Assembly (NCBI GenBank): GCA_016350165.1
Contig: CP066225.1
Coordinates: 4,154,001-4,218,000, forward strand
Source of the DNA: Planctomycetota bacterium
GTDB taxonomy: Bacteria > Planctomycetota > Phycisphaerae > Phycisphaerales > Phycisphaeraceae
DNA length: 64,000 nt
Reading direction: 5' to 3'
Positions 1 through 64,000 of the stretch are shown here, piece by piece (the stretch's first letter is position 1; each line of letters opens with the position of its first letter). The notes below the pieces were generated by a model. That model was not told the origin of the DNA and made no database searches. It saw only the letters and a program-made list of their open reading frames with translations. A program made the translations under genes and the position numbers.

Positions 1-1
1 T

Positions 2-1216
2 CAATCTTTAATTGTATGTTCATTTCTGCCTATATATCTCGTCTGTGTAGCTTGTAATTATGCGAATGCCGATTTGAAAATGATATTAAGTGATGCGTCC
101 GACCTTATTGAAGCACGAAAATTGTATTTAGTGGGTGATCCGAAGATAAATGAACAAGTAAGTAAATTGGTACAAAACGCAGATGCACTTCTTAATGGGC
201 CAATGTATACAATAGTAAATAAGCCATATACACCTCCCAGTGGTAGTAATAATGATTATATGAGTTTATCTCCATATTATTGGCCTAATCCAAATGCGGA
301 AGATGGTTTGCCTTATATTCGACGAGATGGTGAGATTAATCCAGAAAGAGAACGTTACGATAAAGCGCCTTTTGGAAAGATGGTTAATAAGGTGAATACT
401 CTGGCGTTAGCATACTTTTTTACAGAGCATGAAAGGTATGCAAAACAAGCTGCCAAACAATTACGCATATGGTTTCTAGATTATGAAACACGTATGAATC
501 CAAACATGAAATTTGCTCAGTTTGTACCCGGTAAATCGGAAGGTCGTAATTATGGAATTATTGAAACTGTAAGATTCCGTTGGCTTATTGATTCGATAAA
601 TATGCTCGAAGATTCGAAAGCGTGGACAACAGAAAATCAAAAAGATGTAGTCGCTTGGTTTAGAGCGTATCGTGATTGGCTTTTAAGTAGTAAATTGGGC
701 AAGCTTGAGGCTGCGTGTGCAAACAACCACGGCACTTGGTATGTGCAGCAAGTGTGTTTATATAGTTTATTTATTGGTGATAAAATCACAGCGAAGAAAA
801 TGTGTGACATAATTATTGATCGTATCGATAAGCAGATCGAATCAGATGGTTTTCAGCCATTAGAAGCATCTAGAACAAGGGGTATTGATTATTGCAACTT
901 TAATAATCGAGCTTTCTGGGATATGGCATACATGGCGAAAGAGCATTTAGATATCAATCTCTATGATTATGAATCGACAAACGGCAGTAGTATAAAAAAA
1001 GCGACAGACTATATGCTCCCGTATTATGTAGATGAAAAAGAATGGCCATACAGGCAAATTACAACGCCAAAGTATCGACATTATCGTGAAGAATTGAGAA
1101 GGGTTTCGAAGTTGCTAGATGATGTCAGTTACGAAGAGTATTTAATTAAAGTGCCTGGCGGCGATAGCATAGGTCTGGAATTAGACTTACGAATGCCACC
1201 GGTTGGCACTAAATAG
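2..1216 (+). CDS. Secreted alginate-lyase-family protein (5' end outside window)
   Basis: The reading frame is open to the left edge. The first ATG in it (position 74) is internal, because the codons before it encode a hydrophobic stretch ending ..CNYANA, which looks like a signal peptide with a cleavage site near position 62. The mature part has marks of the alginate lyase superfamily (PF05426, PL5-like): DYMSLSPYYWPNP near residue 62 counted from position 74, the NNHGTWY segment at about 722-742 whose Asn-His pair matches the catalytic pair of PL5 enzymes, and LEASRTRGIDYCNFN supplying candidate Arg and Tyr. Members cleave uronic-acid polysaccharides by beta-elimination; the exact substrate is not readable here. 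The 3' end overlaps the opposing gene by 30 bases. It is probably a periplasmic or secreted depolymerase of the sugar locus. Confidence 0.8.
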   Translation, partial: QSLIVCSFLPIYLVCVACNYANADLKMILSDASDLIEARKLYLVGDPKINEQVSKLVQNADALLNGPMYTIVNKPYTPPSGSNNDYMSLSPYYWPNPNAEDGLPYIRRDGEINPERERYDKAPFGKMVNKVNTLALAYFFTEHERYAKQAAKQLRIWFLDYETRMNPNMKFAQFVPGKSEGRNYGIIETVRFRWLIDSINMLEDSKAWTTENQKDVVAWFRAYRDWLLSSKLGKLEAACANNHGTWYVQQVCLYSLFIGDKITAKKMCDIIIDRIDKQIESDGFQPLEASRTRGIDYCNFNNRAFWDMAYMAKEHLDINLYDYESTNGSSIKKATDYMLPYYVDEKEWPYRQITTPKYRHYREELRRVSKLLDDVSYEEYLIKVPGGDSIGLELDLRMPPVGTK

Positions 1217-2584
1217 TCTATCGCTTAAATTGGAGAATTGAGATGTCAGTTGCTCGTTTGAGTTATGTTTTGATCCATGGAATTGAAAATCAATAAAACT
1301 TGCAACACGGTTTATTTGATCATAAAAATCACCGTAGCTCAAAACGAAATGGGTACCTAGTAGATGATCAAGCACGTCCTGAGTAGATTTAACTAAAAAG
1401 CGAATTTGTGTATGGCATGCAGGTAACTTGCTTTGTTTTTGTGTGATTCCAGTGTGTGCAACTAATTGTTTTGTGTTCATGCTTATTCTTGCAACGGTTG
1501 CGGTTAAAGCGTCAGGTAGTACAACTTCTGGAGCAACACCTTTGCCGCTTTCATGATGACGTAACAACTTGTAGTTTAGCTTTTTTAATCCCATGCATGT
1601 TGGTGCGGTACAATGGGCAAAATCAATAGCATTATTCGGATGAATTATGGGGTTGGCGATCCAAACAAAATCAGCATTCATTGCTTTTAGTAGGAAAAGT
1701 GTTACAGCAGCGTCTAAATCTCCTTCGCATGCTCCAATAGATTTCGCTGAATCATTTAAAGCACTTAACGCTAGGCAGCTCGTCGTATCGATATCACCAA
1801 TCATAGAAAAGCATGCCATGGATAAACCATCCGCCTGGTGTTCAGCTAATAACTTGTGCATTGCTACAGTTACTCTGCATGCTTTCGTGATGTCATTCGA
1901 GTCGACATTTGCAAGTTCAGGCTTAGTAGCTAGCCATCGATCCGCCTCGTCTTTAGCATCTTCGTTGGTGATATTATGGTAGTAGTCATACAAAACCCTA
2001 CGTTCAATGGTTTCGATTTTAGTGCCTATATTGCAACTAATTGCTTCAGGTGAACGGCAGCTGTTGATGACCCAGGGTTCAGTTTCACCGATTTTTATGA
2101 TCTTAGCATTTTTTAATCGTGAAGCGGCATTCCATGCTACACCGTAATCTATCAATTCCTCTGTATTTGAGAGCCATTGAATATCTTTATTACGAATCTT
2201 ATTGTAAGCAAAAAAATCTGTGCTGGATGGATGGGCGTTAGCGTGTAGTAAATCGCCTGACAGATTTGAGAGTAATGAATCAGGGAGATAGGCATTGTAT
2301 ATAGCAATGTGTTTTCTATGCTCTGTCATTCTTAGCATCCACGGTTGAACGCCGCCGCTTAAAGCGATAACAATGCAAGGTATATCACTATTATTTGTAG
2401 CGATATTAAGAGAATCACAGCTATCAAAATAGTTGATATTACAATATTCGGTTTGCAAGTTTAATTCATTGCATACCTTCTTGAATAGTTCTTTGCGTTT
2501 AGTTTCGTCAGGCCAATAAACAGGGGAGGCAAAAATAAATACGTCAATAGGATAGTTTTTCTCAAACTGTGTTGAGTGTGTCAT
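1187..2584 (-). CDS. L-fucose isomerase-like (COG2407-type) protein
   Basis: This is a 465-residue cytoplasmic protein. The C-terminal half carries GACEGDLDAAVTLFLL and a later DFAHCTAP segment, which resemble the ACEGD and HC(G)xAP signatures of the L-fucose/L-arabinose isomerase-fold family; these bind a divalent metal and interconvert aldoses and ketoses. The start is taken at the ATG at 2584, which has GAGAG about 7 bases upstream; a TTG at 2608 would add eight residues. It lies 37 bases downstream of the LacI-type gene on the same strand, so the two are probably co-transcribed. Its 3' end runs 30 bases into the end of the alginate-lyase-family gene. The substrate sugar is unknown, and isomerase activity is inferred from fold only. 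Confidence 0.7.
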   Translation of the reverse strand: MTHSTQFEKNYPIDVFIFASPVYWPDETKRKELFKKVCNELNLQTEYCNINYFDSCDSLNIATNNSDIPCIVIALSGGVQPWMLRMTEHRKHIAIYNAYLPDSLLSNLSGDLLHANAHPSSTDFFAYNKIRNKDIQWLSNTEELIDYGVAWNAASRLKNAKIIKIGETEPWVINSCRSPEAISCNIGTKIETIERRVLYDYYHNITNEDAKDEADRWLATKPELANVDSNDITKACRVTVAMHKLLAEHQADGLSMACFSMIGDIDTTSCLALSALNDSAKSIGACEGDLDAAVTLFLLKAMNADFVWIANPIIHPNNAIDFAHCTAPTCMGLKKLNYKLLRHHESGKGVAPEVVLPDALTATVARISMNTKQLVAHTGITQKQSKLPACHTQIRFLVKSTQDVLDHLLGTHFVLSYGDFYDQINRVASFIDFQFHGSKHNSNEQLTSQFSNLSDRLFSANRWHS

Positions 2585-2621
2585 AATATGTCTCTCAATA
2601 ATCGACAAGTAAATGAATATT

Positions 2622-3650
2622 TTATGGAATCAGCATGTCCGGTTGGACCAGCTGTGTCATTCTGGGTAAATCAGGGCAAGCAATACGAGTTAATAGTAAT
2701 TGAACCGCCAGTTGGCCAATCGGAGATGCATTAATATCGTACATCACTGGCTGTGGTTCAAGGTGTCTTTGGTTGATGATGTGGTCACAATCACCGCCAA
2801 TAAGCATGACATCTTTCATTGGTGTTACCCCATGGCGTATTAGCTGCTCATGAATGTCGGCAACAAGCTCATTTGCAACAAAGATACCCTCAGGGCGAGG
2901 CGATAGTGCTAGGAAATCTTTCACGATTTTCTGCGCGTGATTGTATGCATCACGTTGAGTTTCTGCTTGAGATAAATCATATCCCAATTGTTGGCAAGGT
3001 ATATTTCTTAATCGAGCAGATTGTTCGAACGCATCTGCGCGTTCTGTGTAAAACGTATTTATATCGATTGTTGGTGCGTAGCTCACAACACAAACATTCC
3101 GGCAATTGTTTTCTAGCATATAATTACATGCGGAATGGCCAACTAAACGGTGGTCTGGTTGAACTCGATCCCCCCAGCCCGTGCTACCTTGGTAAAACAG
3201 CCAGACCGTCGGGAATGAATTGAGTGCTTTCGCGTGTTTCTCTGGAAGGGGAGGTCCATGTAGTAAGATGCCATCCACACGTCCATTTTCAAGTATCGAT
3301 GGCAGCGTCCAATCAGGGGTTAAATAATCAACCAGCATGTTAATACCATATCGACGCATTGCGGTAGCCGCGCCTTCTTGTAGTTGATGTCCTGTGAGTG
3401 TGTGTGCGCCGGTGTGCCCACCTGTCCACAATAGAACTGATGTGTGATATTTAAGTGGCACGGTACCCATTGATTGTGAACTGCGATTCGTACTGTGTTT
3501 GCCTGGCTTGTAACCAAGTTTCTCAATAGCGGTTCGAACTTTCTCAGCAGTGGCTTTTTTAACAACTGGATGATCGTTTATCACCCTTGACACTGTAGCA
3601 ACGGAAACATTTGCTTCCTTTGCTACGCGAGTGATTGAGATGTCCGACAT
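2622..3650 (-). CDS. LacI-family transcriptional regulator
   Basis: This 342-residue protein has an N-terminal LacI helix-turn-helix (residues about 5-50: ITRVAKEANVSVATVSRVIN) followed by the hinge and a periplasmic-binding-protein-like effector domain. LacI proteins bind palindromic operators as dimers and release DNA (or bind it) when a sugar ligand is present. It is transcribed away from the secreted gene at 3965, with a 314-base AT-rich divergent region between them that holds palindromic TGTAA/TTACA words. It also leads the operon that contains the isomerase-like gene. It is probably the local sugar-responsive regulator of this locus; the ligand cannot be told from sequence. Confidence 0.93.
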   Translation of the reverse strand: MSDISITRVAKEANVSVATVSRVINDHPVVKKATAEKVRTAIEKLGYKPGKHSTNRSSQSMGTVPLKYHTSVLLWTGGHTGAHTLTGHQLQEGAATAMRRYGINMLVDYLTPDWTLPSILENGRVDGILLHGPPLPEKHAKALNSFPTVWLFYQGSTGWGDRVQPDHRLVGHSACNYMLENNCRNVCVVSYAPTIDINTFYTERADAFEQSARLRNIPCQQLGYDLSQAETQRDAYNHAQKIVKDFLALSPRPEGIFVANELVADIHEQLIRHGVTPMKDVMLIGGDCDHIINQRHLEPQPVMYDINASPIGQLAVQLLLTRIACPDLPRMTQLVQPDMLIP

Positions 3651-3964
3651 GTTACTAGCTCGCTTTCTATTTAATGTGATGTTTGTTTATGTAATTTACA
3701 TTATCGCGATCCATCTAGTTATGCAAGTTAATACTATGAAAAAAACACAGTTTACATGTTATGTTACGTCAATTTTACTGGTTTAAGCAATTTTTAACCC
3801 TAAAAAAATGTCGTTTTATGATTGAGAAATTAATGTATAAATTTACAAAGGTTACTATTGACCCTAATATTTCTGTTTTGTAATATCAATGTAAGTTATC
3901 TGAAAATTACAAAAAGTATATCCGATTTTCACGTAAGATTTAGCGAATTTACCTTGAAAGGTCC
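3651..3964. promoter_or_regulatory. Divergent promoter region with TGTAA inverted repeats
   Basis: This is a very AT-rich 314-base gap between the regulator (-) and the secreted toroid-like gene (+). It contains the 13-base palindrome ATGTAATTTACAT at 3689-3701, a looser TGTA-N6-TACA at 3834-3847, and a TGTAATATCAATGTAA direct repeat near 3880-3895. These are candidate operators for the LacI-type regulator or another dimeric protein. A GAAAGG ribosome site precedes the ATG at 3965. No gene is seen in it. Confidence 0.5.
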
Positions 3965-5875
3965 ATGATGTTTGTGGCTAAAGATCCCAAATTTACCGTT
4001 CGATCGAAATGGTTGGATATCGAGATCTTGTGCTGTGGCATCTTTCTGACTTTAGCTCTTGTGGGTGGCAAGGCTAGGGCGGGCATCACTGAAAAAGCCA
4101 TTGATCAGGACATTGAAGCACGGCAGTTGCAAATTCTTAAAAGGCAATCGCGTAATCCATACCCCAAATCAGGTTTTTGGCATTATGAAAATCTAGCTAC
4201 GGGAACGTATTGGCTCAATGAGAATAATCACAAAGCTGACGCAGCTTTACTTGATGCTCAAGAAAAGTATTATCTGAAAGAAAAAGACGAATTTCATTGG
4301 CATGCATATCTGCTTGAGCGAATCTATTTCCTTTACTCAAGTCAAAGTGAATACTTTCCAGGTCGTATGAGTGATGCTGCGGAGAAAGCTGTCTTGGAGA
4401 TGTTATGGGATTGGTCGTCTGAAAATTGCAACAGACAGTTGGCTTCATTGGATCGAGTGTGGTGGGTATGGGGCAGTGAAAACCATCACCTGCAAGCATG
4501 GGTTAGCTTTTGGGGTGCTGCGCAGATATTTAAAAATCATCCCGACTATAAAAACAAAAAATATTCAGATGGCTCAACCCCATCTCAGCTTGCAAAAGCT
4601 TTTGATAGATATTTTAAGAAATTCTTATCTGAACGAGCAATGGAAGGTTTGTTGGTGGAAGTTGCCTCGCCGACATATGCAAAATATTCGTTAAACACGC
4701 TATATAACATTGCTGATTTTGCAGATGATCCTGTGCTTAAAGAGCGCGCGAGTATGTTCTTGGATCTTTATTGGGCAGACTGGTCAATAGAGCAAATTAA
4801 TAGTATTAGAGGTGGGAGTCGACATCGTTGCTATCCGGGCAATTCCTCAAACGTAGAAGCTCCGAATCGTGGACAGTCATGGTTATTGTTTGGCATAGGC
4901 ATTAAAAGTCCGCATCCAGGTGACATTTGTGCAGCGACAACATTCTGGCGTCCATCACCTGTCGTTGTCGCATTAGCGACTGATTGGAATGGTCGTGGAA
5001 AATATGCATATGTAACGAAACGCCCAGGTTTAGATGCTCGTAATGCAAGTAAATCGAAGCAATTCAAAATTGGCGCTCGTAAAGCCTTTGGCACATATAA
5101 CCTCGATCCAAATGGTGGTTCGATACGACGGTATTCATGGTGTACACCTGATTTTGTTATGGGGATGACCATGGTCGCCCCAATTCCTTGGGAGAGATGG
5201 AGTCGAATTTCTAGTCAGAATCGTTGGAACGGCATCATTTTCTCAGGAAGCGACACTGCAAGAATTTTCACAAGACGATTTAAGCCAGAAAAAGGCAGCG
5301 TTTATAACGCAGAATGGGGTGTGCAAAACAAAGGTGTTATGATCTTGCAGCGATTAAGAGATGCTAAGAGTGCAACTGGCCAGCGTATATGGTTTTCAAA
5401 ATCATTAAAGCGGGTGAAGGTTGATGGCTGGGTGTTTGTTGAAGCACCTAATGCGTATGCTGCCGTTCGAATTGTAAATGGAACTGGGCGTTGGAATGTA
5501 GATTTATCTGCAGAGCATCATGAAGGACGGGGGAAAACAGATTTGGGTGAATGGTTAGATCTTGATGATCCATTTTCGCCAATCGTATTCGAAGTTGCGT
5601 CAAAAGAAAATTTTAGTGGTTTCAAGGCATTTCAAGAGAATATCCTCAGTAACGTATTAACGTTAAAGGGGGCTCGGTGTGATTATGAAAGTTTGTTCTA
5701 TAAGACGAAATTATCACTTTTTACGAATGCAAAGCATACGCCTCTTGTAGACGGATCGCCTGTGAACTTTACTCCTAGAAAGACGTACGACAGTCCATTT
5801 ATTCAGCAAGAAGAAAAGATCACAATCAAATACCTCGATATGGAGGAAGTATATGATTTTGAAAATTCGAAATGA
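3965..5875 (+). CDS. Secreted toroid-like protein, putative polysaccharide-degrading enzyme (paralogue of 7054-10440)
   Basis: This 636-residue protein has a hydrophobic segment near residues 22-39 ending KARA, consistent with a long signal peptide. It is rich in helices in its first half and beta-like in the second, as in (alpha/alpha)-toroid plus beta-sandwich lyases, but I cannot place it in a named family. It is clearly homologous along its length to the gene at 7054: FPGR near residue 135, WWVWGSENHHLQA near 165, AKYSLNTLYNIAD near 238, IRGGSRHR, YSWCTPDFVMG, DGWVFVEAPNAYAAVR and a final YDSPFIQ all have matches there. Invariant Asn, His, Tyr and Arg residues in these blocks are candidates for catalysis. 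The start could be 3965 or the next ATG at 3968. Enzyme role is inferred from context. Confidence 0.6.
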   Translation: MMFVAKDPKFTVRSKWLDIEILCCGIFLTLALVGGKARAGITEKAIDQDIEARQLQILKRQSRNPYPKSGFWHYENLATGTYWLNENNHKADAALLDAQEKYYLKEKDEFHWHAYLLERIYFLYSSQSEYFPGRMSDAAEKAVLEMLWDWSSENCNRQLASLDRVWWVWGSENHHLQAWVSFWGAAQIFKNHPDYKNKKYSDGSTPSQLAKAFDRYFKKFLSERAMEGLLVEVASPTYAKYSLNTLYNIADFADDPVLKERASMFLDLYWADWSIEQINSIRGGSRHRCYPGNSSNVEAPNRGQSWLLFGIGIKSPHPGDICAATTFWRPSPVVVALATDWNGRGKYAYVTKRPGLDARNASKSKQFKIGARKAFGTYNLDPNGGSIRRYSWCTPDFVMGMTMVAPIPWERWSRISSQNRWNGIIFSGSDTARIFTRRFKPEKGSVYNAEWGVQNKGVMILQRLRDAKSATGQRIWFSKSLKRVKVDGWVFVEAPNAYAAVRIVNGTGRWNVDLSAEHHEGRGKTDLGEWLDLDDPFSPIVFEVASKENFSGFKAFQENILSNVLTLKGARCDYESLFYKTKLSLFTNAKHTPLVDGSPVNFTPRKTYDSPFIQQEEKITIKYLDMEEVYDFENSK

Positions 5876-5889
5876 TTTATGAAGCATTA

Positions 5890-5918
5890 GCATAATCGTA
5901 TTTTTGATTATTTTTTAG
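5890..5918 (+). terminator. Weak hairpin with T run
   Basis: An ATAATC/GATTAT stem with an AT-rich loop is followed by six Ts, 15 bases after the stop of the upstream gene. The stem is short and AT-rich, so termination may be partial. Confidence 0.4.
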
Positions 5919-5941
5919 TGTCTAAAGTATAAAATAACGTT

Positions 5942-5965
5942 TGTAATAATTCGCCAGATATTACA
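5942..5965. promoter_or_regulatory. Inverted repeat TGTAATA-N10-TATTACA
   Basis: Perfect 7-base arms (5942-5948 and 5959-5965) lie about 90 bases before the pseudopilin gene. The TGTAA half-site is the same word seen in the palindrome upstream of the gene at 3965, so this may be another operator of the same regulator. Inference only. Confidence 0.35.
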
Positions 5966-6050
5966 GCAGAAACCACCACAACAATTTCAAACCCAGAAGA
6001 TTTTTCAACTCTTTCATTCAATTCTTCGGGTAAGTAAAAGGAACACAATC

Positions 6051-6809
6051 TTGGAACTAGTAACATGTAGACGGAATATGTTCAATCGTAAGGCTTTTAC
6101 GCTTATCGAACTTTTAGTCGTCATTTCCATCATAGCATTGCTGATAGGAATTTTGTTGCCAGCACTGTCCGCAGCACGTGATACTGCTATGGGCATTAAG
6201 TGTATGAGTAATGTACGTCAATTAGGCATCGGGAATGGCATCTATACTCACGAAAACAATCAGTTTTTACCAATCGTCAATGACGTTCGCGCGAAATTAA
6301 CCGAGCTTGTAAAAAACCCAGACGCTTTTTCTTGCCCGGGCGACGACCACTTTGAAGTGAAGTACAAGGCTGACGGTACCATTCAAGAAACGGATGAAGA
6401 CAGCTCATATGGTTATAACTTCGTTTACCTAGGTTGGGCCCATAAATGGGGACCTGCTGACGATAAATACGGCCCCGGCTCAGATATCGATTGGCACAAG
6501 CTGGACGAATCAACAAATCCAACAAGCACAATTGTGTTGGGTGACAGTGGTCACAGATCAGAAGAAGAAGAAGATCCTTATTACAACAATGTAGGTTATG
6601 ATGCAACATTCATTCGTTGGCACATTAATCCTAGCTACAAGAAAATGTTCTTGTATCGCCGTCATTCACAGAATACACGCACCAATATCCTGTGGCTTGA
6701 TGGTCACTGCTCAAATGAAATTCCAGAAGTTCTTCATGAACATAAAGAAACCGTTCAGAACGAATACTGGCGTCTTCGCAAGCTAAGTTGGATCAAGGAT
6801 AGTAACTAA
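6051..6809 (+). CDS. Pseudopilin with prepilin-type N-terminal methylation motif
   Basis: The N-terminus has a short basic leader, then AFTLIELLVVISIIALLIGILLPAL, the type IV/II prepilin signal with Glu at +5, followed by a C-terminal region containing RHSQNTRTNILWLDGH. This resembles the H-X9-DG region of planctomycete pseudopilin-like proteins, with a spacing of 11 here. A prepilin peptidase would cut before Phe and methylate it. Two starts are possible: a TTG at 6051 with AAAGGA 8 bases upstream, and an ATG at 6078 giving MFNRKAFTLIELL with a weaker site. It sits between the two toroid-like genes, so it is likely part of the sugar locus. Such proteins are many in planctomycetes and their job is not settled; assembly into a surface or secretion structure is inference. 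Confidence 0.85.
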   Translation: MELVTCRRNMFNRKAFTLIELLVVISIIALLIGILLPALSAARDTAMGIKCMSNVRQLGIGNGIYTHENNQFLPIVNDVRAKLTELVKNPDAFSCPGDDHFEVKYKADGTIQETDEDSSYGYNFVYLGWAHKWGPADDKYGPGSDIDWHKLDESTNPTSTIVLGDSGHRSEEEEDPYYNNVGYDATFIRWHINPSYKKMFLYRRHSQNTRTNILWLDGHCSNEIPEVLHEHKETVQNEYWRLRKLSWIKDSN

Positions 6810-7053
6810 TTTAGACGGCAATAACGCTCATTTTGGGTGTCGCTTAATAAATTTTGATTTGATTTTTGCTTGTAATCGTTTCAGGTATATTGCAATGAGT
6901 CAAAAGTATTAGTACTTGATTGCGTTATGAGCAAATTTCAAGTCAAACATAAAGCTTAATTCGACTTGAGATTTATGAGTACTGTTTACAGCATGTATTG
7001 GCTCGCCATCCCTTTTATTGCCTGAATGCAAATAGTATGTTTTTGAGGTATAT

Positions 7054-10000
7054 ATGATCAGATTCATTGCTACAATTTTAGCACTTTCAACAACAGCTTC
7101 AGTGTATGCTGTTGATGAAAAGCCACTCGATTTTTGGGCAGAGGAAACACTTCTCTTTAATGTCGTTGCCGAGAACCAGCACATTTCAGTAGATAAAAGA
7201 TTACGCCCATCCCCAGCTTTCTCACTTGAACACAGTGATAAGAAAGTGGGCGATTTGTCGATTAGCTTTTCTAAACGATTTGCTAAGGATAAACCGCGAT
7301 TTGGTTTTGTTGCGGATCTATGGGGCAGTTCATGGCAATTAACTCCAGATATGAATCTGCATTTTTGGGTGAAAATTACATCCGGATCTGCCGCAGAAAC
7401 GTGGTCTGTAGAACTAATCGATATCAATGGTAACATCGCAACAACATCAGTCTCCGAGTTGACAGCAGCTAAACAATGGCTTGAATTATCAATACCTTTG
7501 AATCAGTTTAAAGCAACCTCAAGTTTTGATTGGAACGCTGTTCGATCTTGCGAATTTGATGTTGATTGTAGCAGTGATACAAGGATTCTTTTTGATGGAG
7601 TTGCTTTCTCTAATAGCAATCAAACGATCGGTGTAACAGACAAAACTGTTACGCAACGCATGGCTGAAGCTACAAAAAGTCGTCAAGCACGCGTTAACAA
7701 AGCTTTCTCATTAACTCGTAAAGATAAGACCTATCCAGCAGTTTATGCATTTGCAAAGTTATATCTAAATGAAGATATCGATTCTGCAAACGATTTGCTT
7801 GTTCAGGAATTAAAAAAGTCAACACCAGCCAACTACTGGGGTTTGCTGGAAACTCCTCTTTACTGCCGTATCTATTACATGTTCTCTAATAAAGTTGGTA
7901 AATTTCCTGGCCGTTTAAAGCCTGAAACCGAAACGCTGTTACTTGAAACCCTTTGGGAACGTACGGTTGCAAAGAACGATATTAATTGGGCAAAGCAAAG
8001 TACATGGTGGCTTGATGGAAGTGAAAACCATGATCTAAACGCGAAAGCTTCAAGTTTTGTCGCTTCACGAATTTTCATGAATGAGCCAGAATATAAAGAT
8101 AAACTTTTCCCAGACTATGGTTTTGGCGGAGGTTATCACTACGGACATGCAGGCTACTATGGTGAAAACGTAAATCCAGATACACGCCATCATGGTGGAC
8201 GTGCTAATCTTTCAGATGGTAAACGTTACAACGCTGAAGCTCACTACAATGCATGGCTCGGTTTCATGAAGGAATATTTCCGTGAACGTGCAGAGCGAGG
8301 CTTCTTCTTGGAGAATAGATCCATTGGCTACAGTAAACACACGCTAAATATGGTCGATCTAATTTATCAGTACGGCGGAGATGCTGAACTTACACAAGAG
8401 ATCGACGATTTTCTTAAGCTTTACTGGGCCGAATGGGCACAGAACGCAATCTCAGGTATTCATGGTGGCCCTAAAACACGTCATCATCACCGTGTTGGTG
8501 ATGTGGATAGCACGATGCCATTAATTGTCTTCTTATTTGGTGGCCCAGGTAATGGCGAAGTTTGGTATTACTGGAATTTAATCAGTGACTTTGAAATGCC
8601 ATCCATCGTTTGGAACATGGCTCTCGATCGCCAACGTATGGGTTCATATGTTTATCAATCACGTGGTATTGGCGAGGAGCAGGGCATTTGGCCTCGTCCT
8701 CTTGGTACCGAGCGAACATTGCTTTGCGATACCGATTCACGTTTTCTTAAGTACTCATACGTAACACCAGACTATGTTCTTGGCACACAAATGGATCACC
8801 CAGGTGCTGTTCATTCTCACCTCAGTGTCTGCGGCCGTTGGCACGGCTTAACCACAGGCCAATCACGCAAAGCTCGTATCGTTCCGGTTGGTATTCCGGA
8901 ACCCAATAGTAAAGCGGCTAAAAAATACGGCTACGATATCGAAGTCATGTTCAGATCTGTTCAGCATAAGAATACACTGATCATTCAGCAATCTCGTAGT
9001 TGGTCTGCAATTGATCCTGCATGGTACCCTCGTTATCACGGCAAATATGAACGTAACGTTGGTATATATATTGGAAACGATTGGGATAATGTAATCGAAA
9101 AAGATGGATGGGTTTTCCTTCAAAAAGGTAATACATATTCAGCGGTTAGGCCAATCTTATGGGACAAAGAATTTGAAGATAGTAAGAAGAAACAATCCAA
9201 TGCTTCATACAAAATCTTTGATCAACCAGATGATGACCCAACTGTTAAGTTAAAAGATGATTGCTATACATGGAACGATCAGAAAACTATTCTTCTTCTA
9301 GAATACAACTTCAGCCCAGTAATTATTGAAGCCGGACGAAAGGCGGATTACGCAACCATGGATGCATTTATATCAAGCATCCTCGACAATCCAGTTTCTC
9401 TTTATAAAACCGTTGTACCAGGCTTCAATGTGCTTACTTACAAAGGTAACACCGGAGACAATAAACAGATTGTCTTTAATACGGCTAATACAGAAATCCC
9501 AACTGTCGGTCAGCAATACATCAATTACAGCTACCCGATGACTTTTGATAGCCCTTACATCAAATCAAAATATAAGAGTGGTAAGGTCTCTATCGAATTT
9601 AATGGTGAAAAGCTTGACCTCGACTTTACCAAATATCCAAAGCGTAATAAACAAGCAAACACAACGATGAACACAGAATTAAAAAATAACTCTAAAGCAG
9701 CGATTCCTAATAATGATGACCGCAAGGCTTTTGAAGCAGCAGATGATCGTACATGGACTCAATCCTTTTACGATTCCTGCACTGATGATTGGACAAAGCA
9801 ATGGTTCCTAGATGGCAAAATTGGCTCAGTTACTAATACATCTGAAGGCATGCAGATGTCATCAGGCCCACAATTCCTAAACGACGCACATCACATGGTA
9901 CTCTGGACCAAAGATGAATTTAAAGGTGATGTGAAAATTGAATACAAATTTACACGTCTCGATTTTGAAAAACGTTGTGTAAATATTCTCTACATTCAAG

Positions 10001-10440
10001 CCACTGGCAGCGATGATGGTCCCTATAAAACTGACATCACCAAATGGAGCAAGTTCCGAGAAGTTCCAGCAATGAAGATGTACTTTAACCACATGAATAC
10101 TTATCACATTAGCTACGCCGCTTTCCCAAACGCAGGGGATGATCGTGATGATTACATCCGTGCTCGTCGTTATGTACCGAACCAGACCGGCCTCGAGAAC
10201 ACTGATCTAAAACCCGATTATTTTCGCAATGGCTTCTTCACGCCAGGCGTACCTCACCGTATTACAGTCATCAAGCAGAATGATGAACTCTTTATGCGTA
10301 TCAGTACAGTAGAAAAAACCAGCTATTTCCACTGGAAGAATGATCAGGCTCCACCAATTGAAGCCGGTCGAATTGGTCTGCGTCTCATGTTCTGTCGCTC
10401 TTCAAGATTCAAAGACTTCAAGGTCAGCGTTTCAGAATAA
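7054..10440 (+). CDS. Large secreted multidomain protein: beta-sandwich, toroid-like core, DUF1961-like C-terminus
   Basis: This 1128-residue protein has a clear signal peptide (cleavage after SVYA, about residue 19) and a GAGG site before the ATG. Residues about 20-190 look like a carbohydrate-binding beta-sandwich. The central part (about 200-880) is homologous to the 3965 gene: FPGR, WWLDGSENHDLNA near 318, SKHTLNMVDLIYQ near 427, IHGGPKTRHHHR, YSYVTPDYVLG, DGWVFLQKGNTYSAVR and FDSPYIKS. Relative to that paralogue it carries a Gly/His/Tyr-rich insert near residues 360-390. Residues about 885-1128 resemble DUF1961 (YHISYAAFPN and GRIGLRLMFCRSSRFKDFKV near the end), a jelly-roll fold found in carbohydrate-active proteins. 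It is probably an extracellular polysaccharide-processing enzyme with its own binding modules; the activity is unknown. Confidence 0.65.
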   Translation: MIRFIATILALSTTASVYAVDEKPLDFWAEETLLFNVVAENQHISVDKRLRPSPAFSLEHSDKKVGDLSISFSKRFAKDKPRFGFVADLWGSSWQLTPDMNLHFWVKITSGSAAETWSVELIDINGNIATTSVSELTAAKQWLELSIPLNQFKATSSFDWNAVRSCEFDVDCSSDTRILFDGVAFSNSNQTIGVTDKTVTQRMAEATKSRQARVNKAFSLTRKDKTYPAVYAFAKLYLNEDIDSANDLLVQELKKSTPANYWGLLETPLYCRIYYMFSNKVGKFPGRLKPETETLLLETLWERTVAKNDINWAKQSTWWLDGSENHDLNAKASSFVASRIFMNEPEYKDKLFPDYGFGGGYHYGHAGYYGENVNPDTRHHGGRANLSDGKRYNAEAHYNAWLGFMKEYFRERAERGFFLENRSIGYSKHTLNMVDLIYQYGGDAELTQEIDDFLKLYWAEWAQNAISGIHGGPKTRHHHRVGDVDSTMPLIVFLFGGPGNGEVWYYWNLISDFEMPSIVWNMALDRQRMGSYVYQSRGIGEEQGIWPRPLGTERTLLCDTDSRFLKYSYVTPDYVLGTQMDHPGAVHSHLSVCGRWHGLTTGQSRKARIVPVGIPEPNSKAAKKYGYDIEVMFRSVQHKNTLIIQQSRSWSAIDPAWYPRYHGKYERNVGIYIGNDWDNVIEKDGWVFLQKGNTYSAVRPILWDKEFEDSKKKQSNASYKIFDQPDDDPTVKLKDDCYTWNDQKTILLLEYNFSPVIIEAGRKADYATMDAFISSILDNPVSLYKTVVPGFNVLTYKGNTGDNKQIVFNTANTEIPTVGQQYINYSYPMTFDSPYIKSKYKSGKVSIEFNGEKLDLDFTKYPKRNKQANTTMNTELKNNSKAAIPNNDDRKAFEAADDRTWTQSFYDSCTDDWTKQWFLDGKIGSVTNTSEGMQMSSGPQFLNDAHHMVLWTKDEFKGDVKIEYKFTRLDFEKRCVNILYIQATGSDDGPYKTDITKWSKFREVPAMKMYFNHMNTYHISYAAFPNAGDDRDDYIRARRYVPNQTGLENTDLKPDYFRNGFFTPGVPHRITVIKQNDELFMRISTVEKTSYFHWKNDQAPPIEAGRIGLRLMFCRSSRFKDFKVSVSE

Positions 10441-10477
10441 GTCGTAGAAATAAGTAGTGATGATTCAGAGAAAGACA

Positions 10478-11572
10478 ATGAACGATAAAATTCAAATGGC
10501 AATTGTAGGGTTACGTTTCGGCCAACATATCGTTGAGAATCAAGTTCTTAACGGCCCCGGTGCGCCATTTATTAATCTACGAGGGGTCTGTGATCTAGAC
10601 CGAACTAAAAGTAGCACACTTGCCAAAAAATATAATCTTAAGGAGTATCTTTCTCTCGATGGGATTCTAGATGATCCCGTTATTGAAGCAGTAGGTCTTT
10701 TCACGCCACCATCAAACCGAGCCAACATGATACGAAGAATCATGTTGGCAGGTAAGCACGTGATGACAACCAAGCCATTCGAGCTTGAATCCGACGAAGC
10801 ATTTAAAGTTTTGCTGGAAGCCAAGCAACTCAATAAGATCGTTCATCTCAATTCGCCCTCGCCGCTTCCTTCACAAGAAACTGCACAGATACTAAAGTGG
10901 CAAGATGATCACAATCTTGGACAGCCAATTTCGGCACGTTGGGAAACGTTCACAAGTTCATGTGAACAAGCTGATGGTAGCTGGTACGATGATCCCCAGC
11001 AATGTCCAGTTGCGCCTATCTTTCGAATAGGTATCTACGGCATCAATCAACTCATCAGGCTTTGTGGTCGTGTTGAATCAGTCAGCGTATGTCATTCTCG
11101 CATCAGAACAGGCCGTCCAACACCTGATACTGCAGAATGCTCATTGCAATTTGAAAGTGGTGCTTTAGGCAGTATTTTCGCATCATATTGTATTGACGAA
11201 GGTCATCTCTATGGCAGTCGTTTGTTGATGCACTATGAACGTGGCACGATCCGCAATAGTGTGACAGCACTTGACGATCGTGGCGAAACCTCTGCCATAG
11301 ATCTTCATCTCCAAACACCACTACCTAATAGAAAACTCTACTGCGAGACAGCTTCCATTGATGAGGAAGAAATGAGTGGGAAGTATCAGTGGGATCTTTT
11401 CTATAACGCTGTTCGTAAAAACAACTTTTATGTCAAGGGTGAAATCACACCTGATCTTATTGCGCATGCTATCGAGGTCATCGATGCAATGCGTCTTTCG
11501 CAAGAGTTTGACAAGCGAATTGCTATTTCAGAAGTTTCAATTGAACAACAACACGCTCATGCAGCGTTGTAA
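10478..11572 (+). CDS. Gfo/Idh/MocA-family NAD(P)-dependent dehydrogenase
   Basis: The N-terminal Rossmann segment MAIVGLRFGQHI begins a family in which NAD(P) binds the first 130 residues and the C-terminal alpha/beta domain holds the sugar. HVMTTKPFEL is the family's E/K-K-P-like motif with the catalytic Lys. The chosen ATG at 10478 is preceded by GAGAAAG; upstream GTG/ATG codons at 10457 and 10460 would add residues not typical of the family. It starts 37 bases after the toroid-like gene and ends 23 bases before the isomerase-like gene, consistent with one operon. It probably oxidises a sugar or a sugar acid released from the polysaccharide. The glycine motif GLRFGQ differs from the usual GxGxxG. 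Confidence 0.85.
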   Translation: MNDKIQMAIVGLRFGQHIVENQVLNGPGAPFINLRGVCDLDRTKSSTLAKKYNLKEYLSLDGILDDPVIEAVGLFTPPSNRANMIRRIMLAGKHVMTTKPFELESDEAFKVLLEAKQLNKIVHLNSPSPLPSQETAQILKWQDDHNLGQPISARWETFTSSCEQADGSWYDDPQQCPVAPIFRIGIYGINQLIRLCGRVESVSVCHSRIRTGRPTPDTAECSLQFESGALGSIFASYCIDEGHLYGSRLLMHYERGTIRNSVTALDDRGETSAIDLHLQTPLPNRKLYCETASIDEEEMSGKYQWDLFYNAVRKNNFYVKGEITPDLIAHAIEVIDAMRLSQEFDKRIAISEVSIEQQHAHAAL

Positions 11573-11595
11573 TAGACAATAGTACGGAGATTGTT

Positions 11596-13026
11596 ATGAA
11601 AAAAGATACTGAATTAAAAATCGGTCTGTTCGGTATCGGCCTCGATACTTATTGGTCACAATTCAAAGGTCTAAAAGAAAATCTCGAAGGATATCAGGCA
11701 GAGGTTAAATCAAAGCTCGAATCCTTTGGCAGCAACGTCGTCGACCTCGGCCTTATCGACGAACCAGAAGCCGCCAAAGCTGCAGGTGACCAATTCCGCA
11801 AAGAAAGTGTCGATGTTCTTTTCCTTTTTATCACAACTTATGCACTTTCCTCAACAGTTCTTCCTGTTGTGCAACGTGCTGGCGTCCCCGTTATCGTGCT
11901 GAATCTTCAACCCGTAGCTCAATTGGATTACGAAAAATTCAACAACCTCGGCGATCGCGGTACCATGACCGGCGTTTGGCTAGAACATTGTCAGGCATGC
12001 AGCGCTCCTGAAATCGCATGCGTTTTCAATCGTGCAAAGATCGACTATCACCAAGTTACCGGCCATCTTCAGGATGAAGAGGCTTGGACTGAAATACAGG
12101 ACTGGGTCGATGCCGCACGCGTCAAGAAGGAAATGCAAAACAATCGAATGGGCATCCTTGGCCATTATTACTGCGGTATGCTTGATGTCTACAGTGATAT
12201 GACTCAGCAGGCAGCAGTTTTCGGCACGCACTTTGAACTTCTGGAAATGTGTGAGCTTCATACACTTCGCGAAGCAGTCACCGATGAAGAAATCAAATCA
12301 GAAGTGCAGCGATTTGAAAGCGAATTCGACGTTTCGCCTGAATGTGAACAAGCTGAAATCAAACGTGCTGCACAAACTTCTGTCGCATTGAAAAAGCTTG
12401 TTACAAACCACGATCTCGGTTCTATGGCTTACTACTACGAAGGCGAATCAGGGAGTGACTACGAAAACATCGTTACTTCAGTAATCGCAGGTAACACACT
12501 TTTGACCGGTCACGATGTTCCAGTCGCTGGTGAGTGTGAAATCAAAAATGCACACGCTATGAAGATCATGGACATCCTCGGTGTTGGCGGTTCATTCTCT
12601 GAACTCTATCTCACCGACTTTAAAGACGATGTTGTATATCTCGGCCATGATGGTCCTGCACACTTCGCGATCTCTGAAGGTACAGTTGGCCTCGTACCTC
12701 TCCCCGTTTATCACGGTAAGCCAGGTAAAGGTCTTTCAATTCAAATGACAGTTCAGCACGGCCCTGTCACACTTCTTTCTGTTGTCCAACGTGGCGATGG
12801 CACACTACTTCTTCTTATGGCCGAGGCTGAATCTGTCGATGGGCCTATCCTACAGATAGGCAATACAAACAGTCGCTACAAATTCAGTATCGGTTCTAAA
12901 AAGTTTCTCAATGATTGGGTTCAAGCTGGCCCTGCACATCACTGTGCAATCGGTATAGGTCATATTGCAAGCAAGATCGAAAAACTCGGTTCACTGCTAG
13001 GCATCGAAACTCTCAAAATCTGCTAA
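11596..13026 (+). CDS. L-arabinose/L-fucose isomerase-like protein
   Basis: This 476-residue cytoplasmic protein has the fold order of L-arabinose isomerase: an N-terminal flavodoxin-like half (KIGLFGIGLDTYW at the start), then candidate metal-site segments AGECEIKNAHAMKIM, SFSELYLTDF, LGHDGPAH and AGPAHHCAIGIGH. The acidic and His residues in these blocks occupy positions similar to the two Glu and two His metal ligands of AraA. AraA and relatives convert aldoses to ketoses with Mn2+. The protein is divergent and may act on another pentose or 6-deoxyhexose. It is followed 19 bases later by the rhamnose mutarotase gene, and a mutarotase plus isomerase pair fits entry of a deoxy sugar into metabolism. 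An SD-like GGAG lies just upstream. Confidence 0.75.
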   Translation: MKKDTELKIGLFGIGLDTYWSQFKGLKENLEGYQAEVKSKLESFGSNVVDLGLIDEPEAAKAAGDQFRKESVDVLFLFITTYALSSTVLPVVQRAGVPVIVLNLQPVAQLDYEKFNNLGDRGTMTGVWLEHCQACSAPEIACVFNRAKIDYHQVTGHLQDEEAWTEIQDWVDAARVKKEMQNNRMGILGHYYCGMLDVYSDMTQQAAVFGTHFELLEMCELHTLREAVTDEEIKSEVQRFESEFDVSPECEQAEIKRAAQTSVALKKLVTNHDLGSMAYYYEGESGSDYENIVTSVIAGNTLLTGHDVPVAGECEIKNAHAMKIMDILGVGGSFSELYLTDFKDDVVYLGHDGPAHFAISEGTVGLVPLPVYHGKPGKGLSIQMTVQHGPVTLLSVVQRGDGTLLLLMAEAESVDGPILQIGNTNSRYKFSIGSKKFLNDWVQAGPAHHCAIGIGHIASKIEKLGSLLGIETLKIC

Positions 13027-13045
13027 TCATTAAAGGATGAACAAC

Positions 13046-13360
13046 ATGCTACGTTGTGCTTTCAAAATGCAGCTCAAGCCCGGCTACGAGGCCGAGTACA
13101 AAAAACGTCATGACGAAATTTGGCCAGAGCTCTCCGAAGAACTTGCAGATGCAGGTGTATCTGATTACTCAATCTTTTTAGACCCAGAAACACTCACGCT
13201 ATTCGCAGTTCAAAAACTCATAGACGCCAACACCGCAGATCAATTGCCCACTACCGAAATCGTCAAAAAGTGGTGGGCATACATGGCTGACATAATGGAT
13301 TCCAATCCGGATAACTCGCCAGTGTGTAAACCACTGGTTGAAGTATTCCATATGGATTGA
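13046..13360 (+). CDS. rhaM: L-rhamnose mutarotase
   Basis: This 104-residue protein (using the ATG at 13046, which has AAAGGA at a good distance; the ATG at 13037 is too close to that site) has the same length as typical RhaM proteins. It begins RCAFKMQLKPG and contains HDEIWPEL, SDYSIFLDPETLTLFA, KKWWAYMADIM and a terminal VEVFHMD, which are the family's conserved blocks, including the WW pair and the His used in proton transfer. RhaM interconverts alpha and beta anomers of L-rhamnose and also accepts related sugars such as L-fucose or L-lyxose. It suggests that the locus handles a 6-deoxy or similar L-sugar. It lies in a tight gene run. Confidence 0.9.
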   Translation: MLRCAFKMQLKPGYEAEYKKRHDEIWPELSEELADAGVSDYSIFLDPETLTLFAVQKLIDANTADQLPTTEIVKKWWAYMADIMDSNPDNSPVCKPLVEVFHMD

Positions 13361-13373
13361 TTTGGAGCATTTT

Positions 13374-14411
13374 ATGAAACTGGGCATACTCGGCGGCTGG
13401 GGTCACTTCGTATGTGTTCTCGATGAAACAAAATCGATGAACGACGTGAGCATTTGCGGTCTCGCATCTTGCACACCCGATGATTCTTTCGAGAAAGTTC
13501 GAAAATTATATCCATCGATCGCAACCGCGCCTCATTATGATGATTATAAACAGCTTCTCACCGAGCAAAAACCTGACGTGGTCACAGTCAGTACACGCAT
13601 TGATTGTCTTACAGATATTGCAATCGAAGCAGCCAACGCAGGCTGTCACATTATCTGTGAAAAGCCGCTAGCAATAGATCATCAAGATCTGGTAAGTCTT
13701 TGGGATGCTGTAACATCAAACGGTGTTCAATGTCTCGCAATGCTCGCAGGTCGTTCACATCCAATTCTTGCAACCGCAAGTAATGCTGTAAAGCAGGGCT
13801 TAATTGGCGATGTGAAACTTCTCAATGCCCAAAAATCATACAAGTATGGCAACCGTCCAGATTGGTTTGGACAACGTTCTACCTATGGCGGCACTATCCC
13901 ATGGATAGGTATTCACGCGCTCGATTTTATCAACTCAGTCACCGACTCTTCATTCACAACCGTAGCAGCAATGCACGCAAACGCCGCTCATCCTCAACGT
14001 CCAGATTGCGAAGATATCTGTGGTCTTGTATGCGGTCTTCCTGATGGCGGTATTGCAACAGCCAGTATCGACATTCTGCGAGCTGATGCTGCGATAACGC
14101 ATGGTGACGACTGGCTACGTATCGTGGGCAGCAAAGGGATCATCGAAGCGGGCATGTGCCGTGAATCTTGCACAATAACAACAGACGATACACCGCAACG
14201 TGAACTTGATCCAGTTGAGCCTGAACAATATTACGCGCCATTTTTACGTAATCTCGATAAATCTGCTCATCCTCCAAACCAAGCTACACGTCGTAGTTTC
14301 CAACTCACGCACGCTGCACTCTGTGCGCGTGATGCCGCAGATACACGTTCAGTCATCAACATTCCAGATGCTCCATGGAACGAACCCACGCCACAAAGTA
14401 TTTCCGTTTGA
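13374..14411 (+). CDS. Gfo/Idh/MocA-family NAD(P)-dependent dehydrogenase (second copy)
   Basis: The start ATG at 13374 gives MKLGILGGWGHF with TTGGAG 7 bases upstream. The N-terminal nucleotide-binding segment is followed by HIICEKPLA, the EKP motif of the family, near residue 95, and a C-terminal substrate domain. At 345 residues it is of usual size. It is not closely similar to the first copy at 10478, so the two probably act on different intermediates. It lies 13 bases after rhaM and is probably co-transcribed. Reaction: NAD(P)-linked oxidation or reduction of a sugar or sugar derivative, inferred from family. Confidence 0.85.
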   Translation: MKLGILGGWGHFVCVLDETKSMNDVSICGLASCTPDDSFEKVRKLYPSIATAPHYDDYKQLLTEQKPDVVTVSTRIDCLTDIAIEAANAGCHIICEKPLAIDHQDLVSLWDAVTSNGVQCLAMLAGRSHPILATASNAVKQGLIGDVKLLNAQKSYKYGNRPDWFGQRSTYGGTIPWIGIHALDFINSVTDSSFTTVAAMHANAAHPQRPDCEDICGLVCGLPDGGIATASIDILRADAAITHGDDWLRIVGSKGIIEAGMCRESCTITTDDTPQRELDPVEPEQYYAPFLRNLDKSAHPPNQATRRSFQLTHAALCARDAADTRSVINIPDAPWNEPTPQSISV

Positions 14412-14488
14412 ACATGATTATTGTAGTGGACTAACCAGCAGTTAGAGCAATTATTACCGCCGCACTTTAACAATCGAAGGATACCCGT

Positions 14489-16938
14489 ATGGCGTTCTCG
14501 AAATATATCTCAATTCTTTTTACACTTTTATTTGCGACTCATTCAGCTTTTGCGACTGAAAAAATTGCGACTCAGCAATTCTTCGAGTATACCAATACGA
14601 TTCAGCTGCAAGAAAACACCAGCGGCGCCTTCATCAATAGAATATCAGACAGCCTTATCATTGCAGGTGGACATGAAGCCACTGATATTTATCTTCAGGA
14701 AAAAACAACTGGGTATCTATCGCTAAGTTAGATTCGCGAAGATCAAATGGTGCGTCAGTTGTCATCGGCAGTACGCTCTATCTCATCGGCGGCAATATCG
14801 ACGGTCAACTCATCACGACAGTCAATACCGTTAGGCGTATTAAAGATCTAGAAAGCAAAAAAATTACAATACAAATTGCAAGCTTTCCCGAACTCCCTCA
14901 ATCTCTCAACAACATCACCGCTACAACAATTAATAACACAATCTATGTTGCAGGTACCGCCAACAATCAAAACTACTTTTACTCATACGACACAAAGCAA
15001 ATCAAAGCAACGTGGACTGAAAACGACGTATGGAGCAATAACGCATCCAATCAAATTGCGATTGCAACGCAGCAAAATAAAATTTTTCTCTTCTATACAT
15101 CAGAGCAAAATAAAAATCTTAGTTCCAGCATCTACAAACCAGCCTCCGGTTGGCAAGCTCTCGATGACGCGTCATTCACACCTAATAACTTCAAAGCTGT
15201 TCCATGTGGTAACGCTCATATCCTCCTCTTCGAGTCCAACTCCGACAAAATCTATGGCCTTTACGCCATCACTAACAACTGGGCGCAGCTCGGTAAACTC
15301 CCACAGCCAATACAAAACCTTGATGCTGTTATCGCCAATGGTATTAATTTTCAAATCTTTTCGAACAACAATATTATCACAGGGAAAGCTGTATTTCCAC
15401 CAACAAAATACGGCCTTTTAGATCACGCTGTTGTCGCAGCATTCTTCCTCATCATGCTATATATCGGTTGGCGTACATCCAAAAAAGGCAAAAATAATAA
15501 AGATTACTTCCGGGGTGGCCAGCGTATCCCTTGGTGGGCCGCAGGTCTCAGTCTTTTTGCTACAGGTGCTAGCGCCATAAGCCTCGTCGCGATGCCTGCA
15601 AAATCATTTGCTGAAAACTGGATCTACGTCAGCACCTCCATCTTTGCGATCCTTACACTCCCCATCACGATCTACTTCATCGTACCGCTTGCACGTCGCC
15701 TCCAAGTCGCAACAGCTTTCGAGTACCTCGAACGTCGTTTCCATCCAGTCGTACGTTTCTATGGCTCAATCGTTTTCTCTCTCTCGCAAATGGTCGGCCG
15801 TATGGCAGCAATCATGCTCCTTCCCGCGCTAGCGCTCAGCGCAATCTGTGGCATTCCAATGCACATCAGTATCCTTCTCATGGGACTCCTCACAACCATC
15901 TATGCAAGTATGGGCGGCCTCTCAGCAGTCATCTGGACTGACGTTATTCAAGCCCTAGTTATGATCGCCGCAATGGTTCTCTGTGCAGTTTGGGTCATCT
16001 TCTCAATCGACTATGACTTCTCAACCGCTATGAGCATTCTCGATCAAAGCAACAAACTTCAAGTTATCGATTGGTCATTCGATCTCGCCGCGCCAATCAT
16101 ATACGTCCTCGTTCTTGTTCATCTCATACTCCCTATTGGTGCGTTAGGTGACCAGAATTTCATTCAACGTGTACAAAGTACTGCAGACGAAAAAACCGCT
16201 GTGAAAGCTGCTGTTACACAAATGTTTGTGGCCGTACCTCTCAACTTCCTTCTTTTTAGTCTCGGCACACTCCTCTTCCTTTACTACTATCAAAATCCAC
16301 AAATGCTCACACCTGCCATGAAGAACGACAGCGTCTTCCCTCTCTTTGCTGCTCAAGTCTTGCCATCAGGTTTAGGTGGTGTCATCATGACCGCAATCAT
16401 GGCCGCAACGATGTCGACGCTTTCATCAGCCGTTAACTCAGTGGCAAACATCGGCGTCGAAGATTTCTTCCGCCCACTTCGCCCACAAACTACCGATCGT
16501 GGTTTCCTTATCGCAGGTAAACTTTTCACTGTAGCATTAGGTATCTTCGGTACGGGTGTCGCTCTGCTTCTAGCTTACACGCCACTCGATTCAATCTGGG
16601 ACCTCTTCATTCTTGTTTCAGGCATTATCTACGCTCCACTCATCGGCATCTACTGTCTCGGCATCTTTACCAAACGTACCAACGCTCTCGGTGCAGGCAT
16701 TGGTCTTATCGGTGGTATCGGCGTTGGTGTCGCACTCAAATACCTCAACCTATTCCCTGCTCACGCATTCACATACACACTCATCACACAAACCGTCTGC
16801 ATGGCCGCAGGTTACTTCATCAGTATCATCATCCCTGGTAAACCACAAGACCTTACTGGCCTCACCGCCTACACCCTCCCACCAAAAGAATCCACCGAAC
16901 AAAAACAGTCTTCTCAATCAGCCGAAGTCAGCGCATAA
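14489..16938 (+). pseudogene. Kelch-domain/sodium:solute symporter fusion, split by a one-base frameshift
   Basis: The first part (from the ATG at 14489, GAAGGA upstream) has a signal peptide ending SAFA and a kelch-like SLIIAGGHEAT, then stops at 14729. In the -1 frame the protein continues without a stop from the A run at 14700-14705: NWVSIAKLDSRRSNG, then TLYLIGGNIDG (another kelch blade), more propeller sequence, and from about 15421 a complete sodium:solute symporter (SSS) domain with about 13 membrane segments. One extra A in the run (seven instead of six) restores an 816-residue protein. Such NanM-like-propeller/SSS fusions are known from planctomycetes and Bacteroidetes. Causes: a real loss-of-function indel, a homopolymer sequencing error, or slippage at the A run. 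The symporter part alone could start only near 15454. It would import sugars or sugar acids with sodium. Confidence 0.8.
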
Positions 16939-16985
16939 TACGCTCAAATCCCTCACACTAATTAACGACTGACATAGGTAACACA

Positions 16986-18110
16986 ATGAATAACTCTGTA
17001 CTGTTTACCCATATGGGAAACTTGGCAAACCTTTCAAAAGCCAAGACACGTTCAATTAGCCCTGAAAATTTAGATGGTGCAAAAGAAGGTGGCGCTCGCG
17101 CCGAGATTGGTAAAGGCAACGCTTCCTCCGCAGCTGAACATCTCGGTAAAGGCTGGAAAGTAAACCCATTCATCTTCATTAAAAAAGATGAAACCGTCAC
17201 CATCGCTGACATCAAAGAGTCTGGCTCCATTCAACACATTTGGCTCACCCCCACAGGCCAATGGCGCAACATTATCCTCCGTATTTATTGGGATGATCAG
17301 GAACATCCTTCGGTTGAATGTCCCATCGGTGACTTTTTTGCAAATGGGTGGCAAGAGTATACGCAAGTCAATTCACTCGCCATTAACGTCAACCCCGGCA
17401 GTGGTCTCAACTGCTTTTGGCCAATGCCTTTCAAAAAGCGTTGTCGCATTACCATCGAAAACCGTGATGTGCGTGACATGCATCTTTACTACCAGATCGA
17501 CTACACGCTCGGCGACATCCCCGATGACGTTGGTTATTTCCATGCATACTTCAATCGTTCCAACCCCGTCATGCGAGGCGACGTTCACACCATTCTCAAA
17601 GATGTAAAAGGCTGGGGACAATACGTCGGCACATACATCGCTTGGCAAGTTAACTCTAACGGCTGGTGGGGCGAAGGTGAAGTCAAGTTCTACATGGACG
17701 GCGACGAAGAATACCCAACCATCTGTGGTACAGGTCTCGAAGATTACTTCCTTGGCTCATACAACTTCGATCCCTCATTCTGCAAACCAAACACACCCAA
17801 ACACTACAAGGAATTTACAGGCCCATACGCAGGCATGCCGCAAGTCATTAAACCCGACGGCGTCTACCATGCCAACCAACGCTTCGGTCTCTATCGTTGG
17901 CACATCGCCGACCCCATCCGCTTTGAAGAAGAAATCAAAGTTACATGCCAAGCCCTCGGTTGGCGACAAAAAGAAGAAGGCTTCCGTTACGCACAACTCC
18001 AAGACGATGTTTCCTCCGTTGCATACTGGTATCAAACATTACCAAGCTCACCACTACCAAAACTTCAAGACGTCGATGATGTCGAATTCAGCATCATCCC
18101 CGATAATTAA
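16986..18110 (+). CDS. GH172 (DUF2961) glycosidase, cytoplasmic
   Basis: This 374-residue protein has the DUF2961/GH172 pattern: an N-terminal ARAEIGKGNAS-like block, GSIQHIWLT near residue 80, VECPIGDFF near 112, then WWGEGEVKFYMDGDEEYPT and ICGTGLEDYFLGSYNF near 250, whose Glu is a likely catalytic acid. Known GH172 members act on difructose dianhydride, alpha-D-fructofuranosides or D-arabinofuranosides. There is no signal peptide, so it probably works inside the cell on imported oligosaccharides. It follows the symporter by 47 bases and ends the cluster before a strong terminator. The actual substrate is unknown. Confidence 0.88.
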   Translation: MNNSVLFTHMGNLANLSKAKTRSISPENLDGAKEGGARAEIGKGNASSAAEHLGKGWKVNPFIFIKKDETVTIADIKESGSIQHIWLTPTGQWRNIILRIYWDDQEHPSVECPIGDFFANGWQEYTQVNSLAINVNPGSGLNCFWPMPFKKRCRITIENRDVRDMHLYYQIDYTLGDIPDDVGYFHAYFNRSNPVMRGDVHTILKDVKGWGQYVGTYIAWQVNSNGWWGEGEVKFYMDGDEEYPTICGTGLEDYFLGSYNFDPSFCKPNTPKHYKEFTGPYAGMPQVIKPDGVYHANQRFGLYRWHIADPIRFEEEIKVTCQALGWRQKEEGFRYAQLQDDVSSVAYWYQTLPSSPLPKLQDVDDVEFSIIPDN

Positions 18111-18131
18111 TCACAATACTGCAGCACGCAA

Positions 18132-18160
18132 AAAGCAGCGTAATCACGCTGCTTTTTTTA
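18132..18160 (+). terminator. Rho-independent terminator after GH172
   Basis: AGCAGCGT and ACGCTGCT form an 8-base stem with a 4-base loop, followed by seven Ts. It marks the end of the sugar operon. Confidence 0.9.
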
Positions 18161-18256
18161 ATTGATCCATTTGACGTATATAGCCAGTGAGCACGCTCGC
18201 CGAGCTCACCACCTCATCCCGTTTCACCTCATTAATAAACCTTAACTAACTCGCGA

Positions 18257-18730
18257 TTAGACAAGTTTACCTACTGCCGCAGTATTTTTCTTAAACACAA
18301 GTTCGCCCACATCAGGTCCGCACTGTCTGCAATAATACGTACGTCCTTTCAGCGGTCGGCGATGCCTTGTATGAGCTTTCTCGCAACTGCCACACACTGC
18401 TTTCCATTTACCCTTTGGCATAGTCGCAGCCGAATCACAGCGTTCTGGTCGGGCGCCAATCTCGATACACTTCTGTTTCCATATTGGCCCATGCCCCGCA
18501 TTCGCACCAGCTAACGCATGCGCGATCTCATGCAGCAACGTATCACGAACCGCATCTTCATCATTGTGATTAATCAAATGCACCGACAATTCAATTCGTT
18601 TTGCACTGTAGTTGCACAAACCCAAAGCACGCTTGCGATGATTGAAGCCAAACGTCCACGTAGAACTCAATTCGTGCTCACGCATTAAAGATTCAGCTAG
18701 TGCTTTTGCATCCCAAAGATTCACATTCAC
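18257..18730 (-). CDS. SprT-like zinc metalloprotease domain protein
   Basis: This 157-residue protein contains the HExxH zinc site as LLHEIAHALAG near residue 66 with a third ligand in AGHGPIWKQKC. This is the SprT/SPRTN domain layout. A C-terminal zinc ribbon is visible (CGSCEKAH then YYCRQCG, two CxxC pairs). In eukaryotes SPRTN degrades DNA-protein crosslinks; bacterial SprT-like proteins are little studied. The start is a GTG at 18730 or the GTG at 18724; GGAGTGA lies before the latter. It is transcribed toward the sugar-locus terminator. Confidence 0.85.
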   Translation of the reverse strand: MNVNLWDAKALAESLMREHELSSTWTFGFNHRKRALGLCNYSAKRIELSVHLINHNDEDAVRDTLLHEIAHALAGANAGHGPIWKQKCIEIGARPERCDSAATMPKGKWKAVCGSCEKAHTRHRRPLKGRTYYCRQCGPDVGELVFKKNTAAVGKLV

Positions 18731-18819
18731 TCCGATTAATCAATAACCAATCATTAACATGGTGCCCTAATAAACAGCTTATTTTACAGCAATTTAATCA
18801 GTGATAATATCATTCCCCA

Positions 18820-18846
18820 AAAGAAAAGCCCGCACGAATGCGGGCC
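18820..18846 (-). terminator. Rho-independent terminator of the OmpA-like gene
   Basis: GCCCGCA/TGCGGGC stem with a CGAA loop at 18828-18845; on the - strand it is followed by TTTTCTTTT. Confidence 0.88.
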
Positions 18847-18876
18847 CTTACATCGTCTATTTTATTCGTCAGCTAC

Positions 18877-19746
18877 TTATTTGTAGAAGACTTCTTTATC
18901 TTCCTGTTTTTCAGCTGGCTTTACTGCTGGAACAGCAATCTTGTTAACTGGCTTAGCAATTGGTGCCGCAACAGGTGCCGCTGCAATTGGTTCCTGCATC
19001 ATGACCAAGAAGATTTCAACGCGGCGGTTTGCCTGTGAACCCTTCGCTGCATCATTCAATGCGATTGGACGATACTCGCCATAACCAGAAATATTCATAC
19101 GAGTTGGTGCGATACCAGATTTCTGCAGAACATCTTTAACCGCAATTGCGCGGCCAGCTGAGAGGCCCCAGTTGTCGCCGAATTTAGCTTTATTCGCAGC
19201 GTTTTTCACTGGAACATTATCCGTATGACCAACAACGCGTACTTCGTAAGACATTGCTTCAGCACTGTTCAAAACAACAGCCAATTGCTGCAGTGAACCG
19301 ACTGCGCCACTCTTAACTGTGGTCTTACCCAGGTCGAATGTCAGGTCACTAGCTAAACGTACCATGCCGCTGTCTGCGTCATAGCTCATCAGGCTAGGAT
19401 TACGTGCAGCCAAATTTTCCAACTTATTGCTGAGTGCAACTGGAAGCTGGCTTGATGTGGTTGCCAAATCACGGATGCGTTCCTTGGCTTCAGCCAATGC
19501 TGCTTCCATCTGTGCTTTTTCAGCCAGTGCAGCTTCCAAAGCAGCCTTTGCTTCAAGGTCAACCTTTGGTGCAGCCTGAAGTGCAAGAATTCTTGCGTTG
19601 GCTTCATCTAATCTGCTCTGCAGTTCAATTTGTTGTGCTTCACTCTTACGGTAAAGATTTCGGTACTGGTCTACCTCGCTCTGAGCTGCGCAACCCACTG
19701 AGCCTAACAATATCGCTGCCATTGCTAAACGTGCAAAAGACTTCAT
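18877..19746 (-). CDS. OmpA-family peptidoglycan-binding lipoprotein
   Basis: This 289-residue protein begins with a lipoprotein signal (LLGSVGC lipobox, Cys about residue 19), then a coiled coil of Ala/Glu-rich repeats (about 30-95), then an OmpA C-terminal domain with VRVVGHTDNVPVKN and NRRVEIFLV, the residues that bind diaminopimelate in peptidoglycan. A Pro/Ala-rich tail follows. It probably tethers the outer membrane to the cell wall or is part of an envelope complex like Pal or MotB-related proteins. AAGGA lies 10 bases before the ATG. It is a single-gene unit with its own terminator. Confidence 0.9.
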   Translation of the reverse strand: MKSFARLAMAAILLGSVGCAAQSEVDQYRNLYRKSEAQQIELQSRLDEANARILALQAAPKVDLEAKAALEAALAEKAQMEAALAEAKERIRDLATTSSQLPVALSNKLENLAARNPSLMSYDADSGMVRLASDLTFDLGKTTVKSGAVGSLQQLAVVLNSAEAMSYEVRVVGHTDNVPVKNAANKAKFGDNWGLSAGRAIAVKDVLQKSGIAPTRMNISGYGEYRPIALNDAAKGSQANRRVEIFLVMMQEPIAAAPVAAPIAKPVNKIAVPAVKPAEKQEDKEVFYK

Positions 19747-19932
19747 CGCATCCGTTCCTTTCGTTGCCTATCCGTTGACACCCGCATTGATGTAGATGTT
19801 CATGTTCAAGTTGGCTGGCTGGGTAAATGAGGTAAGCCGCCACCGATTTTTGATTGTACAATAGGTGCAGGAATCTGGAAAATAAAACCTGCTCTTGACG
19901 TGTATAAATATCGGACCTTTGGGCATTAAAAC

Positions 19933-21276
19933 ATGAAATCACAATCAATAACATTAATTCATAGCGCAGCAGTACGAGATGCAGAGTCGATTGACGTGCG
20001 CGAAGCGACTATCGCAGTCGCTGAGGGGCGAATTGTTTGGGTGGGTAAGCGAGGTGAGTTGCCTGATGAATTAAATCAGCAGGTTGTGCAGGAACATACT
20101 TATGACAATATGTTGATAACTCCTGCGCACGTGAATGCTCACGTGCATTTGGATTTGACGCATGTTGGGCCGGTGGAGTTTGGTGGGTGTTTTGGTGATT
20201 GGTTGCGGTCGATCAGAGAGATTCGTATTGAGAAATCGGTGCCGATTAAGGAGGCCGTCGCACAGGGCGTTCGTTTATCTCGTGATTCAGGCGTGGGTTA
20301 TGCTGCAGACATTGCGGGTACAGTTGAAGCATTGGAAGCAAGACGTGAGTTAGGGAATCTGATGCCTTTGGCTGGGGTTTCATATTACGAGTGGTTTGGG
20401 ATTGGTGATTTGGCTGAGCCTCGTGGTGAGACTCAGGAGGCGATCCTGAGACAGCAGCCTTACGAGTCGCAGCTAAAAGGGCATACGAGAGGCATTGTGA
20501 CGGGGATTCAACCACATGCACCGTATTCAACGGGGATGCAGGTCTATAAACGAGCTGCAAAGCTTTCACGTCAAAGAGCTTATAGGCTCAGTACACATTT
20601 GTGCGAATCGGTGCAAGAACTGGAGTTCGTTGCTGAGGGAACAGGACTTTTTGCGGATGCATTAAAGGAATTGGGGATGTGGGCAGAGTCGATCTGGGAG
20701 ACAGGAATCGGGCAGCGACTGCACCCTGTAGATTTCCTGCAAAGACGACTGCAGCGGGGCAGGTGGCTGCTCGCTCACTGTAACTTCATAGATGATAAAC
20801 ATATAGACATTTTGCGTGAGACAGGGACGTCGGTGGCTTATTGTCCGATTGCGTCGGATTACTTTGGGCATACAGGGGAGAAAGATGGGCCGACGTTGAA
20901 GGATGGGGTGGTGAACATGGGCGGGAAGCATCGTTATCGTGAGATGATGATGCGTGGTGTGAATGTTGCGTTGGGTGTGGATTCGATTATTTGTCAGCCG
21001 AAGGATGAGGGACAGGCGATGGGTATCTTGCCACAGATGCGGTACTTATATGAACGAGATGGGATGAGCGGTGTTGAGGATGCGAAGTTGCTGTTGAGGA
21101 TGGGTACGGTGAATGGGATGTTGGCGATGGAGTTGCCTGAGGATGATGTTTTGCTTCGGTCAGGATCGCCTGCACTGTTCTGTGGGGTGGCGTTTAATCC
21201 GGCTGAGAAGACGGATCCGCTGGTGCAGATCATGGAGAGCCGGGCGGGTGCGAAACTGCTTGATTTTACGGGTTAA
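19933..21276 (+). CDS. Amidohydrolase, aminodeoxyfutalosine-deaminase/chlorohydrolase-like
   Basis: This 447-residue protein of the metal-dependent amidohydrolase superfamily shows the expected ligands in order: HVNAHVHLD (HxH), QPHAPYS, STHLCES, LLAHCN and LGVDS with the catalytic Asp. The overall layout is that of the TRZ/ATZ deaminases, which includes aminodeoxyfutalosine deaminase of the futalosine menaquinone route; no other menaquinone gene is nearby, so the substrate is left open. There is no clear ribosome site before the ATG. Codons end in G much more than those of the sugar locus. Confidence 0.8.
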   Translation: MKSQSITLIHSAAVRDAESIDVREATIAVAEGRIVWVGKRGELPDELNQQVVQEHTYDNMLITPAHVNAHVHLDLTHVGPVEFGGCFGDWLRSIREIRIEKSVPIKEAVAQGVRLSRDSGVGYAADIAGTVEALEARRELGNLMPLAGVSYYEWFGIGDLAEPRGETQEAILRQQPYESQLKGHTRGIVTGIQPHAPYSTGMQVYKRAAKLSRQRAYRLSTHLCESVQELEFVAEGTGLFADALKELGMWAESIWETGIGQRLHPVDFLQRRLQRGRWLLAHCNFIDDKHIDILRETGTSVAYCPIASDYFGHTGEKDGPTLKDGVVNMGGKHRYREMMMRGVNVALGVDSIICQPKDEGQAMGILPQMRYLYERDGMSGVEDAKLLLRMGTVNGMLAMELPEDDVLLRSGSPALFCGVAFNPAEKTDPLVQIMESRAGAKLLDFTG

Positions 21277-21621
21277 TCGGTAGTTTTAGCTGTAAGTTCA
21301 TGCTGTTAAGTGGGTTGTGAAATAAGCACGTTTTGGGGTAAAAATCACCGAAAATGGCTGATTTTCCGATAGTTTTGATAAGAAACGGTCTGTTTTTGAT
21401 AAGAAACGGTCTGTTTTTGAGAAGAAATGGACAGTGATTTTGCGTGTTTGTGCGCGCAAAAGCGTCGCGTGCTACTGTTGGCGCAGTAGATAGCGTGGTC
21501 TGTCAGGATGTTTGTGATGGGCAAAATTGATTGGAAACCTGCATCAAAAAGTTTTTCGAGAAGTGAAAAGAATTGATCGCGTGCGCATAGAAATTTGCGC
21601 ACACAGATGGAGATATGCAAA
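21277..21621. other. Intergenic stretch of about 345 bases
   Basis: This stretch holds the tandem repeat listed separately and a region rich in GCGCG and TGCGC words near 21440-21605. No gene or terminator was recognised in it. Confidence 0.5.
21373..21435 (+). repeat. Three tandem 21-base units
   Basis: Two identical copies of a 21-base unit (TTTTGATAAGAAACGGTCTG plus T) are followed by a third with about four changes. It is non-coding by context. Function unknown; it may be a protein-binding array or simple slippage. Confidence 0.8.
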
Positions 21622-22539
21622 GTGGAATCGAACTGCGAATTGAGTTGTATTGGATGTGTGGGTTTCATTGGCTTGGGGATCATGGGGAAGCCGATGGCGG
21701 AGAATCTGATCCGAGCCGGCCATAAGATGTGTGTGTGGAATCGGACGGAGAGTAAGTGCGAGAGTATGGTGGCGATTGGTGCGGATATGTTGCGGAGTCC
21801 GGGTGATGTTGCGGCGCATGGTCCTGATGTGATTTTTATTTGCGTGACGAATACAGAGGATGTGAAGGAGATTCTGTTTAGTGAGAAGGGGATCGCGAAG
21901 AGTGCGAAGCAGGGATTGATTGTAGTGGATCACTCAACGATTGATGCGAAGGAAGCTGCAGGTTTTGCGGATTGTTTGGCAGGGCATGGTGTGAAATATC
22001 TGGATGCACCGGTGAGTGGCGGTGATGTTGGTGCGAAAGCTGGGACGCTTTCGATTATGGTTGGTGGTGATGAAGGGGCCTATCAGACGGTTAGGCCGAT
22101 GCTGGAGGTGATGGGTAAAGAAATTAATTACATGGGTGAGAGTGGCATGGGGCAAGTGACAAAGAGCTGTAATCAGGTGATGGTGTCATGCAATCTGATG
22201 GGTGTGTGTGAAGCAATGATGCTTGCGAAGAAGAGTGGGTTGGATTTGGATAAGATGATCCGTGCGGTGAGTGGTGGTGCGGCTGGTAGTTGGTCGTTGT
22301 CGAATTTGGGCCCAAAGATAAAGGACTCGGATTGGGCGCCGGGATTTATGGTGAAAGATATCTTAAAGGATCTGGGTTTTGTTTCTCATTTGTCGCAGGT
22401 TTCTCACGCACCGCTAACGGGGACAAGTATGGTGGAGACGTTGTTCCAAGTGTTGGCAGCAGAGGGCGAGGGAGAGTTGGGTACGCAGGCGCTTGCGAAG
22501 GTGTATGAGAAGTTGGGCGGGTTTGAGTTTACGAAATAA
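21622..22539 (+). CDS. 3-hydroxyisobutyrate dehydrogenase-family oxidoreductase
   Basis: The NAD(P) motif VGFIGLGIMGKPMAENL opens the protein, DAPVSGGDVGAKAGTLSIMVGG is the family's substrate-binding signature in the middle (near residue 125), and NQVMVSCNLMGVCEAM after it brings the catalytic-region Lys-Asn pair (TKSCNQ). Family members reduce or oxidise beta-hydroxyacids such as 3-hydroxyisobutyrate, tartronate semialdehyde or gluconate derivatives. The start is uncertain: a GTG at 21622 has GGAG 9 bases upstream; ATG 21607 and TTG 21595 are alternatives. Standing alone before a terminator, its partner pathway is not visible. Confidence 0.85.
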   Translation: MESNCELSCIGCVGFIGLGIMGKPMAENLIRAGHKMCVWNRTESKCESMVAIGADMLRSPGDVAAHGPDVIFICVTNTEDVKEILFSEKGIAKSAKQGLIVVDHSTIDAKEAAGFADCLAGHGVKYLDAPVSGGDVGAKAGTLSIMVGGDEGAYQTVRPMLEVMGKEINYMGESGMGQVTKSCNQVMVSCNLMGVCEAMMLAKKSGLDLDKMIRAVSGGAAGSWSLSNLGPKIKDSDWAPGFMVKDILKDLGFVSHLSQVSHAPLTGTSMVETLFQVLAAEGEGELGTQALAKVYEKLGGFEFTK

Positions 22540-22561
22540 AATGTCAGTCTATGTTGAATAG

Positions 22562-22590
22562 AAAAAACGGCTGCAAATACAGCCGTTTTT
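22562..22590. terminator. Bidirectional terminator
   Basis: AAAAACGGCTG and CAGCCGTTTTT form a stem around a 6-base loop between two converging genes, with A and T runs on either side, so it can serve both strands. Confidence 0.9.
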
Positions 22591-22615
22591 CAGTGTCTAA
22601 TTGATGATTAGAGAA

Positions 22616-23386
22616 TTATGATTTGCGGCGGCGAGCAAGTAGTGAGATTGAGGCAAATGAGAGTAGCGCGAGTGATGTTGGTTCTGGGATGGGCACGAGG
22701 TGGAGAGCCATGGTTTCGCCATAGAAAACATCGCTGAAACCGGGAGGGCTCATGTTATCAAGTGTGATGTCGAAAGCGGAGCCATCTTCAAGTGTTGCGG
22801 ATAGAACGACGTCGCCTCGGTCTGGTACGATGAACGGTGTGCCGGGAACGATACCAGCGATGTCAATACCATCTAACTTGAAGTTAGAACCGTAGAGATT
22901 CATGATGGCTCTGGAGTTGATAGAGAAGTAGTCATCAAAGGTGCCGCCGTGGATGTTGAGCGTACTATTGTAGGCATGAAAATCGCTGTTTAGAAAGTGG
23001 CCGCCATGGATATTTACGGTGCTTCCATCGCCAGCATCGAAATTTTCTCCGATCGTTCCACCTGAGATATTAACAATGCTATCTTCGATAGCGAAGAAGT
23101 TATTGCCTATGTTGCCGTCAAATATGTTGATAATGCTTCCACCGAGCGCAGTGAAGTATTGTTCAACAGTACCACCATAGACATTTACGATGCTGCCGCT
23201 GTGTGCTTCGGTGTCTATACCGATGATGCCGGTACCAGAAAGATTGATTGTATCACCTGCAAAAAATGTGCTTGGGACAAAATCGGTTGGATCGTCAATG
23301 TCGTAGACGGCAGCATCTGAAATGGGGTTCAGTGAGAGGGACAGGGCGATCGCGCTAAGCGCGCAGAGAGATTTCATCGTGTTCAT
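22616..23386 (-). CDS. PEP-CTERM-anchored secreted protein with beta-helix-like repeats
   Basis: The 256-residue protein has a signal peptide (ending near SDAA), then at least six repeats of about 20 residues with the pattern S-x-[VI]-N-[VI]-x-G-G-x-[FIV] (residues about 65-175; for example STVNIHGGHF and STLNIHGGTF), which suggests a right-handed beta-helix or solenoid. It ends in the PEP-CTERM sorting signal, PIPEPTSLAL, a hydrophobic stretch and RRRKS. PEP-CTERM signals are handled by exosortase systems tied to exopolysaccharide. The ATG at 23386 is chosen because AGGAAGG lies 5 bases upstream; a TTG at 23416 would be in front of that site. Likely surface or biofilm-matrix protein. Confidence 0.88.
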   Translation of the reverse strand: MNTMKSLCALSAIALSLSLNPISDAAVYDIDDPTDFVPSTFFAGDTINLSGTGIIGIDTEAHSGSIVNVYGGTVEQYFTALGGSIINIFDGNIGNNFFAIEDSIVNISGGTIGENFDAGDGSTVNIHGGHFLNSDFHAYNSTLNIHGGTFDDYFSINSRAIMNLYGSNFKLDGIDIAGIVPGTPFIVPDRGDVVLSATLEDGSAFDITLDNMSPPGFSDVFYGETMALHLVPIPEPTSLALLSFASISLLARRRKS

Positions 23387-23696
23387 CTTTTTCCTTCCTA
23401 CGGGAATGGTATTCAATTAACAAATATTGCGAAATCGTTCGCGATTGCAGCAATGTTAACTGTGGAAGCAAAAAGATTTAAATGTCTTTAGCTAAATTGA
23501 GGGTAAGACGCAGGAGGGGGAGTTTTTTCTGATGTGGCGGGAGTATTGAGTTGGTTTGGGTGTGACTAAAGGGGGTAGGTTGTCTTTATGTTTTCAATGA
23601 TTGGCTGAATGTAGTAAAGTGGGGGTTCAGTGGGTTCAACTGTGCTAGTGCGCTGAAAGTGTATAAAACGCGTTTTGTTGAACAAAGGATTGCGAA

Positions 23697-25544
23697 ATGA
23701 GTCAGGCAGCAGTCGTGCCCACGCCAGATCTAGTTAAAGGTGCGCCCGGAGTTAAGGGACAGCAAAAGGGTGGGGGACGAATCGTTTCGATTGATGTTTT
23801 ACGTGGCTTCATCATTATTATGATGCTGTATGTCAATTCGATTGCTGGCGTACATAAATCGCAGTGGTGGATGGGTCACTTACATTCAGGTGGAATGGGG
23901 ATGGCACTAGCGGACTTTGTGTTTGGTTCGTTCCTGTTTATTACAGGGCTGTCGATCCCGTTTGCTTTTAAGAAACGATTAGCTAATGATGCGCCAGCGA
24001 AGTTGCTTTGGCATATTGGTTTGCGTGTGATTAGTTTACTGATCATCGGCCATTTTATGATGGGATCGTCGATGGATAACATCCGATTCTTTAGTGAATG
24101 GGAGACAGGGTTTAGTGTGTATTGGAATACGCGGCTGTGGCAGATCCTTGTTTTTGTCAGTGTGTTTATGATCTGGCATCACGTGAATGTGACGAGTAAT
24201 GTTGGTAAGAAAATTTCAGCAGCAGTACGTGTTGTTGGTGCGATTGGTTTGGTTTTTGCGTGGTGGTGTTTTACGGTGAAAGATTGGAAGGGCGACGTTG
24301 GGGTTTACTTTGCACCAGGTTGGTACGGCATCGTTGGTTTGATTGGTGCAGCATACCTTGTGACGGCTGTTTTTTACTTGCTGTTCAGAGATAACCGAGT
24401 TGCATTGGTATTTGGTTTGCTGACGCTCTTTAATGTATTTTTTGTGGTGATGGCAACTCATAAAGAATATGAGAACCTGACAAATAAGGCTGCGATTTAC
24501 GTAGCGATTGTGAGTGTGGGGACCATCTATTATGCGATTAGAGGTATGAAGGACGCGTGGGTGGATGCGAAGAAGAAAGGCTCGCATTGGGTGATGCCGA
24601 CACTATTTTCAGGAATGGGTGGCTTGGTAGTGTTGTTTGTTGGGTATATGGCGTTGCTGGTTGTGAAGGGAATGTTTAATGAGACGCCTGCGGATACAGA
24701 TTATGTGATGTGGATGCCTTGGGCAGTTTGGCCTGTGGTGATGGGTGTTCTTGGTGTATGTGCAGTCGGCTGGTTTGCAGTGAATGGTAAGAAAGCACAG
24801 ACCAGTTTAGATCGTGGATTGTTGTGGGGCTTGGGCGCAGTTGTTGCTGGTGCGATTGTTTATGGATGGTGGTGGACAATTGATGCGGGCTGGTTTGTGA
24901 AAACGATTGGCGAAGCAGAGGTGAGTAAGTTGCTGACGATGACGCCGATTATTGGCGATCACGGCGGGCTGGTGCAGCGAGCGTCAGTGAGCACACATGC
25001 GACGTCTTCAGTGCTTGGTTTGATGATGGGTTTGGTCATTGCGGACAATAAGAAGTATCCACGTGAGCTTGATAAGATTACGACGATACTGACGTATGCA
25101 CTAATTTGTGTGGTTTTTGCTCTGATAAGTGCGAAGTGGTATGGGATTCATAAGAACGGTGCGATGCCTGCGTACTCGCTAATTTGTGCAGCGTTCTGCA
25201 TGGTGATGTGGGTGATTTTCTATCTTTGGACGGATGTGAAGGGATGGAAGAAGTGGTCGGTGTTGTTTGTGATGGCTGGTGCGAATCCGCTGACGATGTA
25301 CTTGATTGGCTATCCGGTGAGAGCAGCGTTCTTTATGTTAGATCAATGGACGTGGGCAGGTGGTGAGGGAGCAGTGTTTACGCCGAATGTGTTCAATCGT
25401 GCGGACTTCCCATGGTTTGGCGAATCATTTGATTGGAGTGCATGGCAACCTTGGATCGCAACGACAAAGGTTCTGATTTGGGCATTCTTTACAGCATGGG
25501 TTGTTGGGATGCTTGCGAAGAAAAATGTGAAATTGAAACTCTGA
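23697..25544 (+). CDS. DUF5009/NagX-type membrane acyltransferase-like protein
   Basis: This 615-residue polytopic protein starts with a soluble stretch, then IVSIDVLRGFIIIMMLYVNS, the hallmark of the heparan-alpha-glucosaminide N-acetyltransferase/COG4299 (DUF5009) family, and shows about 11-12 membrane segments. WHIGLRVISLLIIGH is typical of the second region. Family members are thought to move acetyl groups from acetyl-CoA across the membrane onto amino sugars or glycans. AAAGGA lies 8 bases before the ATG. It is followed by a terminator, so it is its own unit. Function as an acyltransferase is by family only. Confidence 0.8.
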   Translation: MSQAAVVPTPDLVKGAPGVKGQQKGGGRIVSIDVLRGFIIIMMLYVNSIAGVHKSQWWMGHLHSGGMGMALADFVFGSFLFITGLSIPFAFKKRLANDAPAKLLWHIGLRVISLLIIGHFMMGSSMDNIRFFSEWETGFSVYWNTRLWQILVFVSVFMIWHHVNVTSNVGKKISAAVRVVGAIGLVFAWWCFTVKDWKGDVGVYFAPGWYGIVGLIGAAYLVTAVFYLLFRDNRVALVFGLLTLFNVFFVVMATHKEYENLTNKAAIYVAIVSVGTIYYAIRGMKDAWVDAKKKGSHWVMPTLFSGMGGLVVLFVGYMALLVVKGMFNETPADTDYVMWMPWAVWPVVMGVLGVCAVGWFAVNGKKAQTSLDRGLLWGLGAVVAGAIVYGWWWTIDAGWFVKTIGEAEVSKLLTMTPIIGDHGGLVQRASVSTHATSSVLGLMMGLVIADNKKYPRELDKITTILTYALICVVFALISAKWYGIHKNGAMPAYSLICAAFCMVMWVIFYLWTDVKGWKKWSVLFVMAGANPLTMYLIGYPVRAAFFMLDQWTWAGGEGAVFTPNVFNRADFPWFGESFDWSAWQPWIATTKVLIWAFFTAWVVGMLAKKNVKLKL

Positions 25545-25576
25545 TTTTAGAATGATTGAATGATGATAAATATGAG

Positions 25577-25606
25577 AAGCTCGTACTGCATGGTTCGAGC
25601 TTTTTT
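25577..25606 (+). terminator. Rho-independent terminator
   Basis: AAGCTCG/CGAGCTT stem with a 12-base loop and a run of Ts, just after the stop of the membrane acyltransferase-like gene; the NUDIX gene on the other strand ends next to it. Confidence 0.85.
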
Positions 25607-26051
25607 ACTTTTTAAGGATTAGATCGAGTTCTTTAAGAGCGTTGTGATTGCTTTTGTATGTAAGACGATCAATTGCTTGCTCATAGGTGAGCCATCGATG
25701 TGTGGTATGTTCGGATGAGAGTGTGATGCGGTGTGTGTCAGTGATGTCGATTCCAAAACAGTGCTCAGGAATGGATTTGATATGTGATGCCCAATTGTGG
25801 TTGAGATTGGAGAAGATAGACGCAGGGATCATACTTTTGGCTTGTAGCGGTATGAATGATTCGGTTGGCGAAATATTTGTTTCTTCTAAGAGTTCACGTG
25901 TTGCTGCTTGAAGAGGCGTTTCAGTGTCTTCGCCACCGCCTGCGATGAATTGGTGAGCGTAGTTGTCAGTACGTTGGAAAACTGCATACATAATCGAATC
26001 CGGCATGCGTTTGAAAGGGATGACGAGGATTTGGTATGGGGCTCGTGGCAT
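25605..26051 (-). CDS. NUDIX hydrolase
   Basis: This protein of about 148 residues carries the NUDIX box with the GGGEDTETPLQAATRE start and REL-LEE helix, which binds Mg2+ and cleaves nucleoside diphosphate-linked compounds. The ATG at 26051 gives MPRAPYQILVIPF, a usual start of the fold; a TTG at 26087 would extend it by 12 residues. Neither has a clear ribosome site, and TACTAT lies 5 bases before the ATG, so the mRNA may be leaderless. Residues near RYLTYEQAIDRL-like helix at the end complete the domain. Substrate unknown. Confidence 0.85.
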   Translation of the reverse strand: MPRAPYQILVIPFKRMPDSIMYAVFQRTDNYAHQFIAGGGEDTETPLQAATRELLEETNISPTESFIPLQAKSMIPASIFSNLNHNWASHIKSIPEHCFGIDITDTHRITLSSEHTTHRWLTYEQAIDRLTYKSNHNALKELDLILKK

Positions 26052-26089
26052 GGAGAATAGTATGGGTTTGCTTGATGTGGAATGCAATG

Positions 26090-26118
26090 AAAAAACCCGA
26101 ACATGATTGCTCGGGTTT
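26090..26118 (-). terminator. Rho-independent terminator of ugd
   Basis: AACCCGA/TCGGGTT stem with a 10-base loop; the - strand copy is followed by a run of Ts. It lies 29 bases after the ugd stop. Confidence 0.85.
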
Positions 26119-26146
26119 GGAGTATTTATAATGGGCTAACCGATGG

Positions 26147-27493
26147 TTAGGCTTTTGATGTTTCTTTTGAGACGACTGCGCGGCCGACTGAGTGGTAGAC
26201 GAAGCCGAACTCACGCATAGTTGAGCGACGGAAGATATTGCGGCCGTCGAAGATGACTGGGGTGGCCATCTTGTCGTTCATTGCTTCGAAGTCTGGGTGC
26301 TTGAACTCAGCCCAGTCGGTGCAGACGATGAGTGCGTCGGCATCGGTGAGCGCTGTCATGGCGTCTTCGGCATAAGTGATCTTGTCACCTAGCACTTCTT
26401 CAGCTGTTTCGTGAGCGACAGGGTCGAAGGCTGTGACGGTTGCACCTTTTTCGAGGAGCTTCTGCATCAAGGTGATTGATGGCGCTTCACGAATGTCGTC
26501 GGTACCTGGCTTGAATGCGATGCCCCAGACAGCGATCTTGAGCTTGGACCAGTCAGCACCATCGAAGTGGCTGTTGATTTTGGTCATGAATGCGTCACGC
26601 TGATCTTGGTTGACCTTGTGGACGGATTCGAGGAGTAGAGCAGGGTGGCCGATGTCTTGACCCATAGAGATCATGGCGAGGACGTCTTTAGGGAAGCATG
26701 AACCGCCGTAACCGAGGCCCGGGTAAAGGAACTGGTTGCCAATGCGCTTGTCAGAACACATGCCGCGACGGACTTCATTGACATCAGCACCGTAAGCTTC
26801 GCAGAGATTTGCGACTTCGTTGATGAAGGAAATCTTGGTAGCGAGCATACAGTTTGAAGCGTACTTCACCATCTCAGCGGATGGGATGTCCATGATGAAG
26901 ATTGGGTTGCCTTGGCGAACGAACGGCTCGTAGAGATCACGCATTTTGTCAGCAGCGTACTTGGTGTGTGCACCGATGACGACACGATCTGGTTTGTTGA
27001 AGTCGTTGATTGCAGCGCCTTCTTTGAGGAACTCGGGGTTCGAGGCCATGTGAAAGGTCTTCTTGGTACGTGAAGCGACGGCTTCCTGTACTTTGATGTT
27101 CGTGCCAACAGGGACAGTTGATTTGACGACAATAATCTTTTCACGTGTGTCGTTGGATGCTTCGATTGCGTCGCCGATGTCTTGGGCGGCTGCGAGTACG
27201 TATTGCAGGTTTGCGCGGCCGTCATCGCCTGAAGGGGTGCCTACAGCGATGAAGATGATCTCAGCGTTTTCGTAGGATGCGGCTTTGTCGGTGGTGAAAT
27301 GGAGGCGGTTGGCTTTGGCATTGCGTTGAATGAGTTCGTCGAGGCCCGGCTCGTAGATTGGGGAGATGCCGTTGTTGAGTTTGTCGATTTTTGACTGATC
27401 AATGTCGAGGCAAGTGACATCGTTGCCTGTGTTTGCAAAGCAGGTTCCGGTGACGAGTCCGACGTATCCTGTGCCGACCATGGTAATCCGCAT
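26147..27493 (-). CDS. ugd: UDP-glucose 6-dehydrogenase
   Basis: The 448-residue protein has the N-terminal NAD motif MVGTGYVGLVTG, the central GYGGSCFPKDV motif with the catalytic Cys near residue 267, and the C-terminal FDGRNIF segment. It oxidises UDP-glucose twice to UDP-glucuronate using two NAD+. This supplies uronic acid for surface or capsular polysaccharide, made elsewhere in the window by the GT2 group. AAGGA lies 9 bases before the ATG, and a small hairpin (AGAGC-GCTCT) sits between it and a TATAAATA-like -10 on the - strand. Length and motifs are normal. Confidence 0.95.
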   Translation of the reverse strand: MRITMVGTGYVGLVTGTCFANTGNDVTCLDIDQSKIDKLNNGISPIYEPGLDELIQRNAKANRLHFTTDKAASYENAEIIFIAVGTPSGDDGRANLQYVLAAAQDIGDAIEASNDTREKIIVVKSTVPVGTNIKVQEAVASRTKKTFHMASNPEFLKEGAAINDFNKPDRVVIGAHTKYAADKMRDLYEPFVRQGNPIFIMDIPSAEMVKYASNCMLATKISFINEVANLCEAYGADVNEVRRGMCSDKRIGNQFLYPGLGYGGSCFPKDVLAMISMGQDIGHPALLLESVHKVNQDQRDAFMTKINSHFDGADWSKLKIAVWGIAFKPGTDDIREAPSITLMQKLLEKGATVTAFDPVAHETAEEVLGDKITYAEDAMTALTDADALIVCTDWAEFKHPDFEAMNDKMATPVIFDGRNIFRRSTMREFGFVYHSVGRAVVSKETSKA

Positions 27494-27919
27494 GGGTGAG
27501 ATCCTTGTCTGATAGAGCGTGAAAGCTCTTAGTATTTATAGCCCTTAAGCCGATTCGTGGTTAAGGGATTTGTATGTCTGTTTAGCGGGGCAAAAAAGCC
27601 TCGATTTGGGCAACTAGTATCGTGTTTGGGGGGTGGGATGTAAAGTTTGGCATGGAAGACTGTAAATATTTGGGGAATCGGGAATAAGAATGATGGTATG
27701 GGGGCTAGTTATGTACATGGCAACTGGAATTTAGGGTGGATTGGGTGCTTTTGTGAAGTTGTGGCGGGGCAAGGGGTTATGAGGGGACTCGGAAGCGAGG
27801 AGTTGAGTTGCTATGATGTATGTACGAGAAGGCTGACTGTGGGAGCAGTTGGCGAGGGATCTGTCGTGAATGTCGAGATAGTTTGCGACAGGTGAATGAA
27901 AACACGAGGACATAAGAAG
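27494..27919. promoter_or_regulatory. Divergent intergenic region between ugd and the siroheme reductase gene
   Basis: This is a 426-base gap. It contains an AGAGC-N6-GCTCT hairpin near 27521-27536 in the ugd leader, a CCCTTAA-N11-TTAAGGG inverted repeat near 27543-27567, and CTGTCG-CGACAG arms near 27863-27890 just before the reductase ATG. The right half is G-rich. No gene or riboswitch class was recognised. Confidence 0.4.
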
Positions 27920-29788
27920 ATGACTCAAGGTAAAGGACCTGATCCGGAGTTTCGCACTCCGGACAGCGATATTAATGAGGTCGAGCGATTCAAGCTCGAG
28001 AGTGATGGCGTGCGCGGCATCCTCGGACCTGACTTCCGGAATCTGGATGGACCCGGAGATATTGAAAAGGCGAGCGAACAGCTCGCCAAGTCTCACGGCA
28101 TTTATCTGGAATACAACCGAGCCAAGACCGGGCGTGAAAAGGATTGGATGTACATGATCCGTGCAACCATCCCCGGAGGTGGTGCATTCACTGCTGATCA
28201 GTGGCAAGTCTTTGACGGCTTGGCAGATAAGTACTGTGACAACAATCCATTCGGTGGTTCGTCACTTCGTCTGACCACACGTCAGAACGTGCAGTACCAC
28301 TGGCTACATAAAGACAAAGTGATCAATCTTGTGCAGGAAATGGCTGAAACCGGCTTCTATGCACTGAATGGTTGTGGCGATAACGTGCGAAACGTGATGG
28401 GTTGCCCACTATCACAGTTCAGTTCGATCTATGATGCGAATGCAAAGGCGCAGGAATATGGAGCATACTTCCGCCTACCTGCTGCCCCGCATATTCAGGT
28501 GTTTGCGATCGATCCAAACTTCATTCGTGATCCTGAAAAGCAGTACAAATATGGCGAGAAGCTTCTGAACCGTAAGTTCAAGATTGCTTTCAGTGCTGTA
28601 CATCGTAACTTGCAAACGGGCGAGATTGAGTACGATAACTGTGTCGAAATTCGTACGAATGATCTTGGCGTGATGCCGATTGTTGAAGATGACAAGGTTT
28701 CTGCATATCAACTGTACATCGGTGGCGGTCAAGGTGAAAAAAACGGTAAAGCAACGTTCGCAGCACACGGCGAGCCACTTGGCATCGTAACCGAAGAACA
28801 GCTTATGCCTGCACTCAGCGGGATTGTCAAAGTGCATGATGAATGGGGCGATCGTAAGAACCGTCACTGGGCACGCTTGAAGTATGTTGTCAATGCTCAA
28901 GGTACGAGCTGGTATCGTGATCAGCTGCGTGGTAGAGGTGTTGAAATTGATGGGCCTAACGATGAGTTAGATCCGGGTGCGAGAATGATGCACCATGGTT
29001 GGCATGAGCTTGAAACCACTGGAAAACTAGCGTTTGGCGCGTATATTGAGAATGGCCGCCTGATTGACGGTGAGAACGGCAAACTCAAATCAATGGTTCG
29101 GGACACGATGCAGAAGTTCGCTGGTACTGAACTGATGATTACGCCGAATCAGGATTTACTCTTCACGAATATTGAACCGGATGCCAAGGATGATTTCGAA
29201 GCTTATCTCGGCGAGTTCGGTTTTGGTAAACGGAATGGTAAAACCTATTCATCGCTTAGAGTACTTTCAGGTGCATGTGTTGGTTTGCCAACTTGCCGCT
29301 TGAGTTATACAGAGAGTGAACGTTTTGAACCTGAACTGATCGATACACTCGATGAGATGGGTTATGGCGACCTTAAAGAGTCCATCGGTATCACCGGCTG
29401 TGAACGTCAGTGTTTCCGTCCAGCCACCAAGACGCTCGGTTGGGTTGGTCAAGGTCCAAACATGTACATGCTCAAACTCGGCGGCTCTGAAGATGGTCGT
29501 TATCAGGGCACTGCTTTGGTTGAAGATGAAAAGCTATACTTCAGACAAGTACCTCGTGATAAGGTTGCAGTACTCAGTGCGAAGCTGTTTGATCTTGCCA
29601 AGGCCAATATGACTGTAGAAGATAATGATGATTGTGGTACGGTATTCAGACGTTTGGGCAGCAAGTTTATTCTTGATGCGCTTCGTAATGATGAAGAAAT
29701 TGCACCACTCATGGAGAAAACGGCAAAGGCGCCATTCTTGCCAAAGGGTTGTGCTGTCGATCATTATGCAACAGCAACTGCCAAATGA
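27920..29788 (+). CDS. Ferredoxin-dependent nitrite/sulfite reductase (siroheme/4Fe-4S)
   Basis: This 622-residue protein has two half-domains of the nitrite/sulfite reductase family. The siroheme/4Fe-4S ligands are CVGLPTC (C-x5-C) near residue 450 and GCERQC (C-x3-C) near 490. An earlier LRLTTRQNVQYHWL gives the Arg residues that bind the anion in this family. It reduces nitrite or sulfite by six electrons, to ammonia or sulfide, in assimilation. The ATG at 27920 is favoured by GAGGA 9 bases upstream; ATG 27896 is possible. The motif TGCERQCFRP differs from the usual TGCPNGC form. The specific anion cannot be decided. Confidence 0.88.
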   Translation: MTQGKGPDPEFRTPDSDINEVERFKLESDGVRGILGPDFRNLDGPGDIEKASEQLAKSHGIYLEYNRAKTGREKDWMYMIRATIPGGGAFTADQWQVFDGLADKYCDNNPFGGSSLRLTTRQNVQYHWLHKDKVINLVQEMAETGFYALNGCGDNVRNVMGCPLSQFSSIYDANAKAQEYGAYFRLPAAPHIQVFAIDPNFIRDPEKQYKYGEKLLNRKFKIAFSAVHRNLQTGEIEYDNCVEIRTNDLGVMPIVEDDKVSAYQLYIGGGQGEKNGKATFAAHGEPLGIVTEEQLMPALSGIVKVHDEWGDRKNRHWARLKYVVNAQGTSWYRDQLRGRGVEIDGPNDELDPGARMMHHGWHELETTGKLAFGAYIENGRLIDGENGKLKSMVRDTMQKFAGTELMITPNQDLLFTNIEPDAKDDFEAYLGEFGFGKRNGKTYSSLRVLSGACVGLPTCRLSYTESERFEPELIDTLDEMGYGDLKESIGITGCERQCFRPATKTLGWVGQGPNMYMLKLGGSEDGRYQGTALVEDEKLYFRQVPRDKVAVLSAKLFDLAKANMTVEDNDDCGTVFRRLGSKFILDALRNDEEIAPLMEKTAKAPFLPKGCAVDHYATATAK

Positions 29789-29818
29789 TTGAGCCTATAA
29801 AAATAGATGTTTAACGTG

Positions 29819-29846
29819 AAGCCTCGTTTGTTACGAGGCTTTTTTA
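29819..29846 (+). terminator. Rho-independent terminator
   Basis: AAGCCTCG/CGAGGCTT stem with a T run, 31 bases after the siroheme-reductase stop. Confidence 0.9.
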
Positions 29847-29895
29847 TATTTAAAAAGTTCTTCGGTTTATCAATGATTTGGTTTAAAATAACAAT

Positions 29896-30255
29896 ATGAG
29901 TGAGACGAATGTAATTAATCAATTGGCAAAGAAAATGGGGCAGCCAGACGTTGCATATCCCAATTACTACGTATGGCTCGTTCTCGTTTCTTCTCTAGAT
30001 ATCATGATGACATGGATCATTCTCTTTGTAGGTGGTAGCGAAGCAAACCCGATTGCAGAGAGTGTGATCAACATGTGGGGATTGGGTGGCATGATCGCAT
30101 TTAAATTTGCATTGGTTATTTTCTTCATCGTTATGTGTGAATGGATCTCACGTAAGAAAAAAGAAACTGGTCGACTGCTTGCTTCATGTGGCATAATGAT
30201 CAGTGCATTTCCAAGTATTCTTGCTGCAGGATATTTAATTATCCACTTCTTTTAA
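29896..30255 (+). CDS. Small DUF5658-like membrane protein
   Basis: This 119-residue protein has three membrane segments (about 25-45, 65-85 and 95-117) and the pattern SSLDIMMTWIILFVGGSEAN followed by GGMIAFKFAL, as in DUF5658 proteins, which are frequent in planctomycetes. The charged RKKKE stretch lies between segments two and three. Function unknown. There is no ribosome site; TAAAAT lies 6 bases before the ATG, so the mRNA may be leaderless. It ends before a bidirectional terminator shared with clpC. Confidence 0.75.
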   Translation: MSETNVINQLAKKMGQPDVAYPNYYVWLVLVSSLDIMMTWIILFVGGSEANPIAESVINMWGLGGMIAFKFALVIFFIVMCEWISRKKKETGRLLASCGIMISAFPSILAAGYLIIHFF

Positions 30256-30263
30256 TCATAAAT

Positions 30264-30293
30264 AAAAACACCCGCCACTGTGACGGGTGTTTG
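30264..30293. terminator. Bidirectional terminator
   Basis: ACACCCG/CGGGTGT stem; on the - strand it is followed by TTTTTA, and it separates the small membrane gene from the end of clpC. Confidence 0.85.
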
Positions 30294-30316
30294 CTGTTAA
30301 CATGTCTATTTGATGA

Positions 30317-32884
<2,568 letters not shown>

Positions 32885-33431
32885 GCCATTTGCTCTTCTG
32901 ATTAAGGTTTCTGTCTCAAAGAATCACACCTTACGCGATGCGTCTCCTATTAGTATTAACTCGGGTCGAGCCGATTTCATTCTACATGGTCGGTTATCCC
33001 GAGAAAAAAAGCAGATTTTGTGCAGAAATGATAAAAAACATGTTCTTGCCTCACTCCTACAGGGGACTGCTTCTCAATTTATCGGCTTATTTATACCCCC
33101 ATAAATACTCGCTGTGGGGCAAGTGGGGTAAAAATCACAGACTGTGCATAAAACACCATGTTTTACAGAGAAAAATGAACAATCAATCGTGAAAAGGTGT
33201 GCACAAAATAGACGTTTTTCTTTCAAGTCTTCTCTCCAACGGGCTCAACAGCCTATAACTTTTCACAATGAACATTGTTTCTCTTTTTCTCGCCAATTTG
33301 GAACCGCAACTTCTGTAAAAGCTTTCCTGCTCTTTTGTTCCAGTCTGACATAACTCCGAACCCTCTCTAGCCCCTTGTGGTTTTGTTCCGCCAATCTGAC
33401 GATTCACCCCGAATCCGATACAATCCCCCTC
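32885..33431. promoter_or_regulatory. 547-base divergent region between clpC and gltX
   Basis: No gene is seen. It contains the inverted repeat TATTTAT-N6-ATAAATA at 33088-33107 and, at its right end, the gltX promoter noted separately. Possible heat-shock sites for clpC were looked for and not found. Confidence 0.4.
33396..33424 (+). promoter_or_regulatory. Sigma-70-like promoter of gltX, leaderless
   Basis: CTGACG (-35), a 17-base spacer and TACAAT (-10, 33419-33424) are followed by 7 bases and the ATG at 33432. There is no ribosome site, so the transcript probably begins at or next to the start codon. Confidence 0.6.
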
Positions 33432-35114
33432 ATGAGCGATAAGAATGCACAAAAAGTCGTAACTCGTTTTGCCCCAAGTCCCACCGGCTTCCTCCACGTC
33501 GGCGGTGCTCGGACAGCACTCTTCAACTGGGCATACGCTCGCGCCAATGGCGGCCAATTCATCCTCCGTATCGAGGACACCGACAAGGCCCGCTCAACAG
33601 CCGAAGCGACAAAAGCCATCATCGCCGATATGAAATGGCTCGGCCTCGACTGGGATCAAGGCCCTGATGCAAACGCCGATGACCCATACGCAAACCAAAT
33701 CGGTGACAACGGCCCATACTTCCAGTCACAACGCAGTGACCTCTACAAAGCTGCAATCGACCGTCTCTTCGAAATGGGTCGCGCCTACTACTGCTTCAAA
33801 ACAGCAGAAGAACTCGACGCAGCACGTAAAGCAGCCCGCGCCGCGAAGAAGCCATATCAGTACGACCCAACCGACATGCTCGCTCTGAATGCAGACAAAG
33901 CAGAACTCGAAAAACGCTTGAATTCAAGTGAAAAACCCGTCGTTCGCTTCAAAATGCCTGACCACGATGTTGTCGTCAAAGACGAAATCCTCGGCGACGT
34001 TGTTGTGCAACAAGCTGAACTCGAAGACTTCATCATCGTCAAAAACGATGGAGGCCCAACCTTCCATCTCGCCAACATTGTTGACGACTACGAAATGGGT
34101 GTCACCATCGTCATCCGCGGCCAGGAACACCTCAACAACACACCAAAACACGTCGCACTCAACGAAGCCCTCGGCTACCCATCACCACAATTCGCTCACA
34201 TCCCACTCATCTTCAACTCCGACGGCTCAAAAATGTCCAAACGTGACAAAGGCAAAGCTGCTCGCACCGCAGCAAAAGACGCAAAACTCGAATCCGTTGA
34301 TAGTATCGATCAGGATCTATTTGACGGCTTCATCGCCAAGAAAAACGACGAAATCCCTGTCGCCCTCGCAATCGCCAGCAAGCTCGGCATCAGCCTCCCA
34401 GAAATCGACGTCGCAGACTTCCGCGATTCAGGCTACCTCCCGGAAGTGCTCAACAACTACCTCGCACTTCTCGGCTGGTCACCCGGCAACGACGTTGAGC
34501 GTTTCGGTGCTGATCCACTCACGTTCATGAAGGAAAACTTCACCCTCGGACGTGTCGGCAAGAGTGCATCCAAATTCGATCGTGACAAGCTTTTCAAGTT
34601 CAACACTGAAGGCGTCGTTATGCTCGACCCAGCAGACTTCAAAGCTCGTCTCAAGAAGCACCTCGAGACTCACTACCCACAGTACGCACCAATCCTCGCG
34701 AACGAAGCTCACTTCGACGCTTTCTGCAAAGCCAACCAGGAACGCAGCCGCTCACTCGACGAGCCTGCAAAGGGTGGCATGTTCTTTGTCAGCGATGACA
34801 TCACTTACAACTTCGCACCAAAGAACATCAAGAAAGCCATGATGAAAAACGAAGGCGAAGGTTTCGTTATGCTCAAGCGTCTCTCCGAAGAATTCGCCCA
34901 GCTCCCCGAAGAAAACTTCGGCTCAGCAGCTCACGAATGGATCGTAAAGACCGCAGAAACCGAATCCCTTAACATGGGCAAGATGGCGCAGCCAATTCGC
35001 GTCGCCGTCAGTGGCAACACCGTCACACCGCCAATCGATGCAACCCTCAACATTCTCGGCAAAGCAAAAACCCTCGAACGCTTCGCCAACTGCATCGCAG
35101 CAAAACCTGAGTAA
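33432..35114 (+). CDS. gltX: Glutamyl-tRNA synthetase
   Basis: This 560-residue class I synthetase begins RFAPSPTGFLHVGGARTALF, where HVGG is the HIGH motif, and carries SKMSKRDKG, the KMSKR loop, in the right place (about 60% along). It charges tRNA(Glu) with glutamate. It is somewhat longer than the 470-500 residues typical of bacteria. The upstream in-frame ORF extension to 33375 is rejected because a promoter lies inside it. C-rich third codon positions set it apart from the block before 30 kb. The EVE and PfkB genes follow on the same strand with separate terminators. Confidence 0.95.
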   Translation: MSDKNAQKVVTRFAPSPTGFLHVGGARTALFNWAYARANGGQFILRIEDTDKARSTAEATKAIIADMKWLGLDWDQGPDANADDPYANQIGDNGPYFQSQRSDLYKAAIDRLFEMGRAYYCFKTAEELDAARKAARAAKKPYQYDPTDMLALNADKAELEKRLNSSEKPVVRFKMPDHDVVVKDEILGDVVVQQAELEDFIIVKNDGGPTFHLANIVDDYEMGVTIVIRGQEHLNNTPKHVALNEALGYPSPQFAHIPLIFNSDGSKMSKRDKGKAARTAAKDAKLESVDSIDQDLFDGFIAKKNDEIPVALAIASKLGISLPEIDVADFRDSGYLPEVLNNYLALLGWSPGNDVERFGADPLTFMKENFTLGRVGKSASKFDRDKLFKFNTEGVVMLDPADFKARLKKHLETHYPQYAPILANEAHFDAFCKANQERSRSLDEPAKGGMFFVSDDITYNFAPKNIKKAMMKNEGEGFVMLKRLSEEFAQLPEENFGSAAHEWIVKTAETESLNMGKMAQPIRVAVSGNTVTPPIDATLNILGKAKTLERFANCIAAKPE

Positions 35115-35126
35115 TAGAAAACCAAC

Positions 35127-35165
35127 CGTGCCGCCCGATTCCCCAATCGGGCGCACTTTTTTTAT
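35127..35165 (+). terminator. Rho-independent terminator of gltX
   Basis: GTGC(C)GCCCGATT/AATCGGGCGCAC stem with a CCCC loop and a run of Ts. Confidence 0.92.
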
Positions 35166-35328
35166 GATTAACAGACGTAGTTTGAGTCTAGGCAGCTGCT
35201 TGCGTACATTAACTCAACAATTAACAGGGATTCTTCGGCAGTAGAGTATTATTCGAATCTGCAATGATGTAATCGACCTGTTGGTCAACGCGTGAGTTTT
35301 ACGAAAAGCGCATTAAAAGGGGTTTCAG

Positions 35329-35748
35329 ATGAATTACTGGTTAATCAAAAGCGAGCCCAATACATGGTCATGGGACGATCATTGCAAGTCACCCAAGCAA
35401 ACCGCTGAATGGGACGGCGTCCGCAATTTTCTCGCCAACAAACACATGAAAACCATGAAGATCGGCGACCGCGCCTTCTTCTATCACTCAGTCAAAGAAA
35501 AGAAAATCGTCGGCATCGTCGAGGTCGTTAAAGAACACTACCCCGATCACACCGACGAAAAAGGCAAGTTCGGCATGGTCGATTTTAAAGTCGTCATGCC
35601 CGTTAAAAACGAGGTCACGCTCGATCAGGTTAAACAAACACCTGAACTCGAAGAAATGGTCCTCGTCAAAAACAGCCGCCTCTCCGTTCAGCCCGTCACG
35701 AAAGCCGAATGGAAAATCGTCTGCAAACTCGCAGGTGTCAAAGCGTAA
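35329..35748 (+). CDS. EVE-domain protein
   Basis: This 139-residue protein is a single EVE domain (PUA-like): MNYWLIKSEPNTWSWDD at the start, WDGVRNFLANKHMKTMKIGD, FFYHSVKEKKIVGIVEV and the terminal KAEWKIVCKL. EVE domains bind modified bases in nucleic acid. AAGGGG lies 8 bases before the ATG. It is followed 77 bases later by the PfkB gene. Function in this organism is unknown. Confidence 0.9.
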   Translation: MNYWLIKSEPNTWSWDDHCKSPKQTAEWDGVRNFLANKHMKTMKIGDRAFFYHSVKEKKIVGIVEVVKEHYPDHTDEKGKFGMVDFKVVMPVKNEVTLDQVKQTPELEEMVLVKNSRLSVQPVTKAEWKIVCKLAGVKA

Positions 35749-35824
35749 CTCAAACCCGAATACATAAACCAAAATATACAGCGGCTGATTAGATAGCACG
35801 CAGCAAACAACTGGAGACTCAAAT

Positions 35825-36730
35825 ATGAGTTTGATCGTAACCGGAAGTATCGGCATCGACACAATCGAAACACCCGACGGCACCAAAGCCGACAGCGTAC
35901 TCGGTGGCTCATCCATCTATTTCGCTGCAGCCGCTTCATACTTCGGCGACGTCCGTCTCGTCGGTGCAGTTGGCGAAGACTTCCCAGAAGAATTCATCAA
36001 CACATTCAAGCACTTCGACGTAGACACCACAGGTCTCGAAGTCCGCAAAGGTTCAAAAACCTTCCGTTGGCATGGCAAGTACATGGAGAACATGAACGAC
36101 CGCGAGACCATTTCCGTCGACCTCAACGTTCTCGCAGAAGCACTCCCACCAGTCCCAGAAATCTACAAGGACTCCGAGTACGTCTTTCTCGCCAACACCC
36201 ACCCAGCTGGCCAGATGGCTCTTCTCGACAACTTCCCAAAAACGAAGCTCGTCGTCGCTGACACCATGGATCTCTGGATCAACACTGAAAAAGAAACCCT
36301 CATGGCATTGCTCGCCAAAATCGATGGCCTCGTCCTCAACGATTCTGAAGCAGAACTTCTCACCGGTGAGTCAAACGTCATCATCGCAGCAGACAAGATC
36401 CTCGAAATGGGTCCAAAGTTCGTTGTCGTTAAGAAGGGTGCTCACGGTGCATACCTCCGTCACGCCGATGGCTTCTGTGCGATCCCAGCTTTCCCAGCCA
36501 AGACCGTCAACGACCCTACCGGTGCTGGCGACAGCTTCGCAGGTGGCATGATGGGTTACCTCACAGCCGCTGATGACATCAGCTTCGCAACTCTCCGCAA
36601 AGCCATCGCCTACGGCACCGTCGTCGCTTCATTCAACATCGAAGACTTCTCACTCGGCCGCATGGAAACGCTCAAACGCGATGAACTCGATAGTCGCTAT
36701 GAGTCATTCTGCGGCATGCTTCGTATCTGA
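35825..36730 (+). CDS. PfkB-family carbohydrate/nucleoside kinase
   Basis: This 301-residue protein has the PfkB signature 2, NDPTGAGDSFAGGMMG (about residue 229), with the catalytic Asp, and an N-terminal GGSSIYFAAAASYFG glycine-rich substrate site. Family members phosphorylate sugars or adenosine with ATP. TGGAGA lies 8 bases upstream of the ATG. The ligand is not certain; the N-terminus resembles adenosine/ribokinase-like members of planctomycetes. A terminator follows. Confidence 0.9.
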   Translation: MSLIVTGSIGIDTIETPDGTKADSVLGGSSIYFAAAASYFGDVRLVGAVGEDFPEEFINTFKHFDVDTTGLEVRKGSKTFRWHGKYMENMNDRETISVDLNVLAEALPPVPEIYKDSEYVFLANTHPAGQMALLDNFPKTKLVVADTMDLWINTEKETLMALLAKIDGLVLNDSEAELLTGESNVIIAADKILEMGPKFVVVKKGAHGAYLRHADGFCAIPAFPAKTVNDPTGAGDSFAGGMMGYLTAADDISFATLRKAIAYGTVVASFNIEDFSLGRMETLKRDELDSRYESFCGMLRI

Positions 36731-36764
36731 TCAAAATGTTAAAAGCATGAAAACAAGTAACTTA

Positions 36765-36791
36765 AAAGCCTACATTTGTAGGCTTTTTTAA
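36765..36791 (+). terminator. Rho-independent terminator of the PfkB gene
   Basis: AAGCCTACA and TGTAGGCTT form a stem with a short loop followed by Ts. Confidence 0.9.
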
Positions 36792-37054
36792 TGCATTCAT
36801 GGAATCAACATATCTGCGCAAATGTCACAATGCGCCGGTTAAATAGGTTAGCTCGCGCATTTATCACAAGAAACCACACTCTTCAGTATTCGCACCATGG
36901 CATCTTTCCGACAAAATAGTAACAACTTAACGTTTATAACACTTAAATGGACCTGAGCGTTAAGTGAATAACCTAACTAGTCGATGGTGTAATTGACTGG
37001 TTATCGAAGTTATCCAGTAGTTCTCGGACCCAGAGGAATGGTGGGAAGATTCGA
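36792..37054. promoter_or_regulatory. Upstream region of the HDOD-GGDEF gene with a long inverted repeat
   Basis: ACTTAACG (36925-36932) and CGTTAAGT (36958-36965) are perfect 8-base arms 25 bases apart, and a GTTATC direct repeat lies near 37001-37014. It also holds the promoter and a GGGAAG ribosome site before the GTG at 37055. No c-di-GMP riboswitch consensus was recognised. Confidence 0.4.
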
Positions 37055-38560
37055 GTGAGGACGGAATTGTTAGATCAGATTCTTGAGTCACCACAGCTGC
37101 CAACGCTGCCACGAATTGCCGTTCGTGTAATCGAGTTGTGCAAATCAGAACACAGCGACCTGCAGGAGCTGGTGGACGTTATCAGTACTGATCCGGGGCT
37201 TACCGTTAAACTTCTCGCTTCGGTCAACAGCAGCTATTACGGCCTCAGCCGTGAAGTCACTTCCGTTGGCGAAGCAACCAAACTTCTCGGCATTCGTGCT
37301 GTCAAAACACTCACGATTGCATTCTGCCTTTCACAAGTCATTTCAGAACAATGCCCGCACGACTTCGACCTCGAAGGCTTTTGGCGTCGTTGTCTCTACT
37401 CCGCTGTGGCGGCACAATTAATCTCTGAAAAATCAGGTTGTCAGCAAGAAGAAGAAGCATTCACCGCTGCGCTCATACAAGACATCGGCCTCGTCGCAAT
37501 GGTTCAAGTCATCGGCCGCGACTATCAGGAACTCCTGAAATCCACAGGCTCAAATCACTCTGTCCTCAATCGCATTGAGCAAAACCAACTCGCAACAGAC
37601 CACGCAGAAGTTGGTTCATCATTAGCAGATCAATGGGGATTGCCACAAATATTTGTGGAAACAATCAAACACCATCACAACCCCGATGCTGCAAGTGATA
37701 AATACCGCGATCTGACTCGTCTTGTCAATCTAAGTAGCCTTGTCGCTGATGCTCTATCGCCTGATCAACTCGCTGTTGCATCAATCTCAACATTCGCTTC
37801 GAAGCTTGAAGATTGGATGAACATACCCGAAGAGCAAGCTCACGATTTATTAAATATTGTTGAGGATAAAAGCAGAAAACTCGCGAACTCATTTCGAATC
37901 AAACCACGTCCGCAACGCGACGTAAACAAAGTACTGCTTCAAGCAAACGAATCGCTCGTCAAGATGACCATTGAAAATAATCAGCGTCTTGATGAACTTG
38001 AAAAGCAAAACGATAAACTTATTTCTGCTGCACAAAAAGACCCACTCACCGGGCTCGCTAACAGACGCATGTTTGATAGCGCTCTGCGTGAAGGGTATTT
38101 AAAGAGTAGCGAAGCAGATTTTCCGTTAAGTTTGATTTTGTTCGATATCGATCATTTCAAACGTATTAACGATGAGTACGGCCATCTGGCCGGCGACCGT
38201 GTTCTTGTCATGATTGCAAAACTATTACAAGAACACGAACCTGAGGGAGGATGCATCGCCCGATTTGGTGGCGAAGAATTTACGTTAGTGCTGCCGCGAT
38301 TAGGGGTCGCGTCAGCTGCACAAATCGCTGAGCATATGAGAATTCGCATCGAGCAAATGCGGTTCGATATTGGTGGAGAAAAAAGAATTCATGTCACCGT
38401 AAGCGCAGGTGTTGCAGGTCGTGATCATCTCAGGCAATTAACCAGTGAAATGGAATTGCTCGATTGCGCCGACAAAGCTCTCTATGCTGCAAAATCATCT
38501 GGTCGCAATTGTGTCAGAGTATTACGACCAATGATGATGCCAAAACTATCTAATCAATAA
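37055..38560 (+). CDS. HDOD-GGDEF protein (putative diguanylate cyclase)
   Basis: This 501-residue protein has an HDOD domain (about 1-230; LPTLPRIAVRVIELC then STDPGLTVKLLASVNSSYYG), a coiled linker, and a GGDEF domain with DPLTGLANRRMFD (about 330) and the RFGGEEF active site, which keeps the catalytic Glu. The usual inhibitory RxxD site five residues before GGEEF is absent (PEGG there). GGDEF proteins make cyclic di-GMP from GTP. The GTG start gives MRTELLDQILESP, which lines up with the next gene. It is followed by a close paralogue, probably from tandem duplication. Confidence 0.9.
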   Translation: MRTELLDQILESPQLPTLPRIAVRVIELCKSEHSDLQELVDVISTDPGLTVKLLASVNSSYYGLSREVTSVGEATKLLGIRAVKTLTIAFCLSQVISEQCPHDFDLEGFWRRCLYSAVAAQLISEKSGCQQEEEAFTAALIQDIGLVAMVQVIGRDYQELLKSTGSNHSVLNRIEQNQLATDHAEVGSSLADQWGLPQIFVETIKHHHNPDAASDKYRDLTRLVNLSSLVADALSPDQLAVASISTFASKLEDWMNIPEEQAHDLLNIVEDKSRKLANSFRIKPRPQRDVNKVLLQANESLVKMTIENNQRLDELEKQNDKLISAAQKDPLTGLANRRMFDSALREGYLKSSEADFPLSLILFDIDHFKRINDEYGHLAGDRVLVMIAKLLQEHEPEGGCIARFGGEEFTLVLPRLGVASAAQIAEHMRIRIEQMRFDIGGEKRIHVTVSAGVAGRDHLRQLTSEMELLDCADKALYAAKSSGRNCVRVLRPMMMPKLSNQ

Positions 38561-38782
38561 TTCGATTAAGTTTTGTTTGCAAAGTTAGAATAGACAGAGC
38601 TTTGTTTAAACGTTTTAGCGGCTCACCAAAACGGTCGATAAACTAATACCAATAGAGATCTCATTCCGGGGCATCAATACATATTTCGCCTGTTTTACAG
38701 GTGTTGCTATGTGTGCCGAGATTTATTTAGTGTGTGTCATTTTCAAGAGGTTGGATAACCGGATGTGAGGGGATTTTCGTTT

Positions 38783-40288
38783 ATGAGTCAATCTGTTATC
38801 GATGAAATTTTGCAATCGCCACGATTGCCCAGCCTGCCGTCAATTGCTCTAGAAGTAATTGACTTAGTGCAGCAGCCGGACGTCGATATTAATCAAATTG
38901 CAAATACGATTCAGAATGATCCAGCTCTTTCTTCGAAGATATTGAAAACAGTTAATTCAAGTTTCTACGGCCAAGCCTATACCGTCAGTACCATCAGCCA
39001 CGCGCTTGTTGTACTCGGCCTTAACAGTGTTAAAACACTTGCACTTGGATTTAGCTTGGTCAGCAACCTTCAGGAAAGTGGTGGGGAAGGTTTCGACCAC
39101 ATTCGTTACTGGAAACGTAGTATCTATGCCGCTTCTGCAGCTAAACGCTTTGCAAAAGAACAGCAACTCGTTCAGCAGGAAGAGGTATTTTTAGGTGCTC
39201 TTCTCCAAGACCTTGGCATGCTCGCTATGAACCAGGTCTTAGGTAAAGAGTACACTGAGATGCTCAATGAATCTGATGGTTGTCATGATAAACTGCTTGA
39301 ATTAGAGCAGGAAAAGTATCAGATGACCCATGCTGATGTCGGTGCTGAGCTTGCTAATTCATGGAAGCTGCCTCCACTGTTGATCACACCAATTCGATAC
39401 CACGAAACACCCGACGAAGTGCAAGCTGAATTCAGCAAGTTTGTTCGTTGTGTTGCATTGGGTGGTACAATTGCAGATCTGTTTATCAACGAAGCGGATG
39501 GTCATTCACTTGAGAAGTATCTTGAGCGAGCTGAACTTTGGTTCTCCATGACGCACGATCAAGCAGAAGGAATACTTCACGAAATCAGTCAGGATACTAA
39601 CGAATTGCAACGTCTTTTCGATATGCCTGCGGATGATTTTGCAAACGTTGATGATATTCTTGCAAAAGCGAATGAAGCGTTGATGAATATCACGCTGCAA
39701 TCACAAATGCAGCATCATGAACTCACACAGCATGCTAACGAGCTTCGTGAGAAGAACGAATTGCTCGTCAATCAAGCGAATACAGATTCGCTGACGGGTG
39801 TTGCAAATCGTCGCAAATTCAATGATTACATCGCGCAGGAATTTAGCTTATCTAAAGAGAACGGAGCAGGGCCACTCAGTGTTTTGTTCCTCGATACCGA
39901 CCACTTCAAAAAGTTTAACGACACCTACGGCCACCCAGTCGGTGACCGAGTCTTGGTCGCTTTGTCACGAACGCTTGAAGACGTGATAGGTGATGGTGGA
40001 CTCGTTGCTCGTTATGGCGGTGAAGAATTCGCAATCGTTCTGCCAAACAAAGATCGCAGAAGTGCTGCAGTTATCGCTGAAAATGCACGTGCTGAAATTG
40101 AAAAAACAACGGTTCTTTCAGATGAAGACAAGGAATTGCATATCACTGCCAGTATCGGCGTCGCAACTTATGAAGGTGTTTTCTTTGATCGTGTTGAAAC
40201 ATTAGTAAAAGCGGCAGACCAAGGCGTCTATGCTGCTAAAAATTCGGGGCGTAACTGTGTTCGTATCTTTACGCCACGTGCTGCATAA
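38783..40288 (+). CDS. HDOD-GGDEF protein, second copy
   Basis: This 501-residue paralogue of the gene just upstream starts MSQSVIDEILQSP at the ATG 38783, lining up with the first copy; an upstream GTG at 38765 would add six residues. It has the same HDOD (LPSLPSIALEVIDLV, IQNDPALSSKILKTVNSSFYG) and GGDEF parts, with DSLTGVANRRKFND and RYGGEEF. The I-site arginine-x-x-aspartate is missing here too (GDGG). The two copies share domain order and length but are well diverged. A terminator follows the stop. Probably cyclic di-GMP synthesis controlled through the HDOD part. Confidence 0.9.
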   Translation: MSQSVIDEILQSPRLPSLPSIALEVIDLVQQPDVDINQIANTIQNDPALSSKILKTVNSSFYGQAYTVSTISHALVVLGLNSVKTLALGFSLVSNLQESGGEGFDHIRYWKRSIYAASAAKRFAKEQQLVQQEEVFLGALLQDLGMLAMNQVLGKEYTEMLNESDGCHDKLLELEQEKYQMTHADVGAELANSWKLPPLLITPIRYHETPDEVQAEFSKFVRCVALGGTIADLFINEADGHSLEKYLERAELWFSMTHDQAEGILHEISQDTNELQRLFDMPADDFANVDDILAKANEALMNITLQSQMQHHELTQHANELREKNELLVNQANTDSLTGVANRRKFNDYIAQEFSLSKENGAGPLSVLFLDTDHFKKFNDTYGHPVGDRVLVALSRTLEDVIGDGGLVARYGGEEFAIVLPNKDRRSAAVIAENARAEIEKTTVLSDEDKELHITASIGVATYEGVFFDRVETLVKAADQGVYAAKNSGRNCVRIFTPRAA

Positions 40289-40308
40289 TCGTCTGTGCAC
40301 AAACAAAT

Positions 40309-40343
40309 AAAAAAACACGCATCGTTTTTGATGCGTGTTTTTT
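40309..40343. terminator. Terminator, probably bidirectional
   Basis: AACACGCATC/GATGCGTGTT stem with a T-rich loop, flanked by A and T runs, between converging genes. Confidence 0.9.
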
Positions 40344-40365
40344 GTTGTATATAAGTAACGTTCAA

Positions 40366-42162
40366 TTATTTACGTCGCATTTGCATGGATTGAATGTTCA
40401 TGTTGCCTTTAACGTTTTGGCCGTTGGTGAGGTATGCGTACTTGTACTTGATTGTCATCTTGTTATCAGCGCCGGGCTTCAGGTCAACAGTCCATTTGAG
40501 TTGTGTTTGTGAATTAACGCGGCCGATGCCTGTGGGCAGTTTGGTAGTTTCTGGTTTATCAGTTGCAGTTTCAACATTACCTGAAACGAGCTTTGTAAGT
40601 TCAAGTTTCGCTGCATCGGATTTGTAGTTCGTCAGTTCGAGTGTACCTTCAATTGTCACGATGTCATACACGCGGCGATCAACTTGTTTAGCTTGACGTT
40701 GACGTGAAATTTCAACTTCTTTTGCTTCCGCGGTGATCGACAAAGCTTGTGTGATCTTCAAACGAGCTTCACCCTTAACAGGTGTGTAATTGATGGTGTC
40801 TTGACCGAGGATGCGGCCATCTTTCATCGTAATCGCAGAAGCGGTCGTCCAAGGTTGATCGGTTGTGTTGGTCAGATCAAGTGAATGCCAAACAGTTTGC
40901 TTCATGTCAGGATTTGGCATGCGGTAGTTATTGTATTGGTCGACGTAATCTGGGATGTCCCATGTGTAGATTGATGAAGCTGGTATATCGCCTGCGAACA
41001 GCGGGAAGTAACCACGTTCACCCTTTTTCAGATTGATGTTATCGAGTTTGTAGAAGTAAAGATCTTCAACCGCTTCACCTTTGACTGCAGTCCCGGGCAT
41101 GGTTGACATTGGCATGTCAGCAGCCATTTCCATCATTGCGCCGCGGTAACGCTGGTTTGCGAATGCACTCTGTTTCATCATGCGGCCACCTTCACCCGTT
41201 GCACGGATTTGATTGAGAATCTCGCGAAGTGGTTTGAGTGACATTGCAGATGACGCATCTTGATACTGAATGTGTGGATAGCCTGCAATGAGTTCTGCTG
41301 AGACGTTGGTCATGTCGATCAGATCATTGACGACGACAGCTTTTGCAGAGATGCGACCTTCTTTATTGCTGTCGGTCATATCCGTGATATCAACGACGTA
41401 TGATGGATTCCATGAGATGCCGTTGGCGAGGTAGGTTGCCTGTACGGTTGCGACGGGCGCGTTTTCTGTGAGGTGGGTTGTGAACTGCAGAGCAGGTTTA
41501 TTTTGTGTGTGTGCGACGGTTGGGATGCTGTCAGCGTCAACGAGTTCGACTTGTTGAATTTGGTACATGTTTACAGCTGAGATTTTGCCATCGATTTTGA
41601 GGTATGCCATGTTGCTGTAGCGTGGTGGTGGGAGTATGAGTGGGCGAGGTTCAGGGATTGGCTGATATTGTTCTGGAACTTCAAGAACTTCAGCGGTGAC
41701 CCAGACGGATTCATCTTGTGACTGTGCGATTTTAGCGCGGATGGTTTTGCCTTTGGATGCGCGGATGAGTTCAGGGATTTCAGCTGCGATTTGGTTGTCG
41801 ATAAATGATGCGTAGGTTGATTTTACGTCGCTGAGTGAGATATCTTTTGACCATGAGAGCCAGAATGAACCTTGGGTCGCATTGGGGAAGAGATCAGTTT
41901 GAAAAGTGATTGGGGTTGCAGGGTTGCCTTGGATTTGATCTTTGACGGTTTTGAGGTCGGCTTGCACGGAGACGAGGCCGTAACCGTTTTTGAAGAGCAT
42001 TGCGTGGACGGGTTGGCTGTCCACGTTGATGATGGGTGATGTGTGTCTGAGGTTTTCGTTTTCGGCTTGGGCTGCTTGCGTGATGGATTGTGTCGTGAGT
42101 AGGGCGGAGGAGAAGAGGAATGCGGTGAGTAGTGCTTTAGTTGAGAATTTATTATGCATCAT
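40366..42162 (-). CDS. DUF4139-domain secreted protein
   Basis: This protein of about 598 residues starts at an ATG at 42162 (or 42159), with GGAG just upstream; an extension to 42258 is unlikely since a signal peptide (ending TQAAQA) then lies too deep. YLANGISWNPSYVVDI near residue 260 and LKKGERGYFPLFAGDIP are hallmarks of DUF4139 (mucoidy inhibitor A-like) proteins. The first part holds HAMLFKNGYGLV. The family is secreted and of unknown role, thought to act in the envelope. It is paralogous to the gene at 42932, with which it shares SFWLSWS, TTASAITMKDGRILGQDTI and the C-terminal LKWTVDLKPG. Confidence 0.8.
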   Translation of the reverse strand: MMHNKFSTKALLTAFLFSSALLTTQSITQAAQAENENLRHTSPIINVDSQPVHAMLFKNGYGLVSVQADLKTVKDQIQGNPATPITFQTDLFPNATQGSFWLSWSKDISLSDVKSTYASFIDNQIAAEIPELIRASKGKTIRAKIAQSQDESVWVTAEVLEVPEQYQPIPEPRPLILPPPRYSNMAYLKIDGKISAVNMYQIQQVELVDADSIPTVAHTQNKPALQFTTHLTENAPVATVQATYLANGISWNPSYVVDITDMTDSNKEGRISAKAVVVNDLIDMTNVSAELIAGYPHIQYQDASSAMSLKPLREILNQIRATGEGGRMMKQSAFANQRYRGAMMEMAADMPMSTMPGTAVKGEAVEDLYFYKLDNINLKKGERGYFPLFAGDIPASSIYTWDIPDYVDQYNNYRMPNPDMKQTVWHSLDLTNTTDQPWTTASAITMKDGRILGQDTINYTPVKGEARLKITQALSITAEAKEVEISRQRQAKQVDRRVYDIVTIEGTLELTNYKSDAAKLELTKLVSGNVETATDKPETTKLPTGIGRVNSQTQLKWTVDLKPGADNKMTIKYKYAYLTNGQNVKGNMNIQSMQMRRK

Positions 42163-42877
42163 TCGCTCCAATGCGTATTTGATGTCTGGATAACTGAATT
42201 TATGAAACGTATATCCAATCTGACGAAGGAGTTGGACATAAGTTCCCGGGATGAGCAAATATTATCGCAGTGGGCGTGAATGCGTAAGTGTTTATTGAAA
42301 TTATGGGGCGTGAGGTTAGCACGTCGGTTTTGTGCGCACGTTTTTTTCGGAAGTTGGTTTTTGAGATGGTCATAAATGGGGTGAAATTTTTAGGGTGGGG
42401 TTTGGGGATTGGACGAGAAACGTGCGGTGGTGAGGGGGAATGTGCGAAAAGCGGAGAAAAAGCTTTAAAACAAGGGGTATAGATGCGGTTTTGTGCGCGC
42501 GATTTTTAGATTTTGATGATTTACCCGTAGTTGGAAATGGTTAGAAATGGACTGAAAATGATCAAGAATGGCGCGTTTTGTGTTGGAAATGGACAGAAAT
42601 GGTTCGTAATAGATGCGGTTTTGAGGGGCGATTGCGTGAATGTGCGCGCGAAGTGGTATGAGGGTGGTTTGGTATGAGGTTTGCATGGTGGGGAGTTTTG
42701 TTGTGAGCGAAGGATAGGTCGTGAGGGGTGAGCACGGCGAGCGTGGCTCGTCGGCTGTTTTGAATTGTTTCACTAAAGCGTATCGTTGATTGGTTGGTTG
42801 ATTGGAGGGTGGTGATGTTATGTCACTTGTGCGTATCGTTGGTTGGGAGAGTGAGTTGGTGTATGTGAAGGGATATG
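42163..42877. repeat. G-rich intergenic region with degenerate repeats
   Basis: Between the two DUF4139 genes lie about 700 bases without a convincing gene. ATGCGGTTTTG occurs at 42483 and 42611, GGAAATGG..AGAAATGG-type words occur in a run at 42531-42606, and GCGTATCGTTG occurs at 42778 and 42832. These look like decayed repeats. Long - strand ORFs here are low-complexity shadows. Confidence 0.5.
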
Positions 42878-42908
42878 AAAAAAGCACGCGGTTGGGGGCG
42901 CGTGCTTG
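42878..42908 (-). terminator. Rho-independent terminator of the DUF4139 gene
   Basis: AAGCACGCG/CGCGTGCTT stem with an 8-base loop; on the - strand it is followed by six Ts. Confidence 0.9.
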
Positions 42909-42931
42909 TGGGGTTGTTGGGTTGGTTTTGA

Positions 42932-44761
42932 TTATTGGCGAATGTAGGTGCTGTAGGTGTAATTGATTTTTTGAGTGTTTTCTTTGCCGGGTTTGAGGGT
43001 GATGGTCCATTTGAGGTTTACGCGGTCGTTGACGCTGTAGTATTGGACGGGGAGTTTTGTGATTGTGGGTTCGAGGTCGGCGGAAACTTCCTGGCCTCGA
43101 ACTGATTTTGTGATTTCGATTGTGACGGTGTGGTTTTTATAGTTGACGAGTTCGAGTGTGCCTTGCATTTCGAGTTTGTCGTAGGTGCGGCCATAGAATG
43201 ATGCGGCGTTGCGACGACGGTGTTTCATGATTTCCTTGTCGTTGGCTTTGATGGAAAGAGCTTGTGTGATTTTGAGTTTAGTTGAGCTGCCGATGGGGGT
43301 GTATTTGATGGTGTCTTGGCCGAGGATGCGTTTGTTTTTGATGGTCATTGCGGATGCGGTTGTCCAAGGCTGATTGGTTGTGTTGGTGAGTTCGAGGGAA
43401 TGCCAAACGGTTTGTTTGATTTCAGGATCTTGTTGATCGTTGTAGTAGTCGCGGTACTCGTTTGGATTGAATGTGTTGGTTACATCCCATGTATAAAGGG
43501 TTTTTGTGGGGATTGTGTTTGCGAAGAGTGGGTAGTAGCCTCGCTGACCTTTTTTAAGTTTGACGTTTTGGATCTGGTAGAAGTAGAGGTCGTCGATCAT
43601 TTCGCCATCGGTTGGTACTTGTGGCATGGTTGCGATGGGTTGTAAGGAATCGTTGAGGTCGAAGCTCATCGCTTGATTCATCATCATCATGTCATTGCGA
43701 GAATAGCGTTGATTTTGATTTTGGTCATGACGAGCAATGAGCTGATTGAGCATTTGTTGAAGTGGTATTTGTGACATTGCTGATGAGGTGGCTTGGTATT
43801 CGATATGTGGGTAGCCGGAGATAAGTTCGGCGGTGACATCATCGAGGTCGATCAGATCGTTGACGATGAGCGCTTTGGCTGAGATAGATGCTTTTTCGTA
43901 GTCGTCGGCGAGGTCGGAGATGTCGATGAGATAGGAGGGGTTCCATGAGATGCCGTTGGCGAGGAAGCTTGATTGGACTTCAGTTAGTACTGTTTGGCCC
44001 GATATCATACGATTTTTCATGGGTTTGAGTGTGGTATCGAATTGGATGACTGGTGAGGTTGTTGCTTTGGTGAAGGTTGGGAGTGTAGAGATATCGAGTA
44101 GATCGATTTCAGTGATTTGATGGATGTTGAGAATGCGATATTTGCCATCGATTTCAACGGTAACGATGTTTGAGAAGTTGGGGATGATAGTTTTGGTTTC
44201 GTGATGAGACTCGTTGAAGTTTTGGACTTGAGGGGTTTGATTGTAGTTGTAGTTGTTTGGTGTTGCCTGATTGGATGTTGGGGTTGGTGTAGGTTGTGGT
44301 TCGTTTTGAGGGAGGTCGATGATTGTGGCTGTGATCCAGCGTGGTTGGGTTGGGTTGTCTTGGATTTTCAGGCGAACGGTTTGGCCGAGGCATGCAGCGA
44401 GGTATTCGGGGATGCTTTTGGGTGAGGATTGTGATTTAGAGATTGCTTCGGTTGAGAGTACGTTGGTGAGTTCGGTGTTGGGTGACCATGAGAGCCAGAA
44501 TGAACCTTGTGCTGCGTTGGGGAAGATGTCTGTCTGGAAGGATAGGGGCTGGCCGTAGTGTTGAGGTTTGAGGTCGGGAGCTTTTTCAAGTGTGGCTTTG
44601 GATGAGACGAGGCCGTAGCCGTTCTTGAAGAGCATGACGTGGATAGGTTTGGAGTCGACTTTGATGATGGGCTTAGCGGGCTGAGCTTCCTGAGCGAGGA
44701 GAGAAGAGGTCGAAAGCAGGCATGAGGCTAGGATTAGTGAGGCAGTTGAATATTTGGACAT
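42932..44761 (-). CDS. DUF4139-domain secreted protein, second copy
   Basis: This 609-residue protein has a signal peptide (ending LLAQ, near residue 23). It is homologous over its whole length to the neighbour at 40366, with HVMLFKNGYGLVSSKATL, SFWLSWSPN, SSFLANGISWNPSYLIDI, and LKKGQRGYYPLFANTIP in the same order. It carries an extra low-complexity Pro/Gln/Asn-rich stretch near residues 160-190 that the other lacks. The two are likely a tandem duplication on the - strand. Function unknown; probably in the envelope. Confidence 0.82.
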   Translation of the reverse strand: MSKYSTASLILASCLLSTSSLLAQEAQPAKPIIKVDSKPIHVMLFKNGYGLVSSKATLEKAPDLKPQHYGQPLSFQTDIFPNAAQGSFWLSWSPNTELTNVLSTEAISKSQSSPKSIPEYLAACLGQTVRLKIQDNPTQPRWITATIIDLPQNEPQPTPTPTSNQATPNNYNYNQTPQVQNFNESHHETKTIIPNFSNIVTVEIDGKYRILNIHQITEIDLLDISTLPTFTKATTSPVIQFDTTLKPMKNRMISGQTVLTEVQSSFLANGISWNPSYLIDISDLADDYEKASISAKALIVNDLIDLDDVTAELISGYPHIEYQATSSAMSQIPLQQMLNQLIARHDQNQNQRYSRNDMMMMNQAMSFDLNDSLQPIATMPQVPTDGEMIDDLYFYQIQNVKLKKGQRGYYPLFANTIPTKTLYTWDVTNTFNPNEYRDYYNDQQDPEIKQTVWHSLELTNTTNQPWTTASAMTIKNKRILGQDTIKYTPIGSSTKLKITQALSIKANDKEIMKHRRRNAASFYGRTYDKLEMQGTLELVNYKNHTVTIEITKSVRGQEVSADLEPTITKLPVQYYSVNDRVNLKWTITLKPGKENTQKINYTYSTYIRQ

Positions 44762-44922
44762 AGTTTAAGCTCCGGATATTGAATTTCAGGTGTACACAGA
44801 CTTAGACGTAGCATAACGTGAAAAGTTCCATGTCGATGAAATAATATGGGAATTTCGTTATGGCACTTTATGTACGGTATCAGGCGATACTTATCGAATT
44901 TATCAAATTGTGCAATGGAGCA

Positions 44923-45927
44923 CTATATGCTATCTGATTTAGATATTTTTAGTTGGAGATATTTCAAATCTGTACTTAGAAGAGATCTGGCATGATGATT
45001 GGTTATTGTGTAATGATAGTTTTCATATAACGTAATGGTTTCGTTTGGTTGAATGATCAGTGATGTTTTAAGTTTTAATGTGGCAATTTCCTGATAAATG
45101 ATGCCACGGATAGAAATTGGGATGGTAAAGCCACGAATAGGTTGAGAGGTTGTGTTTGTTATTTGAAAACACAAGTTGTATTGCATTTTGTTTGCAAAAT
45201 TGACGGCTTGTTGTTTTTGATCTTTTGATAATTTGAAATTGGATTGGTCTACCTTACGCGTGAATTTATCTATGAGGATAATCTGTAAGCCGCTGTCGTT
45301 TATGGTTGGGATTTTCTCTGTAATTTTCTTTTTAGGTACAGGCAATGAAACTCGAATTTTCTTCGGTATATTTCTTTGTTCTTTTGCAGATAAGTTTCTG
45401 TATTTATATGAAGTTTTGGATGTCTCAAAAGGAAGGGGGAAGCGTTGGATGTGTAAAGTGACGGTATCGGTATCCAGTTTGGCTAGCGCGTCTTTGAGAT
45501 CTTTATAGCTATTAATATTGCTTTTATTAATGCGAACTAAGAAATCATAAGCTTCGAATTTATTATGATAAGCTGTTGAATGTACACTGATTTTTTTTAC
45601 CTGTACTGCCTTTGGTGATTTTTTTAGTGATTTCTGCAGGTACTTTTCTGATTGATCATCATTGTAAATTGTTGCGGCTTCTACCAATTCACAGCCTAGT
45701 GCTTTGGAGAGGTCTTCGATTGTAAATTGAATTATTTCACTTTTTGATAGCTCCTTGATTTAAGCTTTTAGAATTTGATTTTCAGCTTGTAGGTTGTTGG
45801 CGTGAGCAATGAGCTGCTCTTTGCTTAACGTTTTGATTTGCTGATCAGAATGTTGGTTTGCAGATAATGTAGATGTAGTTGCCATTACAAAAGTTAGCAT
45901 TAAAGCGAATGTTTGCATTGTTTTCAT
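44923..45927 (-). pseudogene. Secreted PDZ-like protein interrupted by an in-frame stop
   Basis: The ATG at 45927 begins a clear signal peptide (MKTMQTFALMLTFVMATTST, cleaved about residue 24), then a short coiled coil, and stops at TAA 45760-45762 after 55 residues. The same frame then runs open for about 278 more codons to 44923, beginning IKELSKSEIIQFTIEDLSKA. No ATG lies between the TAA and the start of the PDZ-like block, whose later part includes INKSNINSYKDLKDAL and TVTLHIQR. The natural reading is one secreted protein broken by a nonsense change, or stop readthrough. A TTG at 45687 would start inside the PDZ-like fold. AAGGAG follows the TAA but has no useful start codon at the right distance. 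The C-terminal part is of unknown function. Confidence 0.65.
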
Positions 45928-45980
45928 GTTGGCTAGTATGTCGGAATAGATTGCTTTTTGCAACGATAACAGTATGTATA

Positions 45981-46013
45981 AAAAACGCTTCGCGAGGTGC
46001 GAAGCGTTTTTAG
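45981..46013 (-). terminator. Terminator of asd, probably bidirectional
   Basis: AAAACGCTTCGC/GCGAAGCGTTTT stem with a GAGGT loop and A/T flanks. Confidence 0.9.
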
Positions 46014-46036
46014 TTTTAGGTTTTGGTGTCTGGTGA

Positions 46037-47080
46037 TCAGACGAGGAGTTCTGCAATTTGGACTGCGTTGAGGGCTGCGCCTTTGCGGATCTGGTCGCCA
46101 CAGACGAAGAGGTCGAGGCCTCGGTTGTCTGAACGAGAGATGTCGCGACGGATGCGGCCGACGTAGCAATCATCCTTGAATGAAGCATCGAGTGGTGTTG
46201 GGAACACGTTGTTTTCACGGTCGTTGATGAGTGAGATACCGGGAGCGGTTTCGAGTGCTTCGATGGCTTGCTCTTCAGTGATCGCGTTTTCGAATTCGAG
46301 GTTGATCGATTCGGCATGAGCACGCATGACTGGTACACGGATGCAGGTTGCGGTGATAGCGGTTTGATCGCCGTTGACCTGATTCCAGATTTTGTGAGTC
46401 TCGTGAACCATTTTCAGCTCTTCCTGATTGTAGCCGTTGGCTTTCATGTCGGAGTTGTGGCTGAAGAGGTTGAAGGCGTACTGGAAAGGGAAGATGTCCA
46501 TAGTGACAGGCTTACCTTCGAGTGCTTCGCGAGATTGCTGTTCGAGTTCGGCCATGGCTGCTGCGCCTGCGCCAGAAGCAGCTTGATATGTCGAGACAAC
46601 CATACGCTTGACGTTAGCCACTTTGTGGAGTGGGTTGACGGCCATGAGCATGATGATTGTAGAGCAGTTTGGGTTAGCGATGATGCCGACACCTGGGTTA
46701 CCGATTTTGATGCCGGCTTCTTTGACTGCTTCAGGGTTAACTTCTGGAACGACGAGCGGGATACCGTCAGCCATGCGGAAGGCTGAAGAGTTATCGACGA
46801 CGACAGCACCAGATTCGACAGCGATAGGTGCGAATTTTTTGGAGATCGAACCTCCTGCTGAGAAGAGTGCGAGATCGACGTTTTTGAAGCTATCCTCTGT
46901 CAGTTCCTCAACTGTGTAGGTTTTGCCTTTGAAGGTGGTGGTTTTGCCTGCGCTGCGTGCTGAAGCCAGGAGCTTGAGCTCAGCAATAGGGAATTGACGT
47001 TCATCTAGAACTTGGAGGAATTCCTGACCGACAGCGCCAGTGGCACCGACAATCGCAACGTTAAGAGCTTGTGAACTCAT
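46037..47080 (-). CDS. asd: Aspartate-semialdehyde dehydrogenase
   Basis: This 347-residue protein shows the N-terminal NADP motif NVAIVGATGAVGQEFL, SAGGSISKKFAP, the catalytic Cys in IANPNCSTIIMLMA (near residue 139), and a His in ATCIRVPVMRAHAESI near residue 255. It reduces aspartyl-phosphate to aspartate semialdehyde, the branch point to lysine, diaminopimelate, threonine and methionine. Length and motifs are normal. AAGG lies 11 bases before the ATG. A 17-base palindrome (47150-47166) sits about 70-86 bases upstream. Confidence 0.96.
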   Translation of the reverse strand: MSSQALNVAIVGATGAVGQEFLQVLDERQFPIAELKLLASARSAGKTTTFKGKTYTVEELTEDSFKNVDLALFSAGGSISKKFAPIAVESGAVVVDNSSAFRMADGIPLVVPEVNPEAVKEAGIKIGNPGVGIIANPNCSTIIMLMAVNPLHKVANVKRMVVSTYQAASGAGAAAMAELEQQSREALEGKPVTMDIFPFQYAFNLFSHNSDMKANGYNQEELKMVHETHKIWNQVNGDQTAITATCIRVPVMRAHAESINLEFENAITEEQAIEALETAPGISLINDRENNVFPTPLDASFKDDCYVGRIRRDISRSDNRGLDLFVCGDQIRKGAALNAVQIAELLV

Positions 47081-47149
47081 CTTAGTAATACCTTCAAAAG
47101 GGCTGGTTAAAAAATGGGAGTGTTTAGGTAGCAGTCTTACGTTGAATGT

Positions 47150-47166
47150 TCACGAAACGTTCGTGA
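47150..47166. promoter_or_regulatory. 17-base palindrome upstream of asd
   Basis: TCACGAAACGTTCGTGA has perfect 7-base arms with a 3-base centre. It could bind a dimeric regulator; nothing else is known. It lies in the asd upstream region, between asd and the gene at 47436 on the other strand. Confidence 0.4.
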
Positions 47167-47435
47167 CTAACTGCTATGTGGACAACTCCGTAAAAAAAAC
47201 AGTTTGAGGAAATTGGGCGGGCATTATATCAGGGGAAGCGTGTAGAAGCGAAGGGGAAAGGGGGGTGATGCAGGAGATTCCGGAGATTTATGAGAGGGGT
47301 GAAAAGCCGATTCTGAATAACGGGATGAGATTGCTTAAGGGGGGAGGCTGCTTTGTGACTATAAGTTGTTGTTTTGGATGTGATTACAGTGATTTTAGTG
47401 AGTGCTGTGGAGGGTATGACGTGGAAGGTAAAAAA
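47167..47435. other. Rest of the divergent region before the 47436 gene
   Basis: The whole gap from 47081 to 47435 is 355 bases. Apart from the asd palindrome it is G-rich on its right side, with no gene or terminator recognised. GGAAGG at 47423-47428 is the ribosome site of the next gene. Confidence 0.4.
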
Positions 47436-50400
47436 ATGATGAGAAAAGTAGCGGGAATTGCTGTGATCGTGGTTTTTGTGTTCTTGAGTGAACGAGTTTT
47501 TGGTGAGGGGACGATGCGGCCGGTGTATGTGGAGGATTCTCCGGCAGCGATGGAACTGATCGCGAGGGCGCAGGAGAGTGTGAATGGTGGGCAATACGTT
47601 GATGCTGCGAGACGTTTGCAGGAGCTGATCGAGCGGTATCCGATGAAGCTGATGCAGCAAGATGAAGATATTTATCGCGACTGTCAGTTTTATGCGCAAA
47701 CATATATTCGGGAAGATGAACAATTGCTGGAGACGTATCGGCGGCTGTACGAGCCAGTGGCTGAGAAGATGTTGCGTGAAGCGATGGAGAGTGAAGATGA
47801 GATGATGGGGTTGCGAGAGATTGTGGGGCGATATCGATTGACGAAGCATGGTCTGGAGAGTTCTTTTGCGCTGGCAGCGATGTATTTGGAGCGTGCGGAG
47901 CCTCGGCATGCGCGGAGTGTGTTGCAGGTGGTAGATGAACATCCGGATGTGAAAGATGAGTGGAAGAAGTATTTGGCGTTGGCGTATTACACGGCTGTGC
48001 TTATTGGTGAAGATGAACGAGCGGATGGGTATGTGAAAGAGCTTGCAGGAATGGGCGAAAGTGTTGATGAGCTTGCGGTGGTGAGGGTGATGAGTGTAGA
48101 AAATGAGGAGGCTAATCAAGAGATAGATGTTGTTAAGCGTGTAGAGGCATTAGTGAGTGAAGATGCGCTGCCGTTGTGGGATACGATGATTGATGGGTCG
48201 GATGATGCGATATTGGGAAGAAGTATACAGCGATCGCAAAATACGATGAATAAGCTGGCAAAACAGCAGGCACTACCTGTGTATGGAGAAGTGGTTGGGG
48301 ATGATGTGATACTGAATCATGGTGAAGCGATTGTGGCTTTGAATCGGTTTTCGGGGAGACGGCATTGGGTGTATGCGTATAAGCCTGAATTGAGTGAGCC
48401 TACACAGTTTACGTTGAGGAGAGGGAGAGTGTTGTTGGATCGAAGAGGGGTGGTGCATGATGGTGTGAATGTATATGGGGTTGTAGGAAGAGCACCGGCG
48501 TGGACGAGTCGGAGAGAAGATGAGGGTGTGGTGACGGCGTTGGTATCGGTTGATAAGCAGACTGGGGAGATGAAGTGGGAATTGAGGCCACGTGATATGA
48601 AGGATGAGGGGTTGGGGCGAGCGTATTTACAGGGAACGCCTGAATTAGTGGAGGGAGTGCTGTATCAGATTGCAGAGAGGCGACCTTCAACGGGGTTTCA
48701 AGATACGTATGTACTTGCGATTGATGCGGCGAGTGGGACTTTGTTGTGGAAACGACATTTGGCGAGTACGGCAAGGTTAAATCGTAATTCGATTGATACG
48801 ACGTCGCAGTTATCGATTGTTGATGGTGTGATTTATGTGACGGATTATGCGGGAGCAGTTGGGGCGATTGAGCTTCGGACAGGGGCGATGAAATGGGTGC
48901 GGTTGTTTGATCGGAAGGCTGGGGTGAAGCGGCGGTTTGGTGGACAGTCGTCAAGTGTGATTGAAGAGAGGCCACGCCCGATGTTGACGGCTGCTGGACT
49001 GGTTGTGTTGCCTGATAAACGTGTTGGTTCAGGGATGTTGCTGGATGCGGAGAGTGGTGAAGTACTGAAAGATTTAGTGGAAGGGCATTGGCAGGAATTG
49101 CGGTCAGTGTCATTGCAGGGTCGGTGTGTGGTGCTTGTTGGGAAGCAGAAGGTTGTGGGCTTGGATGAGATGGATTTGAGTCAGGTGTGGGAAGAGGGGA
49201 TTTCAGAGTCGGGCGTGAATGTGTTGGCGGGGCGGGCGAAGTATGCTGCGGGGCATGTTGTGGTGAGCGCGTCTAATCGATTAATAGTCATTGATTTGGA
49301 TAATGGAAAAAAACAATTGGATTTGCATCCATTATCGACGGCGAATGTGATGTTTGATGGTGGTCAGTTGATGATGGTGGATGCAGATCGTGTGAGATGC
49401 TTTATGCCTTGGAGTGAGGCGAGTGTGCGGTTGGTTGAGGCGATTGATGAGGATGAACGATCGGTTGAGCCTTCGCTGGCGCTGGCGCATGTTGCGGTGA
49501 GGCATAAGGAATATAAGTCGTTTATGAAGGGGATTGATAGTTCACTAGCGGTGCTTGAAGGGTTATTGAAGGCGCATGATCGGGAAGCTTATGATCGAGC
49601 ACAGCAGACTGTATTTTATGAGCTGTTCCGATTGACGGGACAATCAACGGGACTGAGTGATCGATTGAGAAATATTATGTTTAATAGGCTTGCTGCGATT
49701 GTGCGTGGTGCTGAACAGGAAACACAGTTTCACTTTGCAGCAGGTGTTAATGCGGAACAGATGAAAAATTATAAGCAAGCTGTGGAGCATTACCAGGCGG
49801 TGATAATTGATCGTGAGCTTGCGAAGACGATGTATCAGTCGGATAACGCGACACGGCCTGCACAGTATGAAGCGAAGATCCGGTTGCGGAGGATTATCGA
49901 TCAGTTTGGTAAGCAGGTTTATAGGCCTTATGAGCATATTGCGCAACTACGTTTGAAGGAGTTAATGGGACAGGGGCAGGAGAACGTTGCTAACTACCTG
50001 GATTTGGCTGCAAGATATCCGATGTCTTCGGCGACGCCGATTGCTTTGTATCGCGTTTCTATGCAGCAGATAGAGCAGGGGAGAGATACACTTGCGATGC
50101 GGAATTTGCAGCGAGCTTTTGATTCGATGCGTGAGCAAGATACGTTGTCTCATGTGCTGATGCCTCGAGTGATAGAGGAAGTGATTGAGATCTATGTGAG
50201 GCAGAAAAAATATGACAAGGCGTTGGGTTGGTTGGCGACGTTGAAGAATATGGATGAAGGTGCGTTACTGCGAGATGTGACGAATAAAGGCGTTGTTGAA
50301 AGAAGCATTGAAAAACTGCAGGAAAAACAGAAGTTTCAGCGTATGTATCCAACTGTGCAGTTGCCGATTAAACAGATGGAAACGGTGTCAGGGCGGCTGT

Positions 50401-51638
50401 TGACTGGGTATGGTACTGGGCTTTCGGATCAAAGTTTTTATGTGATTGATGATGGTAAGCTGAGGCGGTATACACTGCAGACGGACTCGGCTATATGGTC
50501 ACGAGAGATTGGACACGATAATATATTATATTTAGCTGCTTCAGATGAATGCTTATACGTGATTGATGAACGTGAAGGTAAGTTGCTTGCGATTCGTAAA
50601 GATGATGGCGGTGATGCGTGGAAACCTGTGGCGGTGGCAGATTTGTTTGAAGAAAAAAGAGGGTTTGATGAGAATGATGTTGTTGATGTGTGGGAGATCG
50701 AAGACGAGTATGAAGTTTATGTGAATGGGAATAGTTTACTTTTTGTGAACGATGCTGCGGAGATGGCAAGTATTGATCAGCGTCGTGGTGAGGTGATGTG
50801 GCGGCAACGGTTGAATGTGGATGGTGTGGCTGGTCTTGCTGCGAATGATGAGCATATTTCGGTGATTGGCGTTCGGAAGGGTAAAAAACGTGGCCAGCAT
50901 CGAATCGGAATTATGGTGATGGAAGAGGGGAGTGGTGAGCTTTTGGATCAGTCTATTGATGTGAAGGATGAACCGCTTTGGCATGGGATTAGTGATGATG
51001 GTTTGATTATTGTTGTGTTTGAAAATCGTATTATTGCGTACTCAACAGATAATCTTGAAATGCAATGGCAGCTCGAGAATACGAGTGAGGATTTGTCTGA
51101 GCAGTGTTGGATGCGTGATGATTTGCTGTTGGTTTTGGATGAAGATGGGTTGTTGCATGTGATGAATGTTGAGGATGGCCGAGTGCTTAAACGGATCAGT
51201 TTACATACGTTAGGTGTACCACGATTGGTGAGAGGTGTGTATACACAGGGTTATTGGGTGATGCTAACGGGGAATGGCGCGATTGCAATAAATGTGGATG
51301 GGCAAGTTGCTTGGCGTGATACGATAATGATGCCAGGTCGAAAAATACTTGCAAATCAGGTATTTTCGAATCGTTATGCGATTTATTTATCTGCATTGAT
51401 GGGTGATGAGGATTTTTGGGAGCGTGATCCTGCGCGGATTGAAATGGATGAAGATGAGGGGTTTAAGTATCGGTTGTATTTTTTAAATCGTTACAATGGG
51501 CAGTTGGCTTTTGTGCATCGCATGCCGGGGATGGAGGCGCCTCTGAATACGGAGTTGATGCAAGTGATTGATGGTGGAGTGATTGTATCGAATGGTGATA
51601 AAACGTATGTGTTGAAGGCAAGTGAAGAAAAAAAATAA
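47436..51638 (+). CDS. Secreted TPR and PQQ-propeller protein, 1400 residues
   Basis: The ATG at 47436 (GGAAGG 7 bases upstream) gives MMRKVAGIAVIVVFVFLSER, a signal peptide; the longer ORF from 47265 is not supported. The first 200 residues resemble TPR helices (VNGGQYVDAARRLQELIERYP). Two propeller-like parts follow (about 280-700 and 1020-1400), with PQQ-type blades such as VVALVSVDKQTGEMKWELR-like and AIDAASGTLLWKRHL; a second helical repeat region sits between (KNYKQAVEHYQAVI). The protein is planctomycete-like and unusually large. It may be a structural or binding protein in the envelope; no enzyme motif is seen. The + strand here is strongly G-rich. Confidence 0.75.
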   Translation: MMRKVAGIAVIVVFVFLSERVFGEGTMRPVYVEDSPAAMELIARAQESVNGGQYVDAARRLQELIERYPMKLMQQDEDIYRDCQFYAQTYIREDEQLLETYRRLYEPVAEKMLREAMESEDEMMGLREIVGRYRLTKHGLESSFALAAMYLERAEPRHARSVLQVVDEHPDVKDEWKKYLALAYYTAVLIGEDERADGYVKELAGMGESVDELAVVRVMSVENEEANQEIDVVKRVEALVSEDALPLWDTMIDGSDDAILGRSIQRSQNTMNKLAKQQALPVYGEVVGDDVILNHGEAIVALNRFSGRRHWVYAYKPELSEPTQFTLRRGRVLLDRRGVVHDGVNVYGVVGRAPAWTSRREDEGVVTALVSVDKQTGEMKWELRPRDMKDEGLGRAYLQGTPELVEGVLYQIAERRPSTGFQDTYVLAIDAASGTLLWKRHLASTARLNRNSIDTTSQLSIVDGVIYVTDYAGAVGAIELRTGAMKWVRLFDRKAGVKRRFGGQSSSVIEERPRPMLTAAGLVVLPDKRVGSGMLLDAESGEVLKDLVEGHWQELRSVSLQGRCVVLVGKQKVVGLDEMDLSQVWEEGISESGVNVLAGRAKYAAGHVVVSASNRLIVIDLDNGKKQLDLHPLSTANVMFDGGQLMMVDADRVRCFMPWSEASVRLVEAIDEDERSVEPSLALAHVAVRHKEYKSFMKGIDSSLAVLEGLLKAHDREAYDRAQQTVFYELFRLTGQSTGLSDRLRNIMFNRLAAIVRGAEQETQFHFAAGVNAEQMKNYKQAVEHYQAVIIDRELAKTMYQSDNATRPAQYEAKIRLRRIIDQFGKQVYRPYEHIAQLRLKELMGQGQENVANYLDLAARYPMSSATPIALYRVSMQQIEQGRDTLAMRNLQRAFDSMREQDTLSHVLMPRVIEEVIEIYVRQKKYDKALGWLATLKNMDEGALLRDVTNKGVVERSIEKLQEKQKFQRMYPTVQLPIKQMETVSGRLLTGYGTGLSDQSFYVIDDGKLRRYTLQTDSAIWSREIGHDNILYLAASDECLYVIDEREGKLLAIRKDDGGDAWKPVAVADLFEEKRGFDENDVVDVWEIEDEYEVYVNGNSLLFVNDAAEMASIDQRRGEVMWRQRLNVDGVAGLAANDEHISVIGVRKGKKRGQHRIGIMVMEEGSGELLDQSIDVKDEPLWHGISDDGLIIVVFENRIIAYSTDNLEMQWQLENTSEDLSEQCWMRDDLLLVLDEDGLLHVMNVEDGRVLKRISLHTLGVPRLVRGVYTQGYWVMLTGNGAIAINVDGQVAWRDTIMMPGRKILANQVFSNRYAIYLSALMGDEDFWERDPARIEMDEDEGFKYRLYFLNRYNGQLAFVHRMPGMEAPLNTELMQVIDGGVIVSNGDKTYVLKASEEKK

Positions 51639-51666
51639 CACACCTCACAGGCGATGGAGGTGTGTT
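51628..51666 (-). terminator. Terminator of the chemoreceptor gene
   Basis: AACACACCTC/GAGGTGTGTT is a perfect 10-base stem with a 10-base loop. On the - strand a T-rich run follows, which overlaps the last A-rich codons of the propeller gene. Confidence 0.85.
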
Positions 51667-51692
51667 AAGGGGGGGATAAAAATTGGTCGTAT

Positions 51693-53729
51693 TTATGCAG
51701 CCATATCTTCCATATCGTCGTCATCGCAGCGTGTTGCGTCGATCTTGAAGTAGCTTATGAGTGACTGAAGTGAATCAGCTTTGGATGAGAGTTGGGCAGC
51801 AGCGGTTGCGGCTTGTTCGGTTGCAGCACCCGCTTGCTGGGTGACGCTTGAGATCGATTCAATGCTTTGAGCGACTTCTTCACTTGCAGATGATTGTTGC
51901 TCTGCAGCGGCAGCGATCGTTTGAACGAGGCCAGCTACTTGACGTGTTTGATTGACGATGTCTTCGAGGTTTCTGCCCGCACCCTCGATGCGTGTTGCTC
52001 CTTGCTCGACTTCGTCAGTACCTTTCTGCATGCGGTTTACGGCTTCACTGGTTTCTTTTTGGATGGCTTCGATTGAGTCGCCGACTTCATCGGTAGCTTT
52101 GGTGGTACGGTCTGCAAGTTTACGCACTTCATCGGCGACGACAGCGAAACCTCGGCCATGCTCACCGGCACGTGCTGCTTCGATAGCTGCGTTGAGTGCA
52201 AGGAGATTGGTTTGGTCTGCAATGTCATTGATAACTTCAATGATCTTGCCGATTTCTTCGCCACGCTGACCGAGTTCCTGAACACTTTCAGCGGAGCTAT
52301 TGACTGAATTGTTGATACTCTTCATGACATCAATAGTTTGGCTGACGACTTGGCCGCCTTCTTCAGCGGAGATGCCTGAGCGTTCTGCTTCATCAGCAGC
52401 AGAGCTGGATTTTGAAGCAACTTCAGAGATTGATTGTGACATTTCTTCTACAGCAGTTGTGACTTGCATGATCTGTTGTGATTGCTCGTTCATGCCTGTA
52501 GAGAGTTCTTCGCTTGAAGCAGCGATTTGATTTGATGCACTGGCAACTTCTTGCGTTGCGTCGGTAACTTCGACTATGACTCGATGAAGACGTTTGATGA
52601 GAGTGTTGAAGCCAAAGGAGAGTTCGCCGATTTCATCACGGCTTTTGATCTTAATGACGCGACGCATGTCGCCAGCTGCGATGAATTTGAATTCTTTGAG
52701 GAAGACACGGATCGGCTTGACGATATTACGTGTGATGATGAAACAGATGATAATTGAGAGTGCAATAGAAACTGTTGCAACAGAGATGTTGACGGTACGC
52801 ATGAAAGCCATGCTTGCGTTGAGTGATTCGCATGCTGCTTCAGATTTTTCAGTGAGTAGGTCTTTGAGTGAAGTAATGTTTGTTTGAGTTGCTGTGAGAG
52901 CTTTGTTAGTTTTAGAGTTTAGAATGATGTTTGACTGATGTTGAGAAGCTTCGATTGTATCTTCATATGAAAGTGCTTTTTCTATAGCATTTTCTACAAG
53001 CTGAAGATTAGGAAGTGTTTGCTTGCTATACATCGTTTGCGCGTTATCAAAATTATTCTTGCTGAGTAATTCGTTAATCTGCTTTGCAGATTGGTGAAGC
53101 AAGCGATGCGGTTCTTCCATTTCATGGAAGGCAGTCATTAGATCTGGATTGGTCGCGATGTTGTCACGGAAATAATCAGTTTTCTTGAACTTGCCTAGTG
53201 CACAATCGTGGTGAGACATATTAACGTGTACAGAGTTGCTATCAATGAGTAAGTCATCTGAGAGACCTTGTGCCCATCGCATGTGTGCTTGTTGAATATC
53301 CCAGAGATGTTCACGGAGTTTGTCGGTTGCCTGAACCCACGTCTCGTTGATTTCACCAGCTGACTGGTGGACTTGTGCGTGTGAAAGGCGAAGTTTATCC
53401 AGTACTTCAGCGAGCTGAGGATCAAGATCTGCAACACGTCGAGAATCTTCACTGTCTAGCCATTTGCCCAAACCACACTGGTGTTCATCGAGTTGAACAG
53501 GAACATCTTCCAGATTTTCGAGGAAAAGTTTGTGCAGATTGCTTAGCCATTTGAAGTGATCGGTTTCTTTTTCAGTGAGTAGTTGATTCCATGCGGTGTA
53601 TTGGAGTGCGTCATCCTTCTGCGAGTTCACTTCATGTTCGGTCAGTAAACTGATAACAAGTGTGAAAACAATTAATAAAACAATCGCGCTAAATCCGAGC
53701 GCAAGTTTCCTGCCGATGGTAAGTTTCAT
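51693..53729 (-). CDS. Methyl-accepting chemotaxis protein with two extracytoplasmic CZB domains
   Basis: This 678-residue receptor has a membrane segment at about 10-30 and another at about 313-333; between them lie two chemoreceptor zinc-binding (CZB) domains. Candidate zinc ligands are His58, Cys85, His117 and His121 in the first, and His149, Cys176, His208 and His212 in the second, with identical spacing (27, 32, 4) in both. A HAMP domain and the methyl-accepting signalling hairpin ([29 protein letters not shown]-like tip) follow. It lacks a CheR-binding tail. CZB domains usually lie in the cytoplasm; here they face outward. GGGAGG lies 5 bases before the ATG. Probably a zinc, oxidant or pH sensor. 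Confidence 0.92.
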
Positions 53730-54107
53730 ACTGCCTCCCGTGGTGTAGAAAAGAAAATGTAAATACTTTTTAAAATCTGTATGCCAATGGTGGTATCGTT
53801 TAATTAGGAGGGGTTTATAGCTATTGGCTCAAACTGCAGAAAAATCATGATCAAGCGAGTCGTTGTAACCGTTAAGGTTTGCCTAAATTGACATGTTAGG
53901 GTGGAAATGTGGACTAAATTGAGAGTTGATAGTCCTATATTGTTGAGCTAATAATTACACATTGGCACGAGATTGTGCGTGCTGATGTGAAAATCCGTAC
54001 AATTGGGCATATCGTATGGCAGATGCAGGGTTGAACGGTGAGTAAGTCTGCCGACCTGCCACATGATTTGCACTCCCAACAGCAATTTGAAACCGGAGAA
54101 TTTGCCG
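53730..54107. promoter_or_regulatory. Divergent region between the chemoreceptor gene and glyA
   Basis: This 378-base gap contains no gene. Several AT-rich promoter-like words are present (TTGACA at about 53888), but no spacing was convincing. CCGGAG is the ribosome site 10 bases before the glyA ATG. Confidence 0.35.
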
Positions 54108-55376
54108 ATGTCGCAGACGACGCAAGTGACTGATGCGGAAAGACTTATCAATTTAGAGGATCCTGAGGTATGGAGCTTGATCAAAGCTGAGCAAGACCGT
54201 CAGGAATACACCCTTGAGATGATTGCTTCCGAAAACCACGCATCCCCAGCAGTAATCGCTGCGATGGGTACCTGCCTGACGAATAAATATGCGGAAGGCT
54301 ATCCGGGCGCACGTTACTACGGTGGTTGCAAATATCATGACCAGGTCGAAGATTTGGCTCGTGAGCGTGCTAAGAAGTTGTTTGGCTGCAAATTCGCCAA
54401 TGTTCAGCCACACTGTGGTGCGAATGCAAATACAGCGGCTTTCATGGCGATGTGCAAGCCTGGCGATACGATTTTGTCGCTGCCGATCTCATCTGGTGGA
54501 CACCTGTCACACGGTTTGAAGGTCAATTTCTCTGGCCAGTTCTACAACATCGTGGATTACCGCCTCGATCCAGAAACAGAGATGGTAGATTTTGACAGTG
54601 TGCGTGAACAGGCTCTGAAGCATAAGCCAAAGATGATTATTTGTGGTTATTCAGCATATCCACGTACGATCGACTTTAAGCGATTTCGTGAAATCGCAGA
54701 CGAGGTTGGTGCAGTGCTGATGGCTGACATTGCTCATATTGCAGGCCTCGTTGCAGCTGGTGTACATCCATCACCATTCCCATATGCTCACATTGCAACG
54801 ACTACGACGCACAAAACTTTGCGTGGCCCACGTGGTGGTTTGATTCTTTCTAACGATGAAGACGTTGCGAAGATGGTTGACCGTCGTGTGTTCCCTGGTA
54901 CGCAGGGTGGCCCTTTGATGCACGTGATCGCAGCTAAAGCTGTTGCGTTTGGTGAAGCATTGAAGCCTGAATTTAAAGCATATCAGCAGCAGGTTGTGAA
55001 GAATGCTGCGGTTCTGGCTGAAGAATTGACCAAGCATGGTTACCGTCTCTGCTCAGGTGGAACAGATAATCACCTGATGCTCGTTGACCTGCAGCCTAAG
55101 GATGCGAATCTGACTGGGGCTGAAGCTGAAGTTTGGCTTGAAGAAGCTGGCATCATCACCAACAAGAACGGTATCCCGAACGATCCACGTCCACCAAAAC
55201 AAACTTCGGGGCTGCGTCTGGGTACTCCAGCTCTGACGACTCGTGGTTTGAAGGAAGATGACATTCGTGAAGTCGCTGTGATGATTGACCGTGTGTTGGC
55301 TTCAAATGGTAAGGAAGCTGCTGCGGTGGCTAAGGACGTTCGTGCGATGTGTGAACGCTTCCCAATGCCTCACTAA
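54108..55376 (+). CDS. glyA: Serine hydroxymethyltransferase
   Basis: This 422-residue PLP enzyme shows [15 protein letters not shown] near residue 55, [26 protein letters not shown] and [14 protein letters not shown], whose Lys binds PLP. It moves the serine hydroxymethyl group to tetrahydrofolate, making glycine and methylene-THF. ATG 54108 is chosen with GGAG upstream; the in-frame ATG at 54063 would add 15 residues. The folate partner folD lies at the right edge, but in a different unit. A terminator follows. Confidence 0.97.
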
Positions 55377-55402
55377 GCAAACCCATAAATATTGCCAATG
55401 AC

Positions 55403-55440
55403 TATGCAGGAGCGATTCGCCATCGTTTCTGCATTTTTTT
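55403..55440 (+). terminator. Rho-independent terminator of glyA
   Basis: TGCAG.AGCGAT and ATCG..TCTGCA pair around a short loop, followed by seven Ts. Confidence 0.85.
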
Positions 55441-55607
55441 ATGAATTCATGTGTAGTTTTTGATGGTTAATCGATCATTTTCAGGTACTTGGACGTATCA
55501 AATGAGATAGTCTTGACTGAAACTTAAATCCTTGCCATTAATACGTTAAACTAATGTGATTGATGGAAAGGTCGCAATTGCTTCACGGGTAGGGCCATGG
55601 AAAGTCT

Positions 55608-56378
55608 ATGAATTTATCTGATGAGTCAAAACCTGAAACAGAGCTAGCAGCCCGCGTGCTGATCATTGTTCCTGCATACAACGAATCGGGAGCGATTGCG
55701 TCGGTTGTAAATGATCTACTTGCTGCTGATCAAGATTTGCATGTTCTGGTTGTTGATGATGGGTCAACTGATGATACGTTTAATACTGTACCAAGTGATG
55801 CAAGGGTGACAGCCTTGCGTTTGCCTTTTAACTTGGGGATCGGTGGTGCTGTGCAGACGGGGTACCGTTATGCAGCACTGCATGGTTATGATATTGCGAT
55901 TCAGGTTGATGGTGATGGTCAGCATCCACCAACTGAACTTCACAAACTCATCGCACAGATGGTAAAGACGAATGCGGATATGGTTGTTGGTTCACGGTTC
56001 TTGCCTGGATCGGGTGATTATAATGTGCCGACTTCAAGAAAGTCAGCTATTAACCTTCTAAATGGTTTGATTCGTATTCTCACTGGCGGCAAACGTGTGA
56101 CTGATTGCACTTCCGGTTTTCGTGCAGTGAATAAACGTTCAATTCAAGCATTGGCACATTGGTATCCAGAAGATTATCCTGAGCCAGAAATTATCGTGGC
56201 TATGCACCGTGCAGGGTTTGTAATTGACGAAGTACCTGTTGATATGAATCAACGTGAGCATGGCACGTCGTCTATCTCTTTCATAGATGGTTTGTTTTAC
56301 GTACTTAAGGTAGGTACTGCACTTGTATTGACGACGATTCGTGAACCTTGGCCGAAAATGAAAGCGAGTGACAATTGA
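55608..56378 (+). CDS. Family 2 glycosyltransferase, dolichol-phosphate mannosyltransferase-like
   Basis: This 256-residue GT2 domain has LIIVPAYNESGAIASVVNDLL at the start, VVDDGSTDDT, IQVDGDGQHPP (DxD-like site for metal and nucleotide sugar), SRFLPGSGDYN and NQREHGTSSI. This layout is that of membrane-lipid glycosyltransferases of the DPM1 group. The start is an ATG at 55608. It overlaps the next gene (TTG at 56375) by 4 bases, so the two are translated together, as in known GT2-DUF2304 pairs. It probably loads a sugar on a polyprenyl phosphate. Confidence 0.9.
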   Translation: MNLSDESKPETELAARVLIIVPAYNESGAIASVVNDLLAADQDLHVLVVDDGSTDDTFNTVPSDARVTALRLPFNLGIGGAVQTGYRYAALHGYDIAIQVDGDGQHPPTELHKLIAQMVKTNADMVVGSRFLPGSGDYNVPTSRKSAINLLNGLIRILTGGKRVTDCTSGFRAVNKRSIQALAHWYPEDYPEPEIIVAMHRAGFVIDEVPVDMNQREHGTSSISFIDGLFYVLKVGTALVLTTIREPWPKMKASDN

Positions 56379-56758
56379 TCGAAACGCTCATACATCCTCG
56401 TACTATCATTCTTTTTGGTTTTTCACTGATTTTGGTTTTACTTACGTTGCGTTCGCTTCGTGCGCAAAGACTTAAAGAACGATATGTATTGCTTTTTATG
56501 CTGACTGGTTTACCGTTTATAGTGCTTGCTTTTTGGCCTGACGGAATCTTGTTTATTTCTGACATATTAGAAATTGAGAAAGCAACGTTGTTGGTTCTTT
56601 GTTCTACGATGTATTTTGTTTTAACAACGTTTGCTTTGCTTTCCATCGTATCAATACAGGAACGTAAACTTACGACGCTCTCACAAATGGTTGGCATATT
56701 GATGGAAAAACAACAAGAGCAAATTGATAAAGATCAAGATACTGAAAATCAAGATTAA
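56375..56758 (+). CDS. DUF2304 membrane protein
   Basis: This 127-residue protein starts at TTG 56375 and overlaps the upstream GT2 stop. It has three membrane segments (about 10-25, 40-57 and 70-90), then a charged helix QQEQIDKDQ at the end. DUF2304 proteins stand beside GT2 enzymes of the dolichol-phosphate type and are thought to be their membrane partners. It is followed 46 bases later by another GT2 gene, fitting a glycan operon. Confidence 0.82.
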   Translation: MIETLIHPRTIILFGFSLILVLLTLRSLRAQRLKERYVLLFMLTGLPFIVLAFWPDGILFISDILEIEKATLLVLCSTMYFVLTTFALLSIVSIQERKLTTLSQMVGILMEKQQEQIDKDQDTENQD

Positions 56759-56804
56759 CATAACTGATTGATTGAGATAATCCATCGGCACGGATAGCAA
56801 TGAT

Positions 56805-57869
56805 ATGCCCGAGATTAACACACATGTTGCAGTTTTAATTACCTGCTATAACGGGCAGCCGTATCTTGACGATCTACTCACTTCGCTTCGTGAATGTCAA
56901 TCGTCTGATATAAAACAAACGATTGTTTTAGTCGATAACGAGTCCACAGATGGTTCGGGAGATTATGCGAGAGATTTTAATTGCGATGTTGATGTTGTGA
57001 GGCTTGAGCCGAACAAAGGTTTTACTGGCGGTAACAATTTCGGCTTAAAACATATTCAACAACAATATTCAGACGTTGATTATGTTGTTCTGCTGAATAC
57101 TGATACCGTTGTGACTGAAGGTTGGCTGAATACATTGGTTGATTTTATGGAATTTTACCCGAGTGCAGCATCAGTTCAGCCGAAGATCATGCTTCATAGT
57201 GACCCAACACGCATCAACACAATAGGCAATCGTTCGCATTATCTCGGCTTCGGTATGATGACTGCCTACAATGAAATCGATGAAGGGCAATATGATTCGC
57301 CTACTCAGATTGATTTCCCTTCGGGCTGCTGCGTAATGATACGTGCTGATTTACTCAAAAAATATAGTTTGTTCGATGATGAATACTTTATGTATCTTGA
57401 AGACGCAGAGCTGGGTTGGAAGCTACGTATTGCAGGTTACGAGAACTGGTTTTGTCCTGATGTGAAGATCTATCACAAATACATAGCCAATGCGCCGTAT
57501 AAATATTATTACTATCTTGAACGCAATCGATGGCTTCTACTATTTACATATTATCGTATTCGAACAATTTTACTGTTGATGCCGATGTTTGTTTTCATGG
57601 AGTTAGGGCAGGGGGTGTTTTCAATAACGGTTGGTAAATTTAAAGATAAATTGCGTTCGTGGTTTTACTTTTTCAAACCTCGCAATGTGAAACGTTTGGG
57701 CATACATCGAAAAACAGCTCAATTGCGTCGTAAAATATCAGACAAGCAATTCACGCGAGATGCTGTTGCGGGCATTGAAATACCTTCGGGATCGCCATTC
57801 CTATTGAAGTACTTTGCAACGCCAATAATGGCCACATATTGGAAAATTATTTACCCATTGATTAAATAA
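56805..57869 (+). CDS. Family 2 glycosyltransferase, rhamnosyltransferase-like
   Basis: This 354-residue GT2 enzyme has VLITCYNGQPYLDDLL, VDNESTDGSGDYA, NKGFTGGNNFGLKH, LLNTDTVV and FMYLEDAELGWKLRIAGYENW; these patterns belong to the group with dTDP-rhamnosyltransferases and similar O-antigen enzymes. A C-terminal stretch with one or two membrane segments (KYYYYLERNRWLLLFTYY then LLLMPMFVFMEL) is common to these. The donor sugar is unknown. It is followed by the flippase with an 18-base gap. Confidence 0.88.
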   Translation: MPEINTHVAVLITCYNGQPYLDDLLTSLRECQSSDIKQTIVLVDNESTDGSGDYARDFNCDVDVVRLEPNKGFTGGNNFGLKHIQQQYSDVDYVVLLNTDTVVTEGWLNTLVDFMEFYPSAASVQPKIMLHSDPTRINTIGNRSHYLGFGMMTAYNEIDEGQYDSPTQIDFPSGCCVMIRADLLKKYSLFDDEYFMYLEDAELGWKLRIAGYENWFCPDVKIYHKYIANAPYKYYYYLERNRWLLLFTYYRIRTILLLMPMFVFMELGQGVFSITVGKFKDKLRSWFYFFKPRNVKRLGIHRKTAQLRRKISDKQFTRDAVAGIEIPSGSPFLLKYFATPIMATYWKIIYPLIK

Positions 57870-57886
57870 ACGAGTTACAGATAGAG

Positions 57887-59212
57887 ATGACTGACACTGG
57901 ATCACAACAACCCAAAACGCCACACTTACTTCCACGCATCATGTCCGTGGCACTGATCAATGGTATCGGTGCGATCTTTCTGTTAGTTCTCAATTTTATT
58001 CTCGCTCGTAAATTGGGGAAAGATGGTGTTGGGATCTATAACTATGCTTGGGCATGGATCGAAGTTGTTGTTGTCTTCAGTACGCTTGGATTGAACAAGC
58101 TTGCAATGCGCGATGTTGCATACCACGTCACTCATAACGCATGGACGAAGTTACGTGGCTTACTCATCGGTTCAACAGCCATGCTCACAGCATCAGCTGT
58201 GATCGCTTCAGGTTTATTAGCCGTTGTGTTTTACTTTTTCCTCGATAATGTCTTTGAGTTGATTTTTTTACAAGCAGTCTTGCTCGGCCTTGCAGTGATA
58301 CCATTCCGGTCACTAGCGTTTCATTTTTATGGCATACTGCTTGGTCTGCGAAAATCTATGCAAGCGCAAATCCCGATGTTCATCGGACAGCCATTCTTCA
58401 CGATTATCATATTTCTCATCATCATGTGGTACTACGGCATCTCTCAAATCACTGGTCTTAGTGCTGTGACAGCCTCCATGTTGAGCGCATTACTCGTCGC
58501 ACTTATTTCACTAGTAATCAGTTTTAAATATATTCCACGTGAAGTGCTCTCAGTTAAATCAGAGTACACACCGATTCCATGGCTAAAAGTCGCCATGCCC
58601 ATGATGTTCATGGCTTCAATGGCGCTTATCAATATTCGGGCCGACATTATCATGATCGGTTTGCTCGGGCGTTCCGATGATCTGACTGGTGAAGTGGGTG
58701 TTTACACGATTGCCAGTCGATGTTCTGAATTGATACGTTTCGGCATCCTCGCTGTGAATCCCGTCATCGTCGGTTTGATCGCTAAGCATCATGCAACGAA
58801 GCAGCATGATAAGCTGAAACATGTCGTCAAATCATCCGCTCGTTATTTACTCTTTGGTGCGCTAGCGAGTGTTGCTGCACTTTATTTCTTTGGCCAACCA
58901 ATCCTCAGCATCTTCGGTTCAGGTTTTGAAGTTGGTTATACCGCTCTAATGATTCTCGCGATAGGGCAGTTCATGACGATCGCACTCGGTCCTGTTGATG
59001 CAACACTAATTATGACAGGCCATCATCACATTGCTCTTATTGGTTTATTAATTGCTACGATCGTCAATCTGATTTTAAACGCGGTCCTCATACCACAGTT
59101 CGGTATGACCGGTGCCGCAATTGCAACTGCAACATCAGCAACCATTTGGTCGACAATTCTTGCGATGGCAGTCGTTAAAAAACTGCATTTCCGCCCGTTT
59201 GCATTCTTTTAA
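57887..59212 (+). CDS. Wzx-type polysaccharide flippase
   Basis: This 441-residue polytopic protein of the MATE/MurJ/Wzx fold has about 12 membrane segments, with ARKLGKDGVGIYNYAWAW near the start, typical of O-antigen or oligosaccharide flippases. It would move lipid-linked repeat units to the periplasmic side. It ends only 3 bases from the stop of the opposing GT2 gene, with no terminator between. It is part of the same unit as the GT2/DUF2304 genes. A polymerase (Wzy) was not seen in the window. Confidence 0.88.
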   Translation: MTDTGSQQPKTPHLLPRIMSVALINGIGAIFLLVLNFILARKLGKDGVGIYNYAWAWIEVVVVFSTLGLNKLAMRDVAYHVTHNAWTKLRGLLIGSTAMLTASAVIASGLLAVVFYFFLDNVFELIFLQAVLLGLAVIPFRSLAFHFYGILLGLRKSMQAQIPMFIGQPFFTIIIFLIIMWYYGISQITGLSAVTASMLSALLVALISLVISFKYIPREVLSVKSEYTPIPWLKVAMPMMFMASMALINIRADIIMIGLLGRSDDLTGEVGVYTIASRCSELIRFGILAVNPVIVGLIAKHHATKQHDKLKHVVKSSARYLLFGALASVAALYFFGQPILSIFGSGFEVGYTALMILAIGQFMTIALGPVDATLIMTGHHHIALIGLLIATIVNLILNAVLIPQFGMTGAAIATATSATIWSTILAMAVVKKLHFRPFAFF

Positions 59213-59215
59213 GAT

Positions 59216-60109
59216 TTAGTTGCCGTAGCTATCCAACCGCTTGAATGTTCGCAACATGAATGAGTAGATGAAAAGCTTTGTCCATAAACTAAAGTTACAA
59301 GGTATATTGAAGAAACTCCCAATAGACCGTGTGCCTTCACTTAATATTAAACCAATTTGCTTCTGTATTTTCAGGTTATTCCGCTCTTTCAGTGTTAGTA
59401 AACCATCCCATTCTTTAAGCATGCGATCTGCAATTAAACTTCGATATTCACCAATCACATCGTATCGGCTGCTTTTGTTTTTGCCATGCGCATGAATCTT
59501 AGCAATGCACTGATCCTGTATGATTTTGCACTGACTGAAAATACGCAAATTCATCATCCAGAACAGCCAATCTTCACGGTATCGCATTTCTAAATCAAAA
59601 TTCTGATCCACCAACTCAGCTTTAAACACAACAGCTGACGTACTGACCGGATTGCATGCAGTCATCACTTCACGTAATCGATTCGGATTTAATTGCGGTG
59701 CTTTAGTTTTCTTGACAAATCGTTCATTGCGATAAAAAGAAATATCGAAAAGAAGACAACTTGCATCAGTATGTTCACGTGTAAAATCAAGCGGGTCACA
59801 AGCTAATTCATCATCAACATCAATAAAAATAAACCAATGCCCAGATGCTTTTATTAAGCCAACATTTCGTGCGGCAGAAGATCCCTTGTTGTCTTGTGAT
59901 TCAACAATGACTTGAGCAAACCCATGATTCGAAGCTGCAAATTGGTTGGCCACTGCAAGCGACTGATCTTCAGAGCCATCATTCACCAATACAACTTCAA
60001 CAACACCACGATGTGATTCGCTAATCTTGTAAAGCGAATCAAAATACCGTGGCAGAAAATTTTCGCCATTGTATACCGGTGTAATAATGCTCAATTCAGT
60101 CGCAGACAT
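59216..60109 (-). CDS. Family 2 glycosyltransferase
   Basis: This 297-residue GT2 enzyme starts SATELSIITPVYNGENFLPR and shows VNDGSEDQSL, SAARNVGL and FIDVDDEL, the acid motif of the active site. It is a cytoplasmic or membrane-associated sugar transferase. It is on the - strand behind the SAM hydrolase gene (51 bases) and has no ribosome site at its ATG; TAGACT lies 7 bases upstream and could be a -10 box. Substrate unknown; the place next to the flippase suggests the same glycan. Confidence 0.88.
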   Translation of the reverse strand: MSATELSIITPVYNGENFLPRYFDSLYKISESHRGVVEVVLVNDGSEDQSLAVANQFAASNHGFAQVIVESQDNKGSSAARNVGLIKASGHWFIFIDVDDELACDPLDFTREHTDASCLLFDISFYRNERFVKKTKAPQLNPNRLREVMTACNPVSTSAVVFKAELVDQNFDLEMRYREDWLFWMMNLRIFSQCKIIQDQCIAKIHAHGKNKSSRYDVIGEYRSLIADRMLKEWDGLLTLKERNNLKIQKQIGLILSEGTRSIGSFFNIPCNFSLWTKLFIYSFMLRTFKRLDSYGN

Positions 60110-60160
60110 AGTGATCAGTCTATCAGACAGGTAGATATATGCATATCTTGAAGTGTTTTT

Positions 60161-60961
60161 CTACTGATTGATTTTTTCGATAATAACAATGTCACCTATT
60201 CCACCGTCTAGTTCTTGAGCAGCATTACGATTTCGCACGCCAATTTCAAGCCTTGCTGACGATCCGAAATATGCAACCGCTGCACCCTCAGACACGTCAG
60301 CAAAAGTTTTACATATACCATGCAGACGTGTATCTTCGCCGCGTACAAGTAACTCTCCTTCATACTCTTCAAGCCAATTTTCATATTCATCACGACGAAT
60401 ATTGCTTAGCATGTTGCCGAAGTGATCAATCATCACGATATGGCCTGTCAAAATCTGATCATGAACAATCAATTCCGGTAAATTTAATTTCACCAGATCA
60501 TTTAACGTTGTGCCCATGTCTCGTAACATCACGCCACATGCTAAATGTGCCGATGCAGGTGCAAATATATCACGCCCATGAAATGTCTTGCTCTCTCCAA
60601 ACCAGTAATCAGGTTGATCCAACTCAATAATTGTCTCAGCACCATAGCGATTGATAACTTCAGTAAAAATTCCATTGTCAGGGCCAATCAGATACCCTAA
60701 CTCAAACTTCACTGCTATCGCTTTTCGTTCACTTCCAACGCCTGGATCGACAACCACAACATGAATCGTGCCACGAGGAAATGCTTCCATCGCATCGCAC
60801 AACAAATATCCGCCATACGCAATATCTTGAGCAGGTACTTCATGTGTGATATCAACAACCTTCACTTCAGGACAAATACTCCCTATAACCCCTTTCATTT
60901 GTCCGATGTAAGTGTCTTTTAATCCAAAATCAGTTAGCAATGTGATCATCGGTTTCATCAT
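60161..60961 (-). CDS. S-adenosyl-L-methionine hydrolase (DUF62 family)
   Basis: This 266-residue protein begins ITLLTDFGLKDTYIGQMKG and has THEVPAQDIAYGGYLL, VVDPGVGSERKAI and FHGRDIFAPASAHLA, which are the blocks of the DUF62/SAM hydroxide adenosyltransferase family. These enzymes split SAM with hydroxide to adenosine and methionine. GAGGAT lies before the ATG. It is in a - strand run (cinA, cpsB-type, this, GT2), with gaps of 49-78 bases. A role in glycan synthesis is not implied. Confidence 0.92.
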   Translation of the reverse strand: MMKPMITLLTDFGLKDTYIGQMKGVIGSICPEVKVVDITHEVPAQDIAYGGYLLCDAMEAFPRGTIHVVVVDPGVGSERKAIAVKFELGYLIGPDNGIFTEVINRYGAETIIELDQPDYWFGESKTFHGRDIFAPASAHLACGVMLRDMGTTLNDLVKLNLPELIVHDQILTGHIVMIDHFGNMLSNIRRDEYENWLEEYEGELLVRGEDTRLHGICKTFADVSEGAAVAYFGSSARLEIGVRNRNAAQELDGGIGDIVIIEKINQ

Positions 60962-61010
60962 ATCCTCTCATTCTTTTGCAGCGGATGATTAGATCGAAAC
61001 CTTTTGTGAT

Positions 61011-61793
61011 TTAGTACTGATCAGTAACAGTTGATTGTAAACCTAAAATCAATTCGCGTGGTTTTATCTCAGTCATTTCACGTATCGTCTGCTGCGAGTA
61101 CGTTGCCATAGCAATATCTAAGCCATCAATACGTGAGAAAATCGAGTCAGGCCGATGCGCATCCATTGCAAGAAACGTATAGTAGCCTGCATCCATCCAT
61201 CGGCGAATATTTACATCCGCCTGATACCCCGCTTCGCCAGTAAAACACTGGAAATTGCCTTGTAAAAGCACCCCTTCAGCCAACAGGCTTTCGAGATATT
61301 TATCAATCTTCTTCATTTCAGGCAGCCGTTCTGGGTGCGCAAGAATCGGCTTATATCCCTCACTCAACAAATACTCAAATGACTTGTTCACCCATCTTGC
61401 CCATTTGGGCTCCCAAAAATCAACTAACACATACTTAGACTTTGCAAGTGTGATGACTCCCTCTTCTTTCCATTCTTCAATCACACGCTTATGCAGCCTG
61501 ATTTCCCCACCAGTCCAAAGGGCGTAATTTAAATCACGTCCTACAAGTTCCTCCTCCATTTGTTCTACCCAACGATCAATATGTGAAGCCGACATAATTG
61601 GGAACATTTCTTTCCATATGTGTGGCGTACATATCGAGCCCACATAACCGTGAAGCTTCAACTCCTCAATAATCGCGATACTCTCTTCGATGTTCGCGCA
61701 CCCATCATCTACCCCCGGTATCAGATGGCAATGAATGTCTATCTTGCCTCTGGGGATCAGCTTCTCAAATTGGTCCTGTTCCGATTCCTGCAT
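61011..61793 (-). CDS. CpsB/YwqE-type PHP tyrosine phosphatase
   Basis: This 260-residue protein has the PHP metal motif KIDIHCHLIPGVDDG near the start, ICTPHIW, and later LAHPERLPEM and AMDAHRPDS, as in CpsB/YwqE phosphatases. These remove phosphate from the tyrosine cluster of BY-kinases and control capsule length. No Wzc-like kinase is visible in the window. AAGG lies 9 bases before the ATG. It fits the surrounding polysaccharide genes. Confidence 0.85.
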   Translation of the reverse strand: MQESEQDQFEKLIPRGKIDIHCHLIPGVDDGCANIEESIAIIEELKLHGYVGSICTPHIWKEMFPIMSASHIDRWVEQMEEELVGRDLNYALWTGGEIRLHKRVIEEWKEEGVITLAKSKYVLVDFWEPKWARWVNKSFEYLLSEGYKPILAHPERLPEMKKIDKYLESLLAEGVLLQGNFQCFTGEAGYQADVNIRRWMDAGYYTFLAMDAHRPDSIFSRIDGLDIAMATYSQQTIREMTEIKPRELILGLQSTVTDQY

Positions 61794-61871
61794 GTATCAA
61801 TACCTTCTAGTGCAGCTAATTTTTGCCAATAGCTAATTGTAGACGCGATTGACTACTTAAGCCCCCGCCAT

Positions 61872-63182
61872 TTACCCCGCATCATGAGATTCCAAATCAC
61901 GCGCCCATCTCAGATTATTCATCGGCTCATTCAGCAGCATAAATCGCAATCCCTGCAAACAACACTTCGCTGCACGGTCTCTAATCCGTTCACGACTGCC
62001 AGAAAGTCGCAAAAGTCCAGTAATACAAGTAGTTTCCCCTGTATTATTCTTTTTCGCGATCCCCATCCAAACTGTTCCCACCGGCTTCTCATCTGTCCCA
62101 CCATCAGGTCCAGCAATCCCCGTTACACCTATCCCATAATCTGCACCAGTTTCATGTACCGCTCCTTCCGCCATCGCTTTCACCACTTCCCTTGATACCG
62201 CACCATGCTCCACAAGCAATTCATGTGGCACCTTCAGCAATGCTTCCTTCATCTCATTCGAATACGTCACAAACCCACCCGCATAAACTGAACTCGATCC
62301 CGACACACTCGTTACCATCTCACCAATCATCCCACCTGTACAAGATTCCGCTGTCGCCAGTATCTTTCCCTGTTTTTTTAGCTCTTCCACAACAGTCTTC
62401 TGCAGCGTCACACCATCTCGTCCAAAAACGACAGTCCCCATTTTCTCTTCAACTGCCTTCGTTGTTGCTTCCAACTCCTGATCTGCTTCATCCACCTCAT
62501 CAAATTCAGCACGTACTCGCACCGAGCAAATCCCCTGGCTCACGGTTGTTCCAACAACAGGGTTACGATCTCTTGCCATCAATTCACCAAGCGTTTCTGC
62601 AACATCAGATTCCCCCATACCAAACGTATTTACTTTGCATGTTCTGATCACACGTTGCATCCCACCCATATCCAATAACTCAGGCTCAATCTTTTCCTTA
62701 AACATCGTCCGCATCTCAGACGGCACGCCCGGCATCACATAAATCACCGCACCATCCAACTCTGCCTTAATCCCCGGTGCAGTCCCACATCCATTCTCAA
62801 TCATCTCACTCCCCACAGGTTTCATCGCTTGCACCACATTACGCTCAGGCATCTCACGCTCTAACTTCTCAGTGAAGTACTCTTTCACTGATCCAAGCAT
62901 CTCCCCATCCTTCACAAGCTCCACACCCAACGCCTTAGCAAGTGCCTGTCTCGTCAGATCATCATCCGTCGGCCCAAGTCCACCACTTATTAGCACCACA
63001 CATGACCGCTCGCACATCGCTTCAATCACTTCACGGATCGCGCCCACCTCGTCCTCAACCGTCAGGTGCATTCCAACCTTCACACCAATCTTCGCTAGCT
63101 CGCCGCTCAACCACGCGCTGTTCGTATCCACCGTCTGTCCAAGAACCAGTTCATCACCAATTGAAATAATTGAAGCTTTCAT
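61872..63182 (-). CDS. cinA: CinA-family protein (MoCF-like plus nicotinamide-nucleotide amidase domains)
   Basis: This 436-residue protein has an N-terminal MoCF-like domain (SIGDELVLGQTVDTNSAWL, LISGGLGPTDDDLTRQAL) and a C-terminal CinA amidase domain (ATAESCTGGMIGEMVT, GVTGIAGPDGGT). The two have related jobs: hydrolysis of ADP-ribose compounds and NMN deamidation in NAD recycling. There is no ribosome site; TAAACT lies 6 bases before the ATG with TTGGTG 18 bases further up, so the mRNA may be leaderless. It stands divergent to folD across a 135-base gap. Confidence 0.93.
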   Translation of the reverse strand: MKASIISIGDELVLGQTVDTNSAWLSGELAKIGVKVGMHLTVEDEVGAIREVIEAMCERSCVVLISGGLGPTDDDLTRQALAKALGVELVKDGEMLGSVKEYFTEKLEREMPERNVVQAMKPVGSEMIENGCGTAPGIKAELDGAVIYVMPGVPSEMRTMFKEKIEPELLDMGGMQRVIRTCKVNTFGMGESDVAETLGELMARDRNPVVGTTVSQGICSVRVRAEFDEVDEADQELEATTKAVEEKMGTVVFGRDGVTLQKTVVEELKKQGKILATAESCTGGMIGEMVTSVSGSSSVYAGGFVTYSNEMKEALLKVPHELLVEHGAVSREVVKAMAEGAVHETGADYGIGVTGIAGPDGGTDEKPVGTVWMGIAKKNNTGETTCITGLLRLSGSRERIRDRAAKCCLQGLRFMLLNEPMNNLRWARDLESHDAG

Positions 63183-63305
63183 AACAAAAGTTTACCGCCC
63201 ACACCCCCGACTCACCAATCCACACCCTAAATATCAGCCAAATAACAGCCTGCCTCTCCCAATAACTGACCCCAGGCCAAACCTGCACAAAACCCCATTT
63301 CCCCC

Positions 63306-63311
63306 TATAAT
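63306..63311 (+). promoter_or_regulatory. -10 box of folD, leaderless
   Basis: A perfect TATAAT lies 6 bases before the ATG at 63318, with a C-rich spacer and no ribosome site. The arrangement matches that at gltX. A good -35 box was not found. Confidence 0.6.
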
Positions 63312-63317
63312 CCACCC

Positions 63318-64000
63318 ATGAGCGATCCAACAATCATTGACGGCAAAAAAGTTTCCAAACAGGTCCAAGAGCAGGCAGCAGCTCGCGTTGAGAAGATCAA
63401 GCAGGCCACTGGTGTCACACCATGCCTCGTCACTGTTCTCGTCGGCAGCGACCCCGCTTCCATCACCTACACTCAAATGAAGCGTAAACGCTGCGAAGCT
63501 GTTGGCATGAAGTCGATGAAAGTCGAACTTCCTACCGAAACAACCACTGAAGAGCTTCTCGCCAAGATCAAAGAGCTCGGCGACGACCCAGCCATCCACG
63601 GCATCCTCCTTCAGCACCCAGTTCCATCTCAAATCGATGAACGTGCGGCATTTGAAGCTATTCCAGCAGCTAAAGACGTCGACGGCGTCACCATCGCTTC
63701 ATTCGGTGCAATGGCATTCGACCTCCCCGGCTTCGGCTGTGCAACACCAGCAGGCATCTGTGATCTAATCGACGCCTACGACATCGACTGCACCGGCAAG
63801 CACGCAGTCGTCATCGGCCGCTCGCCAATCCTCGGCAAACCAATGGCCATGATGCTCCTCGCTCGCCATGCCACCGTCACCATTTGCCATTCACGCACAA
63901 CTGATCTCCCATCAGTCGTCAAGCAAGGCGACATCGTCGTCGCTGCCGTCGGCATCCCCAATTTCGTCAAGGGCGAGTGGCTCAAAGAAGGTGCAATCGT
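63318..64000 (+). CDS. folD: Methylene-tetrahydrofolate dehydrogenase/cyclohydrolase (3' end outside window)
   Basis: The first 227 codons are present of about 290. The start MSDPTIIDGKKVSKQVQEQ, the VLVGSDPASITYTQMKRKRCEAVGM block with the catalytic Lys, ILLQHPVPSQIDERAAFEAI, KDVDGVT and VVIGRSPILGKPMAMMLLAR (NADP site) are all typical FolD. It oxidises methylene-THF to methenyl-THF and hydrolyses it to formyl-THF in one-carbon metabolism. The family Y-x3-K motif is YTQMK here. It runs off the right edge in frame. Confidence 0.95.
   Translation, partial: MSDPTIIDGKKVSKQVQEQAAARVEKIKQATGVTPCLVTVLVGSDPASITYTQMKRKRCEAVGMKSMKVELPTETTTEELLAKIKELGDDPAIHGILLQHPVPSQIDERAAFEAIPAAKDVDGVTIASFGAMAFDLPGFGCATPAGICDLIDAYDIDCTGKHAVVIGRSPILGKPMAMMLLARHATVTICHSRTTDLPSVVKQGDIVVAAVGIPNFVKGEWLKEGAI

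Follow-up and report, generated by a model that had tools for sequence, protein, structure and literature searches.

Two neighbouring genes in the window, a stretch of 64,000 nucleotides from contig CP066225.1 of a Planctomycetota bacterium, raise the question of what kind of enzyme is encoded by a pair of related proteins that the initial annotation could assign to no known lyase or hydrolase family. Both open reading frames lie on the forward strand where they had been reported, encoding the proteins referred to here as A (3965..5875, 636 AA) and B (7054..10440, 1128 AA). We consider it likely that both are polysaccharide lyases of the toroid plus beta-sandwich superfamily, which at the fold level covers PL8, PL12, PL15, PL17, PL21, PL33, PL35 and PL39, and that they belong to a family unnamed in the libraries searched (Pfam, NCBIfam and PDB sequences). 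For A, this assignment is based on a structural model and its fold matches to polysaccharide lyases, and for B on its homology to A.

The proposed paralogy of the two proteins was confirmed by pairwise BLASTP, which aligned them far beyond chance (E = 1e-37, 25% identity over 719 columns). The motifs FPGR, WW-x2-GSENH-x-L, K-[YH]-[ST]-LN, YS-x2-TPD-x-V-x-G, DGWVF-x4-N-x-Y-x-AVR and DSP[FY]I occur in the same order in A and B. A further motif described as common, I-x-GG-x3-RH, is found in B only (IHGGPKTRH), whereas A reads IRGGSRHR. Its family-wide form is GG-x3-R (4811..4828 on the forward strand in A), with Arg288 in 75 of 75 aligned rows and His287, the histidine of 'RH', in 9% of them. The description as full-length homologues holds for A, which matches over its whole length the lyase core of B (residues ~196-866, 7639..9651, forward strand, delimited by alignments with A and residue mapping), but B is longer at both ends, with about 175 additional AA at the N-terminus and a DUF1961 domain at the C-terminus. 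Both proteins are predicted to be secreted, judging by eye from their hydrophobic N-termini. A third copy of the family is present in the host genome.

The finding named beforehand as contradicting an unassigned family, namely a strong match of the core to the profile of a family already characterised, was sought in Pfam, NCBIfam and PDB sequences. None was found, which supports the proposal of an unassigned family. Over the shared core, Pfam and NCBIfam gave no recurring match among the 75 aligned members. The heparinase models, PF08124 and PF02278 of PL8, and PF05426 (PL38/PL5-type) were all absent from the matches of these members, so that the family does not qualify by sequence for PL12/PL21, PL8 or the PF05426 alginate lyases. 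Searching PDB sequences with the 75-row profile returned nothing at E<=10, although the PDB includes PL17 structures and the PL35 (GAGase) structures 8khv and 8khw, and a 17-row profile likewise returned nothing. A kinship to families of solved structure was rejected for both proteins individually, since A alone retrieved two PDB sequences at chance level (E 0.9 and 1.6) and B retrieved none.

Alternatively, A and B may belong to an existing CAZy family that has neither a Pfam or NCBIfam model nor a solved structure, such as PL34, PL36, PL37, PL41, PL43 or PL44, which we regard as possible but rather doubtful. PL34, PL36, PL41 and PL44 are listed among the alginate-lyase families (PMC12336832) and PL37 among the ulvan-lyase families (PMC12915356). 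Some loci of relatives also hold sulfatases and GH106 rhamnosidases, as ulvan loci might. However, the core is without a match in all three libraries, and the listings and abstract openings returned by a text search of the open-access literature contain no account of such a family.

The initial annotation had described a helical first half and a strand-rich second half, and the model of A (pLDDT 90.4, pTM 0.91) consists of a helical toroid (~43-340) followed by a beta-sandwich (~347-630). The model of B is poor over its N-terminal region, which carries no fold assignment. The suggested likeness to toroid lyases is borne out by comparing the model of A with PL families, since lyases matched over both domains. 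With Foldseek, 35 of the 37 matches at E<=0.001 were polysaccharide lyases, and a second structural aligner listed 50 PDB entries, 45 of them polysaccharide lyases from many PL families with no family prominent. Many of the listed lyase matches cover both domains of A, with Z up to 11.5. These similarities are moderate (Foldseek TM-scores 0.2-0.4; Z 8-11.5 and rmsd 5-7 with the second aligner), and according to the aligner's note helical proteins with Z below about 13 may share a mere arrangement. PL5 and PL38 were absent among the 50 matches listed, an absence that by the aligner's rule excludes nothing. As modelled, A has the toroid and the subsequent antiparallel beta-sheet domain that characterise the (alpha/alpha) toroid lyase superfamily at the fold level, at moderate Z scores.

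Glycoside hydrolases on a toroid fold also appear among the structural matches, namely GH105 (4wu0), GH76 (6shd, 6y8f, 4d4c) and GH146 chains, and the two invariant glutamates of the family, Glu172 and Glu232, could serve as acids in such enzymes. Nevertheless, it is very unlikely that A and B are hydrolases. The GH105 and GH76 matches end by model residue 423 with 223-244 residues aligned, whereas the majority of the lyase matches extend across both domains and align ~380-450 residues, and the invariant Asn-His/Tyr/Arg set is lyase-like.

Profile-profile comparison with hhalign was less informative about the closest lyase relatives. A direct kinship of the 75-row family to heparinase, PL17-type, PL38-type and PL8 proteins received no significant support, with probabilities of 0.0-2.1% (heparinase II/III 1.7%, a set of 13 PL17-type proteins 2.1%, PL38-type 0.3%, PL8 0.0%). 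A distant branch of the family, comprising 15 proteins, reached a sub-significant 38.8% against heparinase II/III, with controls of 0.3% for a sulfatase and 0.0% for GH106. In this alignment, SENH is placed over the Asn-Trp motif and E-x2-S-x2-Y over E-x-S-x2-Y-H. The positive controls gave 100% for heparinase against PL17-type and 99.2% for PL17-type against PL38-type, but heparinase against PL8 gave just 2.4%, which means that hhalign also overlooks accepted fold-mates.

Residue conservation was assessed in an alignment drawn from 87 family ORFs in 70 loci, 84 of which passed a length filter. Eleven of these were omitted as fragments, cut or short sequences, and the remaining 73 were combined with the two window proteins to give 75 rows. 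All 75 rows carry Glu172, Asn173, Glu232, Tyr238 and Arg288, while His174 is present in 72 and the beta-domain residue Tyr390 in 73. The invariant Asn, His, Tyr and Arg residues proposed at the outset are therefore upheld for Asn173, Tyr238 and Arg288 and, with three exceptions, for His174, but not for the histidine of 'RH'. In A, on the forward strand, these residues fall within a putative active-site motif WWVWGSENHHL (4460..4492; Glu172, Asn173, His174), a second putative active-site motif EVASPTY (4658..4678; Glu232 to Tyr238) and the segment YSWCTPDFVMG (5132..5164; Tyr390). Residue mapping gives Glu324, Asn325, His326, Glu420, Tyr426, Arg476 and Tyr567 as their counterparts in the core of B. 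No column of the beta-domain holds a histidine in at least 22 of the 75 rows. The alignment is restricted to relatives outside the genome search. Some relatives beyond it (L008/L009, L025/L026) lack the Asn/His pair.

Of the characterised lyases, PL17 (Alg17C 4nei, AlyA3 7bm6, BoPL17 8bdd) resembles A in its toroid and beta-sheet domains (Z 9.0-9.9), without a sequence match to the family. PL17 enzymes use an Asn-His pair, with tyrosines as acid and base (PMC12336832). By their conservation, Asn173-His174, Tyr238 and Tyr390 could offer equivalents. The PL35 GAG lyases share the two-domain architecture of A (8khw Z 11.0, 8khv Z 9.8) and, according to PMC12088678, carry a charge-neutralising Asn and a catalytic Tyr in the toroid, but they have an Asn-Asn pair and beta-domain His401 with Mn2+ as the base. 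The A/B family differs in having Asn-His and no conserved beta-domain histidine, which sets it apart from PL35. A similar picture emerges for the PL40 enzyme Uly1040 (9VTK), for which PMC12915356 describes a toroid with Asn245, Trp or His246, Glu301 and Tyr305, a beta-sheet domain, loci with sulfatases, and a requirement for Asp358, His485 and His487 with Mn2+. The toroid plus beta-sheet, the toroid residues named and the sulfatase loci are common to both families, but His485 and His487 have no conserved counterpart in the A/B family, which therefore lacks the conserved residue set of PL40. The heparinases II/III of PL12/PL21 have a fold like that of A (4fnv and 2fuq, both Z 9.2), and hhalign places their catalytic Asn and Tyr motifs in register with those of the family at the sub-significant probabilities given above.

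From the predicted fold, the conserved residues and the gene neighbours, we infer that the family most likely cleaves uronic-acid-containing polysaccharides by beta-elimination. A uronate-containing chain would sit in the cleft between the toroid and the beta-domain, where Asn173 together with His174 would neutralise the +1 carboxylate. The roles of Bronsted base and acid may fall to Tyr238, either by itself or in concert with Tyr390 from the beta-domain, so that the proton at C5 is abstracted and the leaving oxygen receives one, and Arg288 might aid carboxylate or chain binding. The product would be terminated at the non-reducing end by a 4,5-unsaturated uronate. Such a scheme would be closer to the Asn-His/Tyr/Tyr arrangement of PL17 than to the beta-domain histidine of PL35 and PL40.

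B carries an additional domain at residues 914-1124 (9793..10425, forward strand), which matches PF09224 (1.2e-7, 31.7 bits, cut-off 25 bits) and superimposes on 1oq1 with Z 21.7 and rmsd 2.5 over 209 residues. By both its Pfam score and its YesU-like lectin fold, it is a DUF1961/YesU domain. YesU of Bacillus subtilis (1oq1) is a single-domain chain of 223 residues, whereas the domain of B is fused to a predicted lyase. DUF1961/YesU domains accompany the family, either fused to the lyase or encoded by the next gene. YesU binds fucosylated glycans (PMC6120924), and the domain of B probably anchors the enzyme on its glycan. It could also be argued that A alone is a working enzyme and that B is degenerate and chiefly a glycan-binding partner. 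The lectin-like domain would suit this role, and L008 and L009 of the B clade have SESL for SENH and a lysine at the position of Arg288. However, B in the window retains Asn325, His326, Tyr426 and Arg476, as do the three Latescibacterota rows of the B clade, which makes a degenerate B improbable. Outside the window, only L044, L051 and L057, all from Latescibacterota, are counted as loci with both A and B. This count follows from the tree, in which L048 belongs to the A clade and the branch of L074:14029-16734 is long and unsure, whereas BLAST ties both to B, mostly via the DUF1961 domain.

The gene neighbourhood is degradative in character. Within the window, a PF05426 lyase that is not a family member (1..1216, forward strand, PF05426 2.3e-81; 438 AA, L102:9900-11216, starting 100 bases before the window) matches PDB 3nfv (1.6e-69) and the PL38 enzyme 8bdq (6.7e-57). 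A LacI-type regulator (2622..3650, reverse strand, PF00356 1.2e-15) is divergent from A, and a search for LacI operators found two weak inverted repeats upstream of 3965. B is directly followed by a Gfo/Idh/MocA oxidoreductase (10457..11572, forward strand, PF01408 1.5e-15), and an SSF-type sodium:solute symporter lies further downstream (15454..16938, forward strand, PF00474 8.7e-48). A PL8 gene is located 2.6 kb from the third copy. The relatives come from at least nine phyla, with Draconibacterium sediminis and Lentisphaera marina among the cultivated ones. Their hosts are bacteria from marine, freshwater, gut and rumen habitats, where they reside in loci for polysaccharide degradation, and sulfatase, GH106, GH88, PL4 or PF05426 genes often adjoin them. 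The neighbour scan covered 307 of 388 neighbour ORFs, in three of four batches. As 25 families were counted of the 69, 101 and 88 per batch, the counts of rarer families are minima.

This context also bears on whether A and B are uronate C5-epimerases, which would share the fold and the proton abstraction but reprotonate the anion and leave the chain uncut. The human dermatan sulfate epimerase 6hzn has a fold like that of A and was third-best among the structural matches listed (Z 10.4, 7% identity in the alignment). Yet such epimerases make up 1 of the 50 matches listed, and the loci of the A/B family hold sulfatases, rhamnosidases, other lyases and sugar transport. GH88 enzymes act on unsaturated uronates, and a GH88 gene lies 28 bases from the lyase gene in L038, 42 bases in L043 and 1.6 kb in L040, which points to unsaturated products. 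An epimerase function is consequently most improbable.

Regarding the substrate of the presumed lyases, the pointers diverge, with the neighbours of relatives indicating rhamnose, uronate and sulfate and the window's own neighbour an alginate-type polyuronate. Given this divergence, and since the host genome is without a GH88/GH105 or GH106 match, naming a substrate was dropped. The lack of these matches in the host also counts against the lyase reading. A species-wide core function was likewise rejected, as within the taxonomic family 13 of 51 genomes, including the host, match the profile, and the only other species in the genus is without a match. A viral origin was discarded because ten stretches fitted a pattern and none was a relative.

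Taken further, and only tentatively, A and B might represent a lyase family new to CAZy and spread over these phyla, with an Asn-His/Tyr/Arg centre in place of the histidine base that PL35 and PL40 have in the beta-domain. In this form, a lyase pair with a YesU-type lectin would act on a glycuronan that contains rhamnose or fucose, is often sulfated and is covered by no known family. The libraries searched leave A and B unnamed although their relatives occupy polysaccharide-degradation loci, and the family offers a handle on DUF1961/YesU domains. If A and B are lyases, a missing step in glycuronan breakdown would gain a testable enzyme, and the active-site arrangements of toroid lyases would be extended by one without a conserved beta-domain histidine.

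Protein A (636 aa, ORF 3965-5875, forward strand) and protein B (1128 aa, ORF 7054-10440, forward strand) are homologous, with a BLASTP value of 1e-37 and 25% identity, and a prepilin-like ORF (6051-6809, PF07963) lies between their genes. The motifs described as shared in the initial annotation were found in both proteins in the same order, except that the one written as I-x-GG-x3-RH is in truth GG-x3-R. The window belongs to a single-contig host genome of 5.23 Mb (G000:C1:4154001-4218000), in which a third family copy with 54% identity to A is located 0.84 Mb away.

The family is real and widespread, and it has no name in any library searched. For A, no match was found in Pfam and NCBIfam at E<=1, and the sole match of B in these libraries is the C-terminal DUF1961 domain, with DUF6250 below threshold at the same place. 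When the 75 aligned members (73 relatives, A and B) were scanned with Pfam at E<=0.1, DUF1961 and DUF6250 each matched two members, as a fused domain, BCAS3 matched two at 0.017, and the remaining seven rows covered one member each at 0.011 or worse. The NCBIfam scan of the same members returned eight rows, again with one member each, at 0.03 or worse. Nothing was found at E<=10 when the family profile was compared with PDB sequences, and text searches of an open-access library showed no account of such a family among the entries listed.

A scan of 84,980 species, with one genome per species, identified 70 loci with family members. The relatives are labelled as Planctomycetota, Verrucomicrobiota, Lentisphaerota, Kiritimatiellota, Bacteroidota, Latescibacterota, Gemmatimonadota, Hydrogenedentota and Bacillota, but most are MAGs, so these labels may be loose. 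Within the phylum of the host, 20 of 392 genomes, including the host, matched in a protein search. Of 51 genomes from the host's taxonomic family, 13 matched the profile, and the protein family is therefore accessory. A distant branch of 15 proteins from the phylum search, with motifs such as YWSENH, aligns with the family over the full length (hhalign, 100% probability, E 1.7e-47). In a tree built with a quick method and SH-aLRT support values, B groups with three Latescibacterota rows and two rows of the host's class (six rows, support 99), separate from A. The clade of A (eight rows, support 99) includes the third host copy and rows from Planctomycetota, Verrucomicrobiota, Lentisphaerota and Bacteroidota. 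Three tandem family members adjoining a SusD-like gene were observed in a Paludibacter-labelled MAG (L066:8371-15630).

The structure of A, modelled from the 75 sequences (mean pLDDT 90.4, pTM 0.91), is predicted to consist of helices from residue 43 to about 340 and strands onward to 630. A Foldseek search at E<=0.001 returned 37 matches, 35 to polysaccharide lyases and two to a GH146 enzyme, with TM-scores of 0.2-0.4 and large rmsd. In a second structural alignment, polysaccharide lyases made up 45 of the 50 entries listed. The highest Z-scores among the 50 entries were obtained for 9o3q (chondroitinase, 11.5), 8khw (PL35, 11.0) and 6hzn (dermatan sulfate epimerase, 10.4), followed by 3afl (PL15, 10.0), 4ojz (PL17, 9.9) and 6jp4 (PL39, 9.8), with PL numbers taken from entry titles, cited papers or background knowledge. 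Since no family stands out and the Z-scores are moderate, the modelled fold supports a placement in the lyase superfamily and not in one family within it. B was modelled with lower confidence (pLDDT 68.8), and matches to its C-terminal domain (1oq1, YesU, Z 21.7) took up its fold search.

Trp166, Glu172, Asn173, Glu232, Tyr238, Arg288 and Pro395 (numbering of A) are invariant in the 75 rows, and His174 (72/75), Tyr390 (73/75) and Arg420 (74/75) are nearly so. The conservation of SENH is biased upwards, as it is part of one of the two patterns used to find the loci; Glu232, Tyr238 and Arg288 lie outside both. In PL17 AlyA3, Asn199 and His200 are described as stabilising the charge, with two Tyr residues as base and acid (PMC12336832). 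By analogy, Asn173 and His174 would stabilise the charge, Tyr238, with or without Tyr390, would transfer protons, and Arg288 would contribute to binding. A beta-domain His is described as the base in PL35 (PMC12088678) and PL40 (PMC12915356); across the 75 rows, no beta-domain column with His in at least 22 was found. Alignment with planctomycete heparinase II/III proteins placed SENHH on an Asn-Trp motif and E-x2-S-x2-Y on E-x-S-x2-Y-H. The hhalign probability was 1.7% when the family was used and 38.8% with the distant branch, compared to 0.0-0.3% for the sulfatase and GH106 controls. The Asn/His pair is absent from four relatives of the host's class (L008 and L009, SESL; L025 and L026, GNKSK), which are candidates for inactive or altered paralogues.

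Around the 70 loci, the neighbour clusters include one of sulfatases (44 proteins, 19 loci), one of GH106 (six proteins, six loci) and one of GH88 (three proteins, three loci), each named by Pfam from one representative. GH88 is the most telling neighbour because these enzymes act on unsaturated uronates, the products of lyases. Its distance to the lyase gene is 28 bases in L038 and 42 bases in L043, where both genes have the same direction, and 1.6 kb in L040. A Pfam scan of 307 of the 388 neighbour ORFs detected 30 Sulfatase, at least six GH106, at least three GH88, at least three BNR_4, at least two PL4, at least one PF05426 and at least one glucuronate isomerase domain. In three Latescibacterota loci (L044, L051, L057), A-type and B-type lyases occur together with a PL4-type cluster gene, and in L044 the two are separated by a protein with 41% identity to the PF05426 lyase of the window. 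Many loci, chiefly from rumen MAGs, have no obvious polysaccharide genes among the neighbour families listed. In Latescibacterota and Gemmatimonadota, a cluster of PhyH-type dioxygenases is also found repeatedly close to family members (L049, L055, L059, L060, L069).

Seven of the 70 loci contain a DUF1961 domain with 50-58% identity to the one in B. In L042 and L048 the domain forms a fusion with an A-clade lyase, and in L074 with a lyase without clade placement. In L050, L071 and L073 it is encoded by the gene that follows an A-type lyase, and in L072 it lies 4.8 kb away. Its occurrence as a fusion in some loci and as a neighbouring gene in others supports the view that domain and lyase act together. 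YesU is described as binding fucosylated glycans (PMC6120924).

In the window, a PF05426 lyase is encoded upstream of A, with 3nfv and 8bdq, the latter assigned to PL38 (PMC12088678), as the nearest solved relatives. A LacI regulator, Gfo/Idh/MocA oxidoreductases, an SSF symporter and a DUF2961 protein also surround A and B. Two isomerase-like proteins (1187-2608, reverse strand; 11596-13026, forward strand) flank the lyases and show a distant likeness to arabinose, fucose and sulfoquinovose isomerases, with NCBIfam values of 1e-10 to 6e-17 that are far under the curated cut-offs. They may process the sugar set free by the lyases. The symporter ORF (15454) seems to form the rear portion of a longer gene (14490-16938). 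The start at 14490 resembles a secretion signal, its frame stays open for about 80 codons, and another frame then leads into the symporter; either the gene is broken or the sequence contains an error. Two adjacent HDOD-GGDEF proteins (37055-38560 and 38765-40288) are apparently a tandem duplication. Elsewhere in the host, a PL8-type lyase gene (L101:14190-16361) lies 2.6 kb from the third family copy. The host genome has 41 Sulfatase matches, 40 of them above the cut-off and none in the window, and a search of it for GH88/GH105 and GH106 gave no match.

The most probable reading is that the family members are polysaccharide lyases of the toroid type. Such enzymes are a known kind, and the sequence family appears to be unassigned.
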